From positions 3,596,001-3,660,000 of the forward strand of contig NZ_JARUND010000001.1 of the NCBI RefSeq assembly GCF_036898825.1: a stretch of DNA of 64,000 nt, given 5' to 3'. Position 1 is the stretch's first letter. Each line of letters opens with the position of its first letter. The position numbers and the translations under genes are program-made. The DNA comes from Streptomyces sp. B21-083 (lineage in GTDB: Bacteria; Actinomycetota; Actinomycetes; Streptomycetales; Streptomycetaceae). The notes beneath the pieces are model-generated. The model had not been told where the DNA came from, ran no database searches, and saw nothing but the letters and a program-made list of their open reading frames with translations. Below are positions 1-64,000 of the stretch, piece by piece.

Positions 1-243
1 GGCCCGGACCCGCGGGACCCCGAGGACACCCTGCGCCTGAGCACGCCCCCGGCGGACCTCTCGTCGTACGCCCTCGCCCAGATCGTCTGCACGTTCTCCG
101 ACTCCGCCGCCGCCGAGGGGGACGGTTCCGTCGTCCTGGGCGGCCCGGCCGCCGGCCCGCCGCGCCGGTACGCGTGCACGCCGGAGGTCCGCTCCCGGCC
201 CGGGGCGCAGGTGCCGCCGTCGTCGGGGGTGGACGGCGGCTGA
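1..243 (+). CDS. C-terminal fragment of an unrecognised protein (5' end outside window)
   Basis: Frame 1 is open from the first base to a TGA at 241-243 and gives the last 80 residues of a protein. It contains two cysteines and a Pro/Gly-rich tail. The stretch around ALAQIVCTF faintly resembles the end of GerMN-type lipoprotein domains, but that is only an impression. GC-rich third codon positions support a real coding frame. The start lies upstream of the window, so nothing can be said about signal peptide or domains. Confidence 0.55.
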   Translation, partial: GPDPRDPEDTLRLSTPPADLSSYALAQIVCTFSDSAAAEGDGSVVLGGPAAGPPRRYACTPEVRSRPGAQVPPSSGVDGG

Positions 244-257
244 GCACTCCTTCCCGT

Positions 258-300
258 AGGGGGCGCCCCTGTAGGGGCGCGGGGAACTGCGCGACCAGCC
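258..300 (+). repeat. Dispersed short Streptomyces repeat, copy A
   Basis: A GGGGCGCC/AGGGGCGC hairpin is followed by GCGGGGAACTGCGCGACCAG. The same 26-28 bp core recurs at 4079-4104 (inverted) and 42347-42374. It lies just behind the stop at 243 and may serve as a 3' hairpin. The copies are near-identical although their surroundings are unrelated. Confidence 0.8.
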
Positions 301-370
301 ACGACGCCCCCGCAGCCGACCGACGGCCTGTCACTGCACTCCTGGCGGAGCGCTCCGCCCCGTGTGGCAC

Positions 371-988
371 ATGACTCACCCCCCTGCAATGGGGCAACCC
401 GGAACCGATCGTGCCGACCCTCGCGTCTTGGGGGGCGTGCAGCGTCAACGCTCGGGCGGCGAAAGTGCCGCGAATCGCATCCGCGCGGCGGGAGGTGTCC
501 TCCTCGTCGCCCATCTCGCGCTCGTCGCCTGGATCACGCTGCGTCCGCTCGACATCCCGTGGCAACTGCCACCCAACCTGCAGCCCTTCGCGGGCATACG
601 CGCTGATCTGACCCTCGGCTGGCTCGAGGCCGCCCGGCGCATCACGCAGGGGCTCGCGCTGCTGGCTCCGCTGGGGGTGCTGCTGCCGATGGCGGGCGGA
701 CGGCTCGATGTCTCGCCGCTCGCCTCGCTCGTCCGTACGGTCATCGCCGGTGCCATGATCTCGCTCGGCATCGAGCTGTTGCAGACCGGCGTACCCGGTC
801 AGGTCGTGGACGTCGACTCGCTGCTGCTGAACACCGTGGGCGTGGGCCTCGCGCATGTCGCCGTGGTGCCCGCCGTACGGTCCTGCCTACGCCGCAGGAG
901 CGACCGCAGGCACCGGGCGGCCATCCGCACCCAGGACGCGACTCAGGGTAGGACCCCGACGATTCCCAGGGTCGGGATCGCCCCGTAG
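371..988 (+). CDS. VanZ-like membrane protein
   Basis: 205 residues from ATG 371 (an in-frame GTG at 362 is possible). After about 40 polar residues there are four hydrophobic segments. The second part carries the VanZ-family pattern: a TLRP-type motif after TM1, GLALLAPLGVLLP in TM2, ISLGIELLQTG in TM3, and VDVDSLLLNTVGVGLA leading into TM4. VanZ proteins are small integral membrane proteins; VanZ itself gives low-level teicoplanin resistance, while most homologues have no known role. It stands alone, ahead of a PspC gene. Family assignment is solid and function open. Confidence 0.8.
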   Translation: MTHPPAMGQPGTDRADPRVLGGVQRQRSGGESAANRIRAAGGVLLVAHLALVAWITLRPLDIPWQLPPNLQPFAGIRADLTLGWLEAARRITQGLALLAPLGVLLPMAGGRLDVSPLASLVRTVIAGAMISLGIELLQTGVPGQVVDVDSLLLNTVGVGLAHVAVVPAVRSCLRRRSDRRHRAAIRTQDATQGRTPTIPRVGIAP

Positions 989-1094
989 AGCGATGCTTCG
1001 CCCGTTGTGCGTCCGTAACGTTGAGTACAGATGAGGGGGCCGGACAAGCCGGTCCCGACATCGCAGCCGACACCGTACTCACCGAGGAGACGCC

Positions 1095-1304
1095 ATGACC
1101 GCCCTTGCCCGCCCCACCAACGGCCGCATGATCGGCGGAGTGTGTGCCGCGCTGGCACGGCGCTTCGGCATCTCCACGACGACGATGCGCGTGATCTTCG
1201 TGCTCTCCTGTCTGCTGCCCGGCCCGCAGTTCGTGCTCTACATAGCCCTGTGGGTCCTGCTGCCCTCCGAGCAGCACGCGGCGAAGGCCGGCGCCGCCTG
1301 GTAG
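1095..1304 (+). CDS. PspC domain protein
   Basis: 69 residues, nearly all one PspC domain: RMIGGVCAALARRFGI followed by a hydrophobic stretch ending YIALWVLLPSE. A GAGGAG ribosome-binding site lies 6-10 bases before the ATG. PspC domains are membrane-associated and linked to envelope stress in other bacteria. Small single-domain copies like this are common in actinomycetes and have no assigned function. The gene is followed by a strong hairpin shared with the convergent gene. Confidence 0.88.
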   Translation: MTALARPTNGRMIGGVCAALARRFGISTTTMRVIFVLSCLLPGPQFVLYIALWVLLPSEQHAAKAGAAW

Positions 1305-1334
1305 TCGGAGCCCCTCGGACGGCCCGCCCGCATG

Positions 1335-1377
1335 CCGATGGGGCGCACCCCTTCACATCAGGGGTGCGCCCCATCGG
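1335..1377. terminator. Bidirectional terminator hairpin
   Basis: Perfect 17-bp inverted repeat (1335-1351 with 1361-1377) and a 9-base loop, placed between two convergent genes that stop at 1304 and 1395. It has no clear T-run on either side, as is usual in Streptomyces. Confidence 0.85.
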
Positions 1378-1394
1378 CGCGTTCACAGGGTGGG

Positions 1395-1754
1395 TCAGCC
1401 GAGCGGGATGCCGTTCAGCGGGAGGCCGTGCGTGGGCAGGCCCTGCAGCGGGAGACCGCCGAGCAGGCCGGAGACCGGCGCCGTGGGGCCCTCGGACAGC
1501 AGCTTCGTGACGGCAGGCTGCGCGGCGGCCACGCCCGCGCCGAGCGCGCCCTGACCCTGGGCCACGGCCTCGGCGGCACCCGGCAGCGCCTTCGACGCGC
1601 TCTCCACGGGCAGCGTCTGGGTCACGGAGCTCAGCGCGGCGGAGTCCGGGAGGGCGGGGAGGGCCGGGGCGGCGTTGGCGGCACCCGCACCCGCCGCGGC
1701 GAAGGCGGCACCGAGAGCGGCGACACCGAGGGTCTTGGCAGCAGACTGCTTCAT
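1395..1754 (-). CDS. Small secreted Ala/Leu-rich protein
   Basis: 119 residues starting MKQSAAKTLG. The start at 1754 gives a proper signal peptide (Lys at the front, hydrophobic core, cleavage near ANA|APALP); the longer frame upstream would bury it. The mature part has no cysteine and is rich in Ala, Leu, Gly and Pro, with repeats such as GLLGGLPLQGLPTHGLPLNG at the end. Such proteins are widespread in Streptomyces and sometimes carry misleading ATP-binding annotations, but no nucleotide-binding motif is visible. Function unknown; probably an exported surface or matrix protein. Confidence 0.75.
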   Translation of the reverse strand: MKQSAAKTLGVAALGAAFAAAGAGAANAAPALPALPDSAALSSVTQTLPVESASKALPGAAEAVAQGQGALGAGVAAAQPAVTKLLSEGPTAPVSGLLGGLPLQGLPTHGLPLNGIPLG

Positions 1755-1834
1755 AGTGAATGCGTCCTTGAATGCGAGACGGGGATGTGAGCGGTCCACG
1801 ACCGTAAACACGGGAAGCCGCCCGCCGCAAACAT

Positions 1835-1871
1835 CGAAAAGCGGCCGAACCGCACCGGCCCGACCGCTTCC
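1835..1871 (-). terminator. Probable terminator of add
   Basis: On the minus strand AAGCGG pairs with CCGCTT, the hairpin is GC-rich inside, and TTTTC follows. It begins about 20 bases after the add stop codon. The short run of T makes it look like a classical intrinsic terminator. Confidence 0.5.
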
Positions 1872-1889
1872 CGACTCCCCGGATCAGCC

Positions 1890-3128
1890 CTACGCCTCGA
1901 CAGAACCGCTGGTGGAGGCGGTCTGCCGGAACAGCCATTCGGATTTCAGCTCGGCATATCCGGGCTTGATGACGTCATTGATCATCGCCAGTCGTTCATC
2001 GAAAGGAATGAATGCTGACTTCATAGCATTGACGGAGAACCATTGCATGTCATCGAGCGAATAACCGAACGCTTCGACAAGATGCTCGAATTCCCGGCTC
2101 ATCGAGGTGCCCGACATCAGCCGGTTGTCGGTGTTCACCGTCGCACGGAAGTGCAGCTTCCGCAGCAGCCCGATCGGGTGCTCGGCGTAGGAGGTGGCGG
2201 CGCCGGTCTGGAGGTTGGAGCTGGGGCACAGCTCCAGGGGAACGCGCTTGTCCCGTACGTAGGAGGCCAGGCGGCCGAGCTTCACCGAGCCGTCGTCCTG
2301 GACCTGGATGTCGTCGATGATCCGCACGCCGTGACCGAGCCGGTCGGCGCCGCACCACTGGAGTGCCTGCCAGATGGAGGGGAGCCCGAAGGCCTCGCCG
2401 GCGTGGATGGTGAAGTGGTTGTTCTCGCGCTTGAGGTACTCGAAGGCGTCGAGGTGCCGGGTGGGCGGGAAGCCGGCCTCGGCACCGGCGATGTCGAAGC
2501 CGACGACGCCCAGATCGCGGTAGCGGTTCGCCAGTTCGGCGATCTCCAGCGAACGGGCGGCGTGCCGCATCGCGGTGAGCAGGGCGCCGACCCGGATGCG
2601 GTGACCGCTCTCCCTGGCCCGCCGCTCACCTTCCCGGAAGCCCTCGTTGACTGCCTCGACGACCTCTTCGAGGGTGAGGCCGGCCTGGAGGTGCTGCTCG
2701 GGCGCGTACCGCACCTCGGCGTAGACGACACCGTCTTCGGCGAGGTCCTCGGCGCACTCGGCGGCGACCCTGACGAGGGCGTCGCGGGTCTGCATGACGG
2801 CGCAGGTGTGGGCGAAGGTCTCCAAGTACCGTTCCAGCGAACCGGAGTCGGCGGCGTCACGGAACCAGGCACCGAGCTTGTCGGGGTCGGTCTGGGGCAG
2901 TTGGGTGTACCCCGTGTCACGCGCGAGGTCGACGATCGTGCCGGGACGCAGGCCGCCGTCGAGATGGTCGTGCAACAGGACCTTGGGGGCGCGCCGAATC
3001 TGGTCCGGGGTGGGACCGGGACTCGGGGTGCTCGCGGTCGATGCGGTGCTCGCGGCGGGTGAGGCGCTCGCGGTGGATGCGCTCCGGGCAGTCTTCCGAC
3101 TCGTCGTCCGATCACTCTGGCTCGTCAT
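1890..3128 (-). CDS. add: Adenosine deaminase
   Basis: 412 residues. Adenosine deaminase converts adenosine and deoxyadenosine to inosine forms in purine salvage. The zinc and catalytic set is complete: H53 and H55 in [10 protein letters not shown]242 and catalytic E245 in IHAGE, H266 in GHG, and D334 in NTDN. The first ~38 residues are a low-complexity Ser/Ala/Thr extension absent from the usual 340-residue enzymes; no better start is seen inside it, and the catalytic domain begins at about residue 42. A perfect palindrome CTACGCGCGTAG lies 17 bases upstream of the ATG and recurs near the nucleoside transport genes, so joint control is likely. Confidence 0.95.
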
Positions 3129-3144
3129 TTCCGCACTCTAACTC

Positions 3145-3156
3145 CTACGCGCGTAG
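3145..3156. promoter_or_regulatory. Candidate nucleoside-regulon operator upstream of add
   Basis: Perfect 12-bp palindrome CTACGCGCGTAG, 17 bases upstream of the add ATG. Close variants occur at 14095-14106, 15357-15368 and 15851-15862, each upstream of a nucleoside transport gene or its remnant. The regulator is not in the window as far as I can tell. Confidence 0.6.
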
Positions 3157-3274
3157 AACGCCTGTCCTCTTTTCTCTTTCTTTTTCCCTTTCTTCGCCTG
3201 TACGTTTCCGCCGATACGTAACGGTGACCGCGAGGACAGGTCGCGTACACCGATGCTTCTGACACTGTTCTGTC

Positions 3275-4036
3275 ATGGCACACCAAGTGACGCCGGTACG
3301 TCAGGCCCGGCTCGGGAGGGCACTGGGTCCGGAGCCGACGTCGGTCAGCGGCGCGGTCCTGCTGCTGCCCGGCGGTGACGAGGTATCGACCCGCAGGCCG
3401 TCGCCCCTCCTGGCGGCCGCCTCCGTAAGGGCGTTGGGCCGCCGGCTCGCCCGCGCGGGCCGTGCGGACGGACTGGCCGTGCATGTCGTCCACTACCGCT
3501 ACCGCGGCTGGAACGGCAGCGAGGCGCAGCTCGCGCACGACGCGCGATGGGCCGTCGACGAGATCGTACGGCGGTACGGCGACGTCTCCGTATGCCTCGC
3601 CGGCGTCGACATGGGCGGCCGGGCGGCGCTGCGCGCGGCGGACCACGAGGCCGTCAACTCCGTACTGGCGCTGGCACCTTGGCTGCCCGAGGAGGACGTG
3701 GCGGCGCCGCCCGAACCGGTACGGCAGCTGACGGGACGGCGGGTGCTGATCGTGCACGGCACGAACGACGCACGGACCGATCCCGAACTGTCGTTCCGGT
3801 TCGCGGCGCGGGCGAAGAAGGCGAACCGGGACATCTGCCGGTTCGAAGTGCACGCGGACGGACACGGGTTGCATCAGTACCGGCAGGAAGTGCACGCGCT
3901 GGCGGAGGACTTCGTGATGGGGGTGCTGTTCGGGCGGGGGTTCTCCCGGCCTGTGCAGGACGCGTTGATGGCTCCGCCGCCGCTGGGGTTGAGGATGCCG
4001 CTGGCTGCGGGGTTCGGGCGGTCTTTGCGGCGGTAG
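3275..4036 (+). CDS. Alpha/beta hydrolase fold protein with Asp at the nucleophile elbow
   Basis: 253 residues. The fold is suggested by strand GAVLLLPGG, the elbow LAGVDMGG, RVLIVHGTND, and a late ADGHG. In most hydrolases the elbow is GxSxG; here it is G-V-D-M-G (D112), as in epoxide hydrolases and haloalkane dehalogenases. D165 and H197 would complete a triad. It is transcribed divergently from add, with the palindrome and about 120 bases between. Substrate unknown. It may be a true hydrolase with an Asp nucleophile or a non-catalytic member. Confidence 0.75.
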   Translation: MAHQVTPVRQARLGRALGPEPTSVSGAVLLLPGGDEVSTRRPSPLLAAASVRALGRRLARAGRADGLAVHVVHYRYRGWNGSEAQLAHDARWAVDEIVRRYGDVSVCLAGVDMGGRAALRAADHEAVNSVLALAPWLPEEDVAAPPEPVRQLTGRRVLIVHGTNDARTDPELSFRFAARAKKANRDICRFEVHADGHGLHQYRQEVHALAEDFVMGVLFGRGFSRPVQDALMAPPPLGLRMPLAAGFGRSLRR

Positions 4037-4078
4037 GTTCGGGGCGGATCGGTTGTGTTCGGGGTGCGGGTTGTGTGT

Positions 4079-4104
4079 GGCTGGTCGCGCAGTTCCCCGC
4101 GCCC
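4079..4104 (-). repeat. Dispersed short Streptomyces repeat, copy B (inverted)
   Basis: GGCTGGTCGCGCAGTTCCCC followed by GCGCCC, the reverse complement of copy A at 273-300. It sits between the convergent ends of the hydrolase and LysR genes. Confidence 0.8.
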
Positions 4105-4126
4105 GTAAAGGCAGGTCCGTCTGTCC

Positions 4127-5080
4127 TCACGTAGGGAGCAAGTTGCCCCTACGTGAGAGCAGGAATTTCTTGAAGGCTGCCACCGGTGGCGTGTCCGGGT
4201 GGCCGTCGAGCCAGGCCACGCCGATCTCCCTTGCCGCTCTTGGTGAGGTGACCGTCAGTTCCGCGACTCCTGGGCGGGGGACGGCCGGGGGTGGGAGGAG
4301 GGCTACCCCCAGCCCGGCCGCCACCAGGCCCCGCAGTGTCTCCGCCTCCTCTCCCTCGAAGGCGATGCGGGGGCGGAAGCCGGCCTGCTTGCACAGGTCG
4401 TCGGTGATGCGGCGGAGGCCGTAGCCGGGTTCCAGGGTGACGAAGGTTTCGTCGGCCGCTTCCGCGAGGCGGACGCGTCTGCGGGTGGCGAGGCGGTGGT
4501 CGGCCGGGACCACGAGACGGAGTTTCTGTTCGTCGAGGCGGCGCGCGACCAGGTCGGGGGCGTCGGGGACGGGCGAGGTCAGGCAGAGGTCCAGTTCGCC
4601 GGAGCGCAGGCGCTCGAGCATGGCCTCGCCGTAGTTCTGTACGAGGGTGAAGCGGACGCGGGGATGGTCGGCGCGGAAGGCGTGCAGCAGGCCGGGCACG
4701 GTCTCGGCGCCCATGGTGTGCAGAAAGCCGAAGGCGACCTTGCCGGCGGCGGGGTCGGCGTCGGCGCGCACCTCGTCGGCGGCCCGCCCGATCTCGGCGA
4801 GGGCCCGCTCGACGGAGGCGAGGAACGTACGCCCCGCGGGGGTGAGCGAGACGGTGCGCCCTCGTCGGGCGAACAGGTCGACGCCCAGATCCTGTTCGAG
4901 GCGGACCATCGCCCGGGAGAGCGTCGACTGCGGCACCTGCATCTCCTGGGCGGCACGGGTGACGTGTTCCGTGCGGGCGACTCCGGCGAAGTAGGCGAGG
5001 CGTGGAGCGAGAGCGGTGACGATGTCTTCTGTGTCACCGGACGGTGACAGACGGGCTTCTGACCTCTGCTGATGCACCAT
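4127..5080 (-). CDS. LysR-family transcriptional regulator
   Basis: 317 residues, starting MVHQQRSEAR at ATG 5080; the open frame extends far upstream but only over the divergent MFS gene. The N-terminal winged helix includes VTRAAQEMQVPQSTLSRAM (about residues 34-52), and a LysR substrate-binding domain follows (KVAFGFLHTMG... to the end). It is divergent from the MFS exporter gene with 63 bases between the starts, the usual layout for a regulator controlling its neighbour and itself. Effector unknown. Confidence 0.92.
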   Translation of the reverse strand: MVHQQRSEARLSPSGDTEDIVTALAPRLAYFAGVARTEHVTRAAQEMQVPQSTLSRAMVRLEQDLGVDLFARRGRTVSLTPAGRTFLASVERALAEIGRAADEVRADADPAAGKVAFGFLHTMGAETVPGLLHAFRADHPRVRFTLVQNYGEAMLERLRSGELDLCLTSPVPDAPDLVARRLDEQKLRLVVPADHRLATRRRVRLAEAADETFVTLEPGYGLRRITDDLCKQAGFRPRIAFEGEEAETLRGLVAAGLGVALLPPPAVPRPGVAELTVTSPRAAREIGVAWLDGHPDTPPVAAFKKFLLSRRGNLLPT

Positions 5081-5089
5081 GGGAACAAT

Positions 5090-5103
5090 TATGGGGTTTC
5101 CAT
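5090..5103. promoter_or_regulatory. Candidate LysR box between lysR and MFS genes
   Basis: ATGG-N5-CCAT inverted repeat (5091-5103) embedded in a T-N11-A pattern (5090-5102), inside the 63-bp divergent intergenic region. Position and form fit a LysR-type binding site, but this is inference from pattern only. Confidence 0.45.
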
Positions 5104-5143
5104 GCATTGGACGGATGAACGGGGTCGTACGTAACTTCGAGGC

Positions 5144-6436
5144 ATGCCTGCTGCCAGTACCGGGGCGGCCACGATCGTGGCCGCCACCCCTCCGTCGCTC
5201 CCCTCGCTCCCCGCCGCCGACCTCCGTATGGCCCCGGGCGGGCCCGGCTACCGGCGGATGAGCTTCGCGCTCTTCCTCGCGGGCGTCGCGACCTTCGCCC
5301 TCCTCTACTCCACGCAGGCACTGCTGCCGTTGATCTCCGGCGAGTTCGGGGTACCGGCGAGCGACGCGAGCTGGACGGTGTCGGCGGCGACCGGTGCGCT
5401 GGCCCTGTTCGTCCTCCCGATGAGCGCCCTGTCGGAACGGTTCGGGCGGCGTACGGTCATGACGGCATCGCTCGCCGTGGCCGTGACGGTCGGGATGCTG
5501 GTGCCCTTCGCCCCGTCGCTGGGCGCGCTGATCGCGCTGCGGGCGGTACAGGGCGCCGCCCTGGCCGGGCTGCCGGCGTCGGCCACCGCCTACCTGGCCG
5601 AGGAGGTCCGTCCCAAGGCGCTGATCACCGCGATCGGCCTGTTCGTGGCCGGCAACAGCGTGGGCGGGATGAGCGGCCGGGTCATCACGGGCTGGGTCGC
5701 GCAGGAGTGGGGCTGGCGGGTCGCGGTCGCCGTGATCGGTGTAGTGGCGGTGGGCTGCGCGGTGGCCTTCCGGCTGCTGCTCCCCGCGCCGCGTCACTTC
5801 CGGACGGGCTCACTGCGGCCCCGGGTCCTTGCGCGCACGGTCCGTACGCATCTGGCGAACCCGTTGCTACGGCGGCTGTACGCGATCGGCGCCCTGTTCA
5901 TGACGGTGTTCGGCGGGGTCTACACGGTGATCGGGTACCGCCTGACGGAGGCCCCGTTCAGCCTGCCCCAGGGTGTGGTCGGCTCGATCTTCCTGGTCTA
6001 CCTGGTGGGTACGGTGTCGGCGTCGACGGCGGGCAGGCTGGTGGCCCGCCTGGGTCGCCGGGGCGCCCTGTACCTGGCCGGCGGCACGACGACGACGGGC
6101 CTGCTGCTGTCGCTGTCGGACACCCTGGCGCTGGTTCTGCTGGGCCTGGTGCTGATCACGGCGGGGTTCTTCGCGGGGCACGCGGTGGCGTCGTCGGCGG
6201 TGAGCCACGCGGCGAAGGTGGGCCGGGCGCAGGCGTCGGCGCTGTACCAGTCGGCGTACTACATCGGCTCAAGCGCCGGCAGTACGTTGGGCGCGGTGGC
6301 GTTCCACGCGAGTGGCTGGTCGGGAACCGTGGGGATGGGCCTGCTGGCGGTACTCGGCGTGGTGACGGTCACGGTGCTGGGGTCCAGGGCGGCACGAAGG
6401 TCACCCTCGACCCTCCCGGTGCCGTCCGGCGCCTGA
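5144..6436 (+). CDS. MFS transporter (YnfM/AraJ-like exporter)
   Basis: 430 residues with about 12 hydrophobic helices. Family features include SALSERFGRRTVM after TM2, ALRAVQGAALAGLPASATAYL in TM4, and a second-half repeat GRLVARLGRRG. It starts at ATG 5144, or possibly at ATG 5228 just before the first helix, because residues 1-28 are variable. It probably exports a small hydrophobic compound or amino-acid-like solute. It is divergent from lysR and likely controlled by it. Confidence 0.88.
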   Translation: MPAASTGAATIVAATPPSLPSLPAADLRMAPGGPGYRRMSFALFLAGVATFALLYSTQALLPLISGEFGVPASDASWTVSAATGALALFVLPMSALSERFGRRTVMTASLAVAVTVGMLVPFAPSLGALIALRAVQGAALAGLPASATAYLAEEVRPKALITAIGLFVAGNSVGGMSGRVITGWVAQEWGWRVAVAVIGVVAVGCAVAFRLLLPAPRHFRTGSLRPRVLARTVRTHLANPLLRRLYAIGALFMTVFGGVYTVIGYRLTEAPFSLPQGVVGSIFLVYLVGTVSASTAGRLVARLGRRGALYLAGGTTTTGLLLSLSDTLALVLLGLVLITAGFFAGHAVASSAVSHAAKVGRAQASALYQSAYYIGSSAGSTLGAVAFHASGWSGTVGMGLLAVLGVVTVTVLGSRAARRSPSTLPVPSGA

Positions 6437-6550
6437 GGACGGGCCCGTACAGCCCAGACCTGGTTTCCCACCCACCCGCCTGTCTACTCCGTGTGTCCAG
6501 CCAAGGCGACACCCCTTCCAACGCAGGCCGGCCCCTCCAGCCCGGGCCCG

Positions 6551-6664
6551 CACCCTCAGCCCGTCCGGCGTTTGAGGACAAGGCCCGTTCAGGGCCGTAG
6601 GGGGGTCTGGGGGCGCAGCCCCCAGGGACAGGATGGGACGGGTAGGGGCGTCGGGGGCGAAAAC
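6551..6664 (-). repeat. ~100-bp dispersed Streptomyces hairpin repeat, copy 1
   Basis: On the minus strand it reads GCCCCTACCCGTCCCATCC, a hairpin of the type TGGGGGCTGCGCCCCCA, then TCCTCAAACGCCGGACGGGC. Copies 2 and 3 are at 55843-55946 and 63500-63620. It follows the MFS gene and fills most of the 340-base gap before the sigma gene. The GGGGGC/GCCCCC hairpin suggests a terminator function. Confidence 0.75.
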
Positions 6665-6776
6665 CCTTCTCACCTGCACCTTTCTTCACTCCACGAGCCG
6701 TTGTCAGTGGGCTGCGCTAGCTTTCTCGTGTTGGGTCGCGATGGTGCGACGAAGGCAGCCATGGGGTGGGTTGGCG

Positions 6777-7832
6777 ATGGGTGACAGTACGGCTACTGCG
6801 ACAGACCTCGACGTGCAACTGGAACGGCACCGCGTCGAACTGACCGGGTACTGCTACCGCATGCTCGGCTCCTCCTTCGAGGCCGAGGACGCCGTCCAGG
6901 ACACCATGGTCCGCGCCTGGCGGAACTACGAGAAGTTCGAGGGCCGCTCCAGCCTCCGCTCCTGGCTGTACCGCATCGCCACGAACGTCTGCCTGGACAT
7001 GCTGACCGCCGGCAACAAGCGCGCCCGTCCCATGGACCTCACCGAATCCACCCCCCTCGCCCGGGCCGCCCTCTCCCCCCGCCCCGACAACACCTGGCTG
7101 GAACCGATGCCGGACGCCCGCGTGCTGCCCACCGTCGAGGACCCGGCGGAGGCCGCCGTGGCGAAGGAGTCCGTGCGGCTCGCCTTCATGGCGGCGCTCC
7201 AGCAACTCCCGGCGAAGCAGCGGGCCGTGCTGATCCTCCGCGAGGTGCTGGCCTGGAAGGCGAGCGAGGTCGCCGAGCTCCTCGAAACGTCGGTCGCGTC
7301 CGTCAACAGTGCCCTCCAGCGGGCCCGGGCGACCCTCGCCGAGCGGGACAGCGCTGCCAAGGCCAACGCGCCGGCCGGTGCCGGGGCCGCCGTCTCCGAC
7401 CCGCTCAGCGAGGAGCAGCAGAAACTGCTGGAGCGCTACGTCGCCGCGTTCGAGGGGTACGACATGACGGCGCTCACCGCGCTGCTGCACGAGGACGCCG
7501 TCATGACGATGCCGCCGTTCGACCTGTGGCTGACCGGGCCGGAGGACATCACCGGCTTCATGACGACACTCGGCGCCGCCTGCGCGGGCTCGCACCTCGT
7601 GCCGGTCGCCGTCAACGGGCTGCCGGGCTTCGCCCAGTACAAGCCGGACGAGGAGACGGGCGGCTACTCCCCCTGGGCGGTCCAGGTGCTGGAGATCTCA
7701 GACGGCCGGATCACCGGTTTCCACTGCTTCCTCGACACGAAGCGCTGGTTCCCGCTGTTCGACCTCCCCCTGTCCCTCCCCCGCGACCTCGACGTCGAAG
7801 CTGAGCCCGACCAGGTCCAGGAAGGCGAGTAG
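6777..7832 (+). CDS. ECF sigma-70 factor with C-terminal SnoaL-like domain (SigX5/TIGR02960-like)
   Basis: 351 residues from ATG 6777 (MGDSTATA); in-frame ATG 6741 is an alternative. Region 2 is seen in ELTGYCYRMLGSSFEAEDAV...GRSSLRSWLYRIATNVCLDML, and region 4 in LPAKQRAVLILREVLAWKASEVAELL. After a linker at about residues 205-220, a SnoaL-like domain follows (LLERYVAAFEGYDMTALTALL... VLEISDGRITGFHCFLD). In related ECF groups this extra domain modulates the sigma factor and takes the place of a separate anti-sigma protein. The last ~45 codons overlap the antisense STAS gene. Confidence 0.9.
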   Translation: MGDSTATATDLDVQLERHRVELTGYCYRMLGSSFEAEDAVQDTMVRAWRNYEKFEGRSSLRSWLYRIATNVCLDMLTAGNKRARPMDLTESTPLARAALSPRPDNTWLEPMPDARVLPTVEDPAEAAVAKESVRLAFMAALQQLPAKQRAVLILREVLAWKASEVAELLETSVASVNSALQRARATLAERDSAAKANAPAGAGAAVSDPLSEEQQKLLERYVAAFEGYDMTALTALLHEDAVMTMPPFDLWLTGPEDITGFMTTLGAACAGSHLVPVAVNGLPGFAQYKPDEETGGYSPWAVQVLEISDGRITGFHCFLDTKRWFPLFDLPLSLPRDLDVEAEPDQVQEGE

Positions 7833-8072
7833 GGCGGGCGCCGGATCCCGGAGGCGTATCCGGCCTCCGGCCCGGCGGGCGGTCAGCTGGAGCCGGGCCA
7901 ACAGCTCCACCGTGCCCAGGCCCGGGGGCCCGAGCCCCGCCACATCACACACGACGACCGGGTCACGACCACCGCCGCAGCCCGTCCCGAACAGTGCGCG
8001 CACGTCCTCGCACAGCCCCGGCACCTCCTCGCGGGTGACGGGGCCGGCCAGCACGAGTACAGCGGGTGTCAT
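7698..8072 (-). CDS. STAS-domain protein (anti-sigma-factor-antagonist-like)
   Basis: 124 residues from ATG 8072 (MTPAVLVLAGPV); an ATG at 8114 would add 14 residues. One STAS fold is seen: PAVLVLAGPVTREEV, then VVVCDVAGLGPPGLGTVELLARLQLTARR, then GRIRLRDPAPALLAFLDLVGL. The usual phosphorylatable Ser after the central Asp is replaced (DVAGLGPPG), so classical SpoIIAA-type switching is doubtful. Its final 45 codons overlap the sigma gene in antisense; that tail is highly charged and may be a read-on rather than functional. Confidence 0.65.
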   Translation of the reverse strand: MTPAVLVLAGPVTREEVPGLCEDVRALFGTGCGGGRDPVVVCDVAGLGPPGLGTVELLARLQLTARRAGGRIRLRDPAPALLAFLDLVGLSFDVEVAGEGQGEVEQREPALRVEEAVETGDPAV

Positions 8073-8245
8073 TGCGTCCACGAACGGTAGACCGGGCGGC
8101 CCCCCGTAACTCATCGCCCACTGTCGGCCGACCTGTCGGTACCGGCGCTGTCAGTAGTGGCGGCCCTGCCCGAACCGACAACGGCGCGCCCGGGCAGGAC
8201 TCCCCCACCCGAGCGCGCCGCACCGCAACGCGCCTCGCCACCGAC

Positions 8246-9538
8246 TCAGGCGATCCGCTCCAGCACCACCGGCGCCGCCGTGAACTCGGTACCCGTCGCC
8301 CCGATGTCGTACGAACCCTCGACCGCCTGGAGCGCGTACTCGAAGCGCTCCGGGGTGTCCGTGTGGAGGGTCATGAGGGGCTGGCCGGCCGTGACCGTGT
8401 CGCCCGGCTTGGCGTGGAGCTCGACGCCCGCGCCCGCCTGCACCGGGTCCTCCTTGCGCGCACGCCCCGCGCCGAGGCGCCAGGCGGCGACGCCGACGCC
8501 GTACGCGTCGAGGCGGGTCAGGACGCCCGAGGACGGCGCCTTGATGACGTGCTGTTCCCTCGACGTGGGCAGCGGGGCGTCCGGGTCGCCGCCCTGGGCC
8601 GCGATCATCCGACGCCACACGTCCATCGCGGAGCCGTCGGCCAGCGCCTTCGCCGGGTCGGCGTCGCGAACGCCGGCCGCGTCCAGCATCTCGCGGGCCA
8701 GGGCGAGCGTCAGCTCGACCACGTCGGCGGGGCCGCCGCCCGCCAGGACCTCGACCGACTCCCGTACCTCCAGCGCGTTGCCCGCCGTCAGGCCGAGCGG
8801 CGTCGACATGTCGGTCAGCAGCGCGACCGTCCTCACCCCATGGTCCGTGCCCAGGCCCACCATCGTGGACGCCAGTTCCCGCGCGTCCTCGATCGTCTTC
8901 ATGAAGGCGCCCGTGCCGACCTTCACGTCCAGGACCAGCGAGCCCGTGCCCTCCGCGATCTTCTTCGACATGATCGAGGAGGCGATCAGCGGGATGGCTT
9001 CCACCGTGCCGGTGACGTCGCGCAGCGCGTACAGCTTCTTGTCGGCGGGGGCCAGGCCGTCGCCCGCCGCGCAGATCACGGCGCCCGTCGTGTCCAGGAC
9101 GTGCAGCATCTCCTCGTTGGAGAGCAGCGCCCGCCAGCCGGGGATCGACTCCAGCTTGTCCAGGGTGCCGCCCGTGTGGCCGAGGCCGCGGCCCGAGAGC
9201 TGCGGTACGGCGGCGCCGCACGCCGCGACCAGGGGGGCCAGCGGGAGGGTGATCTTGTCGCCGACGCCGCCCGTGGAGTGCTTGTCTGCCGTGGGGCGGG
9301 ACAGCGAGGCGAAGTTCATGCGCTCGCCGGACGCGATCATCGCCGCCGTCCAGCGGGCGATCTCGCGGCGGTTCATGCCGTTCAGCAGGATCGCCATGGC
9401 GAGCGCGGACATCTGCTCGTCGGCGACCTCGCCGCGCGTGTACGCGTCGATGACCCAGTCGATCTGCTCGTCACTGAGTTCACCACGGTCCCGCTTGGTG
9501 CGGATGACGGAGATGACATCCATCGACAGGAGCGTCAT
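8246..9538 (-). CDS. deoA: Thymidine phosphorylase
   Basis: 430 residues. DeoA cleaves thymidine or deoxyuridine with phosphate to the base and deoxyribose-1-phosphate. The family signature KHSTGGVGDK is at residues 86-95, with GRGLGHTGGTLDKLES, KKLYALRDVTGTVE and VLDVKVGTGAFM following. ATG 9538 is chosen because GGAAGG lies 8-12 bases upstream; MDVISVI at 9523 is the alternative. It is last in the salvage operon, 101 bases after cdd. The length is normal for the family (about 430-440). Confidence 0.95.
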   Translation of the reverse strand: MTLLSMDVISVIRTKRDRGELSDEQIDWVIDAYTRGEVADEQMSALAMAILLNGMNRREIARWTAAMIASGERMNFASLSRPTADKHSTGGVGDKITLPLAPLVAACGAAVPQLSGRGLGHTGGTLDKLESIPGWRALLSNEEMLHVLDTTGAVICAAGDGLAPADKKLYALRDVTGTVEAIPLIASSIMSKKIAEGTGSLVLDVKVGTGAFMKTIEDARELASTMVGLGTDHGVRTVALLTDMSTPLGLTAGNALEVRESVEVLAGGGPADVVELTLALAREMLDAAGVRDADPAKALADGSAMDVWRRMIAAQGGDPDAPLPTSREQHVIKAPSSGVLTRLDAYGVGVAAWRLGAGRARKEDPVQAGAGVELHAKPGDTVTAGQPLMTLHTDTPERFEYALQAVEGSYDIGATGTEFTAAPVVLERIA

Positions 9539-9639
9539 GGCTTGGCTTCCTTCCGGTGGTTCTGAGAACCGGTTGTTCTGCGAAACGGTGCGGCCCCCCG
9601 GAGTAGGTGCTCGACCAACTCCGGGGGGCCGTACGGGAG

Positions 9640-10032
9640 TTACTTGGTGAGATGGTCCGGACCGAAGGCCTGGGGAAGCATCTCGGAGAGGGGCAGGATG
9701 CCCGCCGGGGTCTCCAGGAGCAGGGTCGCGCCGCCGAACTCGAACAGCAGCTGCCGGCAGCGACCGCACGGGACGAGGATGTCGCCCTTGCCGTCCACAC
9801 ACGTGAAGTGCGTCAGCCGGCCGCCGCCGGTGCGCTGCAGCTCGGAGACCAGACCGCACTCGGCGCACAGGCCGAGCCCGTACGACGCGTTCTCGACGTT
9901 GCAGCCCGAGACCGTGCGGCCGTCGTCGACCAGGGCGGCGACACCGACCGGGTAACCGGAGTAGGGGGCGTACGCGTGGGACATCGCGTCCCGGGCCACC
10001 GCGCGCAGCGCGCCCCAGTCGACGCCGGTCAC
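9640..10032 (-). CDS. cdd: Cytidine deaminase
   Basis: 130 residues, the usual size of the tetrameric one-zinc-per-chain type. It deaminates cytidine and deoxycytidine to uridines. It shows NVENASYG (substrate loop, 45-52), C56-A-E58 with catalytic Glu, and P-C89-G-R-C92 for zinc. The GTG start overlaps the stop of the preceding permease by GTGA, indicating translational coupling. Together with deoA it turns imported pyrimidine nucleosides into free bases. Confidence 0.95.
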   Translation of the reverse strand: MTGVDWGALRAVARDAMSHAYAPYSGYPVGVAALVDDGRTVSGCNVENASYGLGLCAECGLVSELQRTGGGRLTHFTCVDGKGDILVPCGRCRQLLFEFGGATLLLETPAGILPLSEMLPQAFGPDHLTK

Positions 10033-11312
10033 TTGCCCTGGCCCTTCCGGTAGCGCATGCCGTCCGCCTTGGGCATTCGCAGACGCTGCGCGGACAGCGA
10101 CAGCACCAGCAGCGTGACGACGTACGGGGTGGCGCCCACGAAGTCGCTCGGGACCTCGTCGGTGGTCAGGTACCAGACCAGGACCGCCACGGCCACGACG
10201 GCACTGACGGCACCCTGGACGATTGCCTTCTTGTACAGCTTCCAGCCGGCCATCGCCAAGAGGAGCACGAACAGCAGCAGGAGCAGCGCGTGGACGGTCT
10301 CACCCCCGCTGCGCAGCTGAAGCGCGTCGGAGTAGCCGAACAGGCCCGCGCCCATGGCCAGACCGCCGGGCCGCCAGTTACCGAAGATCATCGCGGCGAG
10401 ACCGATGTAGCCCCGCCCACCGGTCTGATTCTCCAGGTAGGTGTGCGAGGTGACCAGCGCGAGGAAGGCGCCGCCGAGACCGGCGAGGCCGCCGGAGACG
10501 GCCACGGCCGCGTACTTGTACTTGTAGACGTTGACGCCAAGGGACTCCGCGGCGATCGGGTTCTCACCGCAGGAGCGCAGACGCAGGCCGAACGGGGTGC
10601 GCCACAGCAGCCACCAGCTGGCCACGAACAGAGCGATCGCCAGGACCGTCACCACGGACATGTCAGTGACCAGACCGCCGAGGATGCCGGCGATGTCGGA
10701 GATCAGGAACCAGTGGTGGGCCTCGACGGAGTGCAGTCCACTGGACAGGCCCGGGACGTCGAAGCTGGGCAGCGAGTCCACGGGCGGGGACTGCTTGGGG
10801 TTGCCGCCTGCTTCGGCCGCCTTGCCGTCCACGAAGAAGAGCTTGGCGAGGTACTGGGTGGTCCCGAGCGCGAGCAGGTTGATCGCGACGCCGGAGACGA
10901 TGTGGTCGACGCCGAAGGTGACGGTCGCGACCGCGTGCAGCAGGCCGCCCAGGACACCGAAGCCGATACCGCACAGCAGGCCGAGCCAGGGACTGGACTG
11001 CCAGCCGATCCAGCCGGCGCCGAAGGTGCCGAGGATCATCATGCCTTCGAGGCCGATGTTGACCACGCCGGACCGCTCGGACCACAGACCGGCGAGGCCG
11101 GCGAGGCCGATCGGCACGGCGAGGCTGAACGCGGCGGAGACCTGGCCCTCGGAGGTGAGCTGGTCGGAGCCGGAGATGACCCGGACCGCTGCGACGAGCA
11201 GCAGTGCACCCGCGACGATCAGCAGGATCTGGCCGAGCGAACGGCCCGACCGGGTGGCGGTGTCCGCCTTGGGTGCCGCGGGGGGCGGCGTGTCGGTCAT
11301 CGTGGCAGTCAT
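10029..11312 (-). CDS. Nucleoside ABC transporter permease (NupQ/YufQ-like)
   Basis: 427 residues starting MTATMTDTPPP, with about 10 hydrophobic segments. BPD_transp_2-type features are present: SERSGVVNIGLEGMMILGTFG, GLRLRSCGENPIAAESLGV, YIGLAAMIFGNWRPGG. Its ATG overlaps the preceding permease stop by one base (TGATG). The N-terminal 35 residues are cytoplasmic and Pro/Ala/Thr-rich. It forms the transmembrane pair with the next gene and imports nucleosides bound by the BMP lipoprotein. Confidence 0.9.
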   Translation of the reverse strand: MTATMTDTPPPAAPKADTATRSGRSLGQILLIVAGALLLVAAVRVISGSDQLTSEGQVSAAFSLAVPIGLAGLAGLWSERSGVVNIGLEGMMILGTFGAGWIGWQSSPWLGLLCGIGFGVLGGLLHAVATVTFGVDHIVSGVAINLLALGTTQYLAKLFFVDGKAAEAGGNPKQSPPVDSLPSFDVPGLSSGLHSVEAHHWFLISDIAGILGGLVTDMSVVTVLAIALFVASWWLLWRTPFGLRLRSCGENPIAAESLGVNVYKYKYAAVAVSGGLAGLGGAFLALVTSHTYLENQTGGRGYIGLAAMIFGNWRPGGLAMGAGLFGYSDALQLRSGGETVHALLLLLFVLLLAMAGWKLYKKAIVQGAVSAVVAVAVLVWYLTTDEVPSDFVGATPYVVTLLVLSLSAQRLRMPKADGMRYRKGQGK

Positions 11313-12439
11313 CACGCCACCTCCTGCTTCTGGGTGGGGGCTGCGGCCTGGGCGGCGAGCTCGGCGCCGACCCGCTGCTGCTGGCGCTTGAGTCCGTAGC
11401 GTCGTACGACTTCGTAGGCGATGACGACGCACAGGACGATGACGCCCTGGATGACGCCGAGGATCTCCTTGTCGTAGCCCTCGAACTCCAGGTGGTTGGT
11501 GGTGCGTTCCAGGAAGCCCCACAGCAGGGCGCCCAGCGCGATGCCGATCGGGTTGTTGCGGCCGAGCAGCGCGATGGCGATGCCGGTGAAGCCGATGCCC
11601 ACGGGGAAGTCGTTGCTGAACTGGTGGCTGTCGTTGAGGAGGGTCGGCATGCCGATCAGACCGGCCACCGCGCCGGAGATCACCATGCTGGTTGCGACCA
11701 TCTTCTTCACCGAGACACCGCTCGCGGCGGCGGCGCTCTCGGACTGGCCGACGGTGCGCAGGTCGAAGCCGAACCGGGTACGGCCGAGCACGAACCAGTA
11801 CGCGACGCCGACGAGCACGGCGATGACGATGAAGCCCCACAGCTCGCCCGCGGCACCGGTGTCGATCTGGAAGAAGTACGAGGACGACGGCAGCGGCTTG
11901 GTGGAGACGACCGTGCCGCCGGCCTGGAGCTCGGCGAGCTTTCCGGGCTGGAGCAGGTAGGCGATGATCGCGGTGGCGATCGAGTTGAGCATGATCGTCG
12001 AGATGACCTCGCTGACCCCGCGGGTCACCTTCAGGATGCCCGCGATGGCCGCCCACAGGGCGCCGGTCGCCATCGCGCACAGGATGATCAGCGGGATGGA
12101 GATCCAGCCCGGCGTGGTCAGCGCGCCACCGAGGACGGCGGCGACGAACGCGGCGATCCGGTACTGGCCGTCGACGCCGATGTTGAACAGGTTCATCCGG
12201 AAGCCGATGGCCACCGAGACACCCGCCAGGTAGTACGTCGTCGCCTTGTTCAGGATGTAGATCTGGCTGTCGCTGGCGGAGCCGTAGGTCACCATGTCGC
12301 TGAAGGCGGCGCCCGGGTTCTTGCCGGTGGCGAGGATCACCAGGGTGGTGACGACGAGCGCGGCGACGACCGCCAGCAGCGGCGCCGCAATGCCGAGGAG
12401 CAGCCGCTCCCTGTCGATGCGTTGCGTCAGCTTCTTCAT
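11312..12439 (-). CDS. Nucleoside ABC transporter permease (NupP/YufP-like)
   Basis: 375 residues starting MKKLTQRIDRERLLLG, with about 9 hydrophobic segments. Family landmarks include GFRMNLFNIGVDGQYRIAAF, RFGFDLRTVGQSESAAAASGV and GFTGIAIALLGRNNPIGI. The ATG overlaps the ATPase stop as ATGA. It is the partner permease of the BMP-type nucleoside importer, as in B. subtilis nupNOPQ. Confidence 0.9.
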   Translation of the reverse strand: MKKLTQRIDRERLLLGIAAPLLAVVAALVVTTLVILATGKNPGAAFSDMVTYGSASDSQIYILNKATTYYLAGVSVAIGFRMNLFNIGVDGQYRIAAFVAAVLGGALTTPGWISIPLIILCAMATGALWAAIAGILKVTRGVSEVISTIMLNSIATAIIAYLLQPGKLAELQAGGTVVSTKPLPSSSYFFQIDTGAAGELWGFIVIAVLVGVAYWFVLGRTRFGFDLRTVGQSESAAAASGVSVKKMVATSMVISGAVAGLIGMPTLLNDSHQFSNDFPVGIGFTGIAIALLGRNNPIGIALGALLWGFLERTTNHLEFEGYDKEILGVIQGVIVLCVVIAYEVVRRYGLKRQQQRVGAELAAQAAAPTQKQEVA

Positions 12440-14019
12440 CGGGCGTCGTCCTCTGTGCTCTCCGGGCCGGAGGCCTCTGTGTGCTCCAGGTGGCCGGTGG
12501 CCGCGCCCGTCATGGCGGAGCCCAGCTCCTCGGGGGTGATCGTGGCGGGGTCGGCGTCGGCGACCAGACGGCCGCGGTACATCACCCGCAGGGTGTCGGA
12601 GAGCCCGATGAGCTCGTCCAGGTCTGCGGAGATCAGCAGCACGGCCAGGCCCTCTCGGCGGGCCTCGCGGATGTGGTCCCAGATCGCGGCCTGCGCGCCG
12701 ACGTCCACACCGCGGGTGGGGTGGGCTGCGATGAGCAGCTTGGGCGCGTGGCTCATCTCGCGGCCGACGATCAGCTTCTGCTGGTTGCCGCCAGAGAGGG
12801 AGGCGGCGGTGACGTCGATGCCGGGGGTGCGGACGTCGTACGCCTGGATGATGCGCTCGGTGTCGGTGCGGGCGCCCTTGATGTCGAGGAGCTGGCCACG
12901 GGAGTTGGGCTTCTCGGTGACGTGGCCGAGGATGCGGTTCTCCCACAGCGGGGCCTCGAGGAGCAGGCCGTGGCGGTGGCGGTCCTCGGGGATGTAGCCG
13001 ACACCGGCCTCGCGGCGGCGGCGGGTGGGCGCGTGGGAGATGTCGGTGTCGGCGAGTGTGATGACGCCGGCGTCGAGGTCACGGATACCCATGATCGCCT
13101 CGACCAGTTCGGACTGGCCGTTGCCCTCCACACCGGCGATGCCGAGGACCTCGCCCTGGTGGATGGTGAAGGAGATGTCGTCGAGGATGATCCGCTCGAC
13201 GCCGTCGAGGTCGGTCTGGGCCAGGCGCAGTCCCTCCAGCCTGAGCAGCGGGACGTCGGTGACCGTGGACTCCTCGGTCTCCGGGGTGGGCAGTTCGCTG
13301 CCGACCATCAGCTCGGCGAGCTGCTTGGGAGTCGTACCGGCGGGCTCGACCGTGCCGACGGTGGTGCCGCGGCGAATGACGGTGATCTCGTCGGCGACGG
13401 ACAGGACTTCGCCCAGCTTGTGGGAGATGAAGATGACGGTGAGGCCCTCGGCCTTGAGCTCGCGCAGGTTGTCGAAGAGGGCGTCGACCTCCTGCGGCAC
13501 GAGGACGGCCGTGGGCTCGTCGAGGATGAGGGTCTTGGCGCCGCGGTAGAGGACCTTGAGGATCTCCACGCGCTGGCGGTCGGCGACGCCGAGTTCCTCC
13601 AGGAGGACGTCGGTCCGGACGTTCAGGCTGTACGCGTCGGAGATCTCCCTGATCTTCGCGCGGGCCTTGGCGCCGATGCCGTACAGCTTCTCCGCGCCCA
13701 GGACGACGTTCTCCAGGACGGTGAGATTGTCGGCGAGCATGAAGTGCTGGTGCACCATGCCGATGCCGCGGGCGATGGCGTCGGCGGGGCTGGGGAAGGT
13801 GACCGTCTCACCCTTCACCGTGATGGTGCCCTCGTCCGGCTGCTGCATGCCGTAGAGGATCTTCATCAGGGTGGACTTGCCGGCGCCGTTCTCACCACAC
13901 AGGGCGTGCACGGTGCCGGTGCGGACGGTGATGTCGATGTCACGGTTGGCGACGATGCCGGGGAATCGCTTGGTGATGCCGCGCAGTTCGACGGCAGCGG
14001 GAGGGCTGGACGCGTTGAT
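12436..14019 (-). CDS. Twin-domain nucleoside ABC transporter ATPase (NupO/YufO-like), apparent ATC start
   Basis: 527 residues if translation begins at ATC 14019, which reads (M)NASSPPAAVELRGITKRFPG. Two ABC domains are present. The first has Walker A GENGAGKST at about 42-50 and LILDEPTAVL. The second has degenerate Walker A GVEGNGQSE, signature LSGGNQQK and AHPTRGVDVG. No in-frame ATG, GTG or TTG lies between the upstream stop (14095-14097) and GTG 13911, and 13911 falls inside the first P-loop region and would remove its first strands. GGAGAG sits 7-12 bases before the ATC. The gene starts the ATPase-permease-permease-cdd-deoA run, and a candidate operator lies 76 bases upstream. Confidence 0.85.
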   Translation of the reverse strand: MNASSPPAAVELRGITKRFPGIVANRDIDITVRTGTVHALCGENGAGKSTLMKILYGMQQPDEGTITVKGETVTFPSPADAIARGIGMVHQHFMLADNLTVLENVVLGAEKLYGIGAKARAKIREISDAYSLNVRTDVLLEELGVADRQRVEILKVLYRGAKTLILDEPTAVLVPQEVDALFDNLRELKAEGLTVIFISHKLGEVLSVADEITVIRRGTTVGTVEPAGTTPKQLAELMVGSELPTPETEESTVTDVPLLRLEGLRLAQTDLDGVERIILDDISFTIHQGEVLGIAGVEGNGQSELVEAIMGIRDLDAGVITLADTDISHAPTRRRREAGVGYIPEDRHRHGLLLEAPLWENRILGHVTEKPNSRGQLLDIKGARTDTERIIQAYDVRTPGIDVTAASLSGGNQQKLIVGREMSHAPKLLIAAHPTRGVDVGAQAAIWDHIREARREGLAVLLISADLDELIGLSDTLRVMYRGRLVADADPATITPEELGSAMTGAATGHLEHTEASGPESTEDDAR

Positions 14020-14094
14020 GGCGCACTCTCCTCGGGGAAAAGGGGCTGCGTAGGGGAGGGCAGGCGTCGGTGACGCTAGCGCGGCAACTCCATG

Positions 14095-14106
14095 CTACAC
14101 GCGTAG
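14095..14106. promoter_or_regulatory. Candidate nucleoside-regulon operator upstream of the ABC ATPase
   Basis: CTACACGCGTAG, one mismatch from the perfect palindrome upstream of add, 76 bases upstream of the apparent ATC start and downstream of the BMP gene. Confidence 0.5.
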
Positions 14107-14123
14107 AGTTGACACATTGTTAT

Positions 14124-14163
14124 GGCTCGGCGAGAGGGTCGAGGTGCACCGTCTCGCCGAGCC
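14124..14163 (-). terminator. Hairpin downstream of the BMP lipoprotein gene
   Basis: 12-bp perfect inverted repeat GGCTCGGCGAGA/TCTCGCCGAGCC with a 16-base loop, starting 24 bases after the BMP stop. It probably ends or attenuates the BMP transcript before the ATPase gene. Confidence 0.65.
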
Positions 14164-14187
14164 GGGGTTCCCGCGGGAACCGTCAGA

Positions 14188-15252
14188 TCACGGGGTGGTC
14201 TTGACCGTGATGGTGCCGTCGACGATCTTCTTCTTCGCGGCGTCCAGCTGGGTCTGGATGTCGTCGATGAAGCCACCGCTGGTGGCCAGGCCGACACCGC
14301 CCTTGGCGAGCGAGTAGATTTGGTTGCCGGTCAGCGGCGTGCCGCCGTGGACGGACTTGACGAAGTCGTAGACGCCGGTGTCGACGTTCTTGACCATCGA
14401 GGTCAGGATCGAGTTCTTGTACTTGCTCAGACCCGGGATGTTGTACTGGTCCGAGTCCACGCCGATGGCCCAGGCGCCCTTGACGCCGGAGACGGCCTCG
14501 ATCGCGCCGTTGCCGGAGGAGCCGGCCGCGGCGTAGATCACGTCGGCACCCTTGTCGAGCTGGCCGGACGCGGCCTCCTTGCCCTTGTCGGGGCTCGCGA
14601 AGCCGGAGGTGTCGGAGCCGTGGGTCAGGTACTGAACGTCCACCTTGACCTTGGGGTTGGTGTCGTGCACGCCCTGGACGTAGCCCGCCGCGAACTTCTT
14701 GATCAGCGGAGTGTCCACGCCACCGATGAAGCCGACGTGGTCCTTCTTGGTCTTCAGCGCGGCGGCGACACCCGCGAGGTAGGAGCCCTGCTCCTCCGTG
14801 AAGGTGATGCTGTCGACGTTCTTGGCGTCCACGACCGAGTCGATGAGGCCGAAGTTGACCTTCGGGTACTTCGCGGCGACCTTGCCCACGGAGCTGGCAT
14901 ACGTGTAACCGATAGCGACGATCGGGTTGTAGCCGGCGTCCGCCAGGTCGGTCAGGCGCTGCTCACGGTCGGCCTCGGTGTCGGAGGACTTGGCGGTCAG
15001 CTCCTTGATGGAACCGCCGAACTCCTTCTCCGCCTTGTCGGCGCCGCGGGCGGCGGAGTCGTTGAAGGAGCGGTCACCACGGCCGCCGACGTCGTAGGCG
15101 AGGCCGATCTTGATGCCGCCCTTGGCGCCGTCCGACGACGAGGACGAGGACGAGCTGTCCTTCTCGGAGGAGGTGCTGCCACAGGCAGTGGCAGTCATTG
15201 CGAGAGCTGCGGTCGCGATACACGCAGCGGAAAGCTTGGCTACCCGGCGCAC
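14188..15252 (-). CDS. BMP-family nucleoside-binding lipoprotein
   Basis: 354 residues from GTG 15252, with GAAGGAG 6-12 bases upstream. A lipoprotein signal ends in TATAC (Cys at about 24), then comes a Ser-rich tether with eight serines in a row, then the BMP/PnrA domain: IKIGLAYDVGGRGDRSFNDSA, PIVAIGYTYASSVGKVA, GSYLAGVAAALKTKKDHVGFIGGVD, DVIYAAAGSSGNGAIEA and AIGVDSDQYN. It captures nucleosides outside the membrane for the adjacent importer. A TAACGCGCGTAG site lies 105 bases upstream of the start. Confidence 0.92.
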   Translation of the reverse strand: MRRVAKLSAACIATAALAMTATACGSTSSEKDSSSSSSSSDGAKGGIKIGLAYDVGGRGDRSFNDSAARGADKAEKEFGGSIKELTAKSSDTEADREQRLTDLADAGYNPIVAIGYTYASSVGKVAAKYPKVNFGLIDSVVDAKNVDSITFTEEQGSYLAGVAAALKTKKDHVGFIGGVDTPLIKKFAAGYVQGVHDTNPKVKVDVQYLTHGSDTSGFASPDKGKEAASGQLDKGADVIYAAAGSSGNGAIEAVSGVKGAWAIGVDSDQYNIPGLSKYKNSILTSMVKNVDTGVYDFVKSVHGGTPLTGNQIYSLAKGGVGLATSGGFIDDIQTQLDAAKKKIVDGTITVKTTP

Positions 15253-15356
15253 GGGGGGCTCCTTCACCTGACCTGAGCGCCATGTCGGCGCTTCATGTGA
15301 GCACCATGCCAGTGCCCGGGCCTGGACGCCCCAGTGGCGTCGGCTTCGCGGCATCG

Positions 15357-15368
15357 TAACGCGCGTAG
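15357..15368. promoter_or_regulatory. Candidate nucleoside-regulon operator upstream of the BMP gene
   Basis: TAACGCGCGTAG. The core ACGCGCGT is a perfect palindrome shared with the add site, and the surrounding 16 bases CGTAACGCGCGTAGAT are identical to the site at 15851. Confidence 0.55.
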
Positions 15369-15534
15369 ATGTCAGAAAATAACCCGTGCGGAAGCCGTTA
15401 TCGATTCGAGGCAAACGCCTTCTGAACTCGTGCTCTTGCGGCTTTCGGACCGATGGTTTCCGATAGTGCACGATTGACTCACAACCGTGTTGCGCCAATC
15501 GGCGGAGCGGCCCACGAAGGAGCCGCCGCCCGTC

Positions 15535-15796
15535 TCAGCGGTCCGCCGCGCCGGTCAGCGCCACGGCCGTGAACATCTCCACGCCGACCGTGACCGCGCA
15601 CTCGTCGGCGTCGAAGTCGTCCTGGTGCGGACAAGGACCGGTCACCGTTGCCACCGATGTCGCAGGCCAGGGCCGGCCCCAGGTTCTTGCCGCCATTGCC
15701 GGTGGACTCGCCGGACGAACCACTACAAGCGGACCCAGTGACGGCGAGGGCTGCGACTGCGGCACCCGCCACGGCGACACGGGGCACGCGGCGCAT
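15535..15796 (-). pseudogene. Chimeric remnant: N-terminus of a second BMP lipoprotein joined to the C-terminus of an M20 amidohydrolase
   Basis: From ATG 15796 the frame gives a lipoprotein signal (AALAVTGSAC) and then KNLGPALACDIGGNGDRSL, which matches the start of the neighbouring BMP protein (IKIGLAYDVGGRGDRSF). At about 15628 homology switches, in another frame, to HQDDFDADECAVTVGVEMFT ending at TGA 15535-15537. That matches the last 30 residues of the intact amidohydrolase at 17544 (HQGDFDADEHAITVGVELFT). A deletion that removed the rest of both genes explains it. The promoter-side operator is retained. Confidence 0.8.
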
Positions 15797-15850
15797 GAAC
15801 GGGACTCCACTGTGCGGGCGTCCGCACCAGATGCTTGTTCCGGCACAGCG

Positions 15851-15862
15851 TAACGCGCGTAG
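15851..15862. promoter_or_regulatory. Candidate operator upstream of the chimeric BMP remnant
   Basis: TAACGCGCGTAG, 55 bases before ATG 15796 and identical over 16 bases to the site in front of the intact BMP gene. It shows that the lost lipoprotein gene belonged to the same regulon. Confidence 0.55.
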
Positions 15863-16072
15863 ATATGCCAGAGAAGTCCGCCTGGCAGTGTTACCCGGCC
15901 GCCCTCCATTCCATGATCAACTATCAACTTGTCATGCATCTGACCATCACCCCCTCAAGATCTTCCCAACTTCGCCCAGCTGGTGGACCTCACCACAAAT
16001 ACTCGCGATCAAGACGTGTGTCTCCGCAGACCGAACCGAACATGCAGAGACACACCCAAACCGGGGAGAATC

Positions 16073-16414
16073 ATGAAATTCAAGAAGCTGGTCGCCGCCT
16101 CTGCGGGAGTCGGTGTCGCCCTGGCAGGCACCGTCCTCGCCGTGGCGACGCCCGCCATGGCCGCGACGAACTGCACCACCTGGATCTCCAGTAACCAGGG
16201 GACCGGTTTCGCGAAGTGCACCGGAGGTGACACCCGGTTCGACGACCATCGGGTGAAGGTGGTGTGCATCGACTCCCGCGGCATACAGGCCACCAGGTTC
16301 GGCCCGTGGGTCAACACCCGCAGCGGCAAGACCTCGAAGGCCGTCTGCAGTGACGACCCGGGCAACAGTGGCGTCGCAGTGTTCAAGATCAGCGTCGAGA
16401 CGGACAGGCTCTGA
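16073..16414 (+). CDS. Small secreted protein with four cysteines
   Basis: 113 residues. The ATG follows a GGGGAGA site. The signal peptide is MKFKKLVAAS... with cleavage after TPAMA (residue 30). The mature 83 residues have Cys at 34, 49, 65 and 92, suggesting two disulfides, and a predicted beta-rich pattern (RVKVVCIDSRG, SGVAVFKISVETD). I do not recognise a family. It lies between the decayed M20 remnant and an unrelated oxygenase gene and is followed by a strong hairpin, so it is a single-gene unit. Confidence 0.75.
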   Translation: MKFKKLVAASAGVGVALAGTVLAVATPAMAATNCTTWISSNQGTGFAKCTGGDTRFDDHRVKVVCIDSRGIQATRFGPWVNTRSGKTSKAVCSDDPGNSGVAVFKISVETDRL

Positions 16415-16475
16415 AACGACGAGGTAGCCCAGTAACCCGTCAGACCGCTGTCGGGTGATGCGGAGCCTGTTCGAT

Positions 16476-16514
16476 GTCGGCCTTCAAGTCGTGATTCCGG
16501 ACTTGAAGGCCGAC
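16476..16514 (+). terminator. Terminator hairpin after the secreted protein gene
   Basis: Perfect 15-bp inverted repeat (16476-16490 with 16500-16514) and a 9-base loop, 62 bases after the stop codon. The rest of the gap to 16777 holds no coding frame I trust; two TTGACC motifs near 16706 and 16729 could be -35 elements for the next gene. Confidence 0.75.
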
Positions 16515-16777
16515 ACCGTCGACGCCGTGCGGCCAGGGCTTCGAGTCATGACCGAGACCCGTCGATCTCATGACTGTGGCCGCAATCGCGGCTCACGTTA
16601 CGAACAGGAAGGTGCTGCGCGCGGAACCCGAGGGGCTTATGTGCAGGAACGATGCCCGGCCGGGCGTATCGAGGGCGGTCGGGACAGCGGTCCACTGACC
16701 GAAGGTTGACCAAAGCCGGGGGAAAGTTGACCGAGTACAGACACAGACAAAACCAAGCCCGCCCTACGTTCTGGCCC

Positions 16778-17497
16778 ATGCCCCCACAGCCACCCCCTTT
16801 CCCCAGGACTCCCCTCACCCGCACGGCTCAGGCCTCCCGCGCCCCGCTGCCCGTGCTGCCCTACCGCAAGCCCACCAAGGGCCGCGACTACTGGGTCCTC
16901 GACGACGTCCTGCCCACCGTGGACGCCGTACGCGAGCGGTGTCTCGCCAAGGACGACTGGACCGAGGGCCACCCCTACACCTCGGAGAGCTGGCCGGGGC
17001 TGCGTGCCATGCCGGGTCTCGAACCCGCCGAGCTGGGGCGGATCGAGCGGCTGGTGAAGCAGGCGACCGGCGCGAAGGAACTCCGGGTGCAGAAGGCCCC
17101 CGGCGGCGGCACCCTCAACCACAACTGCGTCCAGGTGGTGGGCGAGGGCGAGAGCACTCCCCGCCCGCACACGGACTCACGGGCACTGTGCCGGTACGCG
17201 GCCGTGCTCTACCTCAACCCTGGCGTCCCCAAGGACTGCGGCACCAGCTTCTTCCGCCAGTCCCTGCCCGGCGGCCGGCTCGGCGGCAACACGGTCCAGG
17301 CCCCGCACAACAACCTCGTCGAGGCGCTGGGCACCCGGTTCGTGTCCCCGGACGCCTTCGAGGAGGACGTACGCGTCCCGCACAGGTACAACCGCCTGCT
17401 CCTCTACAACGCCAACCTCGTACACAGCGCGACCGGTTACTGCGGGACGACACTGGAGGAGAAGCGGATGACGGCCGTCTTCTTCTGGATGGCGTGA
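16778..17497 (+). CDS. 2-oxoglutarate/Fe(II)-oxygenase-like protein (DUF6445-type)
   Basis: 239 residues from ATG 16778. A double-stranded beta-helix oxygenase pattern is visible: RPHTDS (His-x-Asp-type metal pair, about residues 130-135), YAAVLYLNPG, the second-half strand YNRLLLYNANLVHSATGY supplying the distal His, and KRMTAVFFWMA at the end. I recall this as the Streptomyces DUF6445 family. Substrate unknown; prolyl-hydroxylase-like enzymes act on proteins or small molecules. It has no operon partners. It could be a non-catalytic fold member. Confidence 0.65.
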   Translation: MPPQPPPFPRTPLTRTAQASRAPLPVLPYRKPTKGRDYWVLDDVLPTVDAVRERCLAKDDWTEGHPYTSESWPGLRAMPGLEPAELGRIERLVKQATGAKELRVQKAPGGGTLNHNCVQVVGEGESTPRPHTDSRALCRYAAVLYLNPGVPKDCGTSFFRQSLPGGRLGGNTVQAPHNNLVEALGTRFVSPDAFEEDVRVPHRYNRLLLYNANLVHSATGYCGTTLEEKRMTAVFFWMA

Positions 17498-17543
17498 GCC
17501 CCTTTTCACTTCCACAAAGGACCCCTCCCCCGCCTTCCTACGC

Positions 17544-18806
17544 CTACCGCTCCCGCGCGTCGAGCAGCGCCGCGGCCGTGAACAGTTCCACGCCGACCGT
17601 GATCGCGTGCTCGTCGGCGTCGAAGTCGCCCTGGTGCAGGTCGCGTACCCCGCGCTCGCCCGGCCTGCGCACGCCGAGGCGGGCCATCGCGCCGGGGACG
17701 TGCTCCAGGTACCAGGAGAAGTCCTCGCCGCCGAGGCTCTGGGCGGTGTCCTCGACGGAGTGGGCGCCGCGCCGGGAGGTCATCGCGTCGCGCAGCAGTT
17801 CGGTGACGTCCGCGTCGTTGACGACGGGCGGCACGCCTCGCACGTAGGTGATCTCGGACTTGGCCCGGTACAGGTTGGCGATCTCGTCGACAGCCGCGTG
17901 GACGAGGTCGGGGGCCTGGTGCCAGGTGTCGAGGTCGAGACACCGTACGGTCCCGGACAGCTCGGCGTGCTGCGGGATCACGTTGCAGGCGTGGCCCGAC
18001 TCGATCCGGCCCCAGGTCACGGAGAGGCCGCTGCGGGCGTCGACGCGCCGGGACACGAGCGCGGGCACGTCGGTGGCGACCCGGGCCGCGGCGGTGACGA
18101 GGTCGGTGGTGAGGTGGGGGCGCGCGGTGTGGCCGCCGGCGCCGTCGAGCGAGATCTCCAGCCGGTCGCAGGCGGAGGTGATGGGCCCGTGGCGCAGCCC
18201 GATCCGCCCGGCGTCGACCCTCGGGTCGCAGTGCACGGCGATGATCCGGCCGACCCCGTCGAGCGCGCCGCACTCGATCGCGTCGGCGGCGCCGCCGGGC
18301 AGCACCTCTTCGGCGGGCTGGAAGATCAGCCGCACCGGCCTCGGCAGGAGGCCCTGCCGGTGCAGTTCGGCGAGGACGAGCCCGGCGCCGAGCACGACGG
18401 TGGTGTGCACGTCGTGGCCGCAGGCGTGGGCGCGGTCGGGCACGGTGGAGCGGTACGCGCAGTCACTCTTCGTGTCCGGGATGGGAAGGGCGTCGATGTC
18501 GGCGCGCAGGGCAAGGACGGGCACAGCGGTGCCGCCGCCCTGATCCTCGGGGTCGACGCCGATGTCACCGATGTCACAGATGAGCCCGGTTCCGGTGGCG
18601 AGCACGCGCGGCCGGAGGCCGGCCTTCTCGAGCCGTGTCCTGATCGCGGCGGTGGTGCGGAACTCCTGGTTTCCGAGCTCCGGGTGCATGTGCATGTCGC
18701 GGCGGAACGCGACGAGCTCGGCGCGCAATCCCTCCGGCAGCGTGCCGGGAAGCGCGGCTTCCCCGGGGAGATCGGCCTCGGACTCTCGGAACATCATGTG
18801 GTTCAC
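17544..18806 (-). CDS. M20D-family amidohydrolase
   Basis: 420 residues, the normal length for hippurate hydrolase/IAA-amino-acid hydrolase-like enzymes. Two-metal peptidase motifs are present: RRDMHMHPELGNQEF, ALRADIDALPI, HACGHDVHTT (metal ligands), IFQPAEE (catalytic Glu) and the late AQSLGGEDFSWY. The middle section GAGGHTARPH is the dimerisation domain. It hydrolyses N-acyl amino acid or amide bonds; substrate unknown. The start could be Met1, 4 or 5. A paralogous C-terminal remnant lies at 15535-15628. It is separated by 302 bases from the divergent methyltransferase gene. Confidence 0.9.
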   Translation of the reverse strand: MNHMMFRESEADLPGEAALPGTLPEGLRAELVAFRRDMHMHPELGNQEFRTTAAIRTRLEKAGLRPRVLATGTGLICDIGDIGVDPEDQGGGTAVPVLALRADIDALPIPDTKSDCAYRSTVPDRAHACGHDVHTTVVLGAGLVLAELHRQGLLPRPVRLIFQPAEEVLPGGAADAIECGALDGVGRIIAVHCDPRVDAGRIGLRHGPITSACDRLEISLDGAGGHTARPHLTTDLVTAAARVATDVPALVSRRVDARSGLSVTWGRIESGHACNVIPQHAELSGTVRCLDLDTWHQAPDLVHAAVDEIANLYRAKSEITYVRGVPPVVNDADVTELLRDAMTSRRGAHSVEDTAQSLGGEDFSWYLEHVPGAMARLGVRRPGERGVRDLHQGDFDADEHAITVGVELFTAAALLDARER

Positions 18807-19108
18807 CCTTTGAAGGGTAGGACGCCCGGGCGGTCGAAGGACCCACGATCAACAAAATTTCCACCTGTCAGGGGAGAAATTCCTACCGCCGAAGGCATAC
18901 TCGCGAACTGGGATGGGTAAACTCGCCGGTCTTTCCCGGCAGCCACTTCTGTCCACCCCTGTCCACGATGCCACGCCGTACACCGCGTCGACGGACCTGT
19001 CCACGTACCGAAACAGCCACGGTCACCGGCATGAACATCTGCTGACGCCCGCCGTCGTCCGCGTGAACGCGCCTTCCCACGCGCCGCCCCCGGGTAACGT
19101 GCACCTCC
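18807..19108. other. Divergent intergenic region with three CTGTCCAC motifs
   Basis: 302 bases between divergent genes with no coding frame I trust. CTGTCCAC occurs at 18949, 18959 and 18997. This resembles the core of actinobacterial DnaA boxes (TTGTCCAC) but differs at the first base. Promoters for both neighbours must lie here, though I could not place them. Confidence 0.4.
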
Positions 19109-19813
19109 GTGACCGCCCCGAACCAGACGTCCGTGACGGACCTCATACAGGCAGCCGTACCGGACCCGCCGGACTTCCTCCACGCCACCCGCGCGTCGTA
19201 CGACGCCATGGCCGCCGACTACACAGAGCGATACGCGGACCACCTGGCGGACCTCCCGCTGGACCGCGCCCTTCTCGCCGCCTTCGCCGAGCTGGTGCGT
19301 GCCCAGGGCTCCGCGCCCGTCGCGGACATCGGCTCGGGCCCCGGGCACGTCGCCGCGAGACTGCACGCCCTCGGTGTGCCGGTGTTCGGCGTGGACCTGT
19401 CCCCGCGCATGGTGACGCTGGCCCGCCGGGCCCACCCCGGACTGCGGTTCCACGTCGGCTCGATGACGTCCCTGGACCTCCCCGACGAGACGCTGGGCGG
19501 GGTCCTGGCCCTCTACTCGATCATCCACATCCCGGACGCAGCGCTGCCCACGGTGTTCGCGGAGTTCCACCGCGTCCTGGCCCCCGGTGGCCACGTACTG
19601 CTCGCCTTCCAGACGGGTTCGGCCGACCACCACCTGCACCTCGGCGAACGCTTCGGCCACGAGATGTCACTGGACTACTGGTTCCGCACCCCGGACCGGG
19701 TGACCGAACTCCTGACCAAGGCGGGCCTGACCCTGCACGCGCAAACGATCCGGGAGCCGTACGAGGACGAGACCCGGCAGCGCGCGTATCTTTTGGCACG
19801 CAAGCCGGGGTAG
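19109..19813 (+). CDS. Class I SAM-dependent methyltransferase
   Basis: 234 residues from GTG 19109. Motif I VADIGSGPGHVAARL lies at about residues 71-85, the acidic residue after strand 2 is in FGVDLSPRMV, and motif post-I GSMTSLDLPD and HRVLAPGGHVLLAF follow. This is a Methyltransf_11/25-type small-molecule enzyme of unknown substrate. The residue pattern H-H-L-H-L-GE after the SAM fold is not diagnostic. No neighbour suggests a pathway. Confidence 0.88.
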   Translation: MTAPNQTSVTDLIQAAVPDPPDFLHATRASYDAMAADYTERYADHLADLPLDRALLAAFAELVRAQGSAPVADIGSGPGHVAARLHALGVPVFGVDLSPRMVTLARRAHPGLRFHVGSMTSLDLPDETLGGVLALYSIIHIPDAALPTVFAEFHRVLAPGGHVLLAFQTGSADHHLHLGERFGHEMSLDYWFRTPDRVTELLTKAGLTLHAQTIREPYEDETRQRAYLLARKPG

Positions 19814-20170
19814 TGGGGTGTGAGGGCCGGGGGCGGCGGGGACGAGGGCTGGCGCCGGCCCGCCCGCACGCGCTGACGGGGGCGTACGGAAGGGTGAACT
19901 CAACCGGGCGCCCACCAGGGGGATCGACGGCCCCTGGGACGCGCCGAGGTGTTCGGGGACCGGGAGACAGCGACAGCCACGTCTGTTCGTCCGGCTCGTC
20001 CGGGAACCCGGGTGAGCCGACGACCGGGCGCACCTGACGGGACTCCGAGGCCCGCTGAACCCCGCCGGAGCCGGACGACGAAGAGATTCGTGCGGCGATG
20101 CCTCATGGGGAGGCTGCGGCGTGCCGGGGACCGACGTGAGTACGGCTCGGCGGAGACGGGGCTCCGGGCG
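19814..20170. other. 357-base intergenic stretch, no feature recognised
   Basis: It lies between the convergent methyltransferase and nonulosonate-cluster genes. The frames open here are GC-skew shadows without a start and ribosome-binding site. I see no strong hairpin and no dispersed repeat. Confidence 0.5.
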
Positions 20171-21427
20171 TCAGCCCGTCGCCTTCGCTTCCTTTGTCGG
20201 GCGGCCCGAGTCCGTCGACACGCGCTGTACGTCCCGGGCGGAGCCCGTGACGCCCGACAGGAACCCCTGGGCCCTCGGCGACGCGTTCGCGGTCAGCCAG
20301 GCCGGGTCGATGTCGCAGACCGCGACCTTCACGTCCGTGCCCGCCAGGGCCAGCGGAAGGGTGTGGACGACCGTCGAGGGGAAGCTGAGGATCGTACGGC
20401 CGATGGGGCCGCGGCGGGCGATCAGTTCGAGGGGGAGGTCCGGGCGGACCATCTCCAGGCCCGTGCAGGCCGCCAGGTCCTGGAGTTTCTCGGGGCTCTC
20501 GCGGCGGTGGGCGAAGTAGCGCGTCACACCGTGGGCCTTGGCCAGGGCGCGGACCGCGTCACGGTAGCGGTCGGCGTCGACCACGCCGGTCTCCACGAGC
20601 GACGTACCGACCATGTCCGCGCCCTCGGCGATGTGCGGGGGGCCGAACCGGGAACGGGTCCAGGCGAAGTCGTTGTACGTGACCTCGACGCCCTCGGGGG
20701 TGTCCTCGATCGGCATCGAGGAGAAGATCTCGACCCGGCGCCTGCCGCCCGGGGTCAGCCGGCGGCGGGCCTTCGACGACACCGGGATGAACAGCAGGTC
20801 CCGCGCTCCGGGGCGCTGGGCCTTGCGGTGCCAGCGCACCAGGCGCTCACCGCGGGCGAGCTGGGAGACGAACTCCATGGTCGCCGTGCCGTCGTCGACG
20901 ACGACGAGGTCACGGGCCTTGGTGATGTTGAGAAGTACCTGTACGTAACGGGAGAACGGGTCCCCCATGACGATGCGGCGGGTGCGGCGCAGCAACGGGG
21001 CCAGGCCGCCGATCGTGCGGAACGGGGCCGAGGTGCCGGCTCGCGCGTCCTCCCAGCGGACCTCGTGGCCCTCCTCGCGGGCGAGCTCGGCCATGCGGCG
21101 CAGCTGGCCCCGGGTCATCGGGTCGACCGGGGAGAGGACGACCAGGGTCAGTCCGCCGACGGAAGCCGCCGAACTCGCCGTACTGCCCGCATGGCGCGTC
21201 GCCCGGCTCTGGCCCCTGCGCCAGCGGCGCAACGCCTGTCCGGGGACTTTGCCGCCGTTGCGAGTGGAACCGGCGCGGGCGGAAACGGCCGACGCCGGAC
21301 CGCCGGCCCCCTCCGGGCTGAGCGCGTGCGCGTGCACATGCGCCCATTCCAGCACGTTCAGAAGCTGGACCGGGCTCTCGACGAAGGCGAGAGTGTGGGG
21401 GCCGGTGGTACCGGCGCGTGGGCTCAT
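20171..21427 (-). CDS. Putative glycosyltransferase of the nonulosonate cluster (GT52/sialyltransferase-like start)
   Basis: 418 residues from ATG 21427 (MSPRAGTTGPHTLAFVESPV). The first strand and helix LAFVESPVQLLNVLEW resemble GT52-type sialyltransferases. DLVVVDDGTATMEF (about residue 168) supplies a D-D-G motif typical of bacterial sialyl/polysialyltransferase folds, and FPSTVVHTLPLAL (about 358) supplies a Ser/Thr motif. A low-complexity basic Ala/Gly/Ser insertion (about residues 40-95) separates the first two strands. It is last in the minus-strand operon, 97 bases after the NeuB gene. It likely transfers Kdn or a linked sugar; the specific reaction is inference. Confidence 0.65.
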   Translation of the reverse strand: MSPRAGTTGPHTLAFVESPVQLLNVLEWAHVHAHALSPEGAGGPASAVSARAGSTRNGGKVPGQALRRWRRGQSRATRHAGSTASSAASVGGLTLVVLSPVDPMTRGQLRRMAELAREEGHEVRWEDARAGTSAPFRTIGGLAPLLRRTRRIVMGDPFSRYVQVLLNITKARDLVVVDDGTATMEFVSQLARGERLVRWHRKAQRPGARDLLFIPVSSKARRRLTPGGRRRVEIFSSMPIEDTPEGVEVTYNDFAWTRSRFGPPHIAEGADMVGTSLVETGVVDADRYRDAVRALAKAHGVTRYFAHRRESPEKLQDLAACTGLEMVRPDLPLELIARRGPIGRTILSFPSTVVHTLPLALAGTDVKVAVCDIDPAWLTANASPRAQGFLSGVTGSARDVQRVSTDSGRPTKEAKATG

Positions 21428-21524
21428 CGACGTACGACCGTCGCTTCCGTGAGTACGGACTGGGGAATCCGCGTGGACGGAGTGGTCACCGGCTGGCGCC
21501 GGTGAAGCCGCTGAGTGGTGTGGA

Positions 21525-22460
21525 TCAGGCGGTGACGGGCTCGCCCGCGGCAGCCGCGATCTCCGCGTCGGCGATGACGCCGGAGACACGACGGAGCTTC
21601 TTCATCGGGCCGATCTCGGACTCGTAGACCTTCTTGACACCGTCGCCGAGGGACTCGGAGATGGTCCGGATGTCACGGACGAGGCGGGTCAGACCCTGCG
21701 GCTCGACGGAGGCGGCCTGGTCGGAGCCCCACATCGCACGGTCGAGGGTGATGTGACGCTCGACGAAGGTGGCGCCGAGGGCGACCGCGGCCAGCGTGGT
21801 CTGCAGGCCCGTCTCGTGGCCGGAGTAGCCGATCGGGACGTTCGGGTACTCCTTCTCCAGCGTGTTGATCACACGGAGGTTGAGCTCCTCGGCCTTCGCC
21901 GGGTAGGTCGACGTCGCGTGGCAGAGCAGGATGTTGTCGCTGCCCAGCACCTCGACCGCGTGACGGATCTGCTTCGGGGTGGACATACCCGTCGACAGGA
22001 TGACCGTACGGCCGGTCTGGCGGAGGGCGACGAGCAGCTCGTCGTCCGTCAGGGACGCGGAGGCGACCTTGTGGGCCGGGACGTCGAACTTCTCCAGGAA
22101 CGCGACGGCCTCGGTGTCCCACGGGGAGGCGAACCAGTCGATGCCGCGCTTCTTGCAGTGCTCGTCGATCTTGCGGTAGTCGTCCTCACCGAACTCCACA
22201 CGGTGGCGGTAGTCGATGTAGGTCATGCGGCCCCAGGGGGTGTCGCGCTCGATGTCCCACTGGTCGCGCGGGGTGCAGATCTCCGGGGTGCGCTTCTGGA
22301 ACTTGACCGCGTCGCAGCCGGCTTCGGCGGCCACGTCGATCAGCTTGAAGGCGTTCTCAAGGTCACCGTTGTGGTTGATGCCGATCTCGCCGCAGATGTA
22401 GACGGGCTGGCCGGGGCCGGCGGTCTTCGAGCCGAACGAGCGCAAGCGGGTGGAGGTCAT
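21525..22460 (-). CDS. Nonulosonic acid (NeuB-type) synthase lacking the SAF domain
   Basis: 311 residues. NeuB enzymes condense PEP with a hexose such as ManNAc, or a 6-phosphate form, to a nine-carbon acid. The TIM-barrel core is complete: YICGEIGINHNGD with metal/PEP residues near the front, DAVKFQKRTPE, HKVASASLTDDELL, ILSTGMST, HATSTYPAKAEELNL, IGYSGHE and VERHITLDRAMWGSDQAASVEP. The protein stops about 30 residues later, whereas classical NeuB proteins (about 350) end with an antifreeze-like SAF domain. It is 12 bases after the cytidylyltransferase stop. The context with a HAD phosphatase fits a route through a 9-phosphate such as Kdn-9-P. Confidence 0.88.
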   Translation of the reverse strand: MTSTRLRSFGSKTAGPGQPVYICGEIGINHNGDLENAFKLIDVAAEAGCDAVKFQKRTPEICTPRDQWDIERDTPWGRMTYIDYRHRVEFGEDDYRKIDEHCKKRGIDWFASPWDTEAVAFLEKFDVPAHKVASASLTDDELLVALRQTGRTVILSTGMSTPKQIRHAVEVLGSDNILLCHATSTYPAKAEELNLRVINTLEKEYPNVPIGYSGHETGLQTTLAAVALGATFVERHITLDRAMWGSDQAASVEPQGLTRLVRDIRTISESLGDGVKKVYESEIGPMKKLRRVSGVIADAEIAAAAGEPVTA

Positions 22461-22472
22461 TCTGGGGGTTCC

Positions 22473-23792
22473 TTACTTCTTGTTGAGGGGGTCGAGAGAG
22501 GGGCCGAGGATCCAGCTGGCGATCTCTCGGATCGCGCCGTCGCCGCCGGGAACGGTGGTGACCGCGCGTGCGGCGCCGCGCACAACGTCGTGGGCGCTCG
22601 CGACCGCCACGGGCCAGCCCACGAGGGCGAAGCACGGGAGGTCGTTGACGTCGTTGCCGACGTAGAGCACGCGCTCCGGCGCGATGCCCTGCTCCTCGCA
22701 CCACTGCTTCAGCGCGAGGTCTTTCCGGTCGATGCCGTGCAGCACGGGCAGCTGTAGCTTCCGTGCGCGGGCGGCGACGACCGGGTTCTGTTCCGAGGAC
22801 AGGATCAGCATTTTGAGGCTGCTCTTGCGCAACGCTGCGATTCCGAGGCCGTCACCGCGGTGCACGGAGACGAACTCCCGTCCTTCGGAGTCGATCAGCA
22901 CCCTGTCGTCTGTCTGGGTGCCGTCGAAGTCGAGTACGACCGCGTCGATGTCGTCGGCGGTCGGGAGGGCGCCGGGGCGTTCCGCGTCGAAGAGCGTCGC
23001 GAGGGCCCGGGCGCGGGCGAGGTCGTGCGGGTCGTCGATCTCCAGCACACGGGCCGGGTCGGTACGCACGGGTTCGGTGTGACCGAAGAAACGGTGCTTC
23101 GACTGGCGGAAACCCGTCGCGTCCATGGCGTAGACGGCGCCGGTCTCCAGGAGGTCCTGGGGGCGGTCCTGACGGCGGGGCCGGAAGGACTTGTCGTGAT
23201 TCACGCCATAGCCACCACCTCCGACGGTCACCGTCTCGGTGGCCACGGATCCGGTGCCGCCCTCGACGGCCGTGCGCTCGCCGGGTACCGGCTGCGGGTC
23301 GTCGGCGGCGTCGCGCCAGATGAAGCCGTGGAAGGGGGCGACGGTCAGCGCGCTGTCGGCGCCGTTGTGCACGACGGCGTTGACGACGCCGTCGACGTCC
23401 TCGCGGATGATGAACGGGCTGGTGCACTGCACGAGCAGGACCACGTCGACCTTGGCGCCGTGCAGCGTCTCGTGGGCGTCCATGGCGTGCAGGACGGCGG
23501 CCTCGGAGGTCGCGGTGTCACCGGCGATGGCGGCGGGACGCAGCACGACCTCGGCGCCGGCCTGGCGGGCCGCGGCGGCGATCGCCTGGTCGTCGGTGGA
23601 GACGACGACGTCCGTGACCAGCTTGGCGGCGAGGCACTCGCGCACCGCGCGGGCGACCAGCGGGACCCCGCCGACAGGCAGCAGGTTCTTCGCGGGCACG
23701 CCCTTGGAGCCCCCTCTCGCGGGGATCACTGCGAGCACGCGGGGCCGCGCGGTCGCTCGGCCCGCTTCCGGGTTGGACTCCGGGTTGGACAT
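22473..23792 (-). CDS. Fused CMP-nonulosonate cytidylyltransferase and HAD phosphatase
   Basis: 439 residues from ATG 23792. The N-terminal half is a NeuA-type cytidylyltransferase: VIPARGGSKGVPAKNL at 23-37, VVVSTDDQAIA, VLLVQCTSPF. A Gly-rich insertion at about 163-196 follows, then TGAVYAMD and VLEIDDPHDLARA. From about residue 282 a KdsC-like HAD phosphatase runs: VVLDFDGTQTDD with D288/D290, LILSSEQN, and VGNDVNDLP at 378-386. One chain could thus dephosphorylate a nonulosonate 9-phosphate and activate the acid to its CMP form. Similar fusions are known for CMP-sialate/Kdn enzymes. The gene is 50 bases after the upstream gene of the operon. Confidence 0.9.
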   Translation of the reverse strand: MSNPESNPEAGRATARPRVLAVIPARGGSKGVPAKNLLPVGGVPLVARAVRECLAAKLVTDVVVSTDDQAIAAAARQAGAEVVLRPAAIAGDTATSEAAVLHAMDAHETLHGAKVDVVLLVQCTSPFIIREDVDGVVNAVVHNGADSALTVAPFHGFIWRDAADDPQPVPGERTAVEGGTGSVATETVTVGGGGYGVNHDKSFRPRRQDRPQDLLETGAVYAMDATGFRQSKHRFFGHTEPVRTDPARVLEIDDPHDLARARALATLFDAERPGALPTADDIDAVVLDFDGTQTDDRVLIDSEGREFVSVHRGDGLGIAALRKSSLKMLILSSEQNPVVAARARKLQLPVLHGIDRKDLALKQWCEEQGIAPERVLYVGNDVNDLPCFALVGWPVAVASAHDVVRGAARAVTTVPGGDGAIREIASWILGPSLDPLNKK

Positions 23793-23842
23793 TGCCTGCA
23801 CTCCTTGACGCTCTTCGCGTGTCTGACGGGGGATCCGATGGG

Positions 23843-25135
23843 TCACAGCTCCCCCATCCGCCGGATCACGGGCGCGACGCGCTGCACGCCGTGCCGGTAG
23901 GCGCCGCGGGCCGCGCGACGCACGATCTGCCGCACCGCTCCCGGCTCCTTGTCGGCGGCCGGCGCTCCGGGCAGCGGAACGCCGTCGGGGCCGAGGTGGT
24001 GCCGAGCGAGAATACCCGGCAAATATCCGGGAGCCGTCATCGGTGTGTAGTACGGGGCCAGGGGCGGAAGCTTCGAGGATCCCAGAAGTCGGTCGATCCT
24101 GTCGCGTGCGGCGTCGAAGGCCGTCTCGTACGAGCCATCCGCAGCCACGCCCTGCCGGGCCACCCACGACGCGTCGGGAACGGGCTGGTGACCGGCGTCG
24201 AGCTGCTCCCAGGAGGCGAGGCAACCGGAGCCCACGAAGTGGTGGTTGCCGAGCGCCTCGCGCACGCCCAGGTCGCTCAGCACGACGGTCGGGATGCTGC
24301 GGTGCAGGGACTCCAGGGCGGCCGTGGAGCTGATGGTGACCAGCAGGTCCGTGCGGTCCAGGACCTCGCCCATGTGCCCGTAGACGAGCTTGAAGTTGGG
24401 CGGAAGGTCGGCGCGCTGGGCCAGTTTCTGGTACGGCAGTTCCTCGATGTGCGTGGTGTGCTCGCCGGGCTTGGAGCGCAGCTTGAGGAGCACCTCGCGC
24501 TCGGGGTGCAGCTTGGCGTGCTGCACGAGCCGGTCGAGGAGATACGTACGGTCCTTGCGGCTCTCCGGGACGGAGGGCTGAGCGGCGAACACCACCGTGT
24601 ACGGGTGACCATGCTCACCTGTGTAAGTCGCGCCACCCAGAAAAGGGAGTGCGATCTCGGTCACAGAGGACGAATCGGCGCCCACTCCGTCGTACACGGC
24701 CTTGAAACGGTCGGCGTCCTGACGGGAGTTCGCGAGGACCAGGTCGGCGCCGTGGCGCAGCAGGAGTCCGTCGGCGAGCTTTTCGTACACGACCCCGACA
24801 TAGCCGGTGACGACGACAGGGCGCAGGGCCGTGTCGTCCCACACCTGCGCCAGGCCGTGCAGCATCGCCTGGACGCCGCCGCCGACCAGGGCGAGCACGA
24901 GGATGTCGTACGGCTCCTCCTGGTCCATGGCCCGCAGGAACTCCAGGGCGGTCACCTCGCGCAGCGAGTCCGCGGTGACGCCGACCTCCTGGAGCTGGCG
25001 GGCGGTGGGGGTGGCCCTGCCTCTGAGGAGGTAGCCGTCGAGATGAATGTCCGAATTATCAGGAGAAATACGACTGGCGGTGAGCGCACCCCATTTCCAC
25101 CGAGTGTCGGAATCGGCGAGGACGGCGACCCTCAT
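23843..25135 (-). CDS. Putative glycosyltransferase (DUF6716-type), first gene of nonulosonate operon
   Basis: 430 residues starting MRVAVLADSDTRWKWG; a longer frame upstream lacks a good start. GT-B-like halves are suggested by an N-terminal Rossmann strand, VVVTGYVGVVYEKLADGLLLRHGADLVLANS, then VVFAAQPSVPESRKDRTYLL, LLKLRSKPGEH, and LVTISSTAALESLHRSIPTVVLSDLG. The last resembles the S/T motif of capsule-type transferases. I recall the family as DUF6716 putative glycosyltransferase. The C-terminus is basic (RRAARGAYRHG), consistent with membrane association. It leads the operon with neuB and neuA-HAD genes. Confidence 0.65.
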   Translation of the reverse strand: MRVAVLADSDTRWKWGALTASRISPDNSDIHLDGYLLRGRATPTARQLQEVGVTADSLREVTALEFLRAMDQEEPYDILVLALVGGGVQAMLHGLAQVWDDTALRPVVVTGYVGVVYEKLADGLLLRHGADLVLANSRQDADRFKAVYDGVGADSSSVTEIALPFLGGATYTGEHGHPYTVVFAAQPSVPESRKDRTYLLDRLVQHAKLHPEREVLLKLRSKPGEHTTHIEELPYQKLAQRADLPPNFKLVYGHMGEVLDRTDLLVTISSTAALESLHRSIPTVVLSDLGVREALGNHHFVGSGCLASWEQLDAGHQPVPDASWVARQGVAADGSYETAFDAARDRIDRLLGSSKLPPLAPYYTPMTAPGYLPGILARHHLGPDGVPLPGAPAADKEPGAVRQIVRRAARGAYRHGVQRVAPVIRRMGEL

Positions 25136-25357
25136 GGGGCTCGTGGTACTGGCTGGCACGCCCAAGACCTTAAGCCGACATGGGGTGCTTCCACCCAATC
25201 CCAAGGCAACAAAGGGTTAACAAAGGGCCGCGTCGACTTGAATCAAGACGCCATACGTGCAGAAACCCCCTTGATTCACCGGTCGGACACATGTAGTTCA
25301 CCCGACATCAAACCCCGGGTAAAGTGAGACCACCGGAGAGGCTCTAACCTCGGACTC

Positions 25358-26344
25358 GTGGTCAAGCTCTCCGTCATCGTGCCGTTCTACAACGTGCAGC
25401 AATACGCGCCCGACACTCTGAAGAGCCTGCGTGCCAACGCGCGTGAGGACTTCGAGTTCATCCTCGTCGACGACTGTTCGAGCGACGAGACTCCGGACAT
25501 CCTCGCGCGCGCAGAGCGCGAGCTGCCGGGCGCCGTGCTGGTCAGCCACGAGAAGAACGGAGGCCTGGCCACCGCCCGCAACACCGGTATCGACAAAGCG
25601 CGTGGCGAATACCTCACGTTCCTCGACGGCGACGACTGGCTCGCTCCCGACTATTTCCCCCAACTTCTCGCCGCTATTGAGGAGTTGGGCTGCGATTTCG
25701 TTCGTACGGACCATGTCCAGTGCACCGGTCGGGCGCGCGCGATCCATCGGGTCCCGCACGGCAGGCGCGGGGTCGTGATGTCGCCGCGGGACGCGATCCT
25801 GCCCACCGACCGCACCACCTCCGTCGACTACGCCTACGCCTGGGCGGGCATCTACCACCGCCGGCTCGTCGACCGCGGCATCCTGCACTTCACCGACGGG
25901 CTGCGTACGGCGGAGGACCGGCCGTGGATCTGGAAGCTGCACCGGGAGGCGGAGTCGTTCGCCGCGGTGGGGCTGCTCGGGGTCTTCTACCGGCGTGGGG
26001 TCGCCTCCTCGCTCACCCAAATCGGTGATGTTCGCCAACTCGACTTCATCCGGGCCTTCGACCAGGTCATCGAGGAGACGGCCCGGGACCCCGAGGCGGA
26101 TAGGCTGCTGCCGAAAGCAGTGCGCACCTACTGCGCGATCATGGCTCATCATCTCGGAGCGATCGAGAGGTTCGAACCGGCCGTGGCCCGAAAACTGCGC
26201 TCGCTGAGCGCCGCCGCGCTGAAGCGGATGCCGCAGGACGTACTCGCGGAGGCCATCGACTCGATGGACGTCCAGCGGGCCAACCGGCTGCGGAAGGTAC
26301 GGCGCAGGCCCGTCTCCGCGTCCGCCGGGACGGTGTCCGTCTGA
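25358..26344 (+). CDS. GT2 family glycosyltransferase, pair A
   Basis: 328 residues from GTG 25358. The GT-A domain shows LSVIVPFYNVQQY, FILVDDCSSDETPDI, NGGLATARNTGID and the D-x-D element FLDGDDW (about residues 89-95), then RTAEDRPWIWKLH, which carries the acceptor-side ED. TAACCT lies only about 10 bases before the GTG with no ribosome-binding site, so the mRNA may be leaderless. It is followed by a polysialyltransferase-like gene with a TGATG overlap. A paralogous pair lies inverted at 29301-31639. It probably adds neutral sugar units of a cell-wall polymer. Confidence 0.88.
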   Translation: MVKLSVIVPFYNVQQYAPDTLKSLRANAREDFEFILVDDCSSDETPDILARAERELPGAVLVSHEKNGGLATARNTGIDKARGEYLTFLDGDDWLAPDYFPQLLAAIEELGCDFVRTDHVQCTGRARAIHRVPHGRRGVVMSPRDAILPTDRTTSVDYAYAWAGIYHRRLVDRGILHFTDGLRTAEDRPWIWKLHREAESFAAVGLLGVFYRRGVASSLTQIGDVRQLDFIRAFDQVIEETARDPEADRLLPKAVRTYCAIMAHHLGAIERFEPAVARKLRSLSAAALKRMPQDVLAEAIDSMDVQRANRLRKVRRRPVSASAGTVSV

Positions 26345-27753
26345 TGTCCGGCAGCGACAAGACCCGCCCCGCGCGGACCCGTACCACTCAGGCCCGCACC
26401 ACTCAGATCTTCTGCGCGTCGACGCTCTACGGCGCCGCGACGCTGGCCGCCGCCCTCGACGCCGGCCTCTTCGGGCCGGCCGACCGACGGCTGCTGCTGA
26501 TCACCAACAACGCCGCCAACCCCGAGATCACCCCCGGGGTCGACGCGATGTCCGGCTTCGACCGGGTGAGCGGGCGGTTCGACGAGGTCCTGTCCTGGAA
26601 CGAGACGATCGCCCCGTTCCACCCCAGCGGCTGGGGCCCGCGCGCCGACGACGTCCCGCTGTGGGAGCGGCATCTGCGGCTGCTGTGGAACCTCGGTGAC
26701 GACAACATCGAGCTGGCCGTCGAGTCCGTGCAGGTCAACCCGGCCCTCGCGCTGTGCCAGTTGTTCACCGGCGCGCCCGTGGACGTCTACGCGGACGGCC
26801 TCATAAGTTACGGCCCCACGCGCGACAAGATCGACGCGCTGGTCGGGACCCGTATCGGGCGCCTGCTCCACCTCGACCTCGTCCCGGGCCTCACCCCGCT
26901 GCTGCTCACCGAGTTCGGTGTGCCCGCCGAACTCGTGCCGTCCGAGGCGTTCCTGAAGGTGCTCGGCGAACTCGCCGAGGCCGGGGACGAGACGGAGACC
27001 TGGGCGACTCCCCCGAAGGGACAGCCCGCGCTGCTCCTCGGCCAGTACCTCTCCGCGCTCGGCATCCTCACCCCGCACGAGGAGGAGGAACTGCATCTGC
27101 GCATGGTGCGCGGCGCGGTGAAGGCCGGGCACCTCTCGCTCGTCTTCAAGCCGCACCCGACCGCGCCCACGGCCTGGTCGCGGTCCCTGGAGACGGAGGC
27201 GAAGAAGCTCGGCGCCGAACTCACCGTCCTGGACCGGCCCGTGCTCGCCGAGGTCCTCTTCCAGCGGCTGCGCCCCGCGCTGGTCGTCGGCTGCTTCTCG
27301 ACCGGCCTGTTCACGGCGGCCGGTCTGTACGGCATCCCGGTCGCCCGGGTCGGCACGGACACCGTGCTGGAGAAGATCGCGCCGTACCAGAACAGCAACC
27401 GCGTGCCCCTGACCATCGTGGACATGCTGCTGCCGGACCTCGCGGACGCCAAGGCCGTCAAGAAGTGGTCGATGCCGTCGGACAAGCAGGTCGGCAAGAA
27501 CCTGGCCGGGCTGATCAAGGCGATCGGCTTCTGCATGCAGCCCCGGATCTATCCCCGGCTGCGCCCGGAGGCGGAGAGCTACCTCTCCAAGCACCTCACC
27601 GAGCAGACCTGGCGCTACTTCAAGCGCCGCCGGCTGACCTCGCTGGCACTGCCCGGAGCCCTCCCGTCCCAGCTGTCGTTCATCCCGCGCAACGCGACCG
27701 TGCGCCGGATCGCGCGCCGGGCCCGGGCGTTGAGCAAAACGGTGAAGCGGTGA
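26344..27753 (+). CDS. Polysialyltransferase-like glycosyltransferase, pair A
   Basis: 469 residues. It has the three hallmarks of bacterial sialyl/polysialyltransferase folds: an acidic-acidic-G-type motif in VYADGL (about 148-153), K-P-H-P at 269-272, and the serine motif GCFSTGLFTAA (S319, T320). The N-terminal QIFCASTLYGAATLAAAL is typical of the POLYST (alpha-2,8-polysialyltransferase) family. No signal peptide is seen, so the enzyme would act at the inner membrane face on CMP-nonulosonate made by the neighbouring operon. The basic C-terminus (RRLTSLALPG, RRIARRARAL) fits membrane docking. It is about 50% similar by eye to the copy at 29301. Confidence 0.85.
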   Translation: MSGSDKTRPARTRTTQARTTQIFCASTLYGAATLAAALDAGLFGPADRRLLLITNNAANPEITPGVDAMSGFDRVSGRFDEVLSWNETIAPFHPSGWGPRADDVPLWERHLRLLWNLGDDNIELAVESVQVNPALALCQLFTGAPVDVYADGLISYGPTRDKIDALVGTRIGRLLHLDLVPGLTPLLLTEFGVPAELVPSEAFLKVLGELAEAGDETETWATPPKGQPALLLGQYLSALGILTPHEEEELHLRMVRGAVKAGHLSLVFKPHPTAPTAWSRSLETEAKKLGAELTVLDRPVLAEVLFQRLRPALVVGCFSTGLFTAAGLYGIPVARVGTDTVLEKIAPYQNSNRVPLTIVDMLLPDLADAKAVKKWSMPSDKQVGKNLAGLIKAIGFCMQPRIYPRLRPEAESYLSKHLTEQTWRYFKRRRLTSLALPGALPSQLSFIPRNATVRRIARRARALSKTVKR

Positions 27754-28017
27754 AGCGCTGACACGGTGAAGCGGTGACAAGGGGCACTGCGAAGATTTAA
27801 TCTGCCAAACGCGTCGTCTCCCGGTTCGTATACGGACGGGTGGCGGCGCGTTGGCGTCCGCGTGCATCCATCCGTGTCCGTCAGACGTCAATGAGCTGAC
27901 CGGTTGTTCATCCGTGAGAGTTGTGTGCTACCTCTTTGGGTTGCCCCTGACTCTCGTGGCTACCGTCGACGAGTCAGCTTCTCCTCTTTCCGAGTTCCCG
28001 CTGCGAAAGGCCACTCG

Positions 28018-29217
28018 ATGACCGCGGCCGACCAGACCATGGCCCCCCCGCTCCCGGCCCCGCCGCCGGGTCCGCGGTCCGGGAGTGCCGAACCGGCCGT
28101 CCCGCCCGCCGCCGAGGGTGCCAAGCCCCGTCGCCCGGTCAGCCGGCTGAAGGCGCTGGACGGGCTGCGGCTGGTGGCCGCGCTGATGGTCTGCATGTAC
28201 CACTTCGCCGGCAAGAACGGCCAGGTCGCCGAGTCCTGGCACCAGTCGCCCGGTGTGATGTTCCCGACCCTGTCCCGGTTCGCCACCTACGGCAGCCTCG
28301 GAGTGCAGTTCTTCTTCGTCATCAGTGGCTTCGTCATCTGCATGAGCAGCTGGGGCAAGACGCTGGGCGACTTCTTCCGCTCGCGTATCGCCCGTCTCTA
28401 CCCGGCGTACTGGGTGGCGATCGTCATGGTCACCGCCGCCTCGTTCCTGATGCCGGTGGTCGTGCACCATGTGCGCGGCGACGAGTTCCTGGTCAACCTC
28501 ACGATGATGCAGCAGCCGCTGGGCGTGCCGCGCGTCCTGGGCGTGTGCTGGACGCTGTGGGTGGAGCTCAAGTTCTACGTGCTGTTCGCGCTGTTCGTGG
28601 TCTGGAAGGGCGTCACCTACCGCCGTGTGGTGACCTTCTGCATCCTGTGGACGCTGGCCGGCGCCTTCGCCCGGGTCGCGGACAACCCGCTGATCTCCGA
28701 ACTCACCTTCCGCGACCACGCCCCCTTCTTCATCGGCGGCCTGGCCCTCTACCTGATCCACCGTTACGGCAGCGACCTGCTCCTGTGGGGAATCGTCGGC
28801 ATGTCGTACCTGCTGGGCCAGCGCTACGCGGTGACGGCACTGTGGCACCCGGGCGCGCAGGGCGACTTCGTCCGCAGCCCGTACGTCATCCAGCTGATCG
28901 TGCTGCTCGCCTTCGTGTCCGTCGCGGTGGTGGCACTGGGCTGGACGAGCTGGGCGAACTGGAACTGGCTGACACTCGCGGGCGCGCTGACGTACCCCTT
29001 CTACCTGATCCACGAGCACCTGGGCTGGTTCTTCATCCGCGTCCTGCACCGCGGTTGGGGCCTCGACCCCTACCTGACGATCCTCGCGTCGGTGGCGAGC
29101 CTGCTGACGCTGGCCTATCTGATGCACAGGTTCATCGAGAAGCCGTTCGGCTCCCGACTGAAGCGGACGATGACGCTGCAGTCGAAGCAGCTGGGCGAGA
29201 AGCTGAAGCTTCGGTAG
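28018..29217 (+). CDS. OafA/YrhL-like acyltransferase (Acyltransferase 3)
   Basis: 399 residues from ATG 28018 with GAAAGG upstream. After a Pro-rich cytoplasmic lead of about 40 residues, RLKALDGLRLVAALMVCMYHF carries the family's R and H residues in TM1, GVQFFFVISGFVICMS follows, RSRIARLYPAYW gives the R-x-x-R motif, and about 10 helices follow to FIEKPFGSRL. Such proteins O-acetylate surface glycans. Its place between the two GT2/polysialyltransferase pairs suggests it acetylates the nonulosonate polymer or its partner sugar. It ends at a strong bidirectional hairpin. Confidence 0.9.
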   Translation: MTAADQTMAPPLPAPPPGPRSGSAEPAVPPAAEGAKPRRPVSRLKALDGLRLVAALMVCMYHFAGKNGQVAESWHQSPGVMFPTLSRFATYGSLGVQFFFVISGFVICMSSWGKTLGDFFRSRIARLYPAYWVAIVMVTAASFLMPVVVHHVRGDEFLVNLTMMQQPLGVPRVLGVCWTLWVELKFYVLFALFVVWKGVTYRRVVTFCILWTLAGAFARVADNPLISELTFRDHAPFFIGGLALYLIHRYGSDLLLWGIVGMSYLLGQRYAVTALWHPGAQGDFVRSPYVIQLIVLLAFVSVAVVALGWTSWANWNWLTLAGALTYPFYLIHEHLGWFFIRVLHRGWGLDPYLTILASVASLLTLAYLMHRFIEKPFGSRLKRTMTLQSKQLGEKLKLR

Positions 29218-29246
29218 CGGTCCCGCCGATGTGAACGCGGTGACGT

Positions 29247-29285
29247 GAGAGGGCCCGGAGTCGGAATCCGACTCCGGGCCCTCTC
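29247..29285. terminator. Bidirectional terminator between convergent cluster halves
   Basis: 19-bp inverted repeat around a single central A (29247-29265 with 29267-29285), GC-rich at its base. It sits between the acyltransferase stop (29217) and the stop of the convergent polysialyltransferase-like gene (29301). Confidence 0.9.
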
Positions 29286-29300
29286 ATCTGCCTGTACCCG

Positions 29301-30650
29301 TCAGGACTGTGCGGCCCTGATCCTCTTCACGACCTTGCGGACCGTCGGGTTGCGCCGCAGCGTCTCCGCGCGGACCGTGCTGCCGCCGGGGAGGCGGAGG
29401 CTGGTCAGGCGACGGCGCTTGAAGTAGTGCGCGTTCTCCGACAGATGGACCGACAGCCAGGCGGCGACCTCGTCGCGCAGCTGCGGGTGCTTACGGGACT
29501 GCATGCAGTACCCGACCGCCTTCACCAGCGGCGACAGCCGCTCGACGAGCCCGGGGTCGTCGGACGGGGTGCCGATGGCGGACGCGAGATCGCGTTCGGC
29601 GTCGGGCAGGGCCGCGTCGATGATGGTGAGCGGGATGCGGTTGCTGTTCTCGTACGGCGTGATGGCGTCGAGGAGCGAGTCCGTGCCGACCCGGGCGACC
29701 GGGATGCCGTAGAAGGTCGCGGCGGTCATCAGCGCGGTGGAGAAGCAGCCGATGACGAGCTGCGGCTTCAGATACGCGAACACCGTCTCGGCGAGCACCG
29801 GTTCGTTCAGCACGCTCAGATGCACGCCGAGTTCCGTGGCGGCGCTCTGCAGGGACGTGGAGTACGCGGCCGGGGCGCTCGGATGCGGCTTGAACAGGAC
29901 GGCCGTGTGACCGGCCTTCGCGGCGGCCCGGAGCATCCGGACGTGCAGCTCCTCCTCTTCCTCCTGGGTGATGAGGTTGATGGCGGACAGGTACTGGCCG
30001 AGGAGCACGGCCGTCGGACGGTTCTCGGCCGGGATACGGGCGGCCAGGATGTCGACGCCCTGCTCCCCGATCTCGTTGAGCACGCCGACGATCGGCTCGT
30101 TGGGGATCGGCACCGGCTCCACGCCGTACTCGGCGAGCAGCAGGGGCCGAAGGCCCGGTATGAGGTCGAGGTGCAGCACCCGCGCGATGCGGCTGCTCAT
30201 GCCGTGCGGGACGCGGTTGCGAGTGGGGCCGTAGCTCATCAGGCCGTCCGCGTACACATGGATCGGGCTGTCGGCGAAGATCTCGGCGACCGCGCGGGAG
30301 GGGTTCGCCTGGATCGACTCGCAGGCGATCTCCACGGGCTCGTCACCGAGGTCCCAGGCCAGGCGTACGGCCTTCTCCCACATGATCGCGTCCTGCGCGC
30401 GCGGGGACCAGCCGGCCGGGTGGTGCGGGGAGATGAACTCGTTCCACGAGCGCACCTCGTCGAACTCGGGCCGCAGCTTCTCGAAGCCGGACATCCGGTC
30501 GAGCGGGGTGCCCACCTCCGGGATGGCGGCCGTGTTGCTGACGACCAGGATGCGGCGGTGGTCCTCGCGCGGGCCGAAGAGCCCTGCTCGGATGGCGGCC
30601 GTGACGGTCGCCGCGGCGTACTGCGTCGCCGAGAAGAAGATCTGGATCAT
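29301..30650 (-). CDS. Polysialyltransferase-like glycosyltransferase, pair B
   Basis: 449 residues. It is a paralogue of the protein at 26344 with the same landmarks: VYADGL (132-137), GQYLSAINLIT, K-P-H-P at 254-257, and GCFSTALMTAA with S304/T305. It lacks the 20-residue polar N-terminal extension of pair A and begins MIQIFFSATQYAAATVTAAI. The ATG overlaps the stop of the upstream GT2 gene (ATGA). Two such enzymes in one locus suggest that they make different linkages or act at different steps (initiation versus extension) in the polymer. Confidence 0.85.
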   Translation of the reverse strand: MIQIFFSATQYAAATVTAAIRAGLFGPREDHRRILVVSNTAAIPEVGTPLDRMSGFEKLRPEFDEVRSWNEFISPHHPAGWSPRAQDAIMWEKAVRLAWDLGDEPVEIACESIQANPSRAVAEIFADSPIHVYADGLMSYGPTRNRVPHGMSSRIARVLHLDLIPGLRPLLLAEYGVEPVPIPNEPIVGVLNEIGEQGVDILAARIPAENRPTAVLLGQYLSAINLITQEEEEELHVRMLRAAAKAGHTAVLFKPHPSAPAAYSTSLQSAATELGVHLSVLNEPVLAETVFAYLKPQLVIGCFSTALMTAATFYGIPVARVGTDSLLDAITPYENSNRIPLTIIDAALPDAERDLASAIGTPSDDPGLVERLSPLVKAVGYCMQSRKHPQLRDEVAAWLSVHLSENAHYFKRRRLTSLRLPGGSTVRAETLRRNPTVRKVVKRIRAAQS

Positions 30651-31639
30651 GCCGCGATTCCCTTCATACCGCCGCGCACGCGCCGCAGCAGGTGTACACG
30701 CTGCTCGCCCATCCCGATGAGGGCGGCCTGCAGCTCGTCCTCGGTCATCTTGTTCAGGGCGTCGGCGCTCATCTGCCGCAGCTTGGCGGCGGTGGGCCGG
30801 TCGAACCGGCTGCGCTGGAGGAGCTGGTGCGCGATGACGACGCAGTAGTTGCGCAGCGCCTTCTTGCGCAGCAGCCCGACCTCGGGGTCGTTCGCCAGTT
30901 CGGCGAGTACGAGGTCGAAGGACCGGAAGAAGTCCAGCTGACGGACGTCTCCGATCTGGGTGAGAGAGGTGGTGACTCCCCGGCGGTAGAAGACCCCGCG
31001 CAGGCTGGCGACGGCGTAGGACTCGGCCCTGCGGTGCAGGTCCCAGATCCAGGGGCGGTCCTCGGCGGTCTTCAGACCGTCGTGGAAGCGCAGCATGCCC
31101 TTGTCGAGGAGGCGGCGGTGGTAGACGCCGGCCCAGGCGTAGGGGTAGTCGACCATCGTGGTGTCGTCGACCGGGAGGATCGAGGTGCGCGGGTCCAGCG
31201 GGACGTTCCGGCGGCCCTCGGGGGCCCGGTGGACGGCCCGCTCGATGCCGTTGACCTGGACGTGGTCGGTGCGGACGAAGTCGACGTCGTGGCGCTGGAC
31301 GGCGTCCACGAGGTCCTTCAGATAGCCCGGGGCCAGCCAGTCGTCACCGTCGAGGAAGGTGAGGTAGGTGCCTTCGGCCGCGTCGATGCCGGTGTTGCGG
31401 GCGGTGGCCAGACCGCCGTTGTGCTCGTGCTGGATCACCCTGCCGTGCTTCAGCCGCTTCGTCAGCTCCAGCAACGCCTCGTAGGTCTTGTCCTTCGTCG
31501 AGCGGTCCTCGACGAAGATGAACTCGAAGTCGTCCTGGTCGTTGTTGACGAGACTCGTCACTGTGTCCGAGACATAGGTCTCGATGTTGTAACAAGGGAC
31601 GATGACGGACAGTATCGGGGGACGATTGGTCACGCGCAC
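30647..31639 (-). CDS. GT2 family glycosyltransferase, pair B
   Basis: 330 residues from GTG 31639; GTG 31633 is also possible. It is a paralogue of the GT2 at 25358: LSVIVPCYNIETY, FIFVEDRSTKDKT, NGGLATARNTGID, FLDGDDW and RTDHVQVNG, then KTAEDRPWIWDLH. It heads a two-gene unit with the following polysialyltransferase-like gene, mirror image to pair A. Both C-terminal halves share SLTQIGDVRQLDF, so the whole protein, not just the GT-A core, is conserved between pairs. Confidence 0.88.
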   Translation of the reverse strand: MRVTNRPPILSVIVPCYNIETYVSDTVTSLVNNDQDDFEFIFVEDRSTKDKTYEALLELTKRLKHGRVIQHEHNGGLATARNTGIDAAEGTYLTFLDGDDWLAPGYLKDLVDAVQRHDVDFVRTDHVQVNGIERAVHRAPEGRRNVPLDPRTSILPVDDTTMVDYPYAWAGVYHRRLLDKGMLRFHDGLKTAEDRPWIWDLHRRAESYAVASLRGVFYRRGVTTSLTQIGDVRQLDFFRSFDLVLAELANDPEVGLLRKKALRNYCVVIAHQLLQRSRFDRPTAAKLRQMSADALNKMTEDELQAALIGMGEQRVHLLRRVRGGMKGIAA

Positions 31640-31757
31640 ACCTGGGCTCTCTCAGCTGCAGATTCCGCGACAGTAAGAGGTATTCGGCGCCGCGTGTCAA
31701 CCCGAACGGGACCGGACAGTGCTCGATGGATGAGGACCGGGCCGAACTCCCAGCGCA

Positions 31758-31985
31758 TCACGACGACTTGCCGTACGTCATCGCGTACGCCGTCCCGATT
31801 CCTGCGAGCACCAGCTCCAGCCCTTCCTCGAACTGTCGGTCGTAGTCCTGGAAGACCTCGGCGCCGGCCGCGGCCGACAAGGGAAAGTCTGCCATCCGCC
31901 GGGCCCGCTCCTCGACGTCGCACCCCCACCGGCGCTCGCCGGGAAGGGGCTGCGCGGGCGATTCTTCACGGCAGAGGGCCGTCAG
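31758..31985 (-). pseudogene. Remnant of a TetR-family regulator (C-terminal domain only)
   Basis: In the minus-strand frame ending at TGA 31758-31760 the translation contains ESPAQPLPGERRWGCDVEER and, further on, AAAGAEVFQDYDRQFEEGLE then LVLAGI. This is a typical TetR C-terminal region in character. The DNA-binding half is gone: the frame runs into the 3' end of the Uma2 gene. It is about 75 residues and has no start or ribosome-binding site. Confidence 0.7.
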
Positions 31986-32560
31986 CCGTCAAGAAGGGTG
32001 TCCACGGAGAGTTCGACGTGAACACCGACAGACTCCGGAACGGGGACGCTCTGGCCCCGCTTGAAGCGCTGCGGGTCTGGATACTTGCCGTCGACCGGGT
32101 CGGAGTAGAGGAGCACCTCGCCGTGCTTGCGGTCCGCGATGAGGTAGGCGGGGATGCCGGCCTGTGCGTAGCACTCGACCTTGATGTAGAGGTCGTCGGA
32201 CCAGTTGGACGAGGAGGTCACTTCGACGACCAGGCGGAAGACGTTCGGAGCGTAGTAGTTCTTCGTGACGTGGGCGTCGCGGAAGTCCTCGTTGACGACC
32301 GAGAAGTCAGGGATCGCGAAGTCCTCGGGCAGCGCGGGCAACCAAAGACCCACGCCTTGGACGTACTCGCAGCCCGCCTCAACGATGCCCGCCCGATCAA
32401 ATTCCCTGCCCAGTTTCGTCAACGACAGCGCATGCGAGCCGTCCGGTGGCGGTGTCACAGTGAGCCTTCCCTGGAGAATCTCCACGCGGTGCCCAGGCAG
32501 TGCACGGGAAAGCTGGTCGGCGGCTTCGCTCAACGTCAGCTCGTGTTGCAGTACGGCCAC
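31982..32560 (-). CDS. Uma2-family (DUF820) PD-(D/E)XK-like protein
   Basis: 192 residues from GTG 32560, placed behind an ideal AAAGGAGG; the frame opens slightly earlier. Fold landmarks are VEILQGRLTVTPPP, IPDFSVVNED (PD motif), VFRLVVEVTSSSNWSDD (E motif), KVECYAQAGIPAYLIADR (Lys) and VLLYSDPVDGKY. The family has a restriction-endonuclease-like fold and is very common in Streptomyces and cyanobacteria without proven function. It abuts a decayed TetR gene. A second, truncated copy lies at 47974-48258. Confidence 0.85.
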   Translation of the reverse strand: MAVLQHELTLSEAADQLSRALPGHRVEILQGRLTVTPPPDGSHALSLTKLGREFDRAGIVEAGCEYVQGVGLWLPALPEDFAIPDFSVVNEDFRDAHVTKNYYAPNVFRLVVEVTSSSNWSDDLYIKVECYAQAGIPAYLIADRKHGEVLLYSDPVDGKYPDPQRFKRGQSVPVPESVGVHVELSVDTLLDG

Positions 32561-32925
32561 GGCATCCTCCTTTTCAGGGGTCACTCTTCACGAGAGTAAC
32601 CGGGGGCGTACCTCTTCCGCCCTCGATCACCCCTTAGAGGGAATCGCCCAGGTCGGAAGCCATCCGACGGCACGGGAACCGCGCACACCTCACCCTCGGT
32701 CCTCCCGAGCCCTCAGCGCGTCGGGGCTGTACACCGGTTCGACGGGTAGTCCCGGCTGCGACTCGCGGGTCATGGTGGACGGCGGCGCGTAACTTGCCAG
32801 TCGCCGTACACGACAACGCAGCGGAGTCCGTCCCCCGAGCAAGTGCGGCAGGCATCGAATCGGCGGGACGGACGGATGGGGGTCAGATGCTGAGCTTCGG
32901 GGGGTCCGGCTTGCGTACTACGGAC
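32561..32925. other. 365-base stretch upstream of the L,D-transpeptidase gene
   Basis: No reliable coding frame was found. I looked for a c-di-AMP (ydaO-type) leader because such elements precede cell-wall hydrolase genes in Streptomyces, but could not find its conserved blocks. A CCCTTAGAGGG palindromic patch near 32630 is the only local structure noticed. Confidence 0.4.
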
Positions 32926-33768
32926 ATGCGAAAGGTGATTTTCGTCGTTCTCGCGGCTCTCGCCGTGGGCGGCTGCACGGTGCGGACCACCGATCCGGGC
33001 GGTAGCCCTCGGTCGCCCGTGCACATGCAGGTCTCGCACCCGCCCGCCGACGACAAACCCGGCGCCACGGCCACACCGAGGTCGGCACCGACCCCGGCTC
33101 CGAGGCCGAAGAAGGCGCCCGCTCCCGCACCGCCCGCCCCCGTCCTCTGGTCGCGCGGGGACAGCGGACGGGACGTGCGTGAGCTGCAGGCGCGGCTGCA
33201 CCAGGTCGCCTGGCTCTACGACGGGCCGACCGGGTCGTACGACGACCTGACGGAGAACGCCGTCAGGGGCTTCCAGGGCAAGCGCGGGCTGCCCCGCACC
33301 GGGAGGACCGACACCGTCACCTGGCAGCGGCTGCTGCGGATGACACACGAACCCGGACAGTGGGAGCTGTATCTGACCGGCGGGCAGCCGGCCGCCTATC
33401 CCGACCCGCGCTGCCTCAGGGGCCGGGTGCTGTGCATCAGCAAGTCGAGCCGGACGCTGCGCTGGATGATCGACGGCCGGACCGTGTCGACGGTGGCCGT
33501 GCGGTTCGGCAGCCAGTACACGCCGACCAGGGAAGGCGTCTTCAGCGTCTACTGGAAGTCACGGCACCACGTGTCGACGCTCTACGACTCCCCGATGCCC
33601 TACGCGATGTTCTTCAGCGGCGGCCAGGCCGTCCACTACTCCGCCGACTTCGCGGCCCGCGGCTACGGCGGCGCCTCGCACGGCTGCGTGAACGTCCGGG
33701 ACGAGACGGCCATCGCCGCGATCTTCGCCGAGGTGAGCACCGGCGACAAGGTCGTCATCTATTGGTGA
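32926..33768 (+). CDS. L,D-transpeptidase lipoprotein with peptidoglycan-binding domain
   Basis: 280 residues from ATG 32926; ATG 32887 would add 13 residues before the signal. The lipoprotein signal MRKVIFVVLAALAVGGC puts Cys17 in the lipobox. A Pro/Ala-rich tether runs to about 72, a PG_binding_1 domain to about 137 (LWSRGDSGRDVRELQARL...), and a YkuD domain from about 165 to the end, with the catalytic motif S251-H-G-C254-V-N and upstream His at 238 (VHYSAD). YkuD enzymes form 3-3 cross-links or attach proteins to peptidoglycan. It is monocistronic and acts outside the membrane. Confidence 0.92.
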   Translation: MRKVIFVVLAALAVGGCTVRTTDPGGSPRSPVHMQVSHPPADDKPGATATPRSAPTPAPRPKKAPAPAPPAPVLWSRGDSGRDVRELQARLHQVAWLYDGPTGSYDDLTENAVRGFQGKRGLPRTGRTDTVTWQRLLRMTHEPGQWELYLTGGQPAAYPDPRCLRGRVLCISKSSRTLRWMIDGRTVSTVAVRFGSQYTPTREGVFSVYWKSRHHVSTLYDSPMPYAMFFSGGQAVHYSADFAARGYGGASHGCVNVRDETAIAAIFAEVSTGDKVVIYW

Positions 33769-33970
33769 GCCTGCGGCGGCGAGGGGGTGTTCGGGGCGCG
33801 GACGGGACCGGGGGAACGTGTCCCGCCCGCGCCAGGTGCACGAGCCGAAGGTACGGGGGGAACCCCCGGCTCTGTGCGAGGAACCGATGACCAGTCGGCT
33901 CACTGTCTACTGCGCCGACGCCGCCGAAAGTGTCACACCCGGCCCCGCGAGAAGGCGGGAGTGAGGGTGG

Positions 33971-35119
33971 TCAGGTGGCCGTCGGCAGCGGCAGGGCGCC
34001 GTACGAGGGGGCGGCGGCCGGGGCCGGGTCGTTCTGGGGTCTGTGCGATCCGCGCGCGGCGAAGGACGTCGGTGTGGGAGTCGGCCTCGTCGCGGCACGT
34101 CCGCCGTGGCTGCCGCCGTTGCCATTGCCATTGCCGTGGCCGTTTCCACCGCCGCCGCCGTTGCTGTTGCCGCCGGCGCCGTTCCCCTTGCCACCGTTGT
34201 CACCGGCGCCGTTCTGGCCGCCCTCGGCGCCGGTGTCTCCCTTGCCCGACCCGGTGCCTGTACCCGTTCCCGTGTCGGCGTTCGAGTGGACGCCCGGATC
34301 GTCCTTCAGGGCGGTCTCGCAGTACTGCGGCACCTTCTTGACACCCTTGGCCGCCTTCTCCAGGGCCCGGCTGCGCTCCGCCTCCAGCTTCTTGCCGCTG
34401 CGCATGTCGCGGCAGGACGAGGCGAGTCCGCCCCGCCGGCCGCCGGGCAGGCCCATGTCGGAGCGGGACCCGTGGCCCCCGTCCGCCGGGCCCTTCCTGC
34501 TCTCCTCGGGTTCCGGGGAACCGTTGCCGAAGGAACCCCCGGGCGCGCCGCCGGGTCTGAGGGACGGGACGCTTCTGCCCCGGGTGCCGTCCGGCGACGG
34601 CGAGGCCAGCATGGGGTCGCGCGACTCGGCGGCCGAGACGGTGGCGGTGGGGCGGCCGGGCTCGTCGCCGCGGAAAGGGTTCGGCAGGACGCCGACACCG
34701 GCGGCCATCGCGACCGAACCGGCCATACCGGCGGCCAGCGCGGCACCGAGCCCCAGCCGCAGGGGGCGGCCCCAGCGGGCCGCGCGGACGCCCCTCCGGT
34801 GGGAGGCACCGGAACGCCCGGCCCCTCCTACGCGTACGAGGCCCATGTCGGATCCCATGTCCGACGCGGGTGCGACGGCGGTGAGGTCCGGGGCCGGGCG
34901 CGCCTTGCGGAAGGCGGCCAGCGCCGCGGCCTCGCCGGGGAGTTCGGCGCCGCTCCGCGGGGGGTCCACGGAGAGCGCGCCCAGGGTCTTGGCGAGCCGC
35001 TCCGCCCGGTCGCGGGCCTCGGGGCCCGCGGACGTCAGTGAAGCCTCCAGCGGCTCCCCGCTCAGCAGGCGTTCCGCCGCAGCGCGGTCCAGCCACCTGT
35101 ACCGGTCGTCGTCGGCCAT
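33971..35119 (-). CDS. Membrane protein co-expressed with ECF sigma factor (putative anti-sigma factor)
   Basis: 382 residues from ATG 35119, overlapping the sigma stop (TGATG). A cytoplasmic N-terminal region of about 115 residues (DRYRWLDRAAAERLLSG... LAAFRKARPAP) is followed by one membrane segment at about 118-142 (LGLGAALAAGMAGSVAMAAG) and a long extracytoplasmic tail. The tail has two Cys (SSCRDMRSG, VPQYCETAL) and a Gly/Asn-rich repeat of GNG and GGN units. Topology and operon position fit an anti-sigma factor, but no zinc-binding HxxxCxxC motif is present, so the role is inferred. Confidence 0.7.
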   Translation of the reverse strand: MADDDRYRWLDRAAAERLLSGEPLEASLTSAGPEARDRAERLAKTLGALSVDPPRSGAELPGEAAALAAFRKARPAPDLTAVAPASDMGSDMGLVRVGGAGRSGASHRRGVRAARWGRPLRLGLGAALAAGMAGSVAMAAGVGVLPNPFRGDEPGRPTATVSAAESRDPMLASPSPDGTRGRSVPSLRPGGAPGGSFGNGSPEPEESRKGPADGGHGSRSDMGLPGGRRGGLASSCRDMRSGKKLEAERSRALEKAAKGVKKVPQYCETALKDDPGVHSNADTGTGTGTGSGKGDTGAEGGQNGAGDNGGKGNGAGGNSNGGGGGNGHGNGNGNGGSHGGRAATRPTPTPTSFAARGSHRPQNDPAPAAAPSYGALPLPTAT

Positions 35120-35796
35120 CACATGTCCTTCTGCGTCCGCGAACGCGTATGCGTCACACCGGCCGACGTCACCGCACGTCCGTGCGGTTCCCGTGGGGGT
35201 GGCAGCGCGTCGAGCGCGGCGGTCGCGTCCGGGTCCTCCCCGAGCAACTCCGCGAGCCGCCGCAGACCGCGGTGCGCCGCCGTGCGTACGGCTCCGGGGC
35301 GTTTGCCGAGGGTCTCGGCGGCGGTCTTGGCGTCGAGGCCGACGACCACCCGCAGGACGACGGCCTCGGCCTGGTCCTGCGGCAACCGGGCGATGAGGGA
35401 GAGGGTGCTGTCGGTGGCCAGCGACTCCATGGCCTCGCCCGCCGTGTCGGAGTCGGCGGCCCGGCCGGACAGCTCGGTCTCGTCGCCGCCTATGGCGGGG
35501 CGGCGTCCGCGCATCCGTACGTGGTCCAGGGCACGGTTACGGGCTATCCGCGCGGCCCAGCCCCGGAACCGGTCCGCGTCCCCGCTGAACCGGTCCAGGT
35601 CACGGGCGATCTGCAGCCAGGCCTCGGACGTCACGTCCTCGGCGTCGGGGTCGCCGACCAGCGTCCGCACGTATCCGAGCAGCCGTGGGTGCACCGCGCG
35701 GTACACAGTCCGGAACGCGGTCTCGTCCCCAGCCTGTGCCGCAAGCACCGCGGTGGTCAGCTCCGCGTCGTCCCCCTGCACCACACCTCTTTGCAC
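35119..35796 (-). CDS. ECF sigma factor A
   Basis: 225 residues from GTG 35796; in-frame GTGs at 35784 and 35781 are alternatives. Region 2 is in FRTVYRAVHPRLLGYVRTLVGDPDAEDVTSEAWLQIARDL and FRGWAARIARNRALDHVRMR; region 4 is in LPQDQAEAVVLRVVVGLDAKTAAETLGKRPGAVRTAAHRGLRRL. It is a paralogue of the sigma factor at 36312 with an almost identical region 4.2. It is translationally coupled to a putative anti-sigma membrane protein. Target promoters unknown. Confidence 0.92.
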   Translation of the reverse strand: MQRGVVQGDDAELTTAVLAAQAGDETAFRTVYRAVHPRLLGYVRTLVGDPDAEDVTSEAWLQIARDLDRFSGDADRFRGWAARIARNRALDHVRMRGRRPAIGGDETELSGRAADSDTAGEAMESLATDSTLSLIARLPQDQAEAVVLRVVVGLDAKTAAETLGKRPGAVRTAAHRGLRRLAELLGEDPDATAALDALPPPREPHGRAVTSAGVTHTRSRTQKDM

Positions 35797-35901
35797 CTGA
35801 ACCGGCGCCGCTCTGGCGGAGCTGGTTCTCGCCGTCGTGGTTCTCCATGAATGGCCGCGGTCCCAGGCCTCGGTGGACGTGGGTGCCCGACGTCGCAGCC
35901 T

Positions 35902-35920
35902 GTAACGAAAGGCACGTTAC
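35902..35920. promoter_or_regulatory. Inverted repeat GTAACG-N7-CGTTAC upstream of ECF sigma A
   Basis: A perfect 6-bp inverted repeat lies about 106 bases upstream of the sigma A start, inside the 315-base gap between the two sigma units. It could be an operator or a leader hairpin; nothing else in that gap looks coding. Confidence 0.35.
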
Positions 35921-36111
35921 GGCGTGAAAGCGCTCCTCGTCCATGTCCGTACAAACGTGCAACCGACTCGTGACGGAGTGACGGTGTGACAGAAACAGCA
36001 CGCACGGCGCTGTAGGAGATACGGGCCGCCGCGCGGCCCGTGCCGCGCGACGGCCGGGGCCTCTCCTGTGGGGGGTGGCGGCTCCGGCCGTCTCCGCGAC
36101 GGCGGCCCCGG

Positions 36112-36315
36112 TCACCGCCAGTCGTCCCGGCGCCGGGTGCGGGTCACCTTGTGCGCGCCGGAGTCCCGGGCCGCGAGAAACGCGGTGACCGCCCTCCGTT
36201 CCGCGTCACCGGTGATGTCCTCGTCCCGGGAGCGTTCGCGCAGGACGGCGGCGAGCAGTCCCGCCAGGCGCGGGCGGCCCCGCCTCCGGCTGCCGGTCAT
36301 GTCGTCGCCGTTCAT
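36112..36315 (-). CDS. Small basic protein coupled to ECF sigma factor B
   Basis: 67 residues, rich in Arg (MNGDDMTGSRRRGRPRLAG... DDWR). The ATG overlaps the sigma B stop as ATGA, so translation is probably coupled. There is no membrane segment, cysteine or recognised domain. The position after a sigma gene suggests a regulator or partner of sigma B, but this is only context. Confidence 0.6.
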   Translation of the reverse strand: MNGDDMTGSRRRGRPRLAGLLAAVLRERSRDEDITGDAERRAVTAFLAARDSGAHKVTRTRRRDDWR

Positions 36316-36977
36316 GTCGGTTCCCCCAGCTGCCGGGCGAGGCGTTTCAGTCCCCGGTGTGCCGCCGTGCGTACCGCGCCGGGGCGTTTGCCGAGGACGC
36401 GGGCGGCGGCGGGGGCGTCGAGGCCGACGACCACGCGGAGCAGGACCGCCTCGGCCTGGTCGCGCGGGAGCCCGGCGATCAGCCCGAGGGCGTACTCCGT
36501 GGAGAGGGTCTCCAGTGCCTGGTCGGCGGTGCTGTGCGGGCCGGGCAGGTCGAGTACGTCCTGTTCGAGCGCCGTTCCCTGAGGCCTCACCCGTCTTCGG
36601 CGCAGCAGGTCGAGGGCGCGGTGGCGGGCGATGGTCGCCGTCCAGCCGCGGAAACCGGGGCCGTCACCCCTGAACCGGCCCAGGTCGCGGGAGATCTCCA
36701 GCCAGGTGTCGGACGCCACGTCCTCCGCCTCGTCGCCGACGAGCCCCCGCAGATAGCCGAGGAGTCCGGGCTGGACCAGCCGGTACGCGACCGCGAAGGC
36801 GGCCTCGTCCCCGTCCTGGGCCCGCGCGACCGCGTCGCCCAACTGCTCGTCGTACAGCTGTACACGGCGGGGTTCCCGTCGTCCCTGACCCAAGCGCTGT
36901 CCTCGTCCGTAACGGCGTATCGAGTGCGAGTGCGGGTTCGACTCCCCGTCCCCATGGGCATCTGCGTCGCCCGGCAC
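36312..36977 (-). CDS. ECF sigma factor B
   Basis: 221 residues from GTG 36977, the only in-frame start before region 2. Residues 1-40 are His/Arg-rich and poorly conserved in character. Then FAVAYRLVQPGLLGYLRGLVGDEAEDVASDTWLEISRDL and FRGWTATIARHRALDLLRRRR (region 2), and LPRDQAEAVLLRVVVGLDAPAAARVLGKRPGAVRTAAHRGLKRLARQL (region 4). It is close kin to sigma A at 35119. It is preceded by a hypothetical gene 24 bases upstream and followed by a coupled 67-residue protein, so its operon differs from that of sigma A. Confidence 0.9.
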   Translation of the reverse strand: MPGDADAHGDGESNPHSHSIRRYGRGQRLGQGRREPRRVQLYDEQLGDAVARAQDGDEAAFAVAYRLVQPGLLGYLRGLVGDEAEDVASDTWLEISRDLGRFRGDGPGFRGWTATIARHRALDLLRRRRVRPQGTALEQDVLDLPGPHSTADQALETLSTEYALGLIAGLPRDQAEAVLLRVVVGLDAPAAARVLGKRPGAVRTAAHRGLKRLARQLGEPT

Positions 36978-37001
36978 GGAAACGTCACTGCTCGACGGGG
37001 T

Positions 37002-37406
37002 TCAGATCGCCGTGGCGTCCCGGCACAGCAGTCGCAGCGAACCGTGGCCGGCGAAACAGCGGCGGGCTTCGTCGGCGGGGTCCCACAACCGTCCGTCGGC
37101 CGTGCGGATCCAGTGCCCGCCGTCCGCCTCCAGCCACTCCGCGCCGCCCTCGGTCCGGCGCACGATCACCTCGCCCGCGTACGCCCCGAAGCCGCGCAGC
37201 ACCGACTCCACGGCGGCGTACGGCGTCTGCTCGCGGCGGAGTTCCTCGATCATCCGGTCGACGCGCCACAGGCTCTGGGTCGAGTAGTCGAGGCGCAGCC
37301 GCGCGCCCTCGCGCATCGTCGCGACGGTGTCGGCGGCCCAGCGCACGGGTTTGGCGGCGGCCTGCGGGCGGGCTGGTGCTCGGTGTGCTGCTCGGTGTGC
37401 GGTCAC
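37002..37406 (-). CDS. Hypothetical protein upstream of ECF sigma factor B
   Basis: 134 residues from GTG 37406 (MTAHRAAHRAP...). A mixed alpha/beta pattern is seen: REGARLRLDYSTQSLWRVDRMIEELRREQ, then GFGAYAGEVIVRRTEGGAEWLE, then DPADEARRCFAGHGSLRLLCRD. The central part resembles small immunity-like or DUF3806-type folds that have a helix followed by GxYxGE. No signal or membrane segment. It is in line with the sigma B operon at a 24-base gap. Confidence 0.6.
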   Translation of the reverse strand: MTAHRAAHRAPARPQAAAKPVRWAADTVATMREGARLRLDYSTQSLWRVDRMIEELRREQTPYAAVESVLRGFGAYAGEVIVRRTEGGAEWLEADGGHWIRTADGRLWDPADEARRCFAGHGSLRLLCRDATAI

Positions 37407-37538
37407 AGTCCAGGAAAGCGCGCAGGTGGCGATCGGTGTCACCCGATTCCGGCGGCTGACGGGGATCAGCGCGGGACCGCCCCACGTCCACCCCAGGACG
37501 ACCACAGGAAAGCCACAGGGCTCACCCTCCTTTGAGGG

Positions 37539-38147
37539 TCACGCCCGTCCCCGTGCCCGTCGCGACACCACCGCGCGCAGCACGCGCCGCCCCTCCGTCG
37601 ACACCGCCAGCGCCTGCCGCAGTCCGCCGGAACCGTGCCCGGCGAGCAGTTCCAGGACGGTGATCTGCCGCCGCAGTTCGGCCGCCACGAGGGGCGACAT
37701 GCCCTCCGTGGCGCCCGCGCGGTAGGACTCGACCGAGGACGGACCGGTGGCGGAGGCGGCGGAAGCGGCGGAGGCGTCCAGGAGTTGGTGGATGCGGAGG
37801 GCGGCGACGGAGCAGGCGTCGGCCCATTCGCGCACTCCGGCCGCGGACCGGACGGCGGGGGCGGCGGCGAGCATCCACCGGGCGAGGAGGGCGGCCTCAC
37901 CCTCGGGGGAGAGCGCGGGGGCGGGGGCTGGGGCGTCCGGTCCGCCGTCGGTGTCGAGCTTGGCGCGGGCCTGTTCCAGACGGGTCGCCCAGTCCTCCGC
38001 GTCGCTGCCGTCGGCAAGGCCGGCCCACAGGGGGCGCAGGATCTCGTCGTCCCCTCCCAGGAGGGACACGCACCGATCCAAACAAGCCAGTCCGCCGGCT
38101 GTCAGGGCACGCTCGTCGGCATCGGCGATCAGTTCCACCAGGCTCAT
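37539..38147 (-). CDS. Hypothetical Ala-rich helical protein
   Basis: 202 residues from ATG 38147 (MSLVELIADADERAL); the frame opens earlier without a ribosome-binding site. It is predicted almost all helical, with Ala/Leu-rich stretches and a Pro/Ala linker near residue 75. The end (SPLVAAELRRQITVLELLAGHGSGGLRQALAVSTEGRRVLRAVVSRR) looks like a small helical bundle. No known domain recognised. It runs in the same direction as the next hypothetical gene, 76 bases apart. Confidence 0.65.
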   Translation of the reverse strand: MSLVELIADADERALTAGGLACLDRCVSLLGGDDEILRPLWAGLADGSDAEDWATRLEQARAKLDTDGGPDAPAPAPALSPEGEAALLARWMLAAAPAVRSAAGVREWADACSVAALRIHQLLDASAASAASATGPSSVESYRAGATEGMSPLVAAELRRQITVLELLAGHGSGGLRQALAVSTEGRRVLRAVVSRRARGRA

Positions 38148-38223
38148 GCAGGCATCCCCTCCCAGGGCGCCATCCCTTACGGAGCCCGTACTCTCCCCTA
38201 CTGCGTGCAACGTACCCGGAGCG

Positions 38224-38778
38224 TCACAGAGGCAGAACGCCGAGCCGGTCGAGGAACCTGAAGAACAGGTTTTCGGCCAACGGGTCGGGTTCCGAAGTCA
38301 GTACGTCCAGAAGCGGCCCGGCGTTCACGGTGTGGCCGGCCTCGGCCGCCCAGTCGACCGCGCGTTCGGCCGCGTCGCCGGGTTCGAGGAAGTAGTCGTC
38401 GAGGGTGAGCGTGAGCCCCTCGTCCGATTCATCCGACCCGTTCTCCCCGTCGTCGCCCTGCCCGGCGCCCAGGTATCCGGCCATGGCGTCGCGCGCCAGA
38501 CAGGTGGTCCACGCCCCGCTCTCGGGCGCCGCCGCCTCCAGCACCACGCAGTGGCTGTCCATGACGTACCCGAAGAGCGCGGGCGCGCCGGTCTCCAGGG
38601 CGAGGGTGTTCATGCTGCCGATGTCGGCGCCGCCGCTCGGGTACTCCCACACCTGCCAGCCGTCGTCGCGCCGTTCGCGCGAGGTCAGCCCGTCGCGCAC
38701 CGCACGCAGCGCGTCGGTCTCGGCGAGCGGCCGCGCGCTCCTGCCCACGATCAAGTAGCCCCAGTAACCCAATGCCAT
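38224..38778 (-). CDS. Hypothetical acidic protein
   Basis: 184 residues from ATG 38778 (MALGYWGYLIVGRSARPLAE). Alternating beta strands in the first half (YLIVGR, WQVWEYPSG, HCVVLEAAAPESGAWTTCLA) and an acidic loop (GDDGENGSDESDEG) precede a helical end. No signal peptide. The pattern suggests a cytoplasmic immunity or regulatory-type protein, but I do not recognise a family. Confidence 0.65.
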   Translation of the reverse strand: MALGYWGYLIVGRSARPLAETDALRAVRDGLTSRERRDDGWQVWEYPSGGADIGSMNTLALETGAPALFGYVMDSHCVVLEAAAPESGAWTTCLARDAMAGYLGAGQGDDGENGSDESDEGLTLTLDDYFLEPGDAAERAVDWAAEAGHTVNAGPLLDVLTSEPDPLAENLFFRFLDRLGVLPL

Positions 38779-38866
38779 CCCCCTGGCCTTTTGGTTCTGC
38801 TCGCACTGCCCGCGCCGAATACACCACAGACAGCGGCGGGTTGGCCAGGGATCCGACAATCGGACG

Positions 38867-39700
38867 TCAGACGCCCACGGAGGCGGGGCCCTGCAGGGCC
38901 TTCTCGTGCTGCATACGGGTCAGCCGGAGCACGACGAGGATCGCGAGCACGGCTGCCACCAGGTCGACGGCGTCGGAGAAGAGCACCTGGCCGGTGGCGT
39001 CCTGGATCTCCTCTGCCGTGTCGGCCCGGTCGTACGCTCTGGACCCGAAACTGTCGGTGAAGAGCGCGATGAGCCACAGCGTCCACCAGGCGTTGACGAG
39101 TGCGTGCGAGGCGCGGGTTCCGGCGGCGCTGCTCGCGTCCCAGATGTCCAGCATGATCCGGCGCGGGAACCACAGGCAGACGACCGGCACGAACCAGCCC
39201 CAGCCCGCCCAGCCGCGCTTCATGCTGTGCCCGAACGGATCGAACACCTCGGCGTTGACCCGCACGCGCAGGAACCAGACGAGGTAGAAGACGGCCGTCG
39301 CGACGAAGGTCACCGTCTGCGCGACCCCGGCGGCGGCGTAGAGCGTGTCCGCGTGGTCGGCGCGGCGCATGAGGGCGTTGTAACCGCCGACGCCGAGGCC
39401 GTCGTCCGCGAGGGAGCCCATCGCGTCGTACATGGTGAGGCCGGCGTAGACGGAGAAGAGGTCGGCGGCGAGGACCACGCCGAGCATCACGGCGACGGCC
39501 TTGCCGAGTCCGACCGGCGAACGCAGCCAGGCCGGTCCGTGCGGCTGGACGACGGGCCCGGTGGGCGCGGTCGGCGGCGAGAGCACGGGCTGGGACACGA
39601 ACGTGCGCCCGGACGTGGGCTCGTCGGCGGCGTCGGCGCAGTCCCAGCACAGGCCCTCGGGTGAAGCGGCCGTGGACAGCTTGCAGTGCTTGCACAACAT
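38867..39700 (-). CDS. DUF4328 membrane protein with N-terminal zinc ribbon
   Basis: 277 residues from ATG 39700. The N-terminus has a four-Cys ribbon (C3-x2-C6 and C18-x2-C21), then a Pro-rich linker, then five or six membrane segments forming the DUF4328 domain (AVAVMLGVVLAADLFSVYAG, FVATAVFYLVWFLRVRVNAEVF, GWGWFVPVVCLWFPRRIMLDIW). DUF4328 proteins are common in actinobacteria with no known function. Monocistronic. Confidence 0.82.
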   Translation of the reverse strand: MLCKHCKLSTAASPEGLCWDCADAADEPTSGRTFVSQPVLSPPTAPTGPVVQPHGPAWLRSPVGLGKAVAVMLGVVLAADLFSVYAGLTMYDAMGSLADDGLGVGGYNALMRRADHADTLYAAAGVAQTVTFVATAVFYLVWFLRVRVNAEVFDPFGHSMKRGWAGWGWFVPVVCLWFPRRIMLDIWDASSAAGTRASHALVNAWWTLWLIALFTDSFGSRAYDRADTAEEIQDATGQVLFSDAVDLVAAVLAILVVLRLTRMQHEKALQGPASVGV

Positions 39701-39825
39701 ACGGATCCCCCGGAAACGAGAAAGCGGGCGCCGCCCCTCCCCAGGGCCACGCCCGACAGACAGACGAATACATGTACTAGTCGTGCGGAACCTATGGCGC
39801 ACCGGGCCCGTACGTCCACCCCGTT

Positions 39826-41553
39826 TCAGCCCAACCTTCCCGCCAGCTTCCTGAAGTCGGTCCAGGACAGGGGCGGCTGGGCGCGGGGGTCCCACAGCTT
39901 CTGCACGGTCGCCCGCAGCGGCATCCGTATCCCGGCGGCCACCTGGTTCTGTGTCTGCGATCCGGCGAGGTCGCACCAGACGGCGAAGACCCCGCCGAGT
40001 ATCTGCCCGTCGTACGCCGAGGAGACGGCCGTACTGCCGCGCAGCACCCGGGGCGTCCACTGCTTGTAGATCCGCTCGCCGGTGGGGTAGACGAAGGTGT
40101 TCGGCTGCCCGAGCACGTAGTAGAGGTACTCGTCGTTGTAGTTGACGACCTTGCGGCCGGCGCTCAGATACCCGGCCGGCTGCCGGGCGCCGATCTCCTT
40201 GCCGGTCCAGTAGGCGACCTGGATGTTCTTGCCCGGCTGCACGGAACTCGACTGGTAGAAGCCGTCGTTCCAGGCGCGCATGGCTGTCCGGCCGTGGGCG
40301 CGGACAGTGGCGGCCCGGTCGTTGAGCCAGCCCGTAGCGAGGTCGGAGACACCGGCGCCGGACCCGTACTTCTGGGCGGCCGCGGCGGCGAGCTGGGGGT
40401 AGGAGGTCGCCGGACTGGAGACCGTCAGGGCCCGGTACTCGTCGCCGCCCAGGTTCCAGGACGCGCCGGGGAAGAGGTCGGCGTACTCGCCCAGCAGATC
40501 GTCGACGATCTTCGCGGACTCCGGCTTGGAGATGTCGATCGCCCCGCGGGCCGGCGTGCCCTGCGCGTTTCTCAGCTGGAGGTCGGGGTGGGCGGCGAGG
40601 ACCGCGCCGAGGTGCCCCGGGCTGTCGATCTCGGGTACGACGGTGATGTGGCGGCTCGCGGCGAGGGCGACGATGCCGCGGACCTCGGCCTTGGTGAGGT
40701 GGTCGCTGGACACGATCTCCGGGTGGGTGTCGGAGGCGATCCGGAAGCCCTGGTCGTCGGAGAAGTGCAGGCCCAGCTCGTTGAACTTGAGGTCGCCCAG
40801 CTCACGGACGCGGTCCTTGATCCACGACGCCGTGAAGGGCTTGCGGGCGATGTCCAGCATGAACCCGCGCTGCGCCTTGGCCGGCCGGTCGCGCACGACG
40901 CCCTCGGGGGCGGTGCTCCCGCCGCTCACCTCCTGCTTGAGGGTGCGGGTGCCGTAGAAGACGCCGGCTTCGGCGGGGCCGGCGACGGTGACGCGGCCGT
41001 TGGTGACGGTGAGGGTGTAGGACTCGGGGCCCTTCGCGGCCTGACCCGGGTCCAGCTTGAGCTGGACGTCCCCGGCACGCGGGGCGGCCGTCCCGCCGTA
41101 CGTCATCCTCAGCTCACCGGCGAGCAGCTTCCCCTCGTCGGCGAGTGCGCCGGCGCCGACGACCACCCGGGACGCCGACGCTGGGCGCCAGCCCGGACCC
41201 CGGGCGGGTATGTGCTCGCGTACGGCGGGGATGGTGCGGGGCGTCTTGGAGAGCGGGTAGACGCGGGCCGGAGACGGGGAGGGCGGGGCGGGGGCCTGGG
41301 CGCGGGACGAGGTGGACGGGGAGCTGGCCGCCCCGGCCGCGTCCGAGGAACGCGCGGCGCCGGTCGACGCGATGTCACTGCCGGCGCCGGTGTCGGGGCC
41401 CGCGTCGCCGACCGGCCAGAGGGCGACGGTCACGCCCACCGCACCGGCCGCCACGAGAACACCGGCCCCGAGAAGCAACCCGGGCCCCTGCCCGTACGTC
41501 TTCCTCCCCAGACCCCGTTTCCGCTCGGGAGCCCGACGCCTGCGCCCGGTCAC
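39826..41553 (-). CDS. GH20 beta-N-acetylhexosaminidase, membrane-anchored or secreted
   Basis: 575 residues from GTG 41553. A basic start and hydrophobic segment at about 24-46 without an obvious cleavage site suggests a type II anchor or long signal, and a Ser/Ala/Pro tether runs to about 98. A GH20b-type N-terminal domain (about 110-220) precedes the TIM barrel: RGFMLDIARKPF, NELGLHFSDDQGFRI, VVPEIDSPGH and the catalytic Asp-Glu pair D371-E372 in WNLGGDEY. The enzyme removes terminal GlcNAc/GalNAc from chitin or cell-wall fragments by substrate-assisted catalysis. Confidence 0.92.
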   Translation of the reverse strand: MTGRRRRAPERKRGLGRKTYGQGPGLLLGAGVLVAAGAVGVTVALWPVGDAGPDTGAGSDIASTGAARSSDAAGAASSPSTSSRAQAPAPPSPSPARVYPLSKTPRTIPAVREHIPARGPGWRPASASRVVVGAGALADEGKLLAGELRMTYGGTAAPRAGDVQLKLDPGQAAKGPESYTLTVTNGRVTVAGPAEAGVFYGTRTLKQEVSGGSTAPEGVVRDRPAKAQRGFMLDIARKPFTASWIKDRVRELGDLKFNELGLHFSDDQGFRIASDTHPEIVSSDHLTKAEVRGIVALAASRHITVVPEIDSPGHLGAVLAAHPDLQLRNAQGTPARGAIDISKPESAKIVDDLLGEYADLFPGASWNLGGDEYRALTVSSPATSYPQLAAAAAQKYGSGAGVSDLATGWLNDRAATVRAHGRTAMRAWNDGFYQSSSVQPGKNIQVAYWTGKEIGARQPAGYLSAGRKVVNYNDEYLYYVLGQPNTFVYPTGERIYKQWTPRVLRGSTAVSSAYDGQILGGVFAVWCDLAGSQTQNQVAAGIRMPLRATVQKLWDPRAQPPLSWTDFRKLAGRLG

Positions 41554-41857
41554 CGGTCTCCACCTGCCCGAGCCTCACGTATCGCCCGCATGCCACGCAC
41601 CTCCTGATTCGCCTCCACCTCTGAAACCTACGACCGCACCCCACCGAAGTGGTCCACCGTACGTTCCGAAACTCTCCCGTTCGGGTGAAATTCAGACGTC
41701 CGTCGGACAGCTACTGACCACTTCTCGATAATGTGAGCGGTACTTCTCTCACACTCGTCCCACGCTTCTCCCGCACATCTCCCCACCCGCCTCCCCAGAA
41801 CACCGAGGACTCACGCTGTCCGCGCACCGTCTTCCCCACCTCTCCGGCCCGCTCGCC
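41554..41857. other. 304-base divergent region between hexosaminidase and OHCU decarboxylase genes
   Basis: No coding frame I trust. GATAATGTGAGC near 41728 contains a TAATGT that could be a -10 element for the plus-strand gene. I could not place a matching -35. Confidence 0.35.
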
Positions 41858-42382
41858 ATGCCGGCCCAGACGCGCGCCGAGTCCCCCTCTCCTACGCCGC
41901 CGAGCCTGGAGCGGTTCAACACCGAGCCCGCCGAGGACATCGAGCGCACGCTCCTCAGCTGCCTGCACAGCCTCCGCTGGGCCCGCCGCCTCACGGACCA
42001 CCGCCCCTACCCCGACCTGGACTCCCTGCTCGCCGCAGCGGACGAGGCGGCGTACGACCTGACCCCGGGCGACCTCTCCGAGGCCCTGGCCGCCGAGGCT
42101 CTGCCGGCGCTGCCTGACGGGGTGTACTCGGCGGCCCACATGGCCCTGGGGGCGGCGCATGCGGCGTACGAGAGCCGATTCGGCCACGTGTTCGTCATCT
42201 GCGTCGACCACATTTCCCCGGACGAGGCCCTCAACCAGGTCCTGTCAGGCATCCGGTCACGTCTGACGAACGATCCGGAGGAGGAACGGGTGGTCGCGGC
42301 AGAGGAACTCCGGCGCCTGGCAAGAAAACGGCTGGCGAGTCACCTCAGGGGCGCGGGGAACTGCGCGACCAGCCGCAACTGA
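41858..42382 (+). CDS. 2-oxo-4-hydroxy-4-carboxy-5-ureidoimidazoline (OHCU) decarboxylase family protein
   Basis: 174 residues from ATG 41858. OHCU decarboxylase gives S-allantoin, the last step of urate oxidation. Visible pattern: LERFNTEPAEDIERTLLSCLHSLRWARRLTDHRPY, LAAADEAAYDL, HAAYESRFGHVFVICVDHISPDEALNQVL and LTNDPEEERVVAAEELRRLARKRL. The central catalytic segment is shorter than in plant or vertebrate enzymes, as in related actinobacterial proteins, so activity is not certain. The last 11 residues (RGAGNCATSRN) are encoded by a dispersed 28-bp repeat. No uricase or HIU hydrolase gene is in the window. Confidence 0.8.
   Translation: MPAQTRAESPSPTPPSLERFNTEPAEDIERTLLSCLHSLRWARRLTDHRPYPDLDSLLAAADEAAYDLTPGDLSEALAAEALPALPDGVYSAAHMALGAAHAAYESRFGHVFVICVDHISPDEALNQVLSGIRSRLTNDPEEERVVAAEELRRLARKRLASHLRGAGNCATSRN
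42347..42374 (+). repeat. Dispersed short Streptomyces repeat, copy C, inside a coding end
   Basis: AGGGGCGCGGGGAACTGCGC plus GACCAGCC, identical to copy A (273-300). It overlaps the 3' end of the OHCU decarboxylase gene in frame and supplies the codons for R-G-A-G-N-C-A-T-S. Confidence 0.85.
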
Positions 42383-42592
42383 CCCGCACCCGGCGAAACA
42401 ACCGCAAGCACCTCCCCCAGTAGCCGCACGCAGTAGCCCGTACGAGCCTGTTTGATCACATCGGTAGGCCCGCTGTAAGCGTTCCGACAACACGTCGCTA
42501 CGATGGCCAGGGCCGGTGGACCGTACCCGGCCGGGCCCGTCCGACACCCGAAGCCGGCGCGGCTCCAGATCCCCGCTCCCGGAGGGTTTTCC

Positions 42593-42973
42593 GTGCCGGC
42601 TGGAACGCTGTACCGCGGCCGGGAAGGAATGTGGTCCTGGGTGGCTCATCGAGTCACCGGCGTCCTCATCTTCTTCTTCCTGTTCGTACACGTCCTGGAC
42701 ACCGCTCTCGTCCGTGTCTCCCCCGAGGCATACGACGGCGTCGTGGCCACGTACAAGAACCCGATCGTCGCCGTGCTGGAGTACGGCCTCGTCGCCGCCA
42801 TCCTCTTCCACGCGCTCAACGGCCTCCGCGTCATCGCCGTCGACTTCTGGTCGAAGGGCCCGCGCTTCCAGAAGCAGATGCTGTGGACCGTCGTCGGCCT
42901 GTGGATCGTGCTGATGATCGGGGCGATCTACCCCGTCCTCGGCCACGCCGCTCGTGAACTGTTCGGGAGCTGA
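42593..42973 (+). CDS. sdhC: Succinate dehydrogenase cytochrome b556 subunit
   Basis: 126 residues from GTG 42593, with GGAGGG 8-13 bases upstream; the longer open frame upstream is leader. Three membrane helices: HRVTGVLIFFFLFVHVLDTAL (the His and Arg near heme/quinone sites, plus a second His), YGLVAAILFHALNGLRVI with the heme-ligand-type His in FHALNG, and a third near the end. It anchors SdhAB and binds heme and quinone. First gene of sdhCDAB. The 210 bases upstream carry TTGATC near 42452 as a weak promoter candidate. Confidence 0.93.
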   Translation: MPAGTLYRGREGMWSWVAHRVTGVLIFFFLFVHVLDTALVRVSPEAYDGVVATYKNPIVAVLEYGLVAAILFHALNGLRVIAVDFWSKGPRFQKQMLWTVVGLWIVLMIGAIYPVLGHAARELFGS

Positions 42974-42978
42974 CCCAC

Positions 42979-43470
42979 ATGGCGACGACTGAAACCACCG
43001 CCTCGGGCATCGGCCCCGTCGAAGGCGCGGGCACGTATCCGGGCTACGACGCCGACAACCCGGCGCCCCTGATCGAGGCCCCGCGCAAGCGCACCAAGAA
43101 GACCCCGAAGTCCACCCGTGGCAACTTCGAGATGTACGGCTGGCTGTTCATGCGGCTGTCCGGCATCGTCCTGGTCGTGCTGGTCCTGGGCCACCTCCTC
43201 ATCCAGCTGGTGCTGGACGGCGGCGTCTCCAAGATCGGCTTCGCCTTCGTGGCCGGCCGCTGGGCCTCCCCGTTCTGGCAGGTCTGGGACCTGCTGATGC
43301 TGTGGCTGGCGATGCTGCACGGCGCCAACGGCCTGCGCACCGTCATCAACGACTACGCGGAGCGCGCGAACACCCGGCTGTGGCTCAAGGGCCTGCTCTA
43401 CACCGCCACGGTGTTCACGATCCTGCTGGGCACGCTGGTGATCTTCACCTTCGACCCGAACATCCGCTAG
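42979..43470 (+). CDS. sdhD: Succinate dehydrogenase hydrophobic membrane anchor subunit
   Basis: 163 residues, starting 5 bases after sdhC. A charged N-terminal arm of about 50 residues (PRKRTKKTPKSTRGN) precedes three helices: WLFMRLSGIVLVVLVLGHLLIQLVL, VWDLLMLWLAMLHGANGLRTVI (heme/quinone-side His) and LLYTATVFTILLGTLVIFTF. It pairs with SdhC to form the membrane domain of complex II. Confidence 0.93.
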   Translation: MATTETTASGIGPVEGAGTYPGYDADNPAPLIEAPRKRTKKTPKSTRGNFEMYGWLFMRLSGIVLVVLVLGHLLIQLVLDGGVSKIGFAFVAGRWASPFWQVWDLLMLWLAMLHGANGLRTVINDYAERANTRLWLKGLLYTATVFTILLGTLVIFTFDPNIR

Positions 43471-43503
43471 GCCACCGGGTCACAAGGGGCTGAGGTAATT
43501 CTG

Positions 43504-45258
43504 ATGAAGATCCACAAGTACGACACCGTCATCGTCGGCGCGGGCGGCGCCGGCATGCGCGCGGCCATCGAGTCGACGAAGCGCAGCCGTACCGCCGTAC
43601 TGACGAAGCTCTACCCGACCAGGTCCCACACGGGCGCCGCGCAGGGCGGTATGGCCGCCGCGCTCGCCAACGTGGAGGAGGACAACTGGGAGTGGCACAC
43701 CTTCGACACGATCAAGGGCGGTGACTACCTGGTCGACCAGGACGCCGCCGAGATCCTGGCGAAGGAGGCCATCGACTCGGTCCTCGACCTGGAGAAGATG
43801 GGCCTGCCGTTCAACCGGACGCCCAACGGGACGATCGACCAGCGCCGCTTCGGCGGTCACAGCCGCAACCACGGCGAGGCGCCGGTCCGCCGGTCCTGCT
43901 ACGCGGCCGACCGCACCGGTCACATGATCCTCCAGACGCTGTACCAGAACTGTGTGAAAGAGGGCGTGGAGTTCTTCAACGAGTTCTACGTCCTCGACCA
44001 GCTGATCGTCGAGATCGACGGCGTGAAGCGGTCCGCGGGCGTCATCGCCTACGAACTCGCCACCGGTGAGATCCACGTCTTCCAGGCGAAGGCCGTGATC
44101 TACGCGTCCGGCGGCACCGGCAAGTTCTTCAAGGTGACGTCGAACGCCCACACGCTCACGGGTGACGGCCAGGCGGCGGTCTACCGTCGCGGGCTACCGC
44201 TGGAGGACATGGAGTTCTTCCAGTTCCACCCGACCGGCATCTGGCGCATGGGCATCCTGCTGACGGAGGGCGCCCGTGGTGAGGGCGGCATCCTCCGCAA
44301 CAAGGACGGCGAGCGCTTCATGGAGAAGTACGCGCCGGTGATGAAGGACCTGGCGTCGCGTGACGTCGTGTCCCGCTCCATCTACACGGAGATCCGCGAG
44401 GGACGCGGCTGCGGACCCGAGGGCGACCACGTCTACCTCGACCTCACCCATCTCCCGCCGGAGCAGCTGGACGCCAAGCTGCCCGACATCACCGAGTTCG
44501 CGCGCACCTACCTCGGTATCGAGCCGTACACGGACCCGATCCCGATCCAGCCCACCGCGCACTACGCGATGGGCGGCATCCCGACCAACGTCCAGGGTGA
44601 GGTGCTCTCCGACAACACGACGGTGGTACCGGGCCTGTACGCGGCCGGCGAGGTCGCGTGTGTGTCGGTGCACGGCGCCAACCGTCTGGGCACGAACAGC
44701 CTCCTGGACATCAACGTGTTCGGGAAGCGGGCCGGTATCGCGGCGGCGGAGTACAGCCAGAAGGCCGACTTCGTCGAACTCCCCGAGAACCCGGCGGAGT
44801 TGGTGGTCTCCCAGGTGGAGCGCCTGCGTGAGTCCACGGGCACGGAGCGGGTCGCCGCGCTGCGTCTGGAGCTGCAGGAGTGCATGGACGCCAACGTGAT
44901 GGTGTTCCGTACCGAGCAGACGATCAAGACGGCGGTGGAGAAGATCGCGGAGCTGCGCGAGCGCTACCGCAACGTCTCGATCCAGGACAAGGGCCGGCGC
45001 TTCAACACCGACCTCCTGGAGGCCATCGAGCTGGGCAACCTGCTCGACCTGGCCGAGGTCATGGCGGTCTCCGCGCTGGCCCGCAAGGAGTCGCGCGGCG
45101 GTCACTACCGCGAGGACTACCCGACCCGCGACGACGTCAACTTCATGCGCCACACCATGGCGTACCGCGAGGTGGGCGACGACGGCACCGAGTCCATCCG
45201 TCTCGACTACAAGCCGGTCGTCCAGACCCGCTACCAGCCGATGGAGCGTAAGTACTGA
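43504..45258 (+). CDS. sdhA: Succinate dehydrogenase flavoprotein subunit
   Basis: 584 residues. FAD fold GAGGAGMRA at 12-20, the covalent FAD histidine H42 in [51 protein letters not shown], and the active-site region [10 protein letters not shown] and [13 protein letters not shown]. It oxidises succinate to fumarate on the cytoplasmic face and passes electrons to SdhB. Length is normal (about 584-590). It ends overlapping the sdhB ATG (TGATG). Confidence 0.97.
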
Positions 45259-46037
45259 TGGCAACCCCTGTTCTGGACAAGGCGGAAGCGGCCGGCGAGC
45301 CCGAGCCCGGCTTCGCCGACTCCCCGTACATCACGGTCACCTTCCGCATCCGCCGCTTCAACCCGGAGCTGGCGGCCGAGGCGGTCTGGGAAGACTTCCA
45401 GCTGGAGATCGACCCCAAGGAGCGCGTCCTCGACGCCCTCCACAAGATCAAGTGGGACCAGGACGGTTCGCTGACGTTCCGTCGCTCCTGCGCGCACGGC
45501 ATCTGCGGTTCGGACGCCATGCGGATCAACGGCAAGAACCGTCTTGCCTGCAAGACCCTGATCAAGGACATCAACCCCGCCAAGCCGATCACGGTCGAGG
45601 CCATCAAGGGCCTGACGGTCCTGAAGGACCTCGTCGTCGACATGGAGCCGTTCTTCCAGGCGTACCGCGATGTGATGCCCTTCCTCATCACGAAGGACAC
45701 CAACGAGCCGACGCGCGAGCGCTTCCAGACTGCGGAGGACCGGGAACGGTTCGACGACACCACGAAGTGCATCCTGTGCGCGGCGTGCACGTCGTCGTGC
45801 CCGGTCTTCTGGAACGACGGCCAGTACTTCGGCCCGGCCGCGATCGTCAACGCCCACCGCTTCATCTTCGACTCGCGTGACGAGGCCGGCGAGCAGCGGC
45901 TGGAGATCCTGAACGACCGTGACGGTGTCTGGCGCTGCCGGACGACGTTCAACTGCACGGACGCGTGCCCTCGCGGCATCGAGGTCACGAAGGCGATCCA
46001 GGAAGTGAAGCGGGCGCTGATCACGCGCCGGTTCTGA
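45258..46037 (+). CDS. sdhB: Succinate dehydrogenase iron-sulfur subunit
   Basis: 259 residues. The 2Fe-2S loop has C78, C83 and C98, with Asp in place of the third Cys (C-G-S-D), as in E. coli SdhB. The C-terminal ferredoxin part has CILCAACTSSCP (4Fe-4S) and later CRTTFNCTDACPRGIE (3Fe-4S/4Fe-4S). It transfers electrons from FAD to quinone. The operon ends in a 17-bp-stem terminator. Confidence 0.97.
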   Translation: MATPVLDKAEAAGEPEPGFADSPYITVTFRIRRFNPELAAEAVWEDFQLEIDPKERVLDALHKIKWDQDGSLTFRRSCAHGICGSDAMRINGKNRLACKTLIKDINPAKPITVEAIKGLTVLKDLVVDMEPFFQAYRDVMPFLITKDTNEPTRERFQTAEDRERFDDTTKCILCAACTSSCPVFWNDGQYFGPAAIVNAHRFIFDSRDEAGEQRLEILNDRDGVWRCRTTFNCTDACPRGIEVTKAIQEVKRALITRRF

Positions 46038-46059
46038 TCTTCCGGTGTTGTTGAGTTCA

Positions 46060-46103
46060 CCCGAGGGCCCTGTTTCTGCGGATGCGGAAACAGGGCCCTC
46101 GGG
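46060..46103 (+). terminator. Terminator of the sdhCDAB operon
   Basis: Perfect 17-bp inverted repeat (46060-46076 with 46087-46103) with a 10-base loop, followed by CGTTTCGG, 22 bases after the sdhB stop. Confidence 0.9.
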
Positions 46104-46161
46104 CGTTTCGGCCCGTCTGCACCATTAGGAACTCGGTCAACTCCCGTTACAGACTGGGCAC

Positions 46162-46971
46162 ATGACCATCCTGAGGAAATCGATCGCAGCACTGTCGGCC
46201 GCCGCGGCAATGGCTGCCACGCTGCTCGCGATACCCCCCACCGCCTCGGCAACCTCGGCAACTCCCGCGCACGGAACAGTGTTTGGCCAACGGCCCCTCG
46301 CACGCGAGAACTTCGACCACCTTCCGCTCGGCCCGGTCACCGCAGGCCACGGCTGGACGACGGACACCTCCAACGGCACCCTGACCATCGCCCGCAGCTC
46401 GACCGGCAAGGGCCGCGAACTCCGTGTCCATACGGAGGGCAACGGCCGCGCCTTCCTCGTCTTCCCCGACCTCGCCCCGCCCGGCAACAGCTACTGGGCC
46501 CGCCTGCGCCTACGCCTGGACGCCGTCCCCACGGCCCCCGACTGGGCCCACTGGACGGCCGCGGAGGCCTCCGGCTCCGACTCCCCCACCCTCGTACGCC
46601 CGTTGGGCGGTCAGTACGCCCCCACGGACAAGGGCAACTTCTGGGGCGTCGGTTCCGACCTGGGTCTCACGGGCGACTGGACGTCATGGAAGACGTCGGC
46701 CCCGGCGGTCGCGGGTAGTTGGAGTTGCGTGGAGTTCCATCTGGACGCCGCTGACAACCGGGTCACGGTGTACTTCGACGGGGTCGAGCAGTCGGACCTG
46801 ACGGTCGACACCAAGCACCACGGCGGCGCCCAGGACTCCGACTTCGTCTTCCCGACGTTCGACAAGCTGAAGCTGGGCTGGCAGCTGTACCAGGCCAACC
46901 CGTCGCCGTCGTCGTACGACGTGCGGATGGACGACGTGGTGGTGAGTTCGCGGCGTACGGGCGGGTGTTGA
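46162..46971 (+). CDS. Secreted protein with concanavalin A-like (jelly-roll) fold
   Basis: 269 residues. Signal peptide MTILRKSIAALSAAAAMAAT, cleaved near ASA|TSATP. The mature part is a beta-sandwich pattern: ENFDHLPLGPVTAGHGWTT, GRELRVHTEGNGRAFLVFPD, YWARLRLRLDA, WSCVEFHLDAADNRVTVYFDGVEQ and PSSYDVRMDDVVVSSRRTG. It looks like glycan-binding or glycan-degrading LamG/GH16-like sandwiches, but no catalytic ExDxE motif is seen, so carbohydrate binding is more likely. Two cysteines. Monocistronic behind the sdh terminator. Confidence 0.78.
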   Translation: MTILRKSIAALSAAAAMAATLLAIPPTASATSATPAHGTVFGQRPLARENFDHLPLGPVTAGHGWTTDTSNGTLTIARSSTGKGRELRVHTEGNGRAFLVFPDLAPPGNSYWARLRLRLDAVPTAPDWAHWTAAEASGSDSPTLVRPLGGQYAPTDKGNFWGVGSDLGLTGDWTSWKTSAPAVAGSWSCVEFHLDAADNRVTVYFDGVEQSDLTVDTKHHGGAQDSDFVFPTFDKLKLGWQLYQANPSPSSYDVRMDDVVVSSRRTGGC

Positions 46972-47016
46972 GTCGGAGCACCCCGGACCGGATACCTGTC
47001 ACGCCTCGCCGACAAC

Positions 47017-47280
47017 ATGGAGTCGGCCCAACTCGGCCTGGCCGGTGAACTCGTTCAGGAGGCACAGCACACTCTGGACGGGCGCCGGTGGACTCCTGGC
47101 GAACTACACCTGCTGGCAGTCCAGTTGACCGAGGCATTGACGAACATTCACCGGATCGCGGTGAGCCGGGGTGCCTGCCTGCCCGCGCCCGCCTACGACG
47201 ACCTTGACACCCTGGACCTGGACGACCTGGAGACCGGGGACGAGGAGCGGGACAGCCCCGGTCCCGTCCCGCTCGACTGA
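47017..47280 (+). CDS. Small acidic helical protein
   Basis: 87 residues from ATG 47017. The N-terminal 55 residues look helical (AQLGLAGELVQEAQHTLDG, LHLLAVQLTEALTNIHRIAV) and the tail is very acidic (YDDLDTLDLDDLETGDEERD). No ribosome-binding site of strength, so the start may differ. Unrecognised family. A small TCCCCGG/CCGGGGA hairpin at 47349-47376 may end the transcript; the 291-base gap to the next gene is otherwise empty. Confidence 0.55.
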   Translation: MESAQLGLAGELVQEAQHTLDGRRWTPGELHLLAVQLTEALTNIHRIAVSRGACLPAPAYDDLDTLDLDDLETGDEERDSPGPVPLD

Positions 47281-47571
47281 CCGCCCATCACGATCTCCCG
47301 CTTGGGCGGGCGCCCGCCGCACCCGGCCGGATCGGGCCGCAGCGGAAATCCCCGGGAAGCCATGGCTCTCCGGGGACTTTCACTGCCTGCCGTCAGGCGC
47401 CCTTGGGCCGACCCTTCTGGCGGAGATCCTCGACGCCGGACAGTCGAAGCCGACTCTCTGATCAGCACCTCCCGGTCAGCGCACCCTGACCAGCACGGCC
47501 CGGTCACGGCCTCCCCCGTTCGCCTCACCCGCCTCCCCCGATTCCGCCGACCATCCCCTTACCCTGACGCC

Positions 47572-47979
47572 ATGTCAGATGACGAGTCGTACGAACTGCT
47601 CGGGTTCGACAACGTGCTGCTGCCTGTCGGGGATCTCGGGGAGGCGGTCGACTTCTACGAGCGGGCCGGGTTCGGTGTCAACGCCCGGCTCGACGAGGCC
47701 GGGATCGCCGTGCTGAAGGTCGGCGCGGAGACTCCTGGATTGTTGCTGCGCGTCGAGGAAGCTCTCGGGCACCGGTCGCCGCCGTGGGCCTCGCCCCGGA
47801 TCTGGCTTGAGGTGCCGGATGCCAAGGCCGCGTTCCGCGCCATGTCCGCGGCCGGGATCACCCCGCTCGACACCCCGCTCTCCGTGGCCACGGGCTGGAC
47901 CGTCGAGATCGCGGATCCGTGGGGGAACGTCATCGGGTTCACGGACTACACGAAGCGGCCGGAGCTGGCACGTTCATGA
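47572..47979 (+). CDS. VOC (glyoxalase/bleomycin resistance) family protein
   Basis: 135 residues from ATG 47572. Two beta-alpha-beta-beta-beta modules: GFDNVLLPVGDLGEAVDFYERAGFGV ... AVLKVGAETPGLLLRVE, and PRIWLEVPDAKAAFRAMSAAGI ... WTVEIADPWGNVIGFTDY. E-x-x-DPWGN at the end carries a usual metal-ligand Glu position. Substrate unknown. The last 6 bases overlap the decayed Uma2 copy. Confidence 0.88.
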   Translation: MSDDESYELLGFDNVLLPVGDLGEAVDFYERAGFGVNARLDEAGIAVLKVGAETPGLLLRVEEALGHRSPPWASPRIWLEVPDAKAAFRAMSAAGITPLDTPLSVATGWTVEIADPWGNVIGFTDYTKRPELARS

Positions 47980-48258
47980 GCCCGGCCGGCGGTTGACTGC
48001 CGTCAGGTCGATCTCGATCTCGTACGGCACCGCGACCTTCAGGCGGTCGCGGAGGATGCCGGTGAGCATGTACGTCTTCGTGGCCGGGTCGCGCTCGTAG
48101 ACGTACACGACCGGCGGGCCCTCCTCGCCGTCCGCCTCGACCCGCCAGAAATGTGGGTCTCCTGCCGCCGCGTACTTGCGGGGCTTGCCCTCGCGGTCGC
48201 GTTCCAGTGTGTCGGCGGCGACGACCTCGACGACAAGGGCGACGCCCTCCGGTTCGTA
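47974..48258 (-). pseudogene. Truncated Uma2-family gene (C-terminal half)
   Basis: From about residue YEPEGVALVVEVV onward the frame reads like a Uma2 core: VVEVVAADTLERDREGKPRKYAAAGDPHFWRVEADG then VVYVYERDPATKTYMLTG. Upstream of 48258 the homology is lost: the frame continues through unrelated sequence into the TetR-operon promoter with no proper N-terminal half (no VELIDGRL/PD segment). Most likely a decayed gene. Confidence 0.65.
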
Positions 48259-48426
48259 CCAGGTCTGGTCCGGGCCTGTGTTCGCGGTCCGCTCAAGCAG
48301 GCGCAGCGTGCGGGTGTGGAAGCGCGTCTGTCCCGCTCGTCCCGCGTGCTCACAGCCTCCCCCTTCGGCTCCTTCAGACAGAACCCCGTCGGCGGAACAA
48401 CGCAGCCAACCCAGCCCAGTTACTGC

Positions 48427-48486
48427 TTGAACGTGTTCAAAAATAGGTCTACAGTCTCCTCCGTAAGCACTTTTGAACGCGTTCAA
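48427..48486 (+). promoter_or_regulatory. Promoter with two palindromic operators (TTGAACGYGTTCAA) for the TetR operon
   Basis: Operator 1 TTGAACGTGTTCAA is at 48427-48440 and operator 2 TTGAACGCGTTCAA at 48473-48486, both perfect or near-perfect 14-bp palindromes. TTGAAC of operator 1 is spaced 17 bases from TACAGT (48450-48455), a good -35/-10 pair with the start point near 48462. Binding would cover the -35 box and the early transcript. The natural candidate regulator is the TetR protein encoded third in this operon. Confidence 0.75.
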
Positions 48487-48520
48487 GTCGTTCAAGGAGC
48501 ACGGGGACAAGGACTAAGAC

Positions 48521-48928
48521 ATGGACCTCACAGTCGTCGCATACGTCATCTACCTGCTGGTCAGCGTCGCGTTGACCGTCTGGGTGGCCCGCACCCTCAG
48601 TACCAACGGGCGGGTCTTTCTCGCCGATGTGCTGCGTGGGAACGAGAAGCTCGCCGATGCCGTCAACCATCTGCTCGTCGTCGGCTTCTATCTCGTCAAC
48701 CTCGGGTTCGTCGCCCTCTATCTGAGCGGGGACGGGGACATCGGCAGCACCCGGGAGGTGTTCGAGGCGCTCTCCACCAAGCTCGGGGTCGTGCTGCTGG
48801 TGCTCGGTGTCATGCATCTCGCCAACGTGTTCGTGCTCAGCAAGATCCGTCGGCGCGGTGTCATGGAGCGGGAGCAGGTACCGCCCGTCGCGCCGCAGGG
48901 CTGGGTCGCCCCCACTGTCGGGGCGTGA
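48521..48928 (+). CDS. Small integral membrane protein in TetR operon
   Basis: 135 residues with three hydrophobic helices (VAYVIYLLVSVALTVWVA, HLLVVGFYLVNLGFVALYL, LGVVLLVLGVMHLANVFVL). The second half ends in RRRGVMEREQVPPVAPQGW. Unrecognised family, common in Streptomyces. It is first in the operon behind the two operators, and its stop overlaps the next gene's GTG (GTGA). Confidence 0.75.
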   Translation: MDLTVVAYVIYLLVSVALTVWVARTLSTNGRVFLADVLRGNEKLADAVNHLLVVGFYLVNLGFVALYLSGDGDIGSTREVFEALSTKLGVVLLVLGVMHLANVFVLSKIRRRGVMEREQVPPVAPQGWVAPTVGA

Positions 48929-49470
48929 GCACGATGAGCCACCTGAACGCGGTGGGGCCGGGGGACACCACCGCCCGCGCGGACCGGGATGCCACGGGGG
49001 GCGTCCCGGTCCGCCGGCTCACCGTCCTGTACGACGCCGACTGCGCGCTGTGCACCTTCGTGCGCGGCTGGCTCGTACGGCAGCCGCAGTTGGTGCCGCT
49101 GGCGATGGTTCCGGCGGGTTCGCCGCGGGCTCGGGAGCTCTTCCCCGGCCTCGATCACGCCGCCACCCTCGACGACATCACCGTCGTCGGGGACTCCGGG
49201 CAGATCTATCGCGGCACCGGTGCCTGGGTCGTCGTGCTGTGGGCGTTGCGTGAGTACCGGCCGCTCGCCCACCGGTTCGCCACCCCGGCCGGGGCCCGGC
49301 TCGCCAAGGGTGCCGTGCTCGCCGCAGCCAAGTGGCGCGGGAGCCAGTGGGGCACCGACAGGAGTGGGCGCCCGGTGTACCGGCGGGCGGACGGATGGTC
49401 GTACGACCCACGGTTCGGGTGGGTCCACAGCCCGCCCGGCTGTGACAGTGGCACCTGCTCCACTGGTTAG
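48925..49470 (+). CDS. DCC1-like thiol-disulfide oxidoreductase family protein
   Basis: 181 residues from GTG 48925 (overlapping the preceding stop); ATG 48934 is equally possible. The core starts RLTVLYDADCALCTFVRGWL with the family's D-x-x-C-x-x-C, followed by DDITVVGDSGQIYRGTGAWVVVLWAL and a conserved RPVYRRADGW end. DUF393/DCC1 proteins have a thioredoxin-like fold. The role of this membrane-protein/DCC pair is unknown, but their control by a dedicated TetR repressor suggests a response to a specific small molecule. Confidence 0.82.
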   Translation: MSTMSHLNAVGPGDTTARADRDATGGVPVRRLTVLYDADCALCTFVRGWLVRQPQLVPLAMVPAGSPRARELFPGLDHAATLDDITVVGDSGQIYRGTGAWVVVLWALREYRPLAHRFATPAGARLAKGAVLAAAKWRGSQWGTDRSGRPVYRRADGWSYDPRFGWVHSPPGCDSGTCSTG

Positions 49471-49479
49471 GCTCGTTCC

Positions 49480-50247
49480 GTGCCAGCAGCGAAAGACAGC
49501 CCCGAGTCGCCCGAGTCCGCCGAGCCCTCCACGCGTACTCCCGCCAAGAGTGAGCAGACCCGTGCGCTGATCCTGGAGACGGCCATGCGGCTGTTCAAGG
49601 AACGCGGGTACGAGAAGACGACCATGCGGGCCATCGCTCAGGAGGCCGGTGTCTCCGTCGGCAACGCGTACTACTATTTCGCCGGCAAGGAGCACCTGAT
49701 CCAGGGCTTCTACGACCAGCTCGCCCGCGACTACCAGGTGGTCGCGCGGGAGGTCCTGGACCGGGAGACCGACCTGGAGGCCCGGCTCGCCGGGGTGCAC
49801 CGGGCCTGGCTCGATGTGGCCGCTCCGTACCACGAGTTCGCCGTGCAGTTCTTCAAGACCGCCGCCGACCCGAACAGTCCGCTCAGCCCCTTCTCCCCCG
49901 AGTCGGAACACGCGCGCACGCAGGCCATCGAGGTGCACCGGGAAGTGCTCGCCGGGTCGAAGGCGAAGGTGCCCGAGGAACTCCGGGACATTCTGCCCGA
50001 GTTGATGTGGCTGTCCCAGATGGGCATGGTCATGTACTGGATCTACGACCGTACGGAGGGTCGTGAGCGCACCTACCGGCTCGCCGGGCGCGGCGCCCGG
50101 CTGACCGCGCGCGGAGTGACCCTGGCCCGTTTCCGGGTGCTGCGCCCGCTGGTCCGCGAGGTCCACGACCTGTTCAGCGACTTCCTGCCGGGGATGACCA
50201 ACGCCCTTCCCGTACCCGAGCGGCGGGATGACGAGAAAGGTGGCTGA
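49480..50247 (+). CDS. TetR-family transcriptional regulator
   Basis: 255 residues from GTG 49480. The HTH lies at about residues 27-72: TRALILETAMRLFKERGYEKTTMRAIAQEAGVSVGNAYYYFAGKEHL. The ligand domain is all-helical. The last gene of the three-gene operon (9-base gap), it probably represses its own promoter through TTGAACGYGTTCAA sites at 48427 and 48473. Ligand unknown. Confidence 0.92.
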   Translation: MPAAKDSPESPESAEPSTRTPAKSEQTRALILETAMRLFKERGYEKTTMRAIAQEAGVSVGNAYYYFAGKEHLIQGFYDQLARDYQVVAREVLDRETDLEARLAGVHRAWLDVAAPYHEFAVQFFKTAADPNSPLSPFSPESEHARTQAIEVHREVLAGSKAKVPEELRDILPELMWLSQMGMVMYWIYDRTEGRERTYRLAGRGARLTARGVTLARFRVLRPLVREVHDLFSDFLPGMTNALPVPERRDDEKGG

Positions 50248-50277
50248 GTAGGTTCCACGCTCCTCGGACGGTCGGCG

Positions 50278-51834
50278 TCAGATCCAGTCGAGGCTCCAGA
50301 GGCGGAAGACCCCGGTGCCGTCCGAGAGGTACTGGCCGCCGCTGACGTCCTCGCTGCTGACCGTGTACTCCTTGCGCTGCCACAGCGGGATCACGGGCAC
50401 GTCCTGGGCGATCAGTTGCTGGAGTGCGCGGAAGTCCTGGGCGGCGCGATTGCGGTCGGCGTACCGGCGGCTGTCCAGGATCAGCCGGTCCACCTTCTTG
50501 TTGCTGTACTCGTTCTTCATGCTGTTCCCGGTGCCGACCAGTGGGCCGGTGAAGGTGTCCGGGTCGGGGAAGTCGGCGACCCAGCCGACGGCGTAGGCGT
50601 CCAACTTCCCTGCCGCGTAGCGCTTTTGGTAGTCGGTCCACTCGTAGCCCTTGACGGTGACCTCGAACAGGCCGCCCTTCTCCAGTTGCCGCTTGAGCAG
50701 GGCCGCCTCCTCGGCGGCGGCGCCGCGCCCCTTGGCGTAGCCGTAGGTGAAGCGGACGGGGAGCTTCACGCCTGCCTCGGTGAGCAGGTCGCGGGCCTGG
50801 GTGACGCTGGGCTCGGGGTAGTCGTCGAAGAACGAGGTGGTGTGGCCGGTGAGGCCTGCCGGGATCAGTGAGTAGAGGGGGGCGGCCGTCCCCTTGTAGA
50901 CCGTGGCGGCGAGTTCCTCCCGGTTGACCAGCCAGGCCAGGGCGCGGCGGACGAGCGGGTCGTGGAGGGGGGAGTCCGCGCGGAGGTTGAGGACGAGGTT
51001 GCGGGTCTCGGCGCTGTCGTTCTCGACGACCTGCTGGCCGGGGTCGCTGGGCGAGAGGCCGGCGAGGACTGCGGGCGGCAGCTGACGGGTTGCGACGTCG
51101 ATCCGCTTGGCCTTCCACCCCTTGTCGAGGGCCGGCGGATCGGCGTAGTAGCGCAGGTGGATGGGGCGGCCGGTGCTCTTCACGGCGCCCTTGTAGTGGT
51201 CGTTGGGTTCGAGGAGGGCCTGCTTCTCCTTCGTATACGTCTTCAGGAGGTACGGTCCGGTGCCGTCGGCGCCGTTGTCGGTGCGCAGGCCGCTCTTGGG
51301 GTAGCGCTCGTGGTCGACGATCGCGCCGGCTCCGGTGGCCACCTTGAACGGGAAGGTGGCGTCGGGCGAGTTGAGGTGGAAGGTGACCGTCAGGCCCTTG
51401 GCGTCGACCGAGGCGAGGGTGCCGAGCAGGGACGCGGGGCCGACGTCGGTGTTGATGCGCTTGACGCGTTCGAAGGAGAACTTCACGTCCTCGGCGGTCA
51501 TCTTCCGGCCGCTCGGAAAGGCGAGGTCGTCGCGCACGACGCAGACGTAGGTGCGCAGGTCGGAACCCTTGAAGTCACAGCTCTTCGCCGCGTCCTCGAT
51601 GGGGGCCGTGCCGTCCGCCCGGTAGGTCAGCAGGGTCTGGAAGACGTTGCTGAACAGGGCCCAGGAGCCGGCGTCGTAGGCGCCGGCCGGGTCGAGGGAG
51701 GTCACGGCGTCGGTGGTGCCGACGGTGATCGTCCTGCCGTGGTCGGATCCTTTCGGCATCAACTGCCAGCCGACCGCGCCCGCTGCCGCCACAATGAGCA
51801 GCGCCGCGAGAATCCGCATGCGTACCGAGCGCAT
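50278..51834 (-). CDS. Orphan peptide/nickel-type ABC substrate-binding protein (SBP_bac_5)
   Basis: 518 residues from ATG 51834 with GGAGG 7 bases upstream. Domain hallmarks: TITVGTTDAVTSLDPAGAYDAGSWALFSNVFQTLL, AFPSGRKMTAEDVKFSFERV, DGTGPYLLKTY, VRRALAWLVNREEL and GWVADFPDPDTF. The N-terminal hydrophobic segment (ILAALLIVAAAGAVGWQL) has no lipobox cysteine, so it is either membrane-anchored by that helix or released. No permease or ATPase gene is adjacent, hence it either serves a distant transporter or acts alone. Substrate unknown. Confidence 0.88.
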   Translation of the reverse strand: MRSVRMRILAALLIVAAAGAVGWQLMPKGSDHGRTITVGTTDAVTSLDPAGAYDAGSWALFSNVFQTLLTYRADGTAPIEDAAKSCDFKGSDLRTYVCVVRDDLAFPSGRKMTAEDVKFSFERVKRINTDVGPASLLGTLASVDAKGLTVTFHLNSPDATFPFKVATGAGAIVDHERYPKSGLRTDNGADGTGPYLLKTYTKEKQALLEPNDHYKGAVKSTGRPIHLRYYADPPALDKGWKAKRIDVATRQLPPAVLAGLSPSDPGQQVVENDSAETRNLVLNLRADSPLHDPLVRRALAWLVNREELAATVYKGTAAPLYSLIPAGLTGHTTSFFDDYPEPSVTQARDLLTEAGVKLPVRFTYGYAKGRGAAAEEAALLKRQLEKGGLFEVTVKGYEWTDYQKRYAAGKLDAYAVGWVADFPDPDTFTGPLVGTGNSMKNEYSNKKVDRLILDSRRYADRNRAAQDFRALQQLIAQDVPVIPLWQRKEYTVSSEDVSGGQYLSDGTGVFRLWSLDWI

Positions 51835-51971
51835 CGGTGTGCCTCCCCAGGCCCCCTGCCGCAGGCGACTCCCCTGTGGCGGTGATCACCTAAGCACAGG
51901 TGTTTCGTGTGGGGGAAGGGACTTCTTGCGAGATGGGAAAGACGTTACCGACGCCCTGTTGCCGACCGGTT

Positions 51972-52250
51972 TCAGACCTCGTCCAGTGCCGCTCGCACAT
52001 GGCGCTCCAAGGTACCCGCAATCGCCCAACTCGCCCCGCCGTCAAGGCGTTTCCAGCTACTCGTCGGCCGGCAGGTGATGACGGCGACGGCCCTGCCCTC
52101 GGTGACGGCGAGATCGATGGACACCTGGACCTGAGGCCCGTACGGCGTCCTGCAGATCAGGGAGACCTTTCCGTGCCCCAACTCCAGCACCTCGGCGACC
52201 ACAGGGGTCTGCGCCTTCTTGATGGTGTGCGGGGTGCTGTCGACGGGCCG
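51972..52250 (-). pseudogene. Fragment of an unrecognised gene joined to an Rhs remnant
   Basis: A minus-strand frame ending at 51972 reads TPHTIKKAQTPVVAEVLELG, then GKVSLICRTPYGPQVQVSID, and finishes ERHVRAALDEV. It has good codon bias but no plausible start; upstream it meets the Rhs-like fragment in a different frame near 52250. It could be the end of a secretion- or surface-related protein. I do not recognise the family. Confidence 0.45.
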
Positions 52251-52251
52251 G

Positions 52252-52660
52252 CGTCTTGCCGCCGACCGTGGCCGTCTCCGAGGCGACGGTGACCGTGGTG
52301 TCGTCGACCGCGGTCGCCGAGGAGGTGAGGGTCCAGGTCGCGGCGGCGGTGGCCGCCTTGGTGAGGACGGTGACGTCCGCGTCGTCGTTCTTCAGCGTGA
52401 AGGTGGTGCCGGTGAGCGAGCCCGTCAGGGTCAGGGACCCCGCGCCGGTCTGCGGTTCCCAGCCGCCGCCGCTGGTCGCGGTGAACGCGACCGAACCGCC
52501 GTCCGCGCCGATCCCGCCGGAGTCGATGGTGCGCGCGTACAGCGTGTGCCAGCCGTTGGCCGGGTTGATGCTGCTGGTCTGCGTGTCGCCGCCGGTGCCG
52601 TTGGTGGTGTCGAGCTTCTTGCCGGGCAGGGACGCGTCGTCCAGGCCCCACCTCGACCCG
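52252..52660 (-). pseudogene. Remnant of an Rhs-family (wall-associated/polymorphic toxin-type) gene
   Basis: An in-frame stretch reads NGWHTLYARTIDSGG, then SLTLTGSLTGTTFTLKNDDA, then AATWTLTSSATAVDDTTVTV and SETATVGGKT. This pattern is typical of the interior of Streptomyces Rhs proteins just before the YD repeats. Neither a start nor YD repeats are present, and the frame breaks on both sides. A Rhs gene has been deleted down to about 135 codons. Confidence 0.6.
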
Positions 52661-52679
52661 TGATCTTCACTGGGTGTGA

Positions 52680-54080
52680 TCAGGCCTGTCTGGACGCCAG
52701 TTCCACGACGGTGATGTCCGACGGCGCCCCCACGCGCGTGGGCGGACCCCAGGCGCCTGCGCCCCGGGAGACGTACAACTGCGTGTCGCCGTACCGTTCC
52801 AGACCCGCGAGAGTGGGGTTGGCGAGGTCGGCGACGAAGTTGCCGGGCCACAGCTGGCCGCCGTGGGTGTGGCCGGAAAGCTGCAGGTCGACGCCGTGCT
52901 CGACGGCGTCATGGATCTGCACCGGCTGGTGGGCCAGCAGCACGCTCGCCCGTGAGGTGTCCCGGCCGCCGAGCGCCTTGGTGAAGTCGGGGCCCTGGCC
53001 CTCGCTCTCCCCGGCGAGGTCGTTGACCCCGGCGAGGTCGAAGGCGGGCAGTTCGACGCGGGCGTTCTCCAGCAGGCGCAGACCGAGCCGCCGTACCTCC
53101 TCGACCCACTGTTCGGCGCCGGAGAAGTACTCGTGGTTCCCCGTCACGAAGAACGCGCCGTGCCGCGCCCGGAGTTGGGCGAGGGGGGCGGCGGCCGGGC
53201 CGAGGTCCTTGACGCTGCCGTCGACCAGGTCACCGACGACGGCGATCAGATCGGGCTGGGTCGAGTTGATCGTGTCGACGACCTTCTGCGCGAAACCCCG
53301 GCCGAGTACGGGCCCGAGGTGGATGTCGCTGACGACGGCGATCCTGAACCCGTGGGCGCCGCGCGGCAGTTTGGCCAGCGGCACGGTGACGCGCTTCACG
53401 CGGGGGCCGCGCAGGACGCCGTACGTGCCGTAGCCGACGGTCCCGGCGGCCACGGCGGCGGCCGAGCCGGCGACCACCCGGGAGACGAAGAGACGCCGGG
53501 AGGGCGCGACGAGGAGACGGGGTACAGCCGGGGCGCGGGGGGCGGCGGTACCTGGAGTCCCGGGGGTCCCGGGGGTCCCGGGGGTGCCGGGCGTGCCGGG
53601 GGTGCCGGGCGTGTCGGGCGTGTCGGGGGTGCCGGGCGTGTCGGGGGTGTCGGGGGTGTCCGTGGCCCCCTTGGCGGCTTCCGGGCTCTCGGGTGCCCCC
53701 GCCGGGACGGTCTCCGTCTTCCGAAGCCGCAGGGGCGGTACGGGAGCCCGGGCCGGCCCGCGCCGCTCCAGGAAGCGTCGCAGCAGCGGCCGTACGACCT
53801 CGCCCGCGATCAGGGCCAGCACCAGATACATGAACAGGGCGAGCCACAGGAAGCCCGGCCAGGCCAGCGTGCGCTGGAGCCAGAAAGGCGCGCCACCGCG
53901 CTCGGCGGCCAGGGCCGCGACCATCATCACGGGCAGGGCGACGAACACGACCGTGCCGGCCCGGCGGGCGAGGCCAGGGCCCGCTGTCGTGTCGCGCACC
54001 AGACGGCGCCAGACATACCAGTGCAGACCGACAAGAGCGGCGAGCGCCGCGAGCCCGGCGAGCAGAAAGACGATGACCAT
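52680..54080 (-). CDS. Membrane metallophosphoesterase with PGT-repeat linker
   Basis: 466 residues from ATG 54080. Three or four N-terminal membrane helices (to about residue 97), a Pro/Thr linker of 12 xTP triplets (about 140-176), another hydrophobic/Tat-like segment (FVSRVVAGSAAAVAAGTVGYG), then a calcineurin-like phosphoesterase domain: VVSDIHLGP, VVGDLVDG, TGNHEYFSG, LLAHQPV and SGHTHGGQLWPG supply the two-metal site. Related YkuE-type enzymes act on phospholipid or UDP-lipid substrates outside the membrane. Substrate here unknown. Confidence 0.9.
   Translation of the reverse strand: MVIVFLLAGLAALAALVGLHWYVWRRLVRDTTAGPGLARRAGTVVFVALPVMMVAALAAERGGAPFWLQRTLAWPGFLWLALFMYLVLALIAGEVVRPLLRRFLERRGPARAPVPPLRLRKTETVPAGAPESPEAAKGATDTPDTPDTPGTPDTPDTPGTPGTPGTPGTPGTPGTPGTAAPRAPAVPRLLVAPSRRLFVSRVVAGSAAAVAAGTVGYGTYGVLRGPRVKRVTVPLAKLPRGAHGFRIAVVSDIHLGPVLGRGFAQKVVDTINSTQPDLIAVVGDLVDGSVKDLGPAAAPLAQLRARHGAFFVTGNHEYFSGAEQWVEEVRRLGLRLLENARVELPAFDLAGVNDLAGESEGQGPDFTKALGGRDTSRASVLLAHQPVQIHDAVEHGVDLQLSGHTHGGQLWPGNFVADLANPTLAGLERYGDTQLYVSRGAGAWGPPTRVGAPSDITVVELASRQA
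53554..53661. repeat. 9-bp tandem repeat coding for (G/D)TP units
   Basis: Twelve consecutive 9-base units, GGGGTCCC/GGGCGTGTC-like, encode (D/G)-T-P triplets in the linker of the metallophosphoesterase. Because the unit is a multiple of three, copy changes would keep frame; length variation between strains is likely. Confidence 0.8.
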
Positions 54081-54180
54081 GCGGGTGTGTCTCCCGTTGT
54101 TGCGGGTGTCTCCCGTTATCGGGGGTGTGGCTCGCGTTATTGGGGGGTGTGGCTCCCGTTATCGGGGGTGCGTCTCCCGT
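54081..54180. repeat. Five tandem ~20-bp repeats between SCO4848-like and metallophosphoesterase genes
   Basis: Units of the type GGGTGTGGCTCCCGTTATC occur five times head to tail, 18-22 bases each. On the minus strand each unit contains GGGAG, and the last one is the ribosome-binding site of the metallophosphoesterase gene. They fill the whole gap between two minus-strand genes. Confidence 0.85.
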
Positions 54181-54422
54181 TACGAGGTCTGACGCAAAGC
54201 GCGCAGTCCGCGCAACCCGATGCCCCCGACGACCGTCCCCAATACGAAGGAGACGACCGCGAGCACCAGATGCACCCAGAAGTACGCCGTCGGGCTGCCG
54301 GCGTCGTCGAACGCGAGCCCGCTGCCGTCCTTGACCAGATTCTTGATGAAAGTGACCCAGATGACCCAGCTCCACACCCCGAAGGCGAGCAGGAACCAGG
54401 AGACGGGGCGGCTGAGCTTCAT
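54180..54422 (-). CDS. SCO4848-family small membrane protein
   Basis: 80 residues from ATG 54422. Two hydrophobic helices (WFLLAFGVWSWVIWVTFIKNL and YFWVHLVLAVVSFVLGTVVGGIGLRGL) are separated by a short polar loop (KDGSGLAFDDAGSPTA). I recognise it as the SCO4848 family, conserved beside a D-alanyl-D-alanine carboxypeptidase gene in Streptomyces. Function unknown. It is divergent from that carboxypeptidase gene here too. Confidence 0.82.
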   Translation of the reverse strand: MKLSRPVSWFLLAFGVWSWVIWVTFIKNLVKDGSGLAFDDAGSPTAYFWVHLVLAVVSFVLGTVVGGIGLRGLRALRQTS

Positions 54423-54513
54423 GAGGCCAGTATCGCCGCCGTCCTCCGGGTCCTTCGGCCGGGGTGGGCAGGGCGGTACGACTTCCCGGGCCGGTACATG
54501 TACGTTCTCGATC

Positions 54514-55824
54514 GTGCCCGCCTCGAAAAAGACCGCCAAGCGCTCCTTGCTGGTCACCTCCGCCACCCTGCTGTCCGCCGCGCTGATCGCGCCCGTACCC
54601 GCGTTCGCGGCTCCCAAGCCGACGCCGAGTGCCACGCCGTCGGTGACTCCCCCGGCGAAGATGTCGAGCGTGGGCGGGGAGCGGCTCGGCCTGGCCGGGA
54701 CGCAGGTGAACCTCTCCGACGGGGTGCCGGTGATCCCCAAGGACATCAGCGCCCGCTCGTGGATCGTCTCGGACGCCGAGTCCGGGGATGTGCTCGCCTC
54801 CCACAACGCGCACTGGCGGCTGCCCCCGGCCAGCACGCTGAAGATGCTGTTCGCCGACACCGTGCTGCCCAAGTTCCCGAGGACGCTGAAGCACAAGGTC
54901 GCGCCCGCCGATCTGGCGGACGTCGGCGCCGGGTCCAGCATGGTCGGCATAAAGGAGAAGGAGACGTACACGGTCCATGACCTGTGGCTCGGTGTCTTCC
55001 TGCGCTCCGGCAACGACGCGGTGCACGTGCTGTCCCACATGAACGGCGGCGTCGCGGCCACGGTCAAGGAGATGAACGAGCACGCCGAGGAGCTCCAGGC
55101 CCTCGACACGAACGTGGTCAGCCCGGACGGCTACGACGAGAAGGGGCAGGTGTCGTCGGCGTACGACCTGACGCTGTTCGCGCGCTCGGGGCTGCAGAAG
55201 AAGGACTTCCGCGAGTACTGCTCGACCGTTTCGGCCAAGTTCCCGGGCGAGACGAAGAAGAACAAGCAGGGCAAACCGGTGCGCGGGTCCTTCGAGATCC
55301 AGAACACCAACCGGCTGCTCGCCGGTGACTCGGACATCTCCGTGTACCAGGGCATCGCGGGGGTGAAGAACGGCAACACCACCAACGCGGGCGCCACGTT
55401 CACGGGGGTCGCCGAGCGGGGCGGCAAGGTGCTGCTGGTCACGGTCATGAACCCGGAGAAGGCCGAGCACAACGAGGTCTACAAGGAGACCGCCCAGCTG
55501 CTCGACTGGGGTTTCCGGGCCGCCGGGAAGGTGCAGCCGGTGGGCGAGCTGGTCGCTCCCAAGGGCGCGACGGAGTCGGCCGAGCCCGCGGGCTCCGGCG
55601 ACGAGTCCGGAGAGGCGGGTGGCGGCTCCGGCGACGGGTCCGCCACGGGCGGCTCCTCCGCGTCGCCGGTCGCGAACGCGTCCACCGCGTCCGAAGCCGA
55701 CGGGCGCGGGATGGGCGTCGCGCTCGGGATCGCCGGGGGTGTGCTGGTGCTGCTGGCCGGGGCCGCGTTCCTGGTCAACCGACGGTGGCCCCTGCCGGAG
55801 CTGGTACGACGCCGTCAGCGGTGA
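54514..55824 (+). CDS. Serine-type D-alanyl-D-alanine carboxypeptidase (low-mass PBP)
   Basis: 436 residues from GTG 54514. Signal peptide cleaved near AFA|APKPT. The three catalytic motifs are S107-x-x-K110 (PASTLK), S165-G-N and K285-N-G in place of the common K-T-G. A Gly/Ser-rich extracellular linker (about 365-395) leads to a C-terminal membrane helix (VALGIAGGVLVLLAGAAFLV) and a basic cytoplasmic end, so the enzyme is anchored at both processing and C-terminal ends. It trims the terminal D-Ala of peptidoglycan pentapeptides and may limit cross-linking. Confidence 0.92.
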   Translation: MPASKKTAKRSLLVTSATLLSAALIAPVPAFAAPKPTPSATPSVTPPAKMSSVGGERLGLAGTQVNLSDGVPVIPKDISARSWIVSDAESGDVLASHNAHWRLPPASTLKMLFADTVLPKFPRTLKHKVAPADLADVGAGSSMVGIKEKETYTVHDLWLGVFLRSGNDAVHVLSHMNGGVAATVKEMNEHAEELQALDTNVVSPDGYDEKGQVSSAYDLTLFARSGLQKKDFREYCSTVSAKFPGETKKNKQGKPVRGSFEIQNTNRLLAGDSDISVYQGIAGVKNGNTTNAGATFTGVAERGGKVLLVTVMNPEKAEHNEVYKETAQLLDWGFRAAGKVQPVGELVAPKGATESAEPAGSGDESGEAGGGSGDGSATGGSSASPVANASTASEADGRGMGVALGIAGGVLVLLAGAAFLVNRRWPLPELVRRRQR

Positions 55825-55842
55825 GGCCGGGGTGGGCCGGGG

Positions 55843-55946
55843 TTTGTTTCGCCCCCGCCGCCCCTACCCGTCCCATCCTCGGGGGCTGCGCCCCCGAACC
55901 CCCCTTCGCGCTGAACGCGCTCGTCCTCAAACGCCGGACAGGCTGG
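55843..55946 (+). repeat. ~100-bp dispersed Streptomyces hairpin repeat, copy 2
   Basis: GCCCCTACCCGTCCCATCC, hairpin GGGGGCTGCGCCCCC, then TCCTCAAACGCCGGACAGGC. Same order as copy 1 (inverted there) and copy 3. It starts 19 bases after the carboxypeptidase stop and probably terminates it. The rest of the gap to 56100 shows no gene. Confidence 0.75.
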
Positions 55947-56100
55947 GAGGTGCGGGGGTGCGCTGGACAGATGCGGCAAACAGGCGGCGGAACCGGCTCG
56001 ATCTGTGCACGCCGGCACGGCTGAGACACCTGGGCCCGCGCTGGACAGAGACAGCAAACGGGTGGGCGGGCGGGAAACGTGACCTGGGCTGAAGCCGCGT

Positions 56101-56958
56101 TCACCCCTCGCTCTCCGGACGGGTCGCCGTCCACGACGCGCAGAACAGCACCAGCTTCGACGTCAGGTTGATCCACAGCAACAGAGCGACAGGGACGCCG
56201 AACGCGCCGTACATACTCTTCGCCGCCACGCCCTGCATATAGCCGCTCAGCAGCAACTTCAGCAGCTCGAACCCCGCCGCACCCATCAGCGCGGCGACGA
56301 CCAGCCGGCGCCGGGTCGGCTCCACGCCGGGCAGCAGGGTGAGGACGTACAGGAGCAGCAGGAAGTCGGCGAGTACGGCGACGGCGAACGCGGCGAGGCG
56401 CAGCAGGACCGCACTCCAGCCGGCCTCGTCGATGCCGAGTCCCCGTGCCACCCGGCCGACCGCCGCCGAGGCGACGGTGGACGCGGCGATCGTGACGAGG
56501 ACGGCCCCGCCGAGCCCGACCAGCACCCCGGTGTCCTTGACCTTGCGCAGGACGGGGTTCCCCTCGTCCTCGGGCACCTCCCACACCGCCCGCAGACACT
56601 CCCGCATCGAGCCGACCCAGCCGATGCCGGTGATCAGCAGCACGGCGCCGGCGATCACCCCGATCGTGCCGGCGTTCTGGACGAGACCGTTGATGTCCAA
56701 CTGCTCGGAGATGCCGGGCACCTGCTCGGAGAGCTTGTCCTGCAACTCGTTCTGCCGACTGGTGCTGAGGGTGGCGGCGGCGATCGCGGCGGCCACGGTG
56801 AGCAGCGGGAACAGTGCGACGAAGCTGATGAAGGTCATCGCCGCGGCGAGACGCGACCACTTCACCCGGTCGAGTCGCTCGTACGACCGCCATACGTGTG
56901 TGGCGGTCAGGCGGACGACGATCCGTCCGACGCCGGGGAGCTTCTTCAGCCAGTCCAT
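56101..56958 (-). CDS. YihY/BrkB-family inner membrane protein
   Basis: 285 residues with six hydrophobic segments. Family pattern: AAAMTFISFVALFPLLTVAAAIAA near the start, GWVGSMRECLRAVWEVPED in the middle, and AKSMYGAFGVPVALLLWINLTSKLVLFCASW at the end. The family was once called ribonuclease BN, which is not supported. No function is proven; some members affect envelope or drug phenotypes. Monocistronic. Confidence 0.9.
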   Translation of the reverse strand: MDWLKKLPGVGRIVVRLTATHVWRSYERLDRVKWSRLAAAMTFISFVALFPLLTVAAAIAAATLSTSRQNELQDKLSEQVPGISEQLDINGLVQNAGTIGVIAGAVLLITGIGWVGSMRECLRAVWEVPEDEGNPVLRKVKDTGVLVGLGGAVLVTIAASTVASAAVGRVARGLGIDEAGWSAVLLRLAAFAVAVLADFLLLLYVLTLLPGVEPTRRRLVVAALMGAAGFELLKLLLSGYMQGVAAKSMYGAFGVPVALLLWINLTSKLVLFCASWTATRPESEG

Positions 56959-56997
56959 AGTGAGCTTGTACCCTGCGGGCGCCGGATCCTCGTCGTT

Positions 56998-57576
56998 CTA
57001 CCTGGTCGGAAGCGGGCCGCGCTCCACATGGGCGGCCTGCGGCGGCACGACGGTCCCGCCGAAGGTGAACTCGCGCAACTTGCGCCACACCGCGTCGGGC
57101 CCCTGCTCGTAGAGCGCGAAGCCGGTGCAGGGCCAGGCGGCCTCGTAGTCGGCGAGTTCCGCGTAGGCGCGGTCCATCGCCTCCTCGGCGATGCTGTGCG
57201 CGACCGTCACATGCGGGTGGTACGGGAACTGCAGTTCGCGCGCCACGGGTCCGGAGGCGTCCCGGACCTGCTTCTGCAGCCAGGTGCAGGCCTCCGCGCC
57301 CTCGACGATCTGGACGAACACGACGGGCGACACCGGCCGGAAGGTGCCGGTTCCGGAGAGCCGCAGCGGGAACGGCCGGCCCGCGGCGGCCACCTCGACG
57401 AGGTGTGCCTTGATGGCGGGCAGCGCCTCGGAGTCGACTTGCGTGGGCGGCAACAGGGTGACGTGGGTGGGGATACCGTGCGCAGCGGCGTCGCCGAAGC
57501 CCGCACGCCGCTCCTGGAGCTGGCTGCCGTGGGGCTCCGGGACCGCGATCGACACACCGATCGTTACGGTCCCCAC
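56998..57576 (-). CDS. 2'-5' RNA ligase-like (LigT/2H phosphoesterase) protein
   Basis: 192 residues from GTG 57576. It has two H-x-T/S-x motifs of the 2H fold: H38-V-T-L and H122-V-T-V, each on a strand, and a typical cyclic-phosphodiesterase layout. Enzymes of this family hydrolyse 2',3'- or 1'',2''-cyclic phosphates of RNA or ADP-ribose; physiological role in Streptomyces unknown. It stands between the YihY and trpS genes, all on the minus strand. Confidence 0.88.
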   Translation of the reverse strand: MGTVTIGVSIAVPEPHGSQLQERRAGFGDAAAHGIPTHVTLLPPTQVDSEALPAIKAHLVEVAAAGRPFPLRLSGTGTFRPVSPVVFVQIVEGAEACTWLQKQVRDASGPVARELQFPYHPHVTVAHSIAEEAMDRAYAELADYEAAWPCTGFALYEQGPDAVWRKLREFTFGGTVVPPQAAHVERGPLPTR

Positions 57577-57750
57577 GTCGTCTCCTGTTCGTCGTCTCGG
57601 TGTTGCTCATATCGGCTGTTGCTCGTACCGGTCGGCTATCGACTGTACGGCCACGGCGGGTCTGCGGGCAGGCGCAACCGTAGTGATGTGCAGCGCTCTG
57701 GTGCCGCTTCGTGCGCCGTGCGGTGGTACAGGTACCCAGGCGACTTCGGA

Positions 57751-60646
<2,896 letters not shown>

Positions 60647-60677
60647 GGGGACCTCCGGACGTGGCGTTCGGCGTTCA

Positions 60678-60792
60678 CGGCTCGGCCCAGGCGCACGGCA
60701 CTCACTCACGGACCCCGGCAACGGGTTGCGACGGTCCTGGGGCCGCTTCCCGATGGTCGGTCCCATCCCAGCGCGCCAGTCACGGCCCGCCG
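60678..60792 (-). promoter_or_regulatory. ZTP (pfl-type) riboswitch leader of glyA
   Basis: On the minus strand the leader contains, in order, GGCCGTGACTGGCG, ATGGGACCGACCATCGGG-AAGCG, and 70 bases later GTGCGCCTGGGCC. These are the conserved blocks of the ZTP aptamer (CGUGACUGGCG, a hairpin with CCGGGGAGCG, and GCGCCUGGGC). ZTP/ZMP signals 10-formyl-THF shortage, and glyA is a known target class in actinobacteria. The aptamer ends about 32 bases before the ATG, so control could act on ribosome binding. The 250-base gap otherwise holds only the upstream promoter. Confidence 0.75.
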
Positions 60793-60896
60793 GTCAGCCT
60801 ACCGGGCAGGCCGGAGGGCCGAGCCGCGCTGTCCACCATGCGAGCGACGCCACCCGCACGGGTGTCAGCGGGAGCGTCGGAGGTCCTCGGAGGGCG

Positions 60897-62135
60897 TCAG
60901 AGGATGACGTGGGGCAGGAAGCGGGCGTACTCGTCCGTGATCAGGCCGGCCGACTCACGGATACCGAGGCCCGCCGACTCGTCCTCGACGACCCAGGCGC
61001 CGAGGACGACGTGGTTGCCGTCGAAGGTGGGCAGGGGCGCCAACTCCTGGTAGCAGCAGGGGTTTTCGGGGCCGGGTACGGCGGGGGAAGCGAGGGCGGA
61101 TGCGGGCGTGGTGCCCCGCTCGTGGACCGTCACGCCGGCGCCCTCGCGGCCCAGCAGCGGCTTGGCGACGTAGCCGGTGGTGTGTGCCAGCTCCCGGGGG
61201 CCGTCCAGGTAGGCGGGGAGGAGGTTGGGGTGGCCCGGGTGGAGTTCCCAGAGGATGGCGAGGAGGGCCTTGTTGCTGAGGAGCATCTTCCAGGCCGGTT
61301 CGATCCACAGGGTGCTGCCCGTGCCGCCGCCGTTGTCCAGGGTGTCGAGGACGTGGCCGGCGAACTCGTCGGCGGTGAGCCACTCCCACGGGTAGAGCTT
61401 GAAGCAACTGCGGATGAACCGGAGTTGGTTGTCGACGAAACGGCCCGAGAGCGGGTCCCAGCCGATCTCCTCCATGGCGATCCACTCGGTGTCCAGCCCC
61501 GCCGTCTCCTTCAGATACGCGACGGTCATCAGGTCCTCGCCGATCTCGTCGGCGGCGGAGTGCGCGAAGTGGAGAGGGCTGCCGGGCGGAAGGAGGGCCG
61601 CCTGCTTCTTCCAGGCGGCGACGAGGCGTTCGTGGAGGGAGTTCCACTGGTCGGCGCCGGGGAAGCGGTCCTCCATCCAGAACCACTGTGGGGCGGCGGC
61701 CTCGACGAGGGAGGTGGGGGTGTCCGCGTTGTACTCGATGAGCTTCGCGGGGCCCGTCCCGTCGTAGCGGAGGTCGAACCTGCCGTAGACGGAGGGGAGT
61801 TCGGCCCGGCGGTGCCAGGCCTCGGCGACCGCTTCCGCGATGCGCGGGTCGGTGATGCCGAGGTCGGCGAAGCGGTTCGCGGTGACGATGTGGTCGGCCG
61901 CCGCGAGGCACATGGCGTGGAGTTCCTCGACGGTCTCCTCCAGCGCCTCCACCTCGGGGAGCGAGAAGACGTAGTACGCGCTCTCGTCCCAGTAGGGGCG
62001 CAGGGAGTCGTCGGGGATGGGGGTCCCCCCGGTCGAGCGAAGCCGAGACTGGGGGAGGGTGAGCGGGTAGATGAGCCCCTGCTCCTCGACGGTCCGCTGC
62101 CAGTCGGGGCGGGGCTCGATCGTGCGGCGCCGCAT
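60897..62135 (-). CDS. Glutathionylspermidine synthase-like ATP-grasp protein (YgiC-like)
   Basis: 412 residues. GSP_synth-type pattern: YWDESAYYVFSLPEVEALEETVEELHAMCLAAADHI, GRFDLRYDGTGPAKLIEYNADTPTSLVEAAAPQWFWME, VDNQLRFIRSCFKLYPWEW, and YVAKPLLGREGAGVTV with the ATP-grasp loop, then CCYQELAPLPTFDGNHVVLGAWVVEDE. The E. coli YgiC relatives ligate an unknown amine to a peptide. About 13 codons near residue 27-39 (LPQSRLRSTGGTPI) come from an inserted 39-bp repeat, and the frame is kept. Nine bases separate it from the upstream YgiB-like lipoprotein gene. Confidence 0.88.
   Translation of the reverse strand: MRRRTIEPRPDWQRTVEEQGLIYPLTLPQSRLRSTGGTPIPDDSLRPYWDESAYYVFSLPEVEALEETVEELHAMCLAAADHIVTANRFADLGITDPRIAEAVAEAWHRRAELPSVYGRFDLRYDGTGPAKLIEYNADTPTSLVEAAAPQWFWMEDRFPGADQWNSLHERLVAAWKKQAALLPPGSPLHFAHSAADEIGEDLMTVAYLKETAGLDTEWIAMEEIGWDPLSGRFVDNQLRFIRSCFKLYPWEWLTADEFAGHVLDTLDNGGGTGSTLWIEPAWKMLLSNKALLAILWELHPGHPNLLPAYLDGPRELAHTTGYVAKPLLGREGAGVTVHERGTTPASALASPAVPGPENPCCYQELAPLPTFDGNHVVLGAWVVEDESAGLGIRESAGLITDEYARFLPHVIL
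62019..62057. mobile_element. 39-bp MITE-like element inserted in frame
   Basis: GGGGGTCCCCCC, then GGTCGAGCGAAGCCGAGACT, then GGGGGAG. The ends are short inverted G/C runs (CTCCCCCAG versus GGGTCCCC). It interrupts the conserved N-terminus of the ATP-grasp gene but is 13 codons long, so the frame survives. The same sequence type is scattered through many Streptomyces genomes (recollection). A reduced copy is at 63587-63607. Confidence 0.75.
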
Positions 62136-62143
62136 GTCGGGGC

Positions 62144-62515
62144 TCAGCCGCCCGAACTGCTGTCGCCGCCGCCGAAGCCGCCGCGGTGGACGCCGGTGCC
62201 GCTGCGGTCGTCGTCGCTGCTCCCGGAACCGCCGCCGCTCTCACCGGACTTGGTGAACGAGCCGCCCTTCACCCAGCCCGACTTCTTCTTGCCGCCGTAG
62301 TAGTGGGCGCCGTTGACGGCCGTGGTGGTCTTGCAGTTCTTCTCGGCGACGACCTTGTAACCCTTGGCGGCGCGGTAGCTGTCGCGGTCGACGCAGCGCT
62401 TGTCGGGGTCGTCGGAGGAGCAGGCGGTGAGGGCGGCGGCGAGCAGGCCCATGCCGCCGAGGACGACGGTTCCCGAGCGGAGCTGTCCGCGCGTTCTTCT
62501 GCTGGCGTCGGCCAT
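62144..62515 (-). CDS. YgiB-like (DUF1190-type) lipoprotein
   Basis: 123 residues from ATG 62515. Lipoprotein signal with lipobox LTAC (GGMGLLAAALTACSSDD). Cys pairs in KRCVDRDSY and KNCKTTT, a GAHYYGG segment, and a Gly/Ser tail with RGGFGGG, the motif found near the end of E. coli YgiB. It is followed after 8 bases by the YgiC-like gene, reproducing the E. coli ygiB-ygiC pair. Function unknown; envelope location likely. Confidence 0.72.
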   Translation of the reverse strand: MADASRRTRGQLRSGTVVLGGMGLLAAALTACSSDDPDKRCVDRDSYRAAKGYKVVAEKNCKTTTAVNGAHYYGGKKKSGWVKGGSFTKSGESGGGSGSSDDDRSGTGVHRGGFGGGDSSSGG

Positions 62516-62645
62516 GTCGTGTCTCCCCGTTGGCGTTTCGCAGTTTTTCGTGCAGTTTTCCGTGCAGTTTAAGGATCGTCCGAGGAGCATGTCGGCCTGC
62601 CCCCCTGCTCCTCCCGCCCGTACCTCTCCCGCCTAGAGTCACTTT

Positions 62646-63494
62646 GTGCTCTTTGGAATGGTGTGCGCGCTCAGCGCGGCGGTCTGCTTCGGTACGGCGA
62701 CGGTGTTGCAGGCGGTGGCCGCGCGCGCGGCGACGGCCGGAACCGACCCGGCCGGGGGCGGTGGTCCGGGTGACGACGCGGCGTTGTTGCTGCGGGCGTT
62801 GCGGCAGTGGCGGTACATCGCCGGACTGGCCCTGGACGGGCTCGGCTTCGTCTTCCAGATCGCCGCCCTGCGGTCCCTTCCGATCTACGCCGTCGGCGCG
62901 GCGCTTGCCGCGAGTCTCGCCGTCACCGCGGTGGTCGCCGCCCGGCTGCTGCGTGTGCGTCTGAGCGGGGTGGAGTGGGCCTCGGTGGGGGTGGTGTGCG
63001 CCGGGCTGGGAATGCTGGGGCTGGCGTCGGGCACGGAGGGGGACCGTGCGGGGACGGACACGCTGAGGTACGCGATGCTCGCGACCGGCGTGGGCGTGCT
63101 GGTCCTGGGTCTGCTGGGCGGGAGGTTGCCGGAGCGGGGACGGGGGCTGGCGCTCGGGTTGGCGGCCGGGTTCGGGTTCGGGGTGGTCGAGGTGTCGGTG
63201 CGGCTCATCGATGACGTGTCGGTGGGGGCGCTGGTGAGCAACGCGGCGGTGTACGCGCTGGTGGTGGGAGGCGGGGCGGCGTTTCTGGCGCTCACGTCGG
63301 CGTTGCAGCGGGGGGCTGTGACCGTGCCGACGGCGGGGATGGTGATCGGGGAGACGATCGGGCCCGCGCTGATCGGGGTGGTGTGGCTGGGGGACCGTAC
63401 CCGGGAGGGGCTGGGGTGGCTGGCGGTCGCGGGGTTCGCGGTCGCCGTGGTGGGGGCGTTGGCGTTGGCCCGGTTCGGTGAGGCGCCGGAATAG
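62646..63494 (+). CDS. Multi-spanning DMT/EamA-like transporter protein
   Basis: 282 residues from GTG 62646 with about nine hydrophobic helices in two related halves (FGMVCALSAAVCFGTATVLQAVAA / LALGLAAGFGFGVVEVSVRL). LRSLPIYAVGAALAASLAVTAVVAARLL and TAGMVIGETIGPALIGVVWLGD match the drug/metabolite transporter pattern. Substrate unknown. Divergent from the YgiB-like gene and closed by copy 3 of the ~100-bp hairpin repeat. Confidence 0.8.
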   Translation: MLFGMVCALSAAVCFGTATVLQAVAARAATAGTDPAGGGGPGDDAALLLRALRQWRYIAGLALDGLGFVFQIAALRSLPIYAVGAALAASLAVTAVVAARLLRVRLSGVEWASVGVVCAGLGMLGLASGTEGDRAGTDTLRYAMLATGVGVLVLGLLGGRLPERGRGLALGLAAGFGFGVVEVSVRLIDDVSVGALVSNAAVYALVVGGGAAFLALTSALQRGAVTVPTAGMVIGETIGPALIGVVWLGDRTREGLGWLAVAGFAVAVVGALALARFGEAPE

Positions 63495-63499
63495 GTCAC

Positions 63500-63620
63500 G
63501 CCCCCGGCGCCCTTACCCGTCCCGTCCCGTTCCTGGGGGCTGCGCCCCCAGACCCCCCACCGCGCTGAAGGCGCTTGTCCTCAAACTCCCCCAGAGGGGG
63601 ACCCCCGGACGGGCTGAAGG
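63500..63620 (+). repeat. ~100-bp dispersed Streptomyces hairpin repeat, copy 3, carrying a reduced MITE-like insert
   Basis: CCCTTACCCGTCCCGTCCC, hairpin TGGGGGCTGCGCCCCCA, then TCCTCAAAC. After this the expected GCCGGACGGGC is interrupted by CTCCCCCAGAGGGGGACCCC (63587-63606), which matches the two ends of the 39-bp element with its middle missing. It lies between convergent genes and probably terminates both. Confidence 0.75.
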
Positions 63621-63647
63621 GGTGGGCCGGCGGGGAGAAGGCCCGGT

Positions 63648-64000
63648 TCACCCCATCGCGCCGACCACCCCGTCCCACAACCGCACCCTCGCCTCCAGGG
63701 CGTCCGTCGCCGTCTCCGCCGCCTCCGCCCAGTGGGTGTCGCTCGTACCGCACAGGTCCGCGACCATCTGCATCGCCATGGGCGTGTGCTGCTCGCCGTC
63801 GACCTCGATGTGGCGGGAGAGGTAGTCGCGGAACAGGGGGAAGCTGTCGGTGCCCTCCTCCTTGATCACCTGGTCGAACATGTCCGGGATCAGATCCTCG
63901 CGGGAGAAGGCGAAGGCCGCGGCCCGGCAGTGCAGTGGACGGTCCTTGATGATCTCGAACGTGGCGCGGACGAACTCGGCTGCGGGAGCGGGGACTTGGG
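63648..64000 (-). CDS. DUF3050-family protein (heme-oxygenase-like fold), partial
   Basis: The stop codon is at 63648-63650 and the 5' end lies beyond the window. The visible 117 residues include [57 protein letters not shown] and [16 protein letters not shown]. This matches the C-terminal part of DUF3050 proteins, a heme-oxygenase-like helical family; H-I-E-x-D-G-E-x-H would be the metal-binding helix. Substrate unknown. Confidence 0.78.

Follow-up and report, generated by a model that had tools for sequence, protein, structure and literature searches.

In Streptomyces coelicolor, the genes SCO4873-SCO4882 are described as teichulosonic-acid genes and as targets of PhoP in the available parts of three reports (PMC13011467; PMC2267785; PMC2824715), where SCO4877 and SCO4879 are annotated as hypothetical, SCO4878 as a glycosyltransferase, SCO4880 as a transferase, and SCO4881 as a polysaccharide synthesis protein. 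According to the available sections of PMC13274773, the teichuronic-acid (utr) loci of Streptomyces are bound by umbrella toxins.

The window analysed here, a stretch of 64,000 nucleotides from Streptomyces sp. B21-083, carries NeuB, NeuA, GT2, PF07388, and DUF6716 genes in the conserved order of the SCO4873-SCO4882 type, and on its predicted gene content this is a Streptomyces teichulosonic-acid (Kdn) locus of that kind. The gene families are those of SCO4873-SCO4882 as judged by printed annotation and not by sequence, and the link to this S. coelicolor cluster, drawn in an earlier note on this DNA, is supported by the available part of PMC13011467, citing Ostash et al. 2014. The core gene order is kept across the Streptomyces loci compared.

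Organisation and distribution of the locus

On the reverse strand are a 418 aa protein without a Pfam match (the 'ESPV' or 20171 protein, 20171-21427), which is polysialyltransferase-like in its GT-B fold and a putative CMP-nonulosonate transferase; a NeuB-family nonulosonate synthase (21525-22460); a fusion of a NeuA-like cytidylyltransferase (CTP_transf_3) with a HAD domain like those of KdsC and Kdn-9-P phosphatase (22473-23792); and a GT-B-like DUF6716 putative glycosyltransferase (23843-25204; PF20471, E 1.3e-105). The forward strand carries the core module, made up of the glycosyltransferase GT2-A (25358-26344; PF00535, E 1e-34), which groups with the core pairs, and the polysialyltransferase-like PST-A (26344-27753; PF07388, E 9e-33), followed by an Acyl_transf_3 membrane acyltransferase (27904-29217; PF01757, E 3e-23). 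The second module, PST-B (29301-30650; PF07388, E 1.7e-28) and GT2-B (30647-31639; PF00535, E 4e-32), is on the reverse strand. Between the facing pairs is a bidirectional terminator-like inverted repeat, assigned to neither strand (29247-29285), which is genuine: its arms, at 29247-29265 and 29267-29285, are 19 bases long and match perfectly.

All of the genes named in the earlier note are present where it had placed them, and the functions it gave hold at the level of the family. The gene starts need small corrections, with the 20171 gene most likely starting at 21427 rather than 21589 and the NeuA-HAD gene presumably at 23792. The database version of the DUF6716 protein (P0121) is 99% identical and 438 aa long, and the true start of this gene is probably about 45 bases further in.

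NeuB and PST are found together in 138 of 150 Streptomyces and are both absent from 8, with NeuB alone in 1 and PST alone in 3, these being assemblies of at least 1,140 contigs. Some of the second pairs in other species are far from the core, beside YfhO or acyltransferase genes, in a survey that leaves out second PST matches such as those in G022, G041, G092, G105, G115, G132, and G138.

The supply of Kdn

In a Pfam profile search, the NeuB protein has PF03102 alone, the C-terminal SAF domain being absent. It aligns with residues 9-299 of the 349-residue 1xuu, and all 7 of the relatives examined extend 0-13 residues past the aligned part. Its score is below the NCBIfam cut-off for N-acetylneuraminate synthase (258.7 versus 399.65 bits) and below that for PseI (212.2 versus 340.25). 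Without SAF and with a score under the cut-off, the protein cannot be given the identity of a canonical N-acetylneuraminate synthase. The HAD half of the fusion is nearly identical to 3mmz and the cytidylyltransferase half is NeuA-like; against the KDN-9-phosphatase model NF058599 the fusion scores 73.8 bits, short of the cut-off of 180. There is no NeuC above the curated cut-off in the genome, which has 10 LCP matches. Kdn is favoured over other nonulosonic acids because the NeuA-HAD fusion is present and no NeuC exceeds its cut-off, so the 'probably Kdn' of the earlier note stands as the favoured reading and not as a proven one.

The 20171 protein, DUF6716, and the acyltransferase

By VIA-align comparison the 20171 protein has a GT-B fold of the polysialyltransferase type, matching the Mannheimia haemolytica polysialyltransferase (5wc6, 5wcn) with 12% identity and an rmsd of 5.8-6.0; this enzyme is not among its best 50 Foldseek matches, and the match appears only in this second look. 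The D/E-D/E-G motif is present as DDG in 142 of 142 rows and is invariant in 48 aligned sequences. At the HP motif there is HR, likewise invariant in the 48, and within the family Y..H[RK][RK] is seen at the expected distance in 135/142 and Y..HP in 0/142. As HR replaces HP, the protein is not filed as a member of GT38. It is likely to be a sialyltransferase-type enzyme, which gives a name to an unannotated protein that is widespread in Streptomyces. Comparison of profiles, which are shallow, finds no sequence-level link among the 20171 protein, PST, and DUF6716. Searches by sequence for solved relatives of these three give none or matches at chance level, with none for PST in the PDB.

The predicted model of DUF6716 is weak (pLDDT 61), its GT-B neighbours use UDP-sugars, and it would support no assignment finer than GT-B. 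The acyltransferase subtype occurs also in loci without a mirrored pair, the mirrored label changing 6 times across 94 rows, and is therefore not specific to the mirrored cassette.

GT2 and PST as a two-gene module

PST-A and PST-B are 52% identical (234/446 aligned columns) and GT2-A and GT2-B are 58% identical (183/313), so the description of the two pairs as paralogous gene by gene was right. Against the PF07388 cut-off of 23.3 bits, PST-A scores 114.6 and PST-B 100.6. The HP motif is present across the 121 PST (H in 119, P in 121), and an ST motif is carried besides it. The D/E-D/E-G motif is not; its place is taken by ADG, with A in 102, S in 13, and E in 2 of the 121 at the first position, D in 116 at the second, and G in 120 at the third. 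With ADG in PST and HR in the 20171 protein, neither is an exact fit to the sialyltransferase motifs as published.

For all 121 of the PST genes kept there is a GT2 gene upstream on the same strand within 2.2 kb. The patristic distances of GT2 and PST are correlated (r 0.88, with 0 of 999 permutations as high), which bears out the descent of the two genes together within each pair, in a way that the earlier note had not foreseen. In three comparisons dN/dS is 0.13, 0.15, and 0.33 for PST-B and 0.10, 0.13, and 0.20 for GT2-B, similar to the other genes of the locus.

Phosphate control

PHO-box-like triplets were called by a three-unit score against shuffled sequences (p <= 0.05), with controls. 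In the window, three 11-nt repeats face the left operon (25189-25221, reverse strand) and another three face GT2-A/PST-A (25274-25306, forward strand). Triplets are present at the core promoters of 60 of 65 loci, compared with 6 of the 111 upstream regions used as controls and 8 of the 150 windows drawn at random. The form that faces the left operon, GTTnAC-11-GTTG, is found at 60/65 core promoters (shuffled mean 0.15), and that facing GT2-A/PST-A, TTCAC-22-TTCAC, at 36/65 (shuffled mean 0). These predicted sites argue for PhoP-type control of the locus at the core promoter. Other second pairs have triplets in 21 of 26 cases, or 22 in another run because the shuffles are random, including 12 of the 13 with no core gene in the stretch, and 6 of 10 mirrored pairs have PHO-box-like repeats.

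Upstream of GT2-B in the window there is no PHO-box-like repeat above shuffles (p 0.45), nor is there one at the pair B promoter of its two nearest relatives, and this pair may therefore not share the regulation. A strict PHO-box scan of the window, requiring near-perfect GTTCA half-sites in twos at a spacing of 11 nt, finds nothing in the locus.

Origin and role of the second pair

Phylogenetic trees of the GT2 and PST proteins (121 of each) place the mirrored pairs in one clade of their own (support 100 for PST, 99 for GT2); the core PST clade also has support of 100, and the nearest relatives of pair B in both trees are lone pairs of other Streptomyces (L049 and L084). The facing pairs are thus, on their phylogeny, two old, separately inherited versions of one two-enzyme module, not on-the-spot copies. 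A common ancestor for the mirrored pairs and the remaining second pairs has weak support (86 in the PST tree, 48 in the 72-row set), and the GT2 tree does not recover it. One of the 20 convergent loci counted, L080, has a pair from the other lineage.

The earlier note had proposed an inverse-orientation duplication of an ancestral pair, and the mirror arrangement, the gene-by-gene paralogy, and the identities of 52% and 58% would suit pair B having been copied from pair A in place in an ancestor of these strains, with fast divergence thereafter. Pair B does not, however, group with its own pair A in either tree, and AU tests on 72 of the 121 rows, under the models applied, reject its union with its own A (PST lnL 168 lower, p 2.3e-4; GT2 115 lower, p 7.3e-10), as they do its union with the core pairs as a whole in that set (PST p 7.3e-5; GT2 p 1.1e-3). 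With lone pairs as its next relatives and dN/dS like that of the rest of the locus, pair B is most improbably an inverted duplicate. Horizontal gain of the mirrored pair several times from outside, rather than one gain and frequent loss, would fit its patchy occurrence, with at least 9 changes of the convergent state on the locus tree. It is nevertheless unlikely, as the mirrored pairs are one clade and, in a comparison of 17 mirrored loci, their distances track those of the genes of the locus (r 0.96; the window itself is not among the 17, because an overlap filter dropped its NeuB row). Transfer of the whole locus would give the same clade and distance pattern.

Pair B might also make a separate glycan outside the teichulosonic acid, sharing only the CMP-Kdn donor or using another. 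Its own promoter without a PHO-box-like repeat, in the window and two nearest relatives, would agree with this, as would the distant second pairs of some other species, but the repeats at most other second pairs and at 6 of the 10 mirrored pairs, and the tight descent of pair B with the locus, make it the less probable role. That the locus product is another nonulosonic acid, of the Neu5Ac, legionaminic, or pseudaminic type, is suggested by NeuB and NeuA matching models of several nonulosonate pathways, each under the cut-off. This is improbable given the lack of a NeuC over its cut-off, the resemblance of the NeuA-fused HAD to Kdn-9-P phosphatase and KdsC, and the Kdn reported in the S. coelicolor polymer in the available part of PMC7831098.

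A model for the locus

The reading considered probable is of a phosphate-starvation-type Kdn teichulosonic-acid locus in which the second GT2+PST module is an old lineage that probably makes a second linkage or repeat. It builds on what the analysis shows, namely the genes present, the topology of the trees, the linkage within the module, its loss together with NeuB, the repeats, and the fold match; the substrates, the linkages, and the role of each transferase are inferred. The product would be a phosphate-free, sialic-acid-like wall polymer. NeuB would condense mannose-6-phosphate and PEP to Kdn-9-P, which the HAD half would convert to Kdn and the NeuA half to CMP-Kdn. The enzymes that transfer Kdn would be the 20171 protein and the two PST, with their hallmarks of CMP-sialyltransferases, CMP-Kdn probably being the PST donor. 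The GT2 partner would add the hexose that alternates with Kdn, which in S. coelicolor is galactose, so that each module alternates hexose and Kdn addition. DUF6716, weakly GT-B and UDP-sugar-like, may initiate chain synthesis or supply a side sugar. The acyltransferase would O-acylate the polymer, and LCP ligases encoded elsewhere would attach it.

GT2+PST would be an obligate two-gene polymerisation module, of which Streptomyces carry several old lineages. The core lineage adjoins DUF6716 in almost all species; the second is optional and may face the core convergently, as it does in the window, follow it in tandem, or be a megabase distant. In the lineage of the window, the second module would have come to face the core and thereafter descended with the locus, and module B probably makes a second linkage, repeat, or decoration from the same CMP-Kdn pool. 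Tentatively, such modules may be interchangeable, largely PhoP-controlled cassettes whose lineages, near the core or distant, share the CMP-Kdn pool, write different hexose-Kdn repeats, and set species-specific teichulosonic acids, perhaps affecting phage, toxin, or lectin binding.

The Kdn polymers of Streptomyces walls vary in structure, and the analysis offers a testable assignment in which three enzymes, the 20171 protein, PST-A, and PST-B, are predicted to be CMP-Kdn transferases and either PST is coupled to a GT2 of its own. It also points to strains whose difference is a two-gene cassette, and predicts that unlinked pairs of glycosyltransferases are under phosphate control.

Comparison with known systems

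The PST proteins share with the PF07388 alpha-2,8-polysialyltransferases a score over the cut-off and the HP and ST motifs, and differ in ADG for D/E-D/E-G and in the constant GT2 partner (121/121). The 20171 protein differs from the GT38 polysialyltransferase of M. haemolytica in having HR and not HP. Two species outside the tree that we take to be near relatives of S. coelicolor, S. tendae and S. parvulus, have the second pair in tandem, whereas that of the window is convergent. The PST of this tandem pair shares 50-52% identity with PST-B, and the pair is therefore probably of the other second-pair lineage; SCO4873 would by inference be the second PST of S. coelicolor. As described in the available text of PMC13274773, the utr loci are alike in being a variable wall glycan locus of Streptomyces with species-dependent glycosyltransferase content, and unlike the Kdn locus in their sugars and genes.

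Organization of the locus

Within its 10.5 Mb Streptomyces genome, the locus starts on the reverse strand with a gene for a protein of no Pfam family (20171-21427), followed by NeuB (21525-22460), a NeuA-HAD fusion (22473-23792), and a putative DUF6716 glycosyltransferase (23843-25204). Divergent from the last of these, on the forward strand, are GT2-A (25358-26344) and the polysialyltransferase-like PST-A (PF07388; 26344-27753), here called pair A, and an acyltransferase (27904-29217). Beyond an inverted repeat (29247-29285), pair B lies on the reverse strand, PST-B (29301-30650) and GT2-B (30647-31639), facing pair A and the acyltransferase. These are the genes listed in the earlier note, which had them correctly. 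The reading frames overlap by 1 base within pair A and 4 bases within pair B, which suggests that translation is coupled in both. By protein identity, the locus is close to those of S. turgidiscabies and Streptomyces sp. SID12488.

A SAM-dependent methyltransferase (19109-19813) adjoins the locus and is present in 9 of the 99 stretches fetched for comparison, the flanks of which are often cut; methyl groups have been reported in the teichulosonic acid of S. coelicolor. On the right flank are an L,D-transpeptidase with a peptidoglycan-binding domain (32794-33768) and two ECF sigma factors (35119-35796, 36312-36977). Many relatives also have the transpeptidase and the closer of the two sigma factors beside the locus.

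GT2 and PST as a cassette

The 99 stretches, of at most 20 kb, were annotated together with the window against the window's proteins, leaving out a 200-base filler. Of 123 PST rows, 121 were kept, those dropped being two fragments of one broken gene. In all 121 there is a same-strand GT2 no more than 2.2 kb upstream of the PST (two outgroup loci have a short GT2 row). The patristic distances of GT2 and PST are correlated at 0.88 over the 121 rows, 0.91 over the 35 second pairs and 0.80 over the 68 core pairs, with none as high in 999 permutations; shared species history is part of this correlation. GT2 and PST are an obligate cassette.

In S. phyllanthi (L152) a second-type pair (57%, 53%) occupies the core place beside DUF6716, which looks like a cassette swap. 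In Streptomyces sp. uw30 (G063) PST-A is split into two pieces in different frames (L090, 12809-13690) and the PST-B match is partial (L193), reflecting either gene decay or assembly error.

Origin of the second pair

The mirrored arrangement had been read as the inverse duplication of an ancestral pair, to be checked for co-duplication by GT2 and PST trees. These trees do not bear it out, as pair B does not group with its own pair A. The PST tree, from a quick search with SH-aLRT values, places 64 of the 68 core-labelled rows and one tandem copy in one clade (support 100) and the ten mirrored pairs in a separate clade (support 100), the nearest outsiders of which are two lone pairs, L049 (G129), 1.6 Mb from the core locus of that genome, and L084 (G121). 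The mirrored clade is seen again in the GT2 tree (support 99), with the same two outsiders. AU tests were made on 72 of the 121 rows, with ten long-branched or broken loci dropped and 18 non-mirrored core rows drawn at random. Placing the mirrored pairs with their own core pairs in one clade is rejected (PST, lnL 168 lower, p 2.3e-4; GT2, 115 lower, p 7.3e-10), as is placing them with all core pairs (p 7.3e-5 for PST, 1.1e-3 for GT2). Together, the trees and AU tests rule out pair B as a local inverted copy of pair A. A group of mirrored and other second pairs apart from the core has support of 86 in the PST tree and 48 in the reduced set, and is not recovered for GT2. The cassette exists in several old lineages, and in the window a member of one of them faces the core cassette. 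Purifying selection acts on pair B (dN/dS 0.10-0.33 in three comparisons), as on the other genes of the locus.

Second pairs of the other group are also convergent to the core in L078-L083 and L087, so convergence is not peculiar to the mirrored lineage; they are tandem in L041, L042, L086, and L088, and elsewhere, as in L043, L045, and L048, have no core gene in the stretch. The arrangement is mirrored in 13 and tandem in 12 of 80 named loci, several contigs ending too soon to tell. On a tree of 126 loci (20 convergent, including L080 of the other lineage, 14 tandem, 82 with none, and 10 too short), the convergent state requires at least 9 changes. In the 17 mirrored loci compared, the distances of pair B nevertheless track those of DUF6716 plus NeuA (r 0.96). 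These results are best explained by a single installation that was lost many times, or by the locus being transferred as a whole.

Directly upstream of remote second pairs there is a YfhO-family membrane protein in L043 (5709-8321) and L048 (11522-14137). In L054 (10913-12631) and L108 (10808-12622), Acyl_transf_3 proteins with an additional N-terminal part are convergent to the remote pairs, a parallel to the acyltransferase in the window.

Distribution

Among 150 Streptomyces genomes sampled, PF07388 is matched in 141 and NeuB in 139; both are present in 138, neither in 8, and NeuB only in 1 (G062). The three with PST and no NeuB (G050, G073, G102) are assemblies of at least 1,140 contigs each. 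These counts indicate that PST is missing where the nonulosonate pathway is missing. There are two or more PST matches in 45 genomes and one in 96, a match not always being a whole gene. PST is present in 32 of 61 genomes and 11 of 17 genera sampled across the family, and in 44 of 296 genomes across the class. Two Streptomyces genomes, G136 and G038, carry the entire nonulosonate locus in a strongly diverged form (L051, L065; DUF6716 49-58%, NeuB 83-85%) and also a second NeuB elsewhere.

Regulation

The divergent promoter between DUF6716 and GT2-A is 150 bases, with two sets of three 11-base repeats that an alignment of 65 loci shows to be conserved. Repeats were called PHO-box-like from the S. 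coelicolor PHO box (PMC4415409), at p 0.05 against each region's own shuffles. Such repeats are found in 60 of the 65 core promoters and upstream of 21 of 26 other second pairs and 6 of 10 mirrored pairs; among the controls, 6 of 111 regions upstream of seven other locus genes and 8 of 150 random windows pass. Second pairs with no core gene in the stretch, and not on contigs cut beside the core, have them in 12 of 13 cases, the exception being L084. No PHO-box-like repeat is present upstream of pair B in the window or in its two nearest relatives (p 0.45, 0.80, 0.84), which argues against simple co-regulation with the core there. Instead, a TTGACA-like element can be read there by eye.

Donor sugar and comparison with known loci

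From gene content, Kdn is favoured as the donor sugar, since NeuA is fused to a HAD domain of the KdsC/Kdn-9-P-phosphatase kind, no NeuC reaches the cut-off across the genome (best match 59.9 bits, versus 235.9 needed), and the window NeuB is below the N-acetylneuraminate synthase cut-off and without the SAF domain of solved sialic acid synthases, which is missing also from all 7 relatives inspected, from several families. The genome has 10 LCP matches, candidates for polymer attachment.

No mention of 'DUF6716' was found in the limited collection of papers searched. The observation of the locus in the earlier note is upheld, and its family assignment is already known. In published work, SCO4873-SCO4882 of S. 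coelicolor is named as the cluster for teichulosonic acid and as being targeted by PhoP (PMC13011467, PMC2267785, PMC2824715), with reference to Ostash et al. 2014 in PMC13011467; the same gene set is listed for Planobispora rosea (PMC8269224), and the polymer is said to consist of up to 7 galactose-Kdn repeats, frequently bearing GlcNAc or methyl (PMC7831098, PMC11481543).
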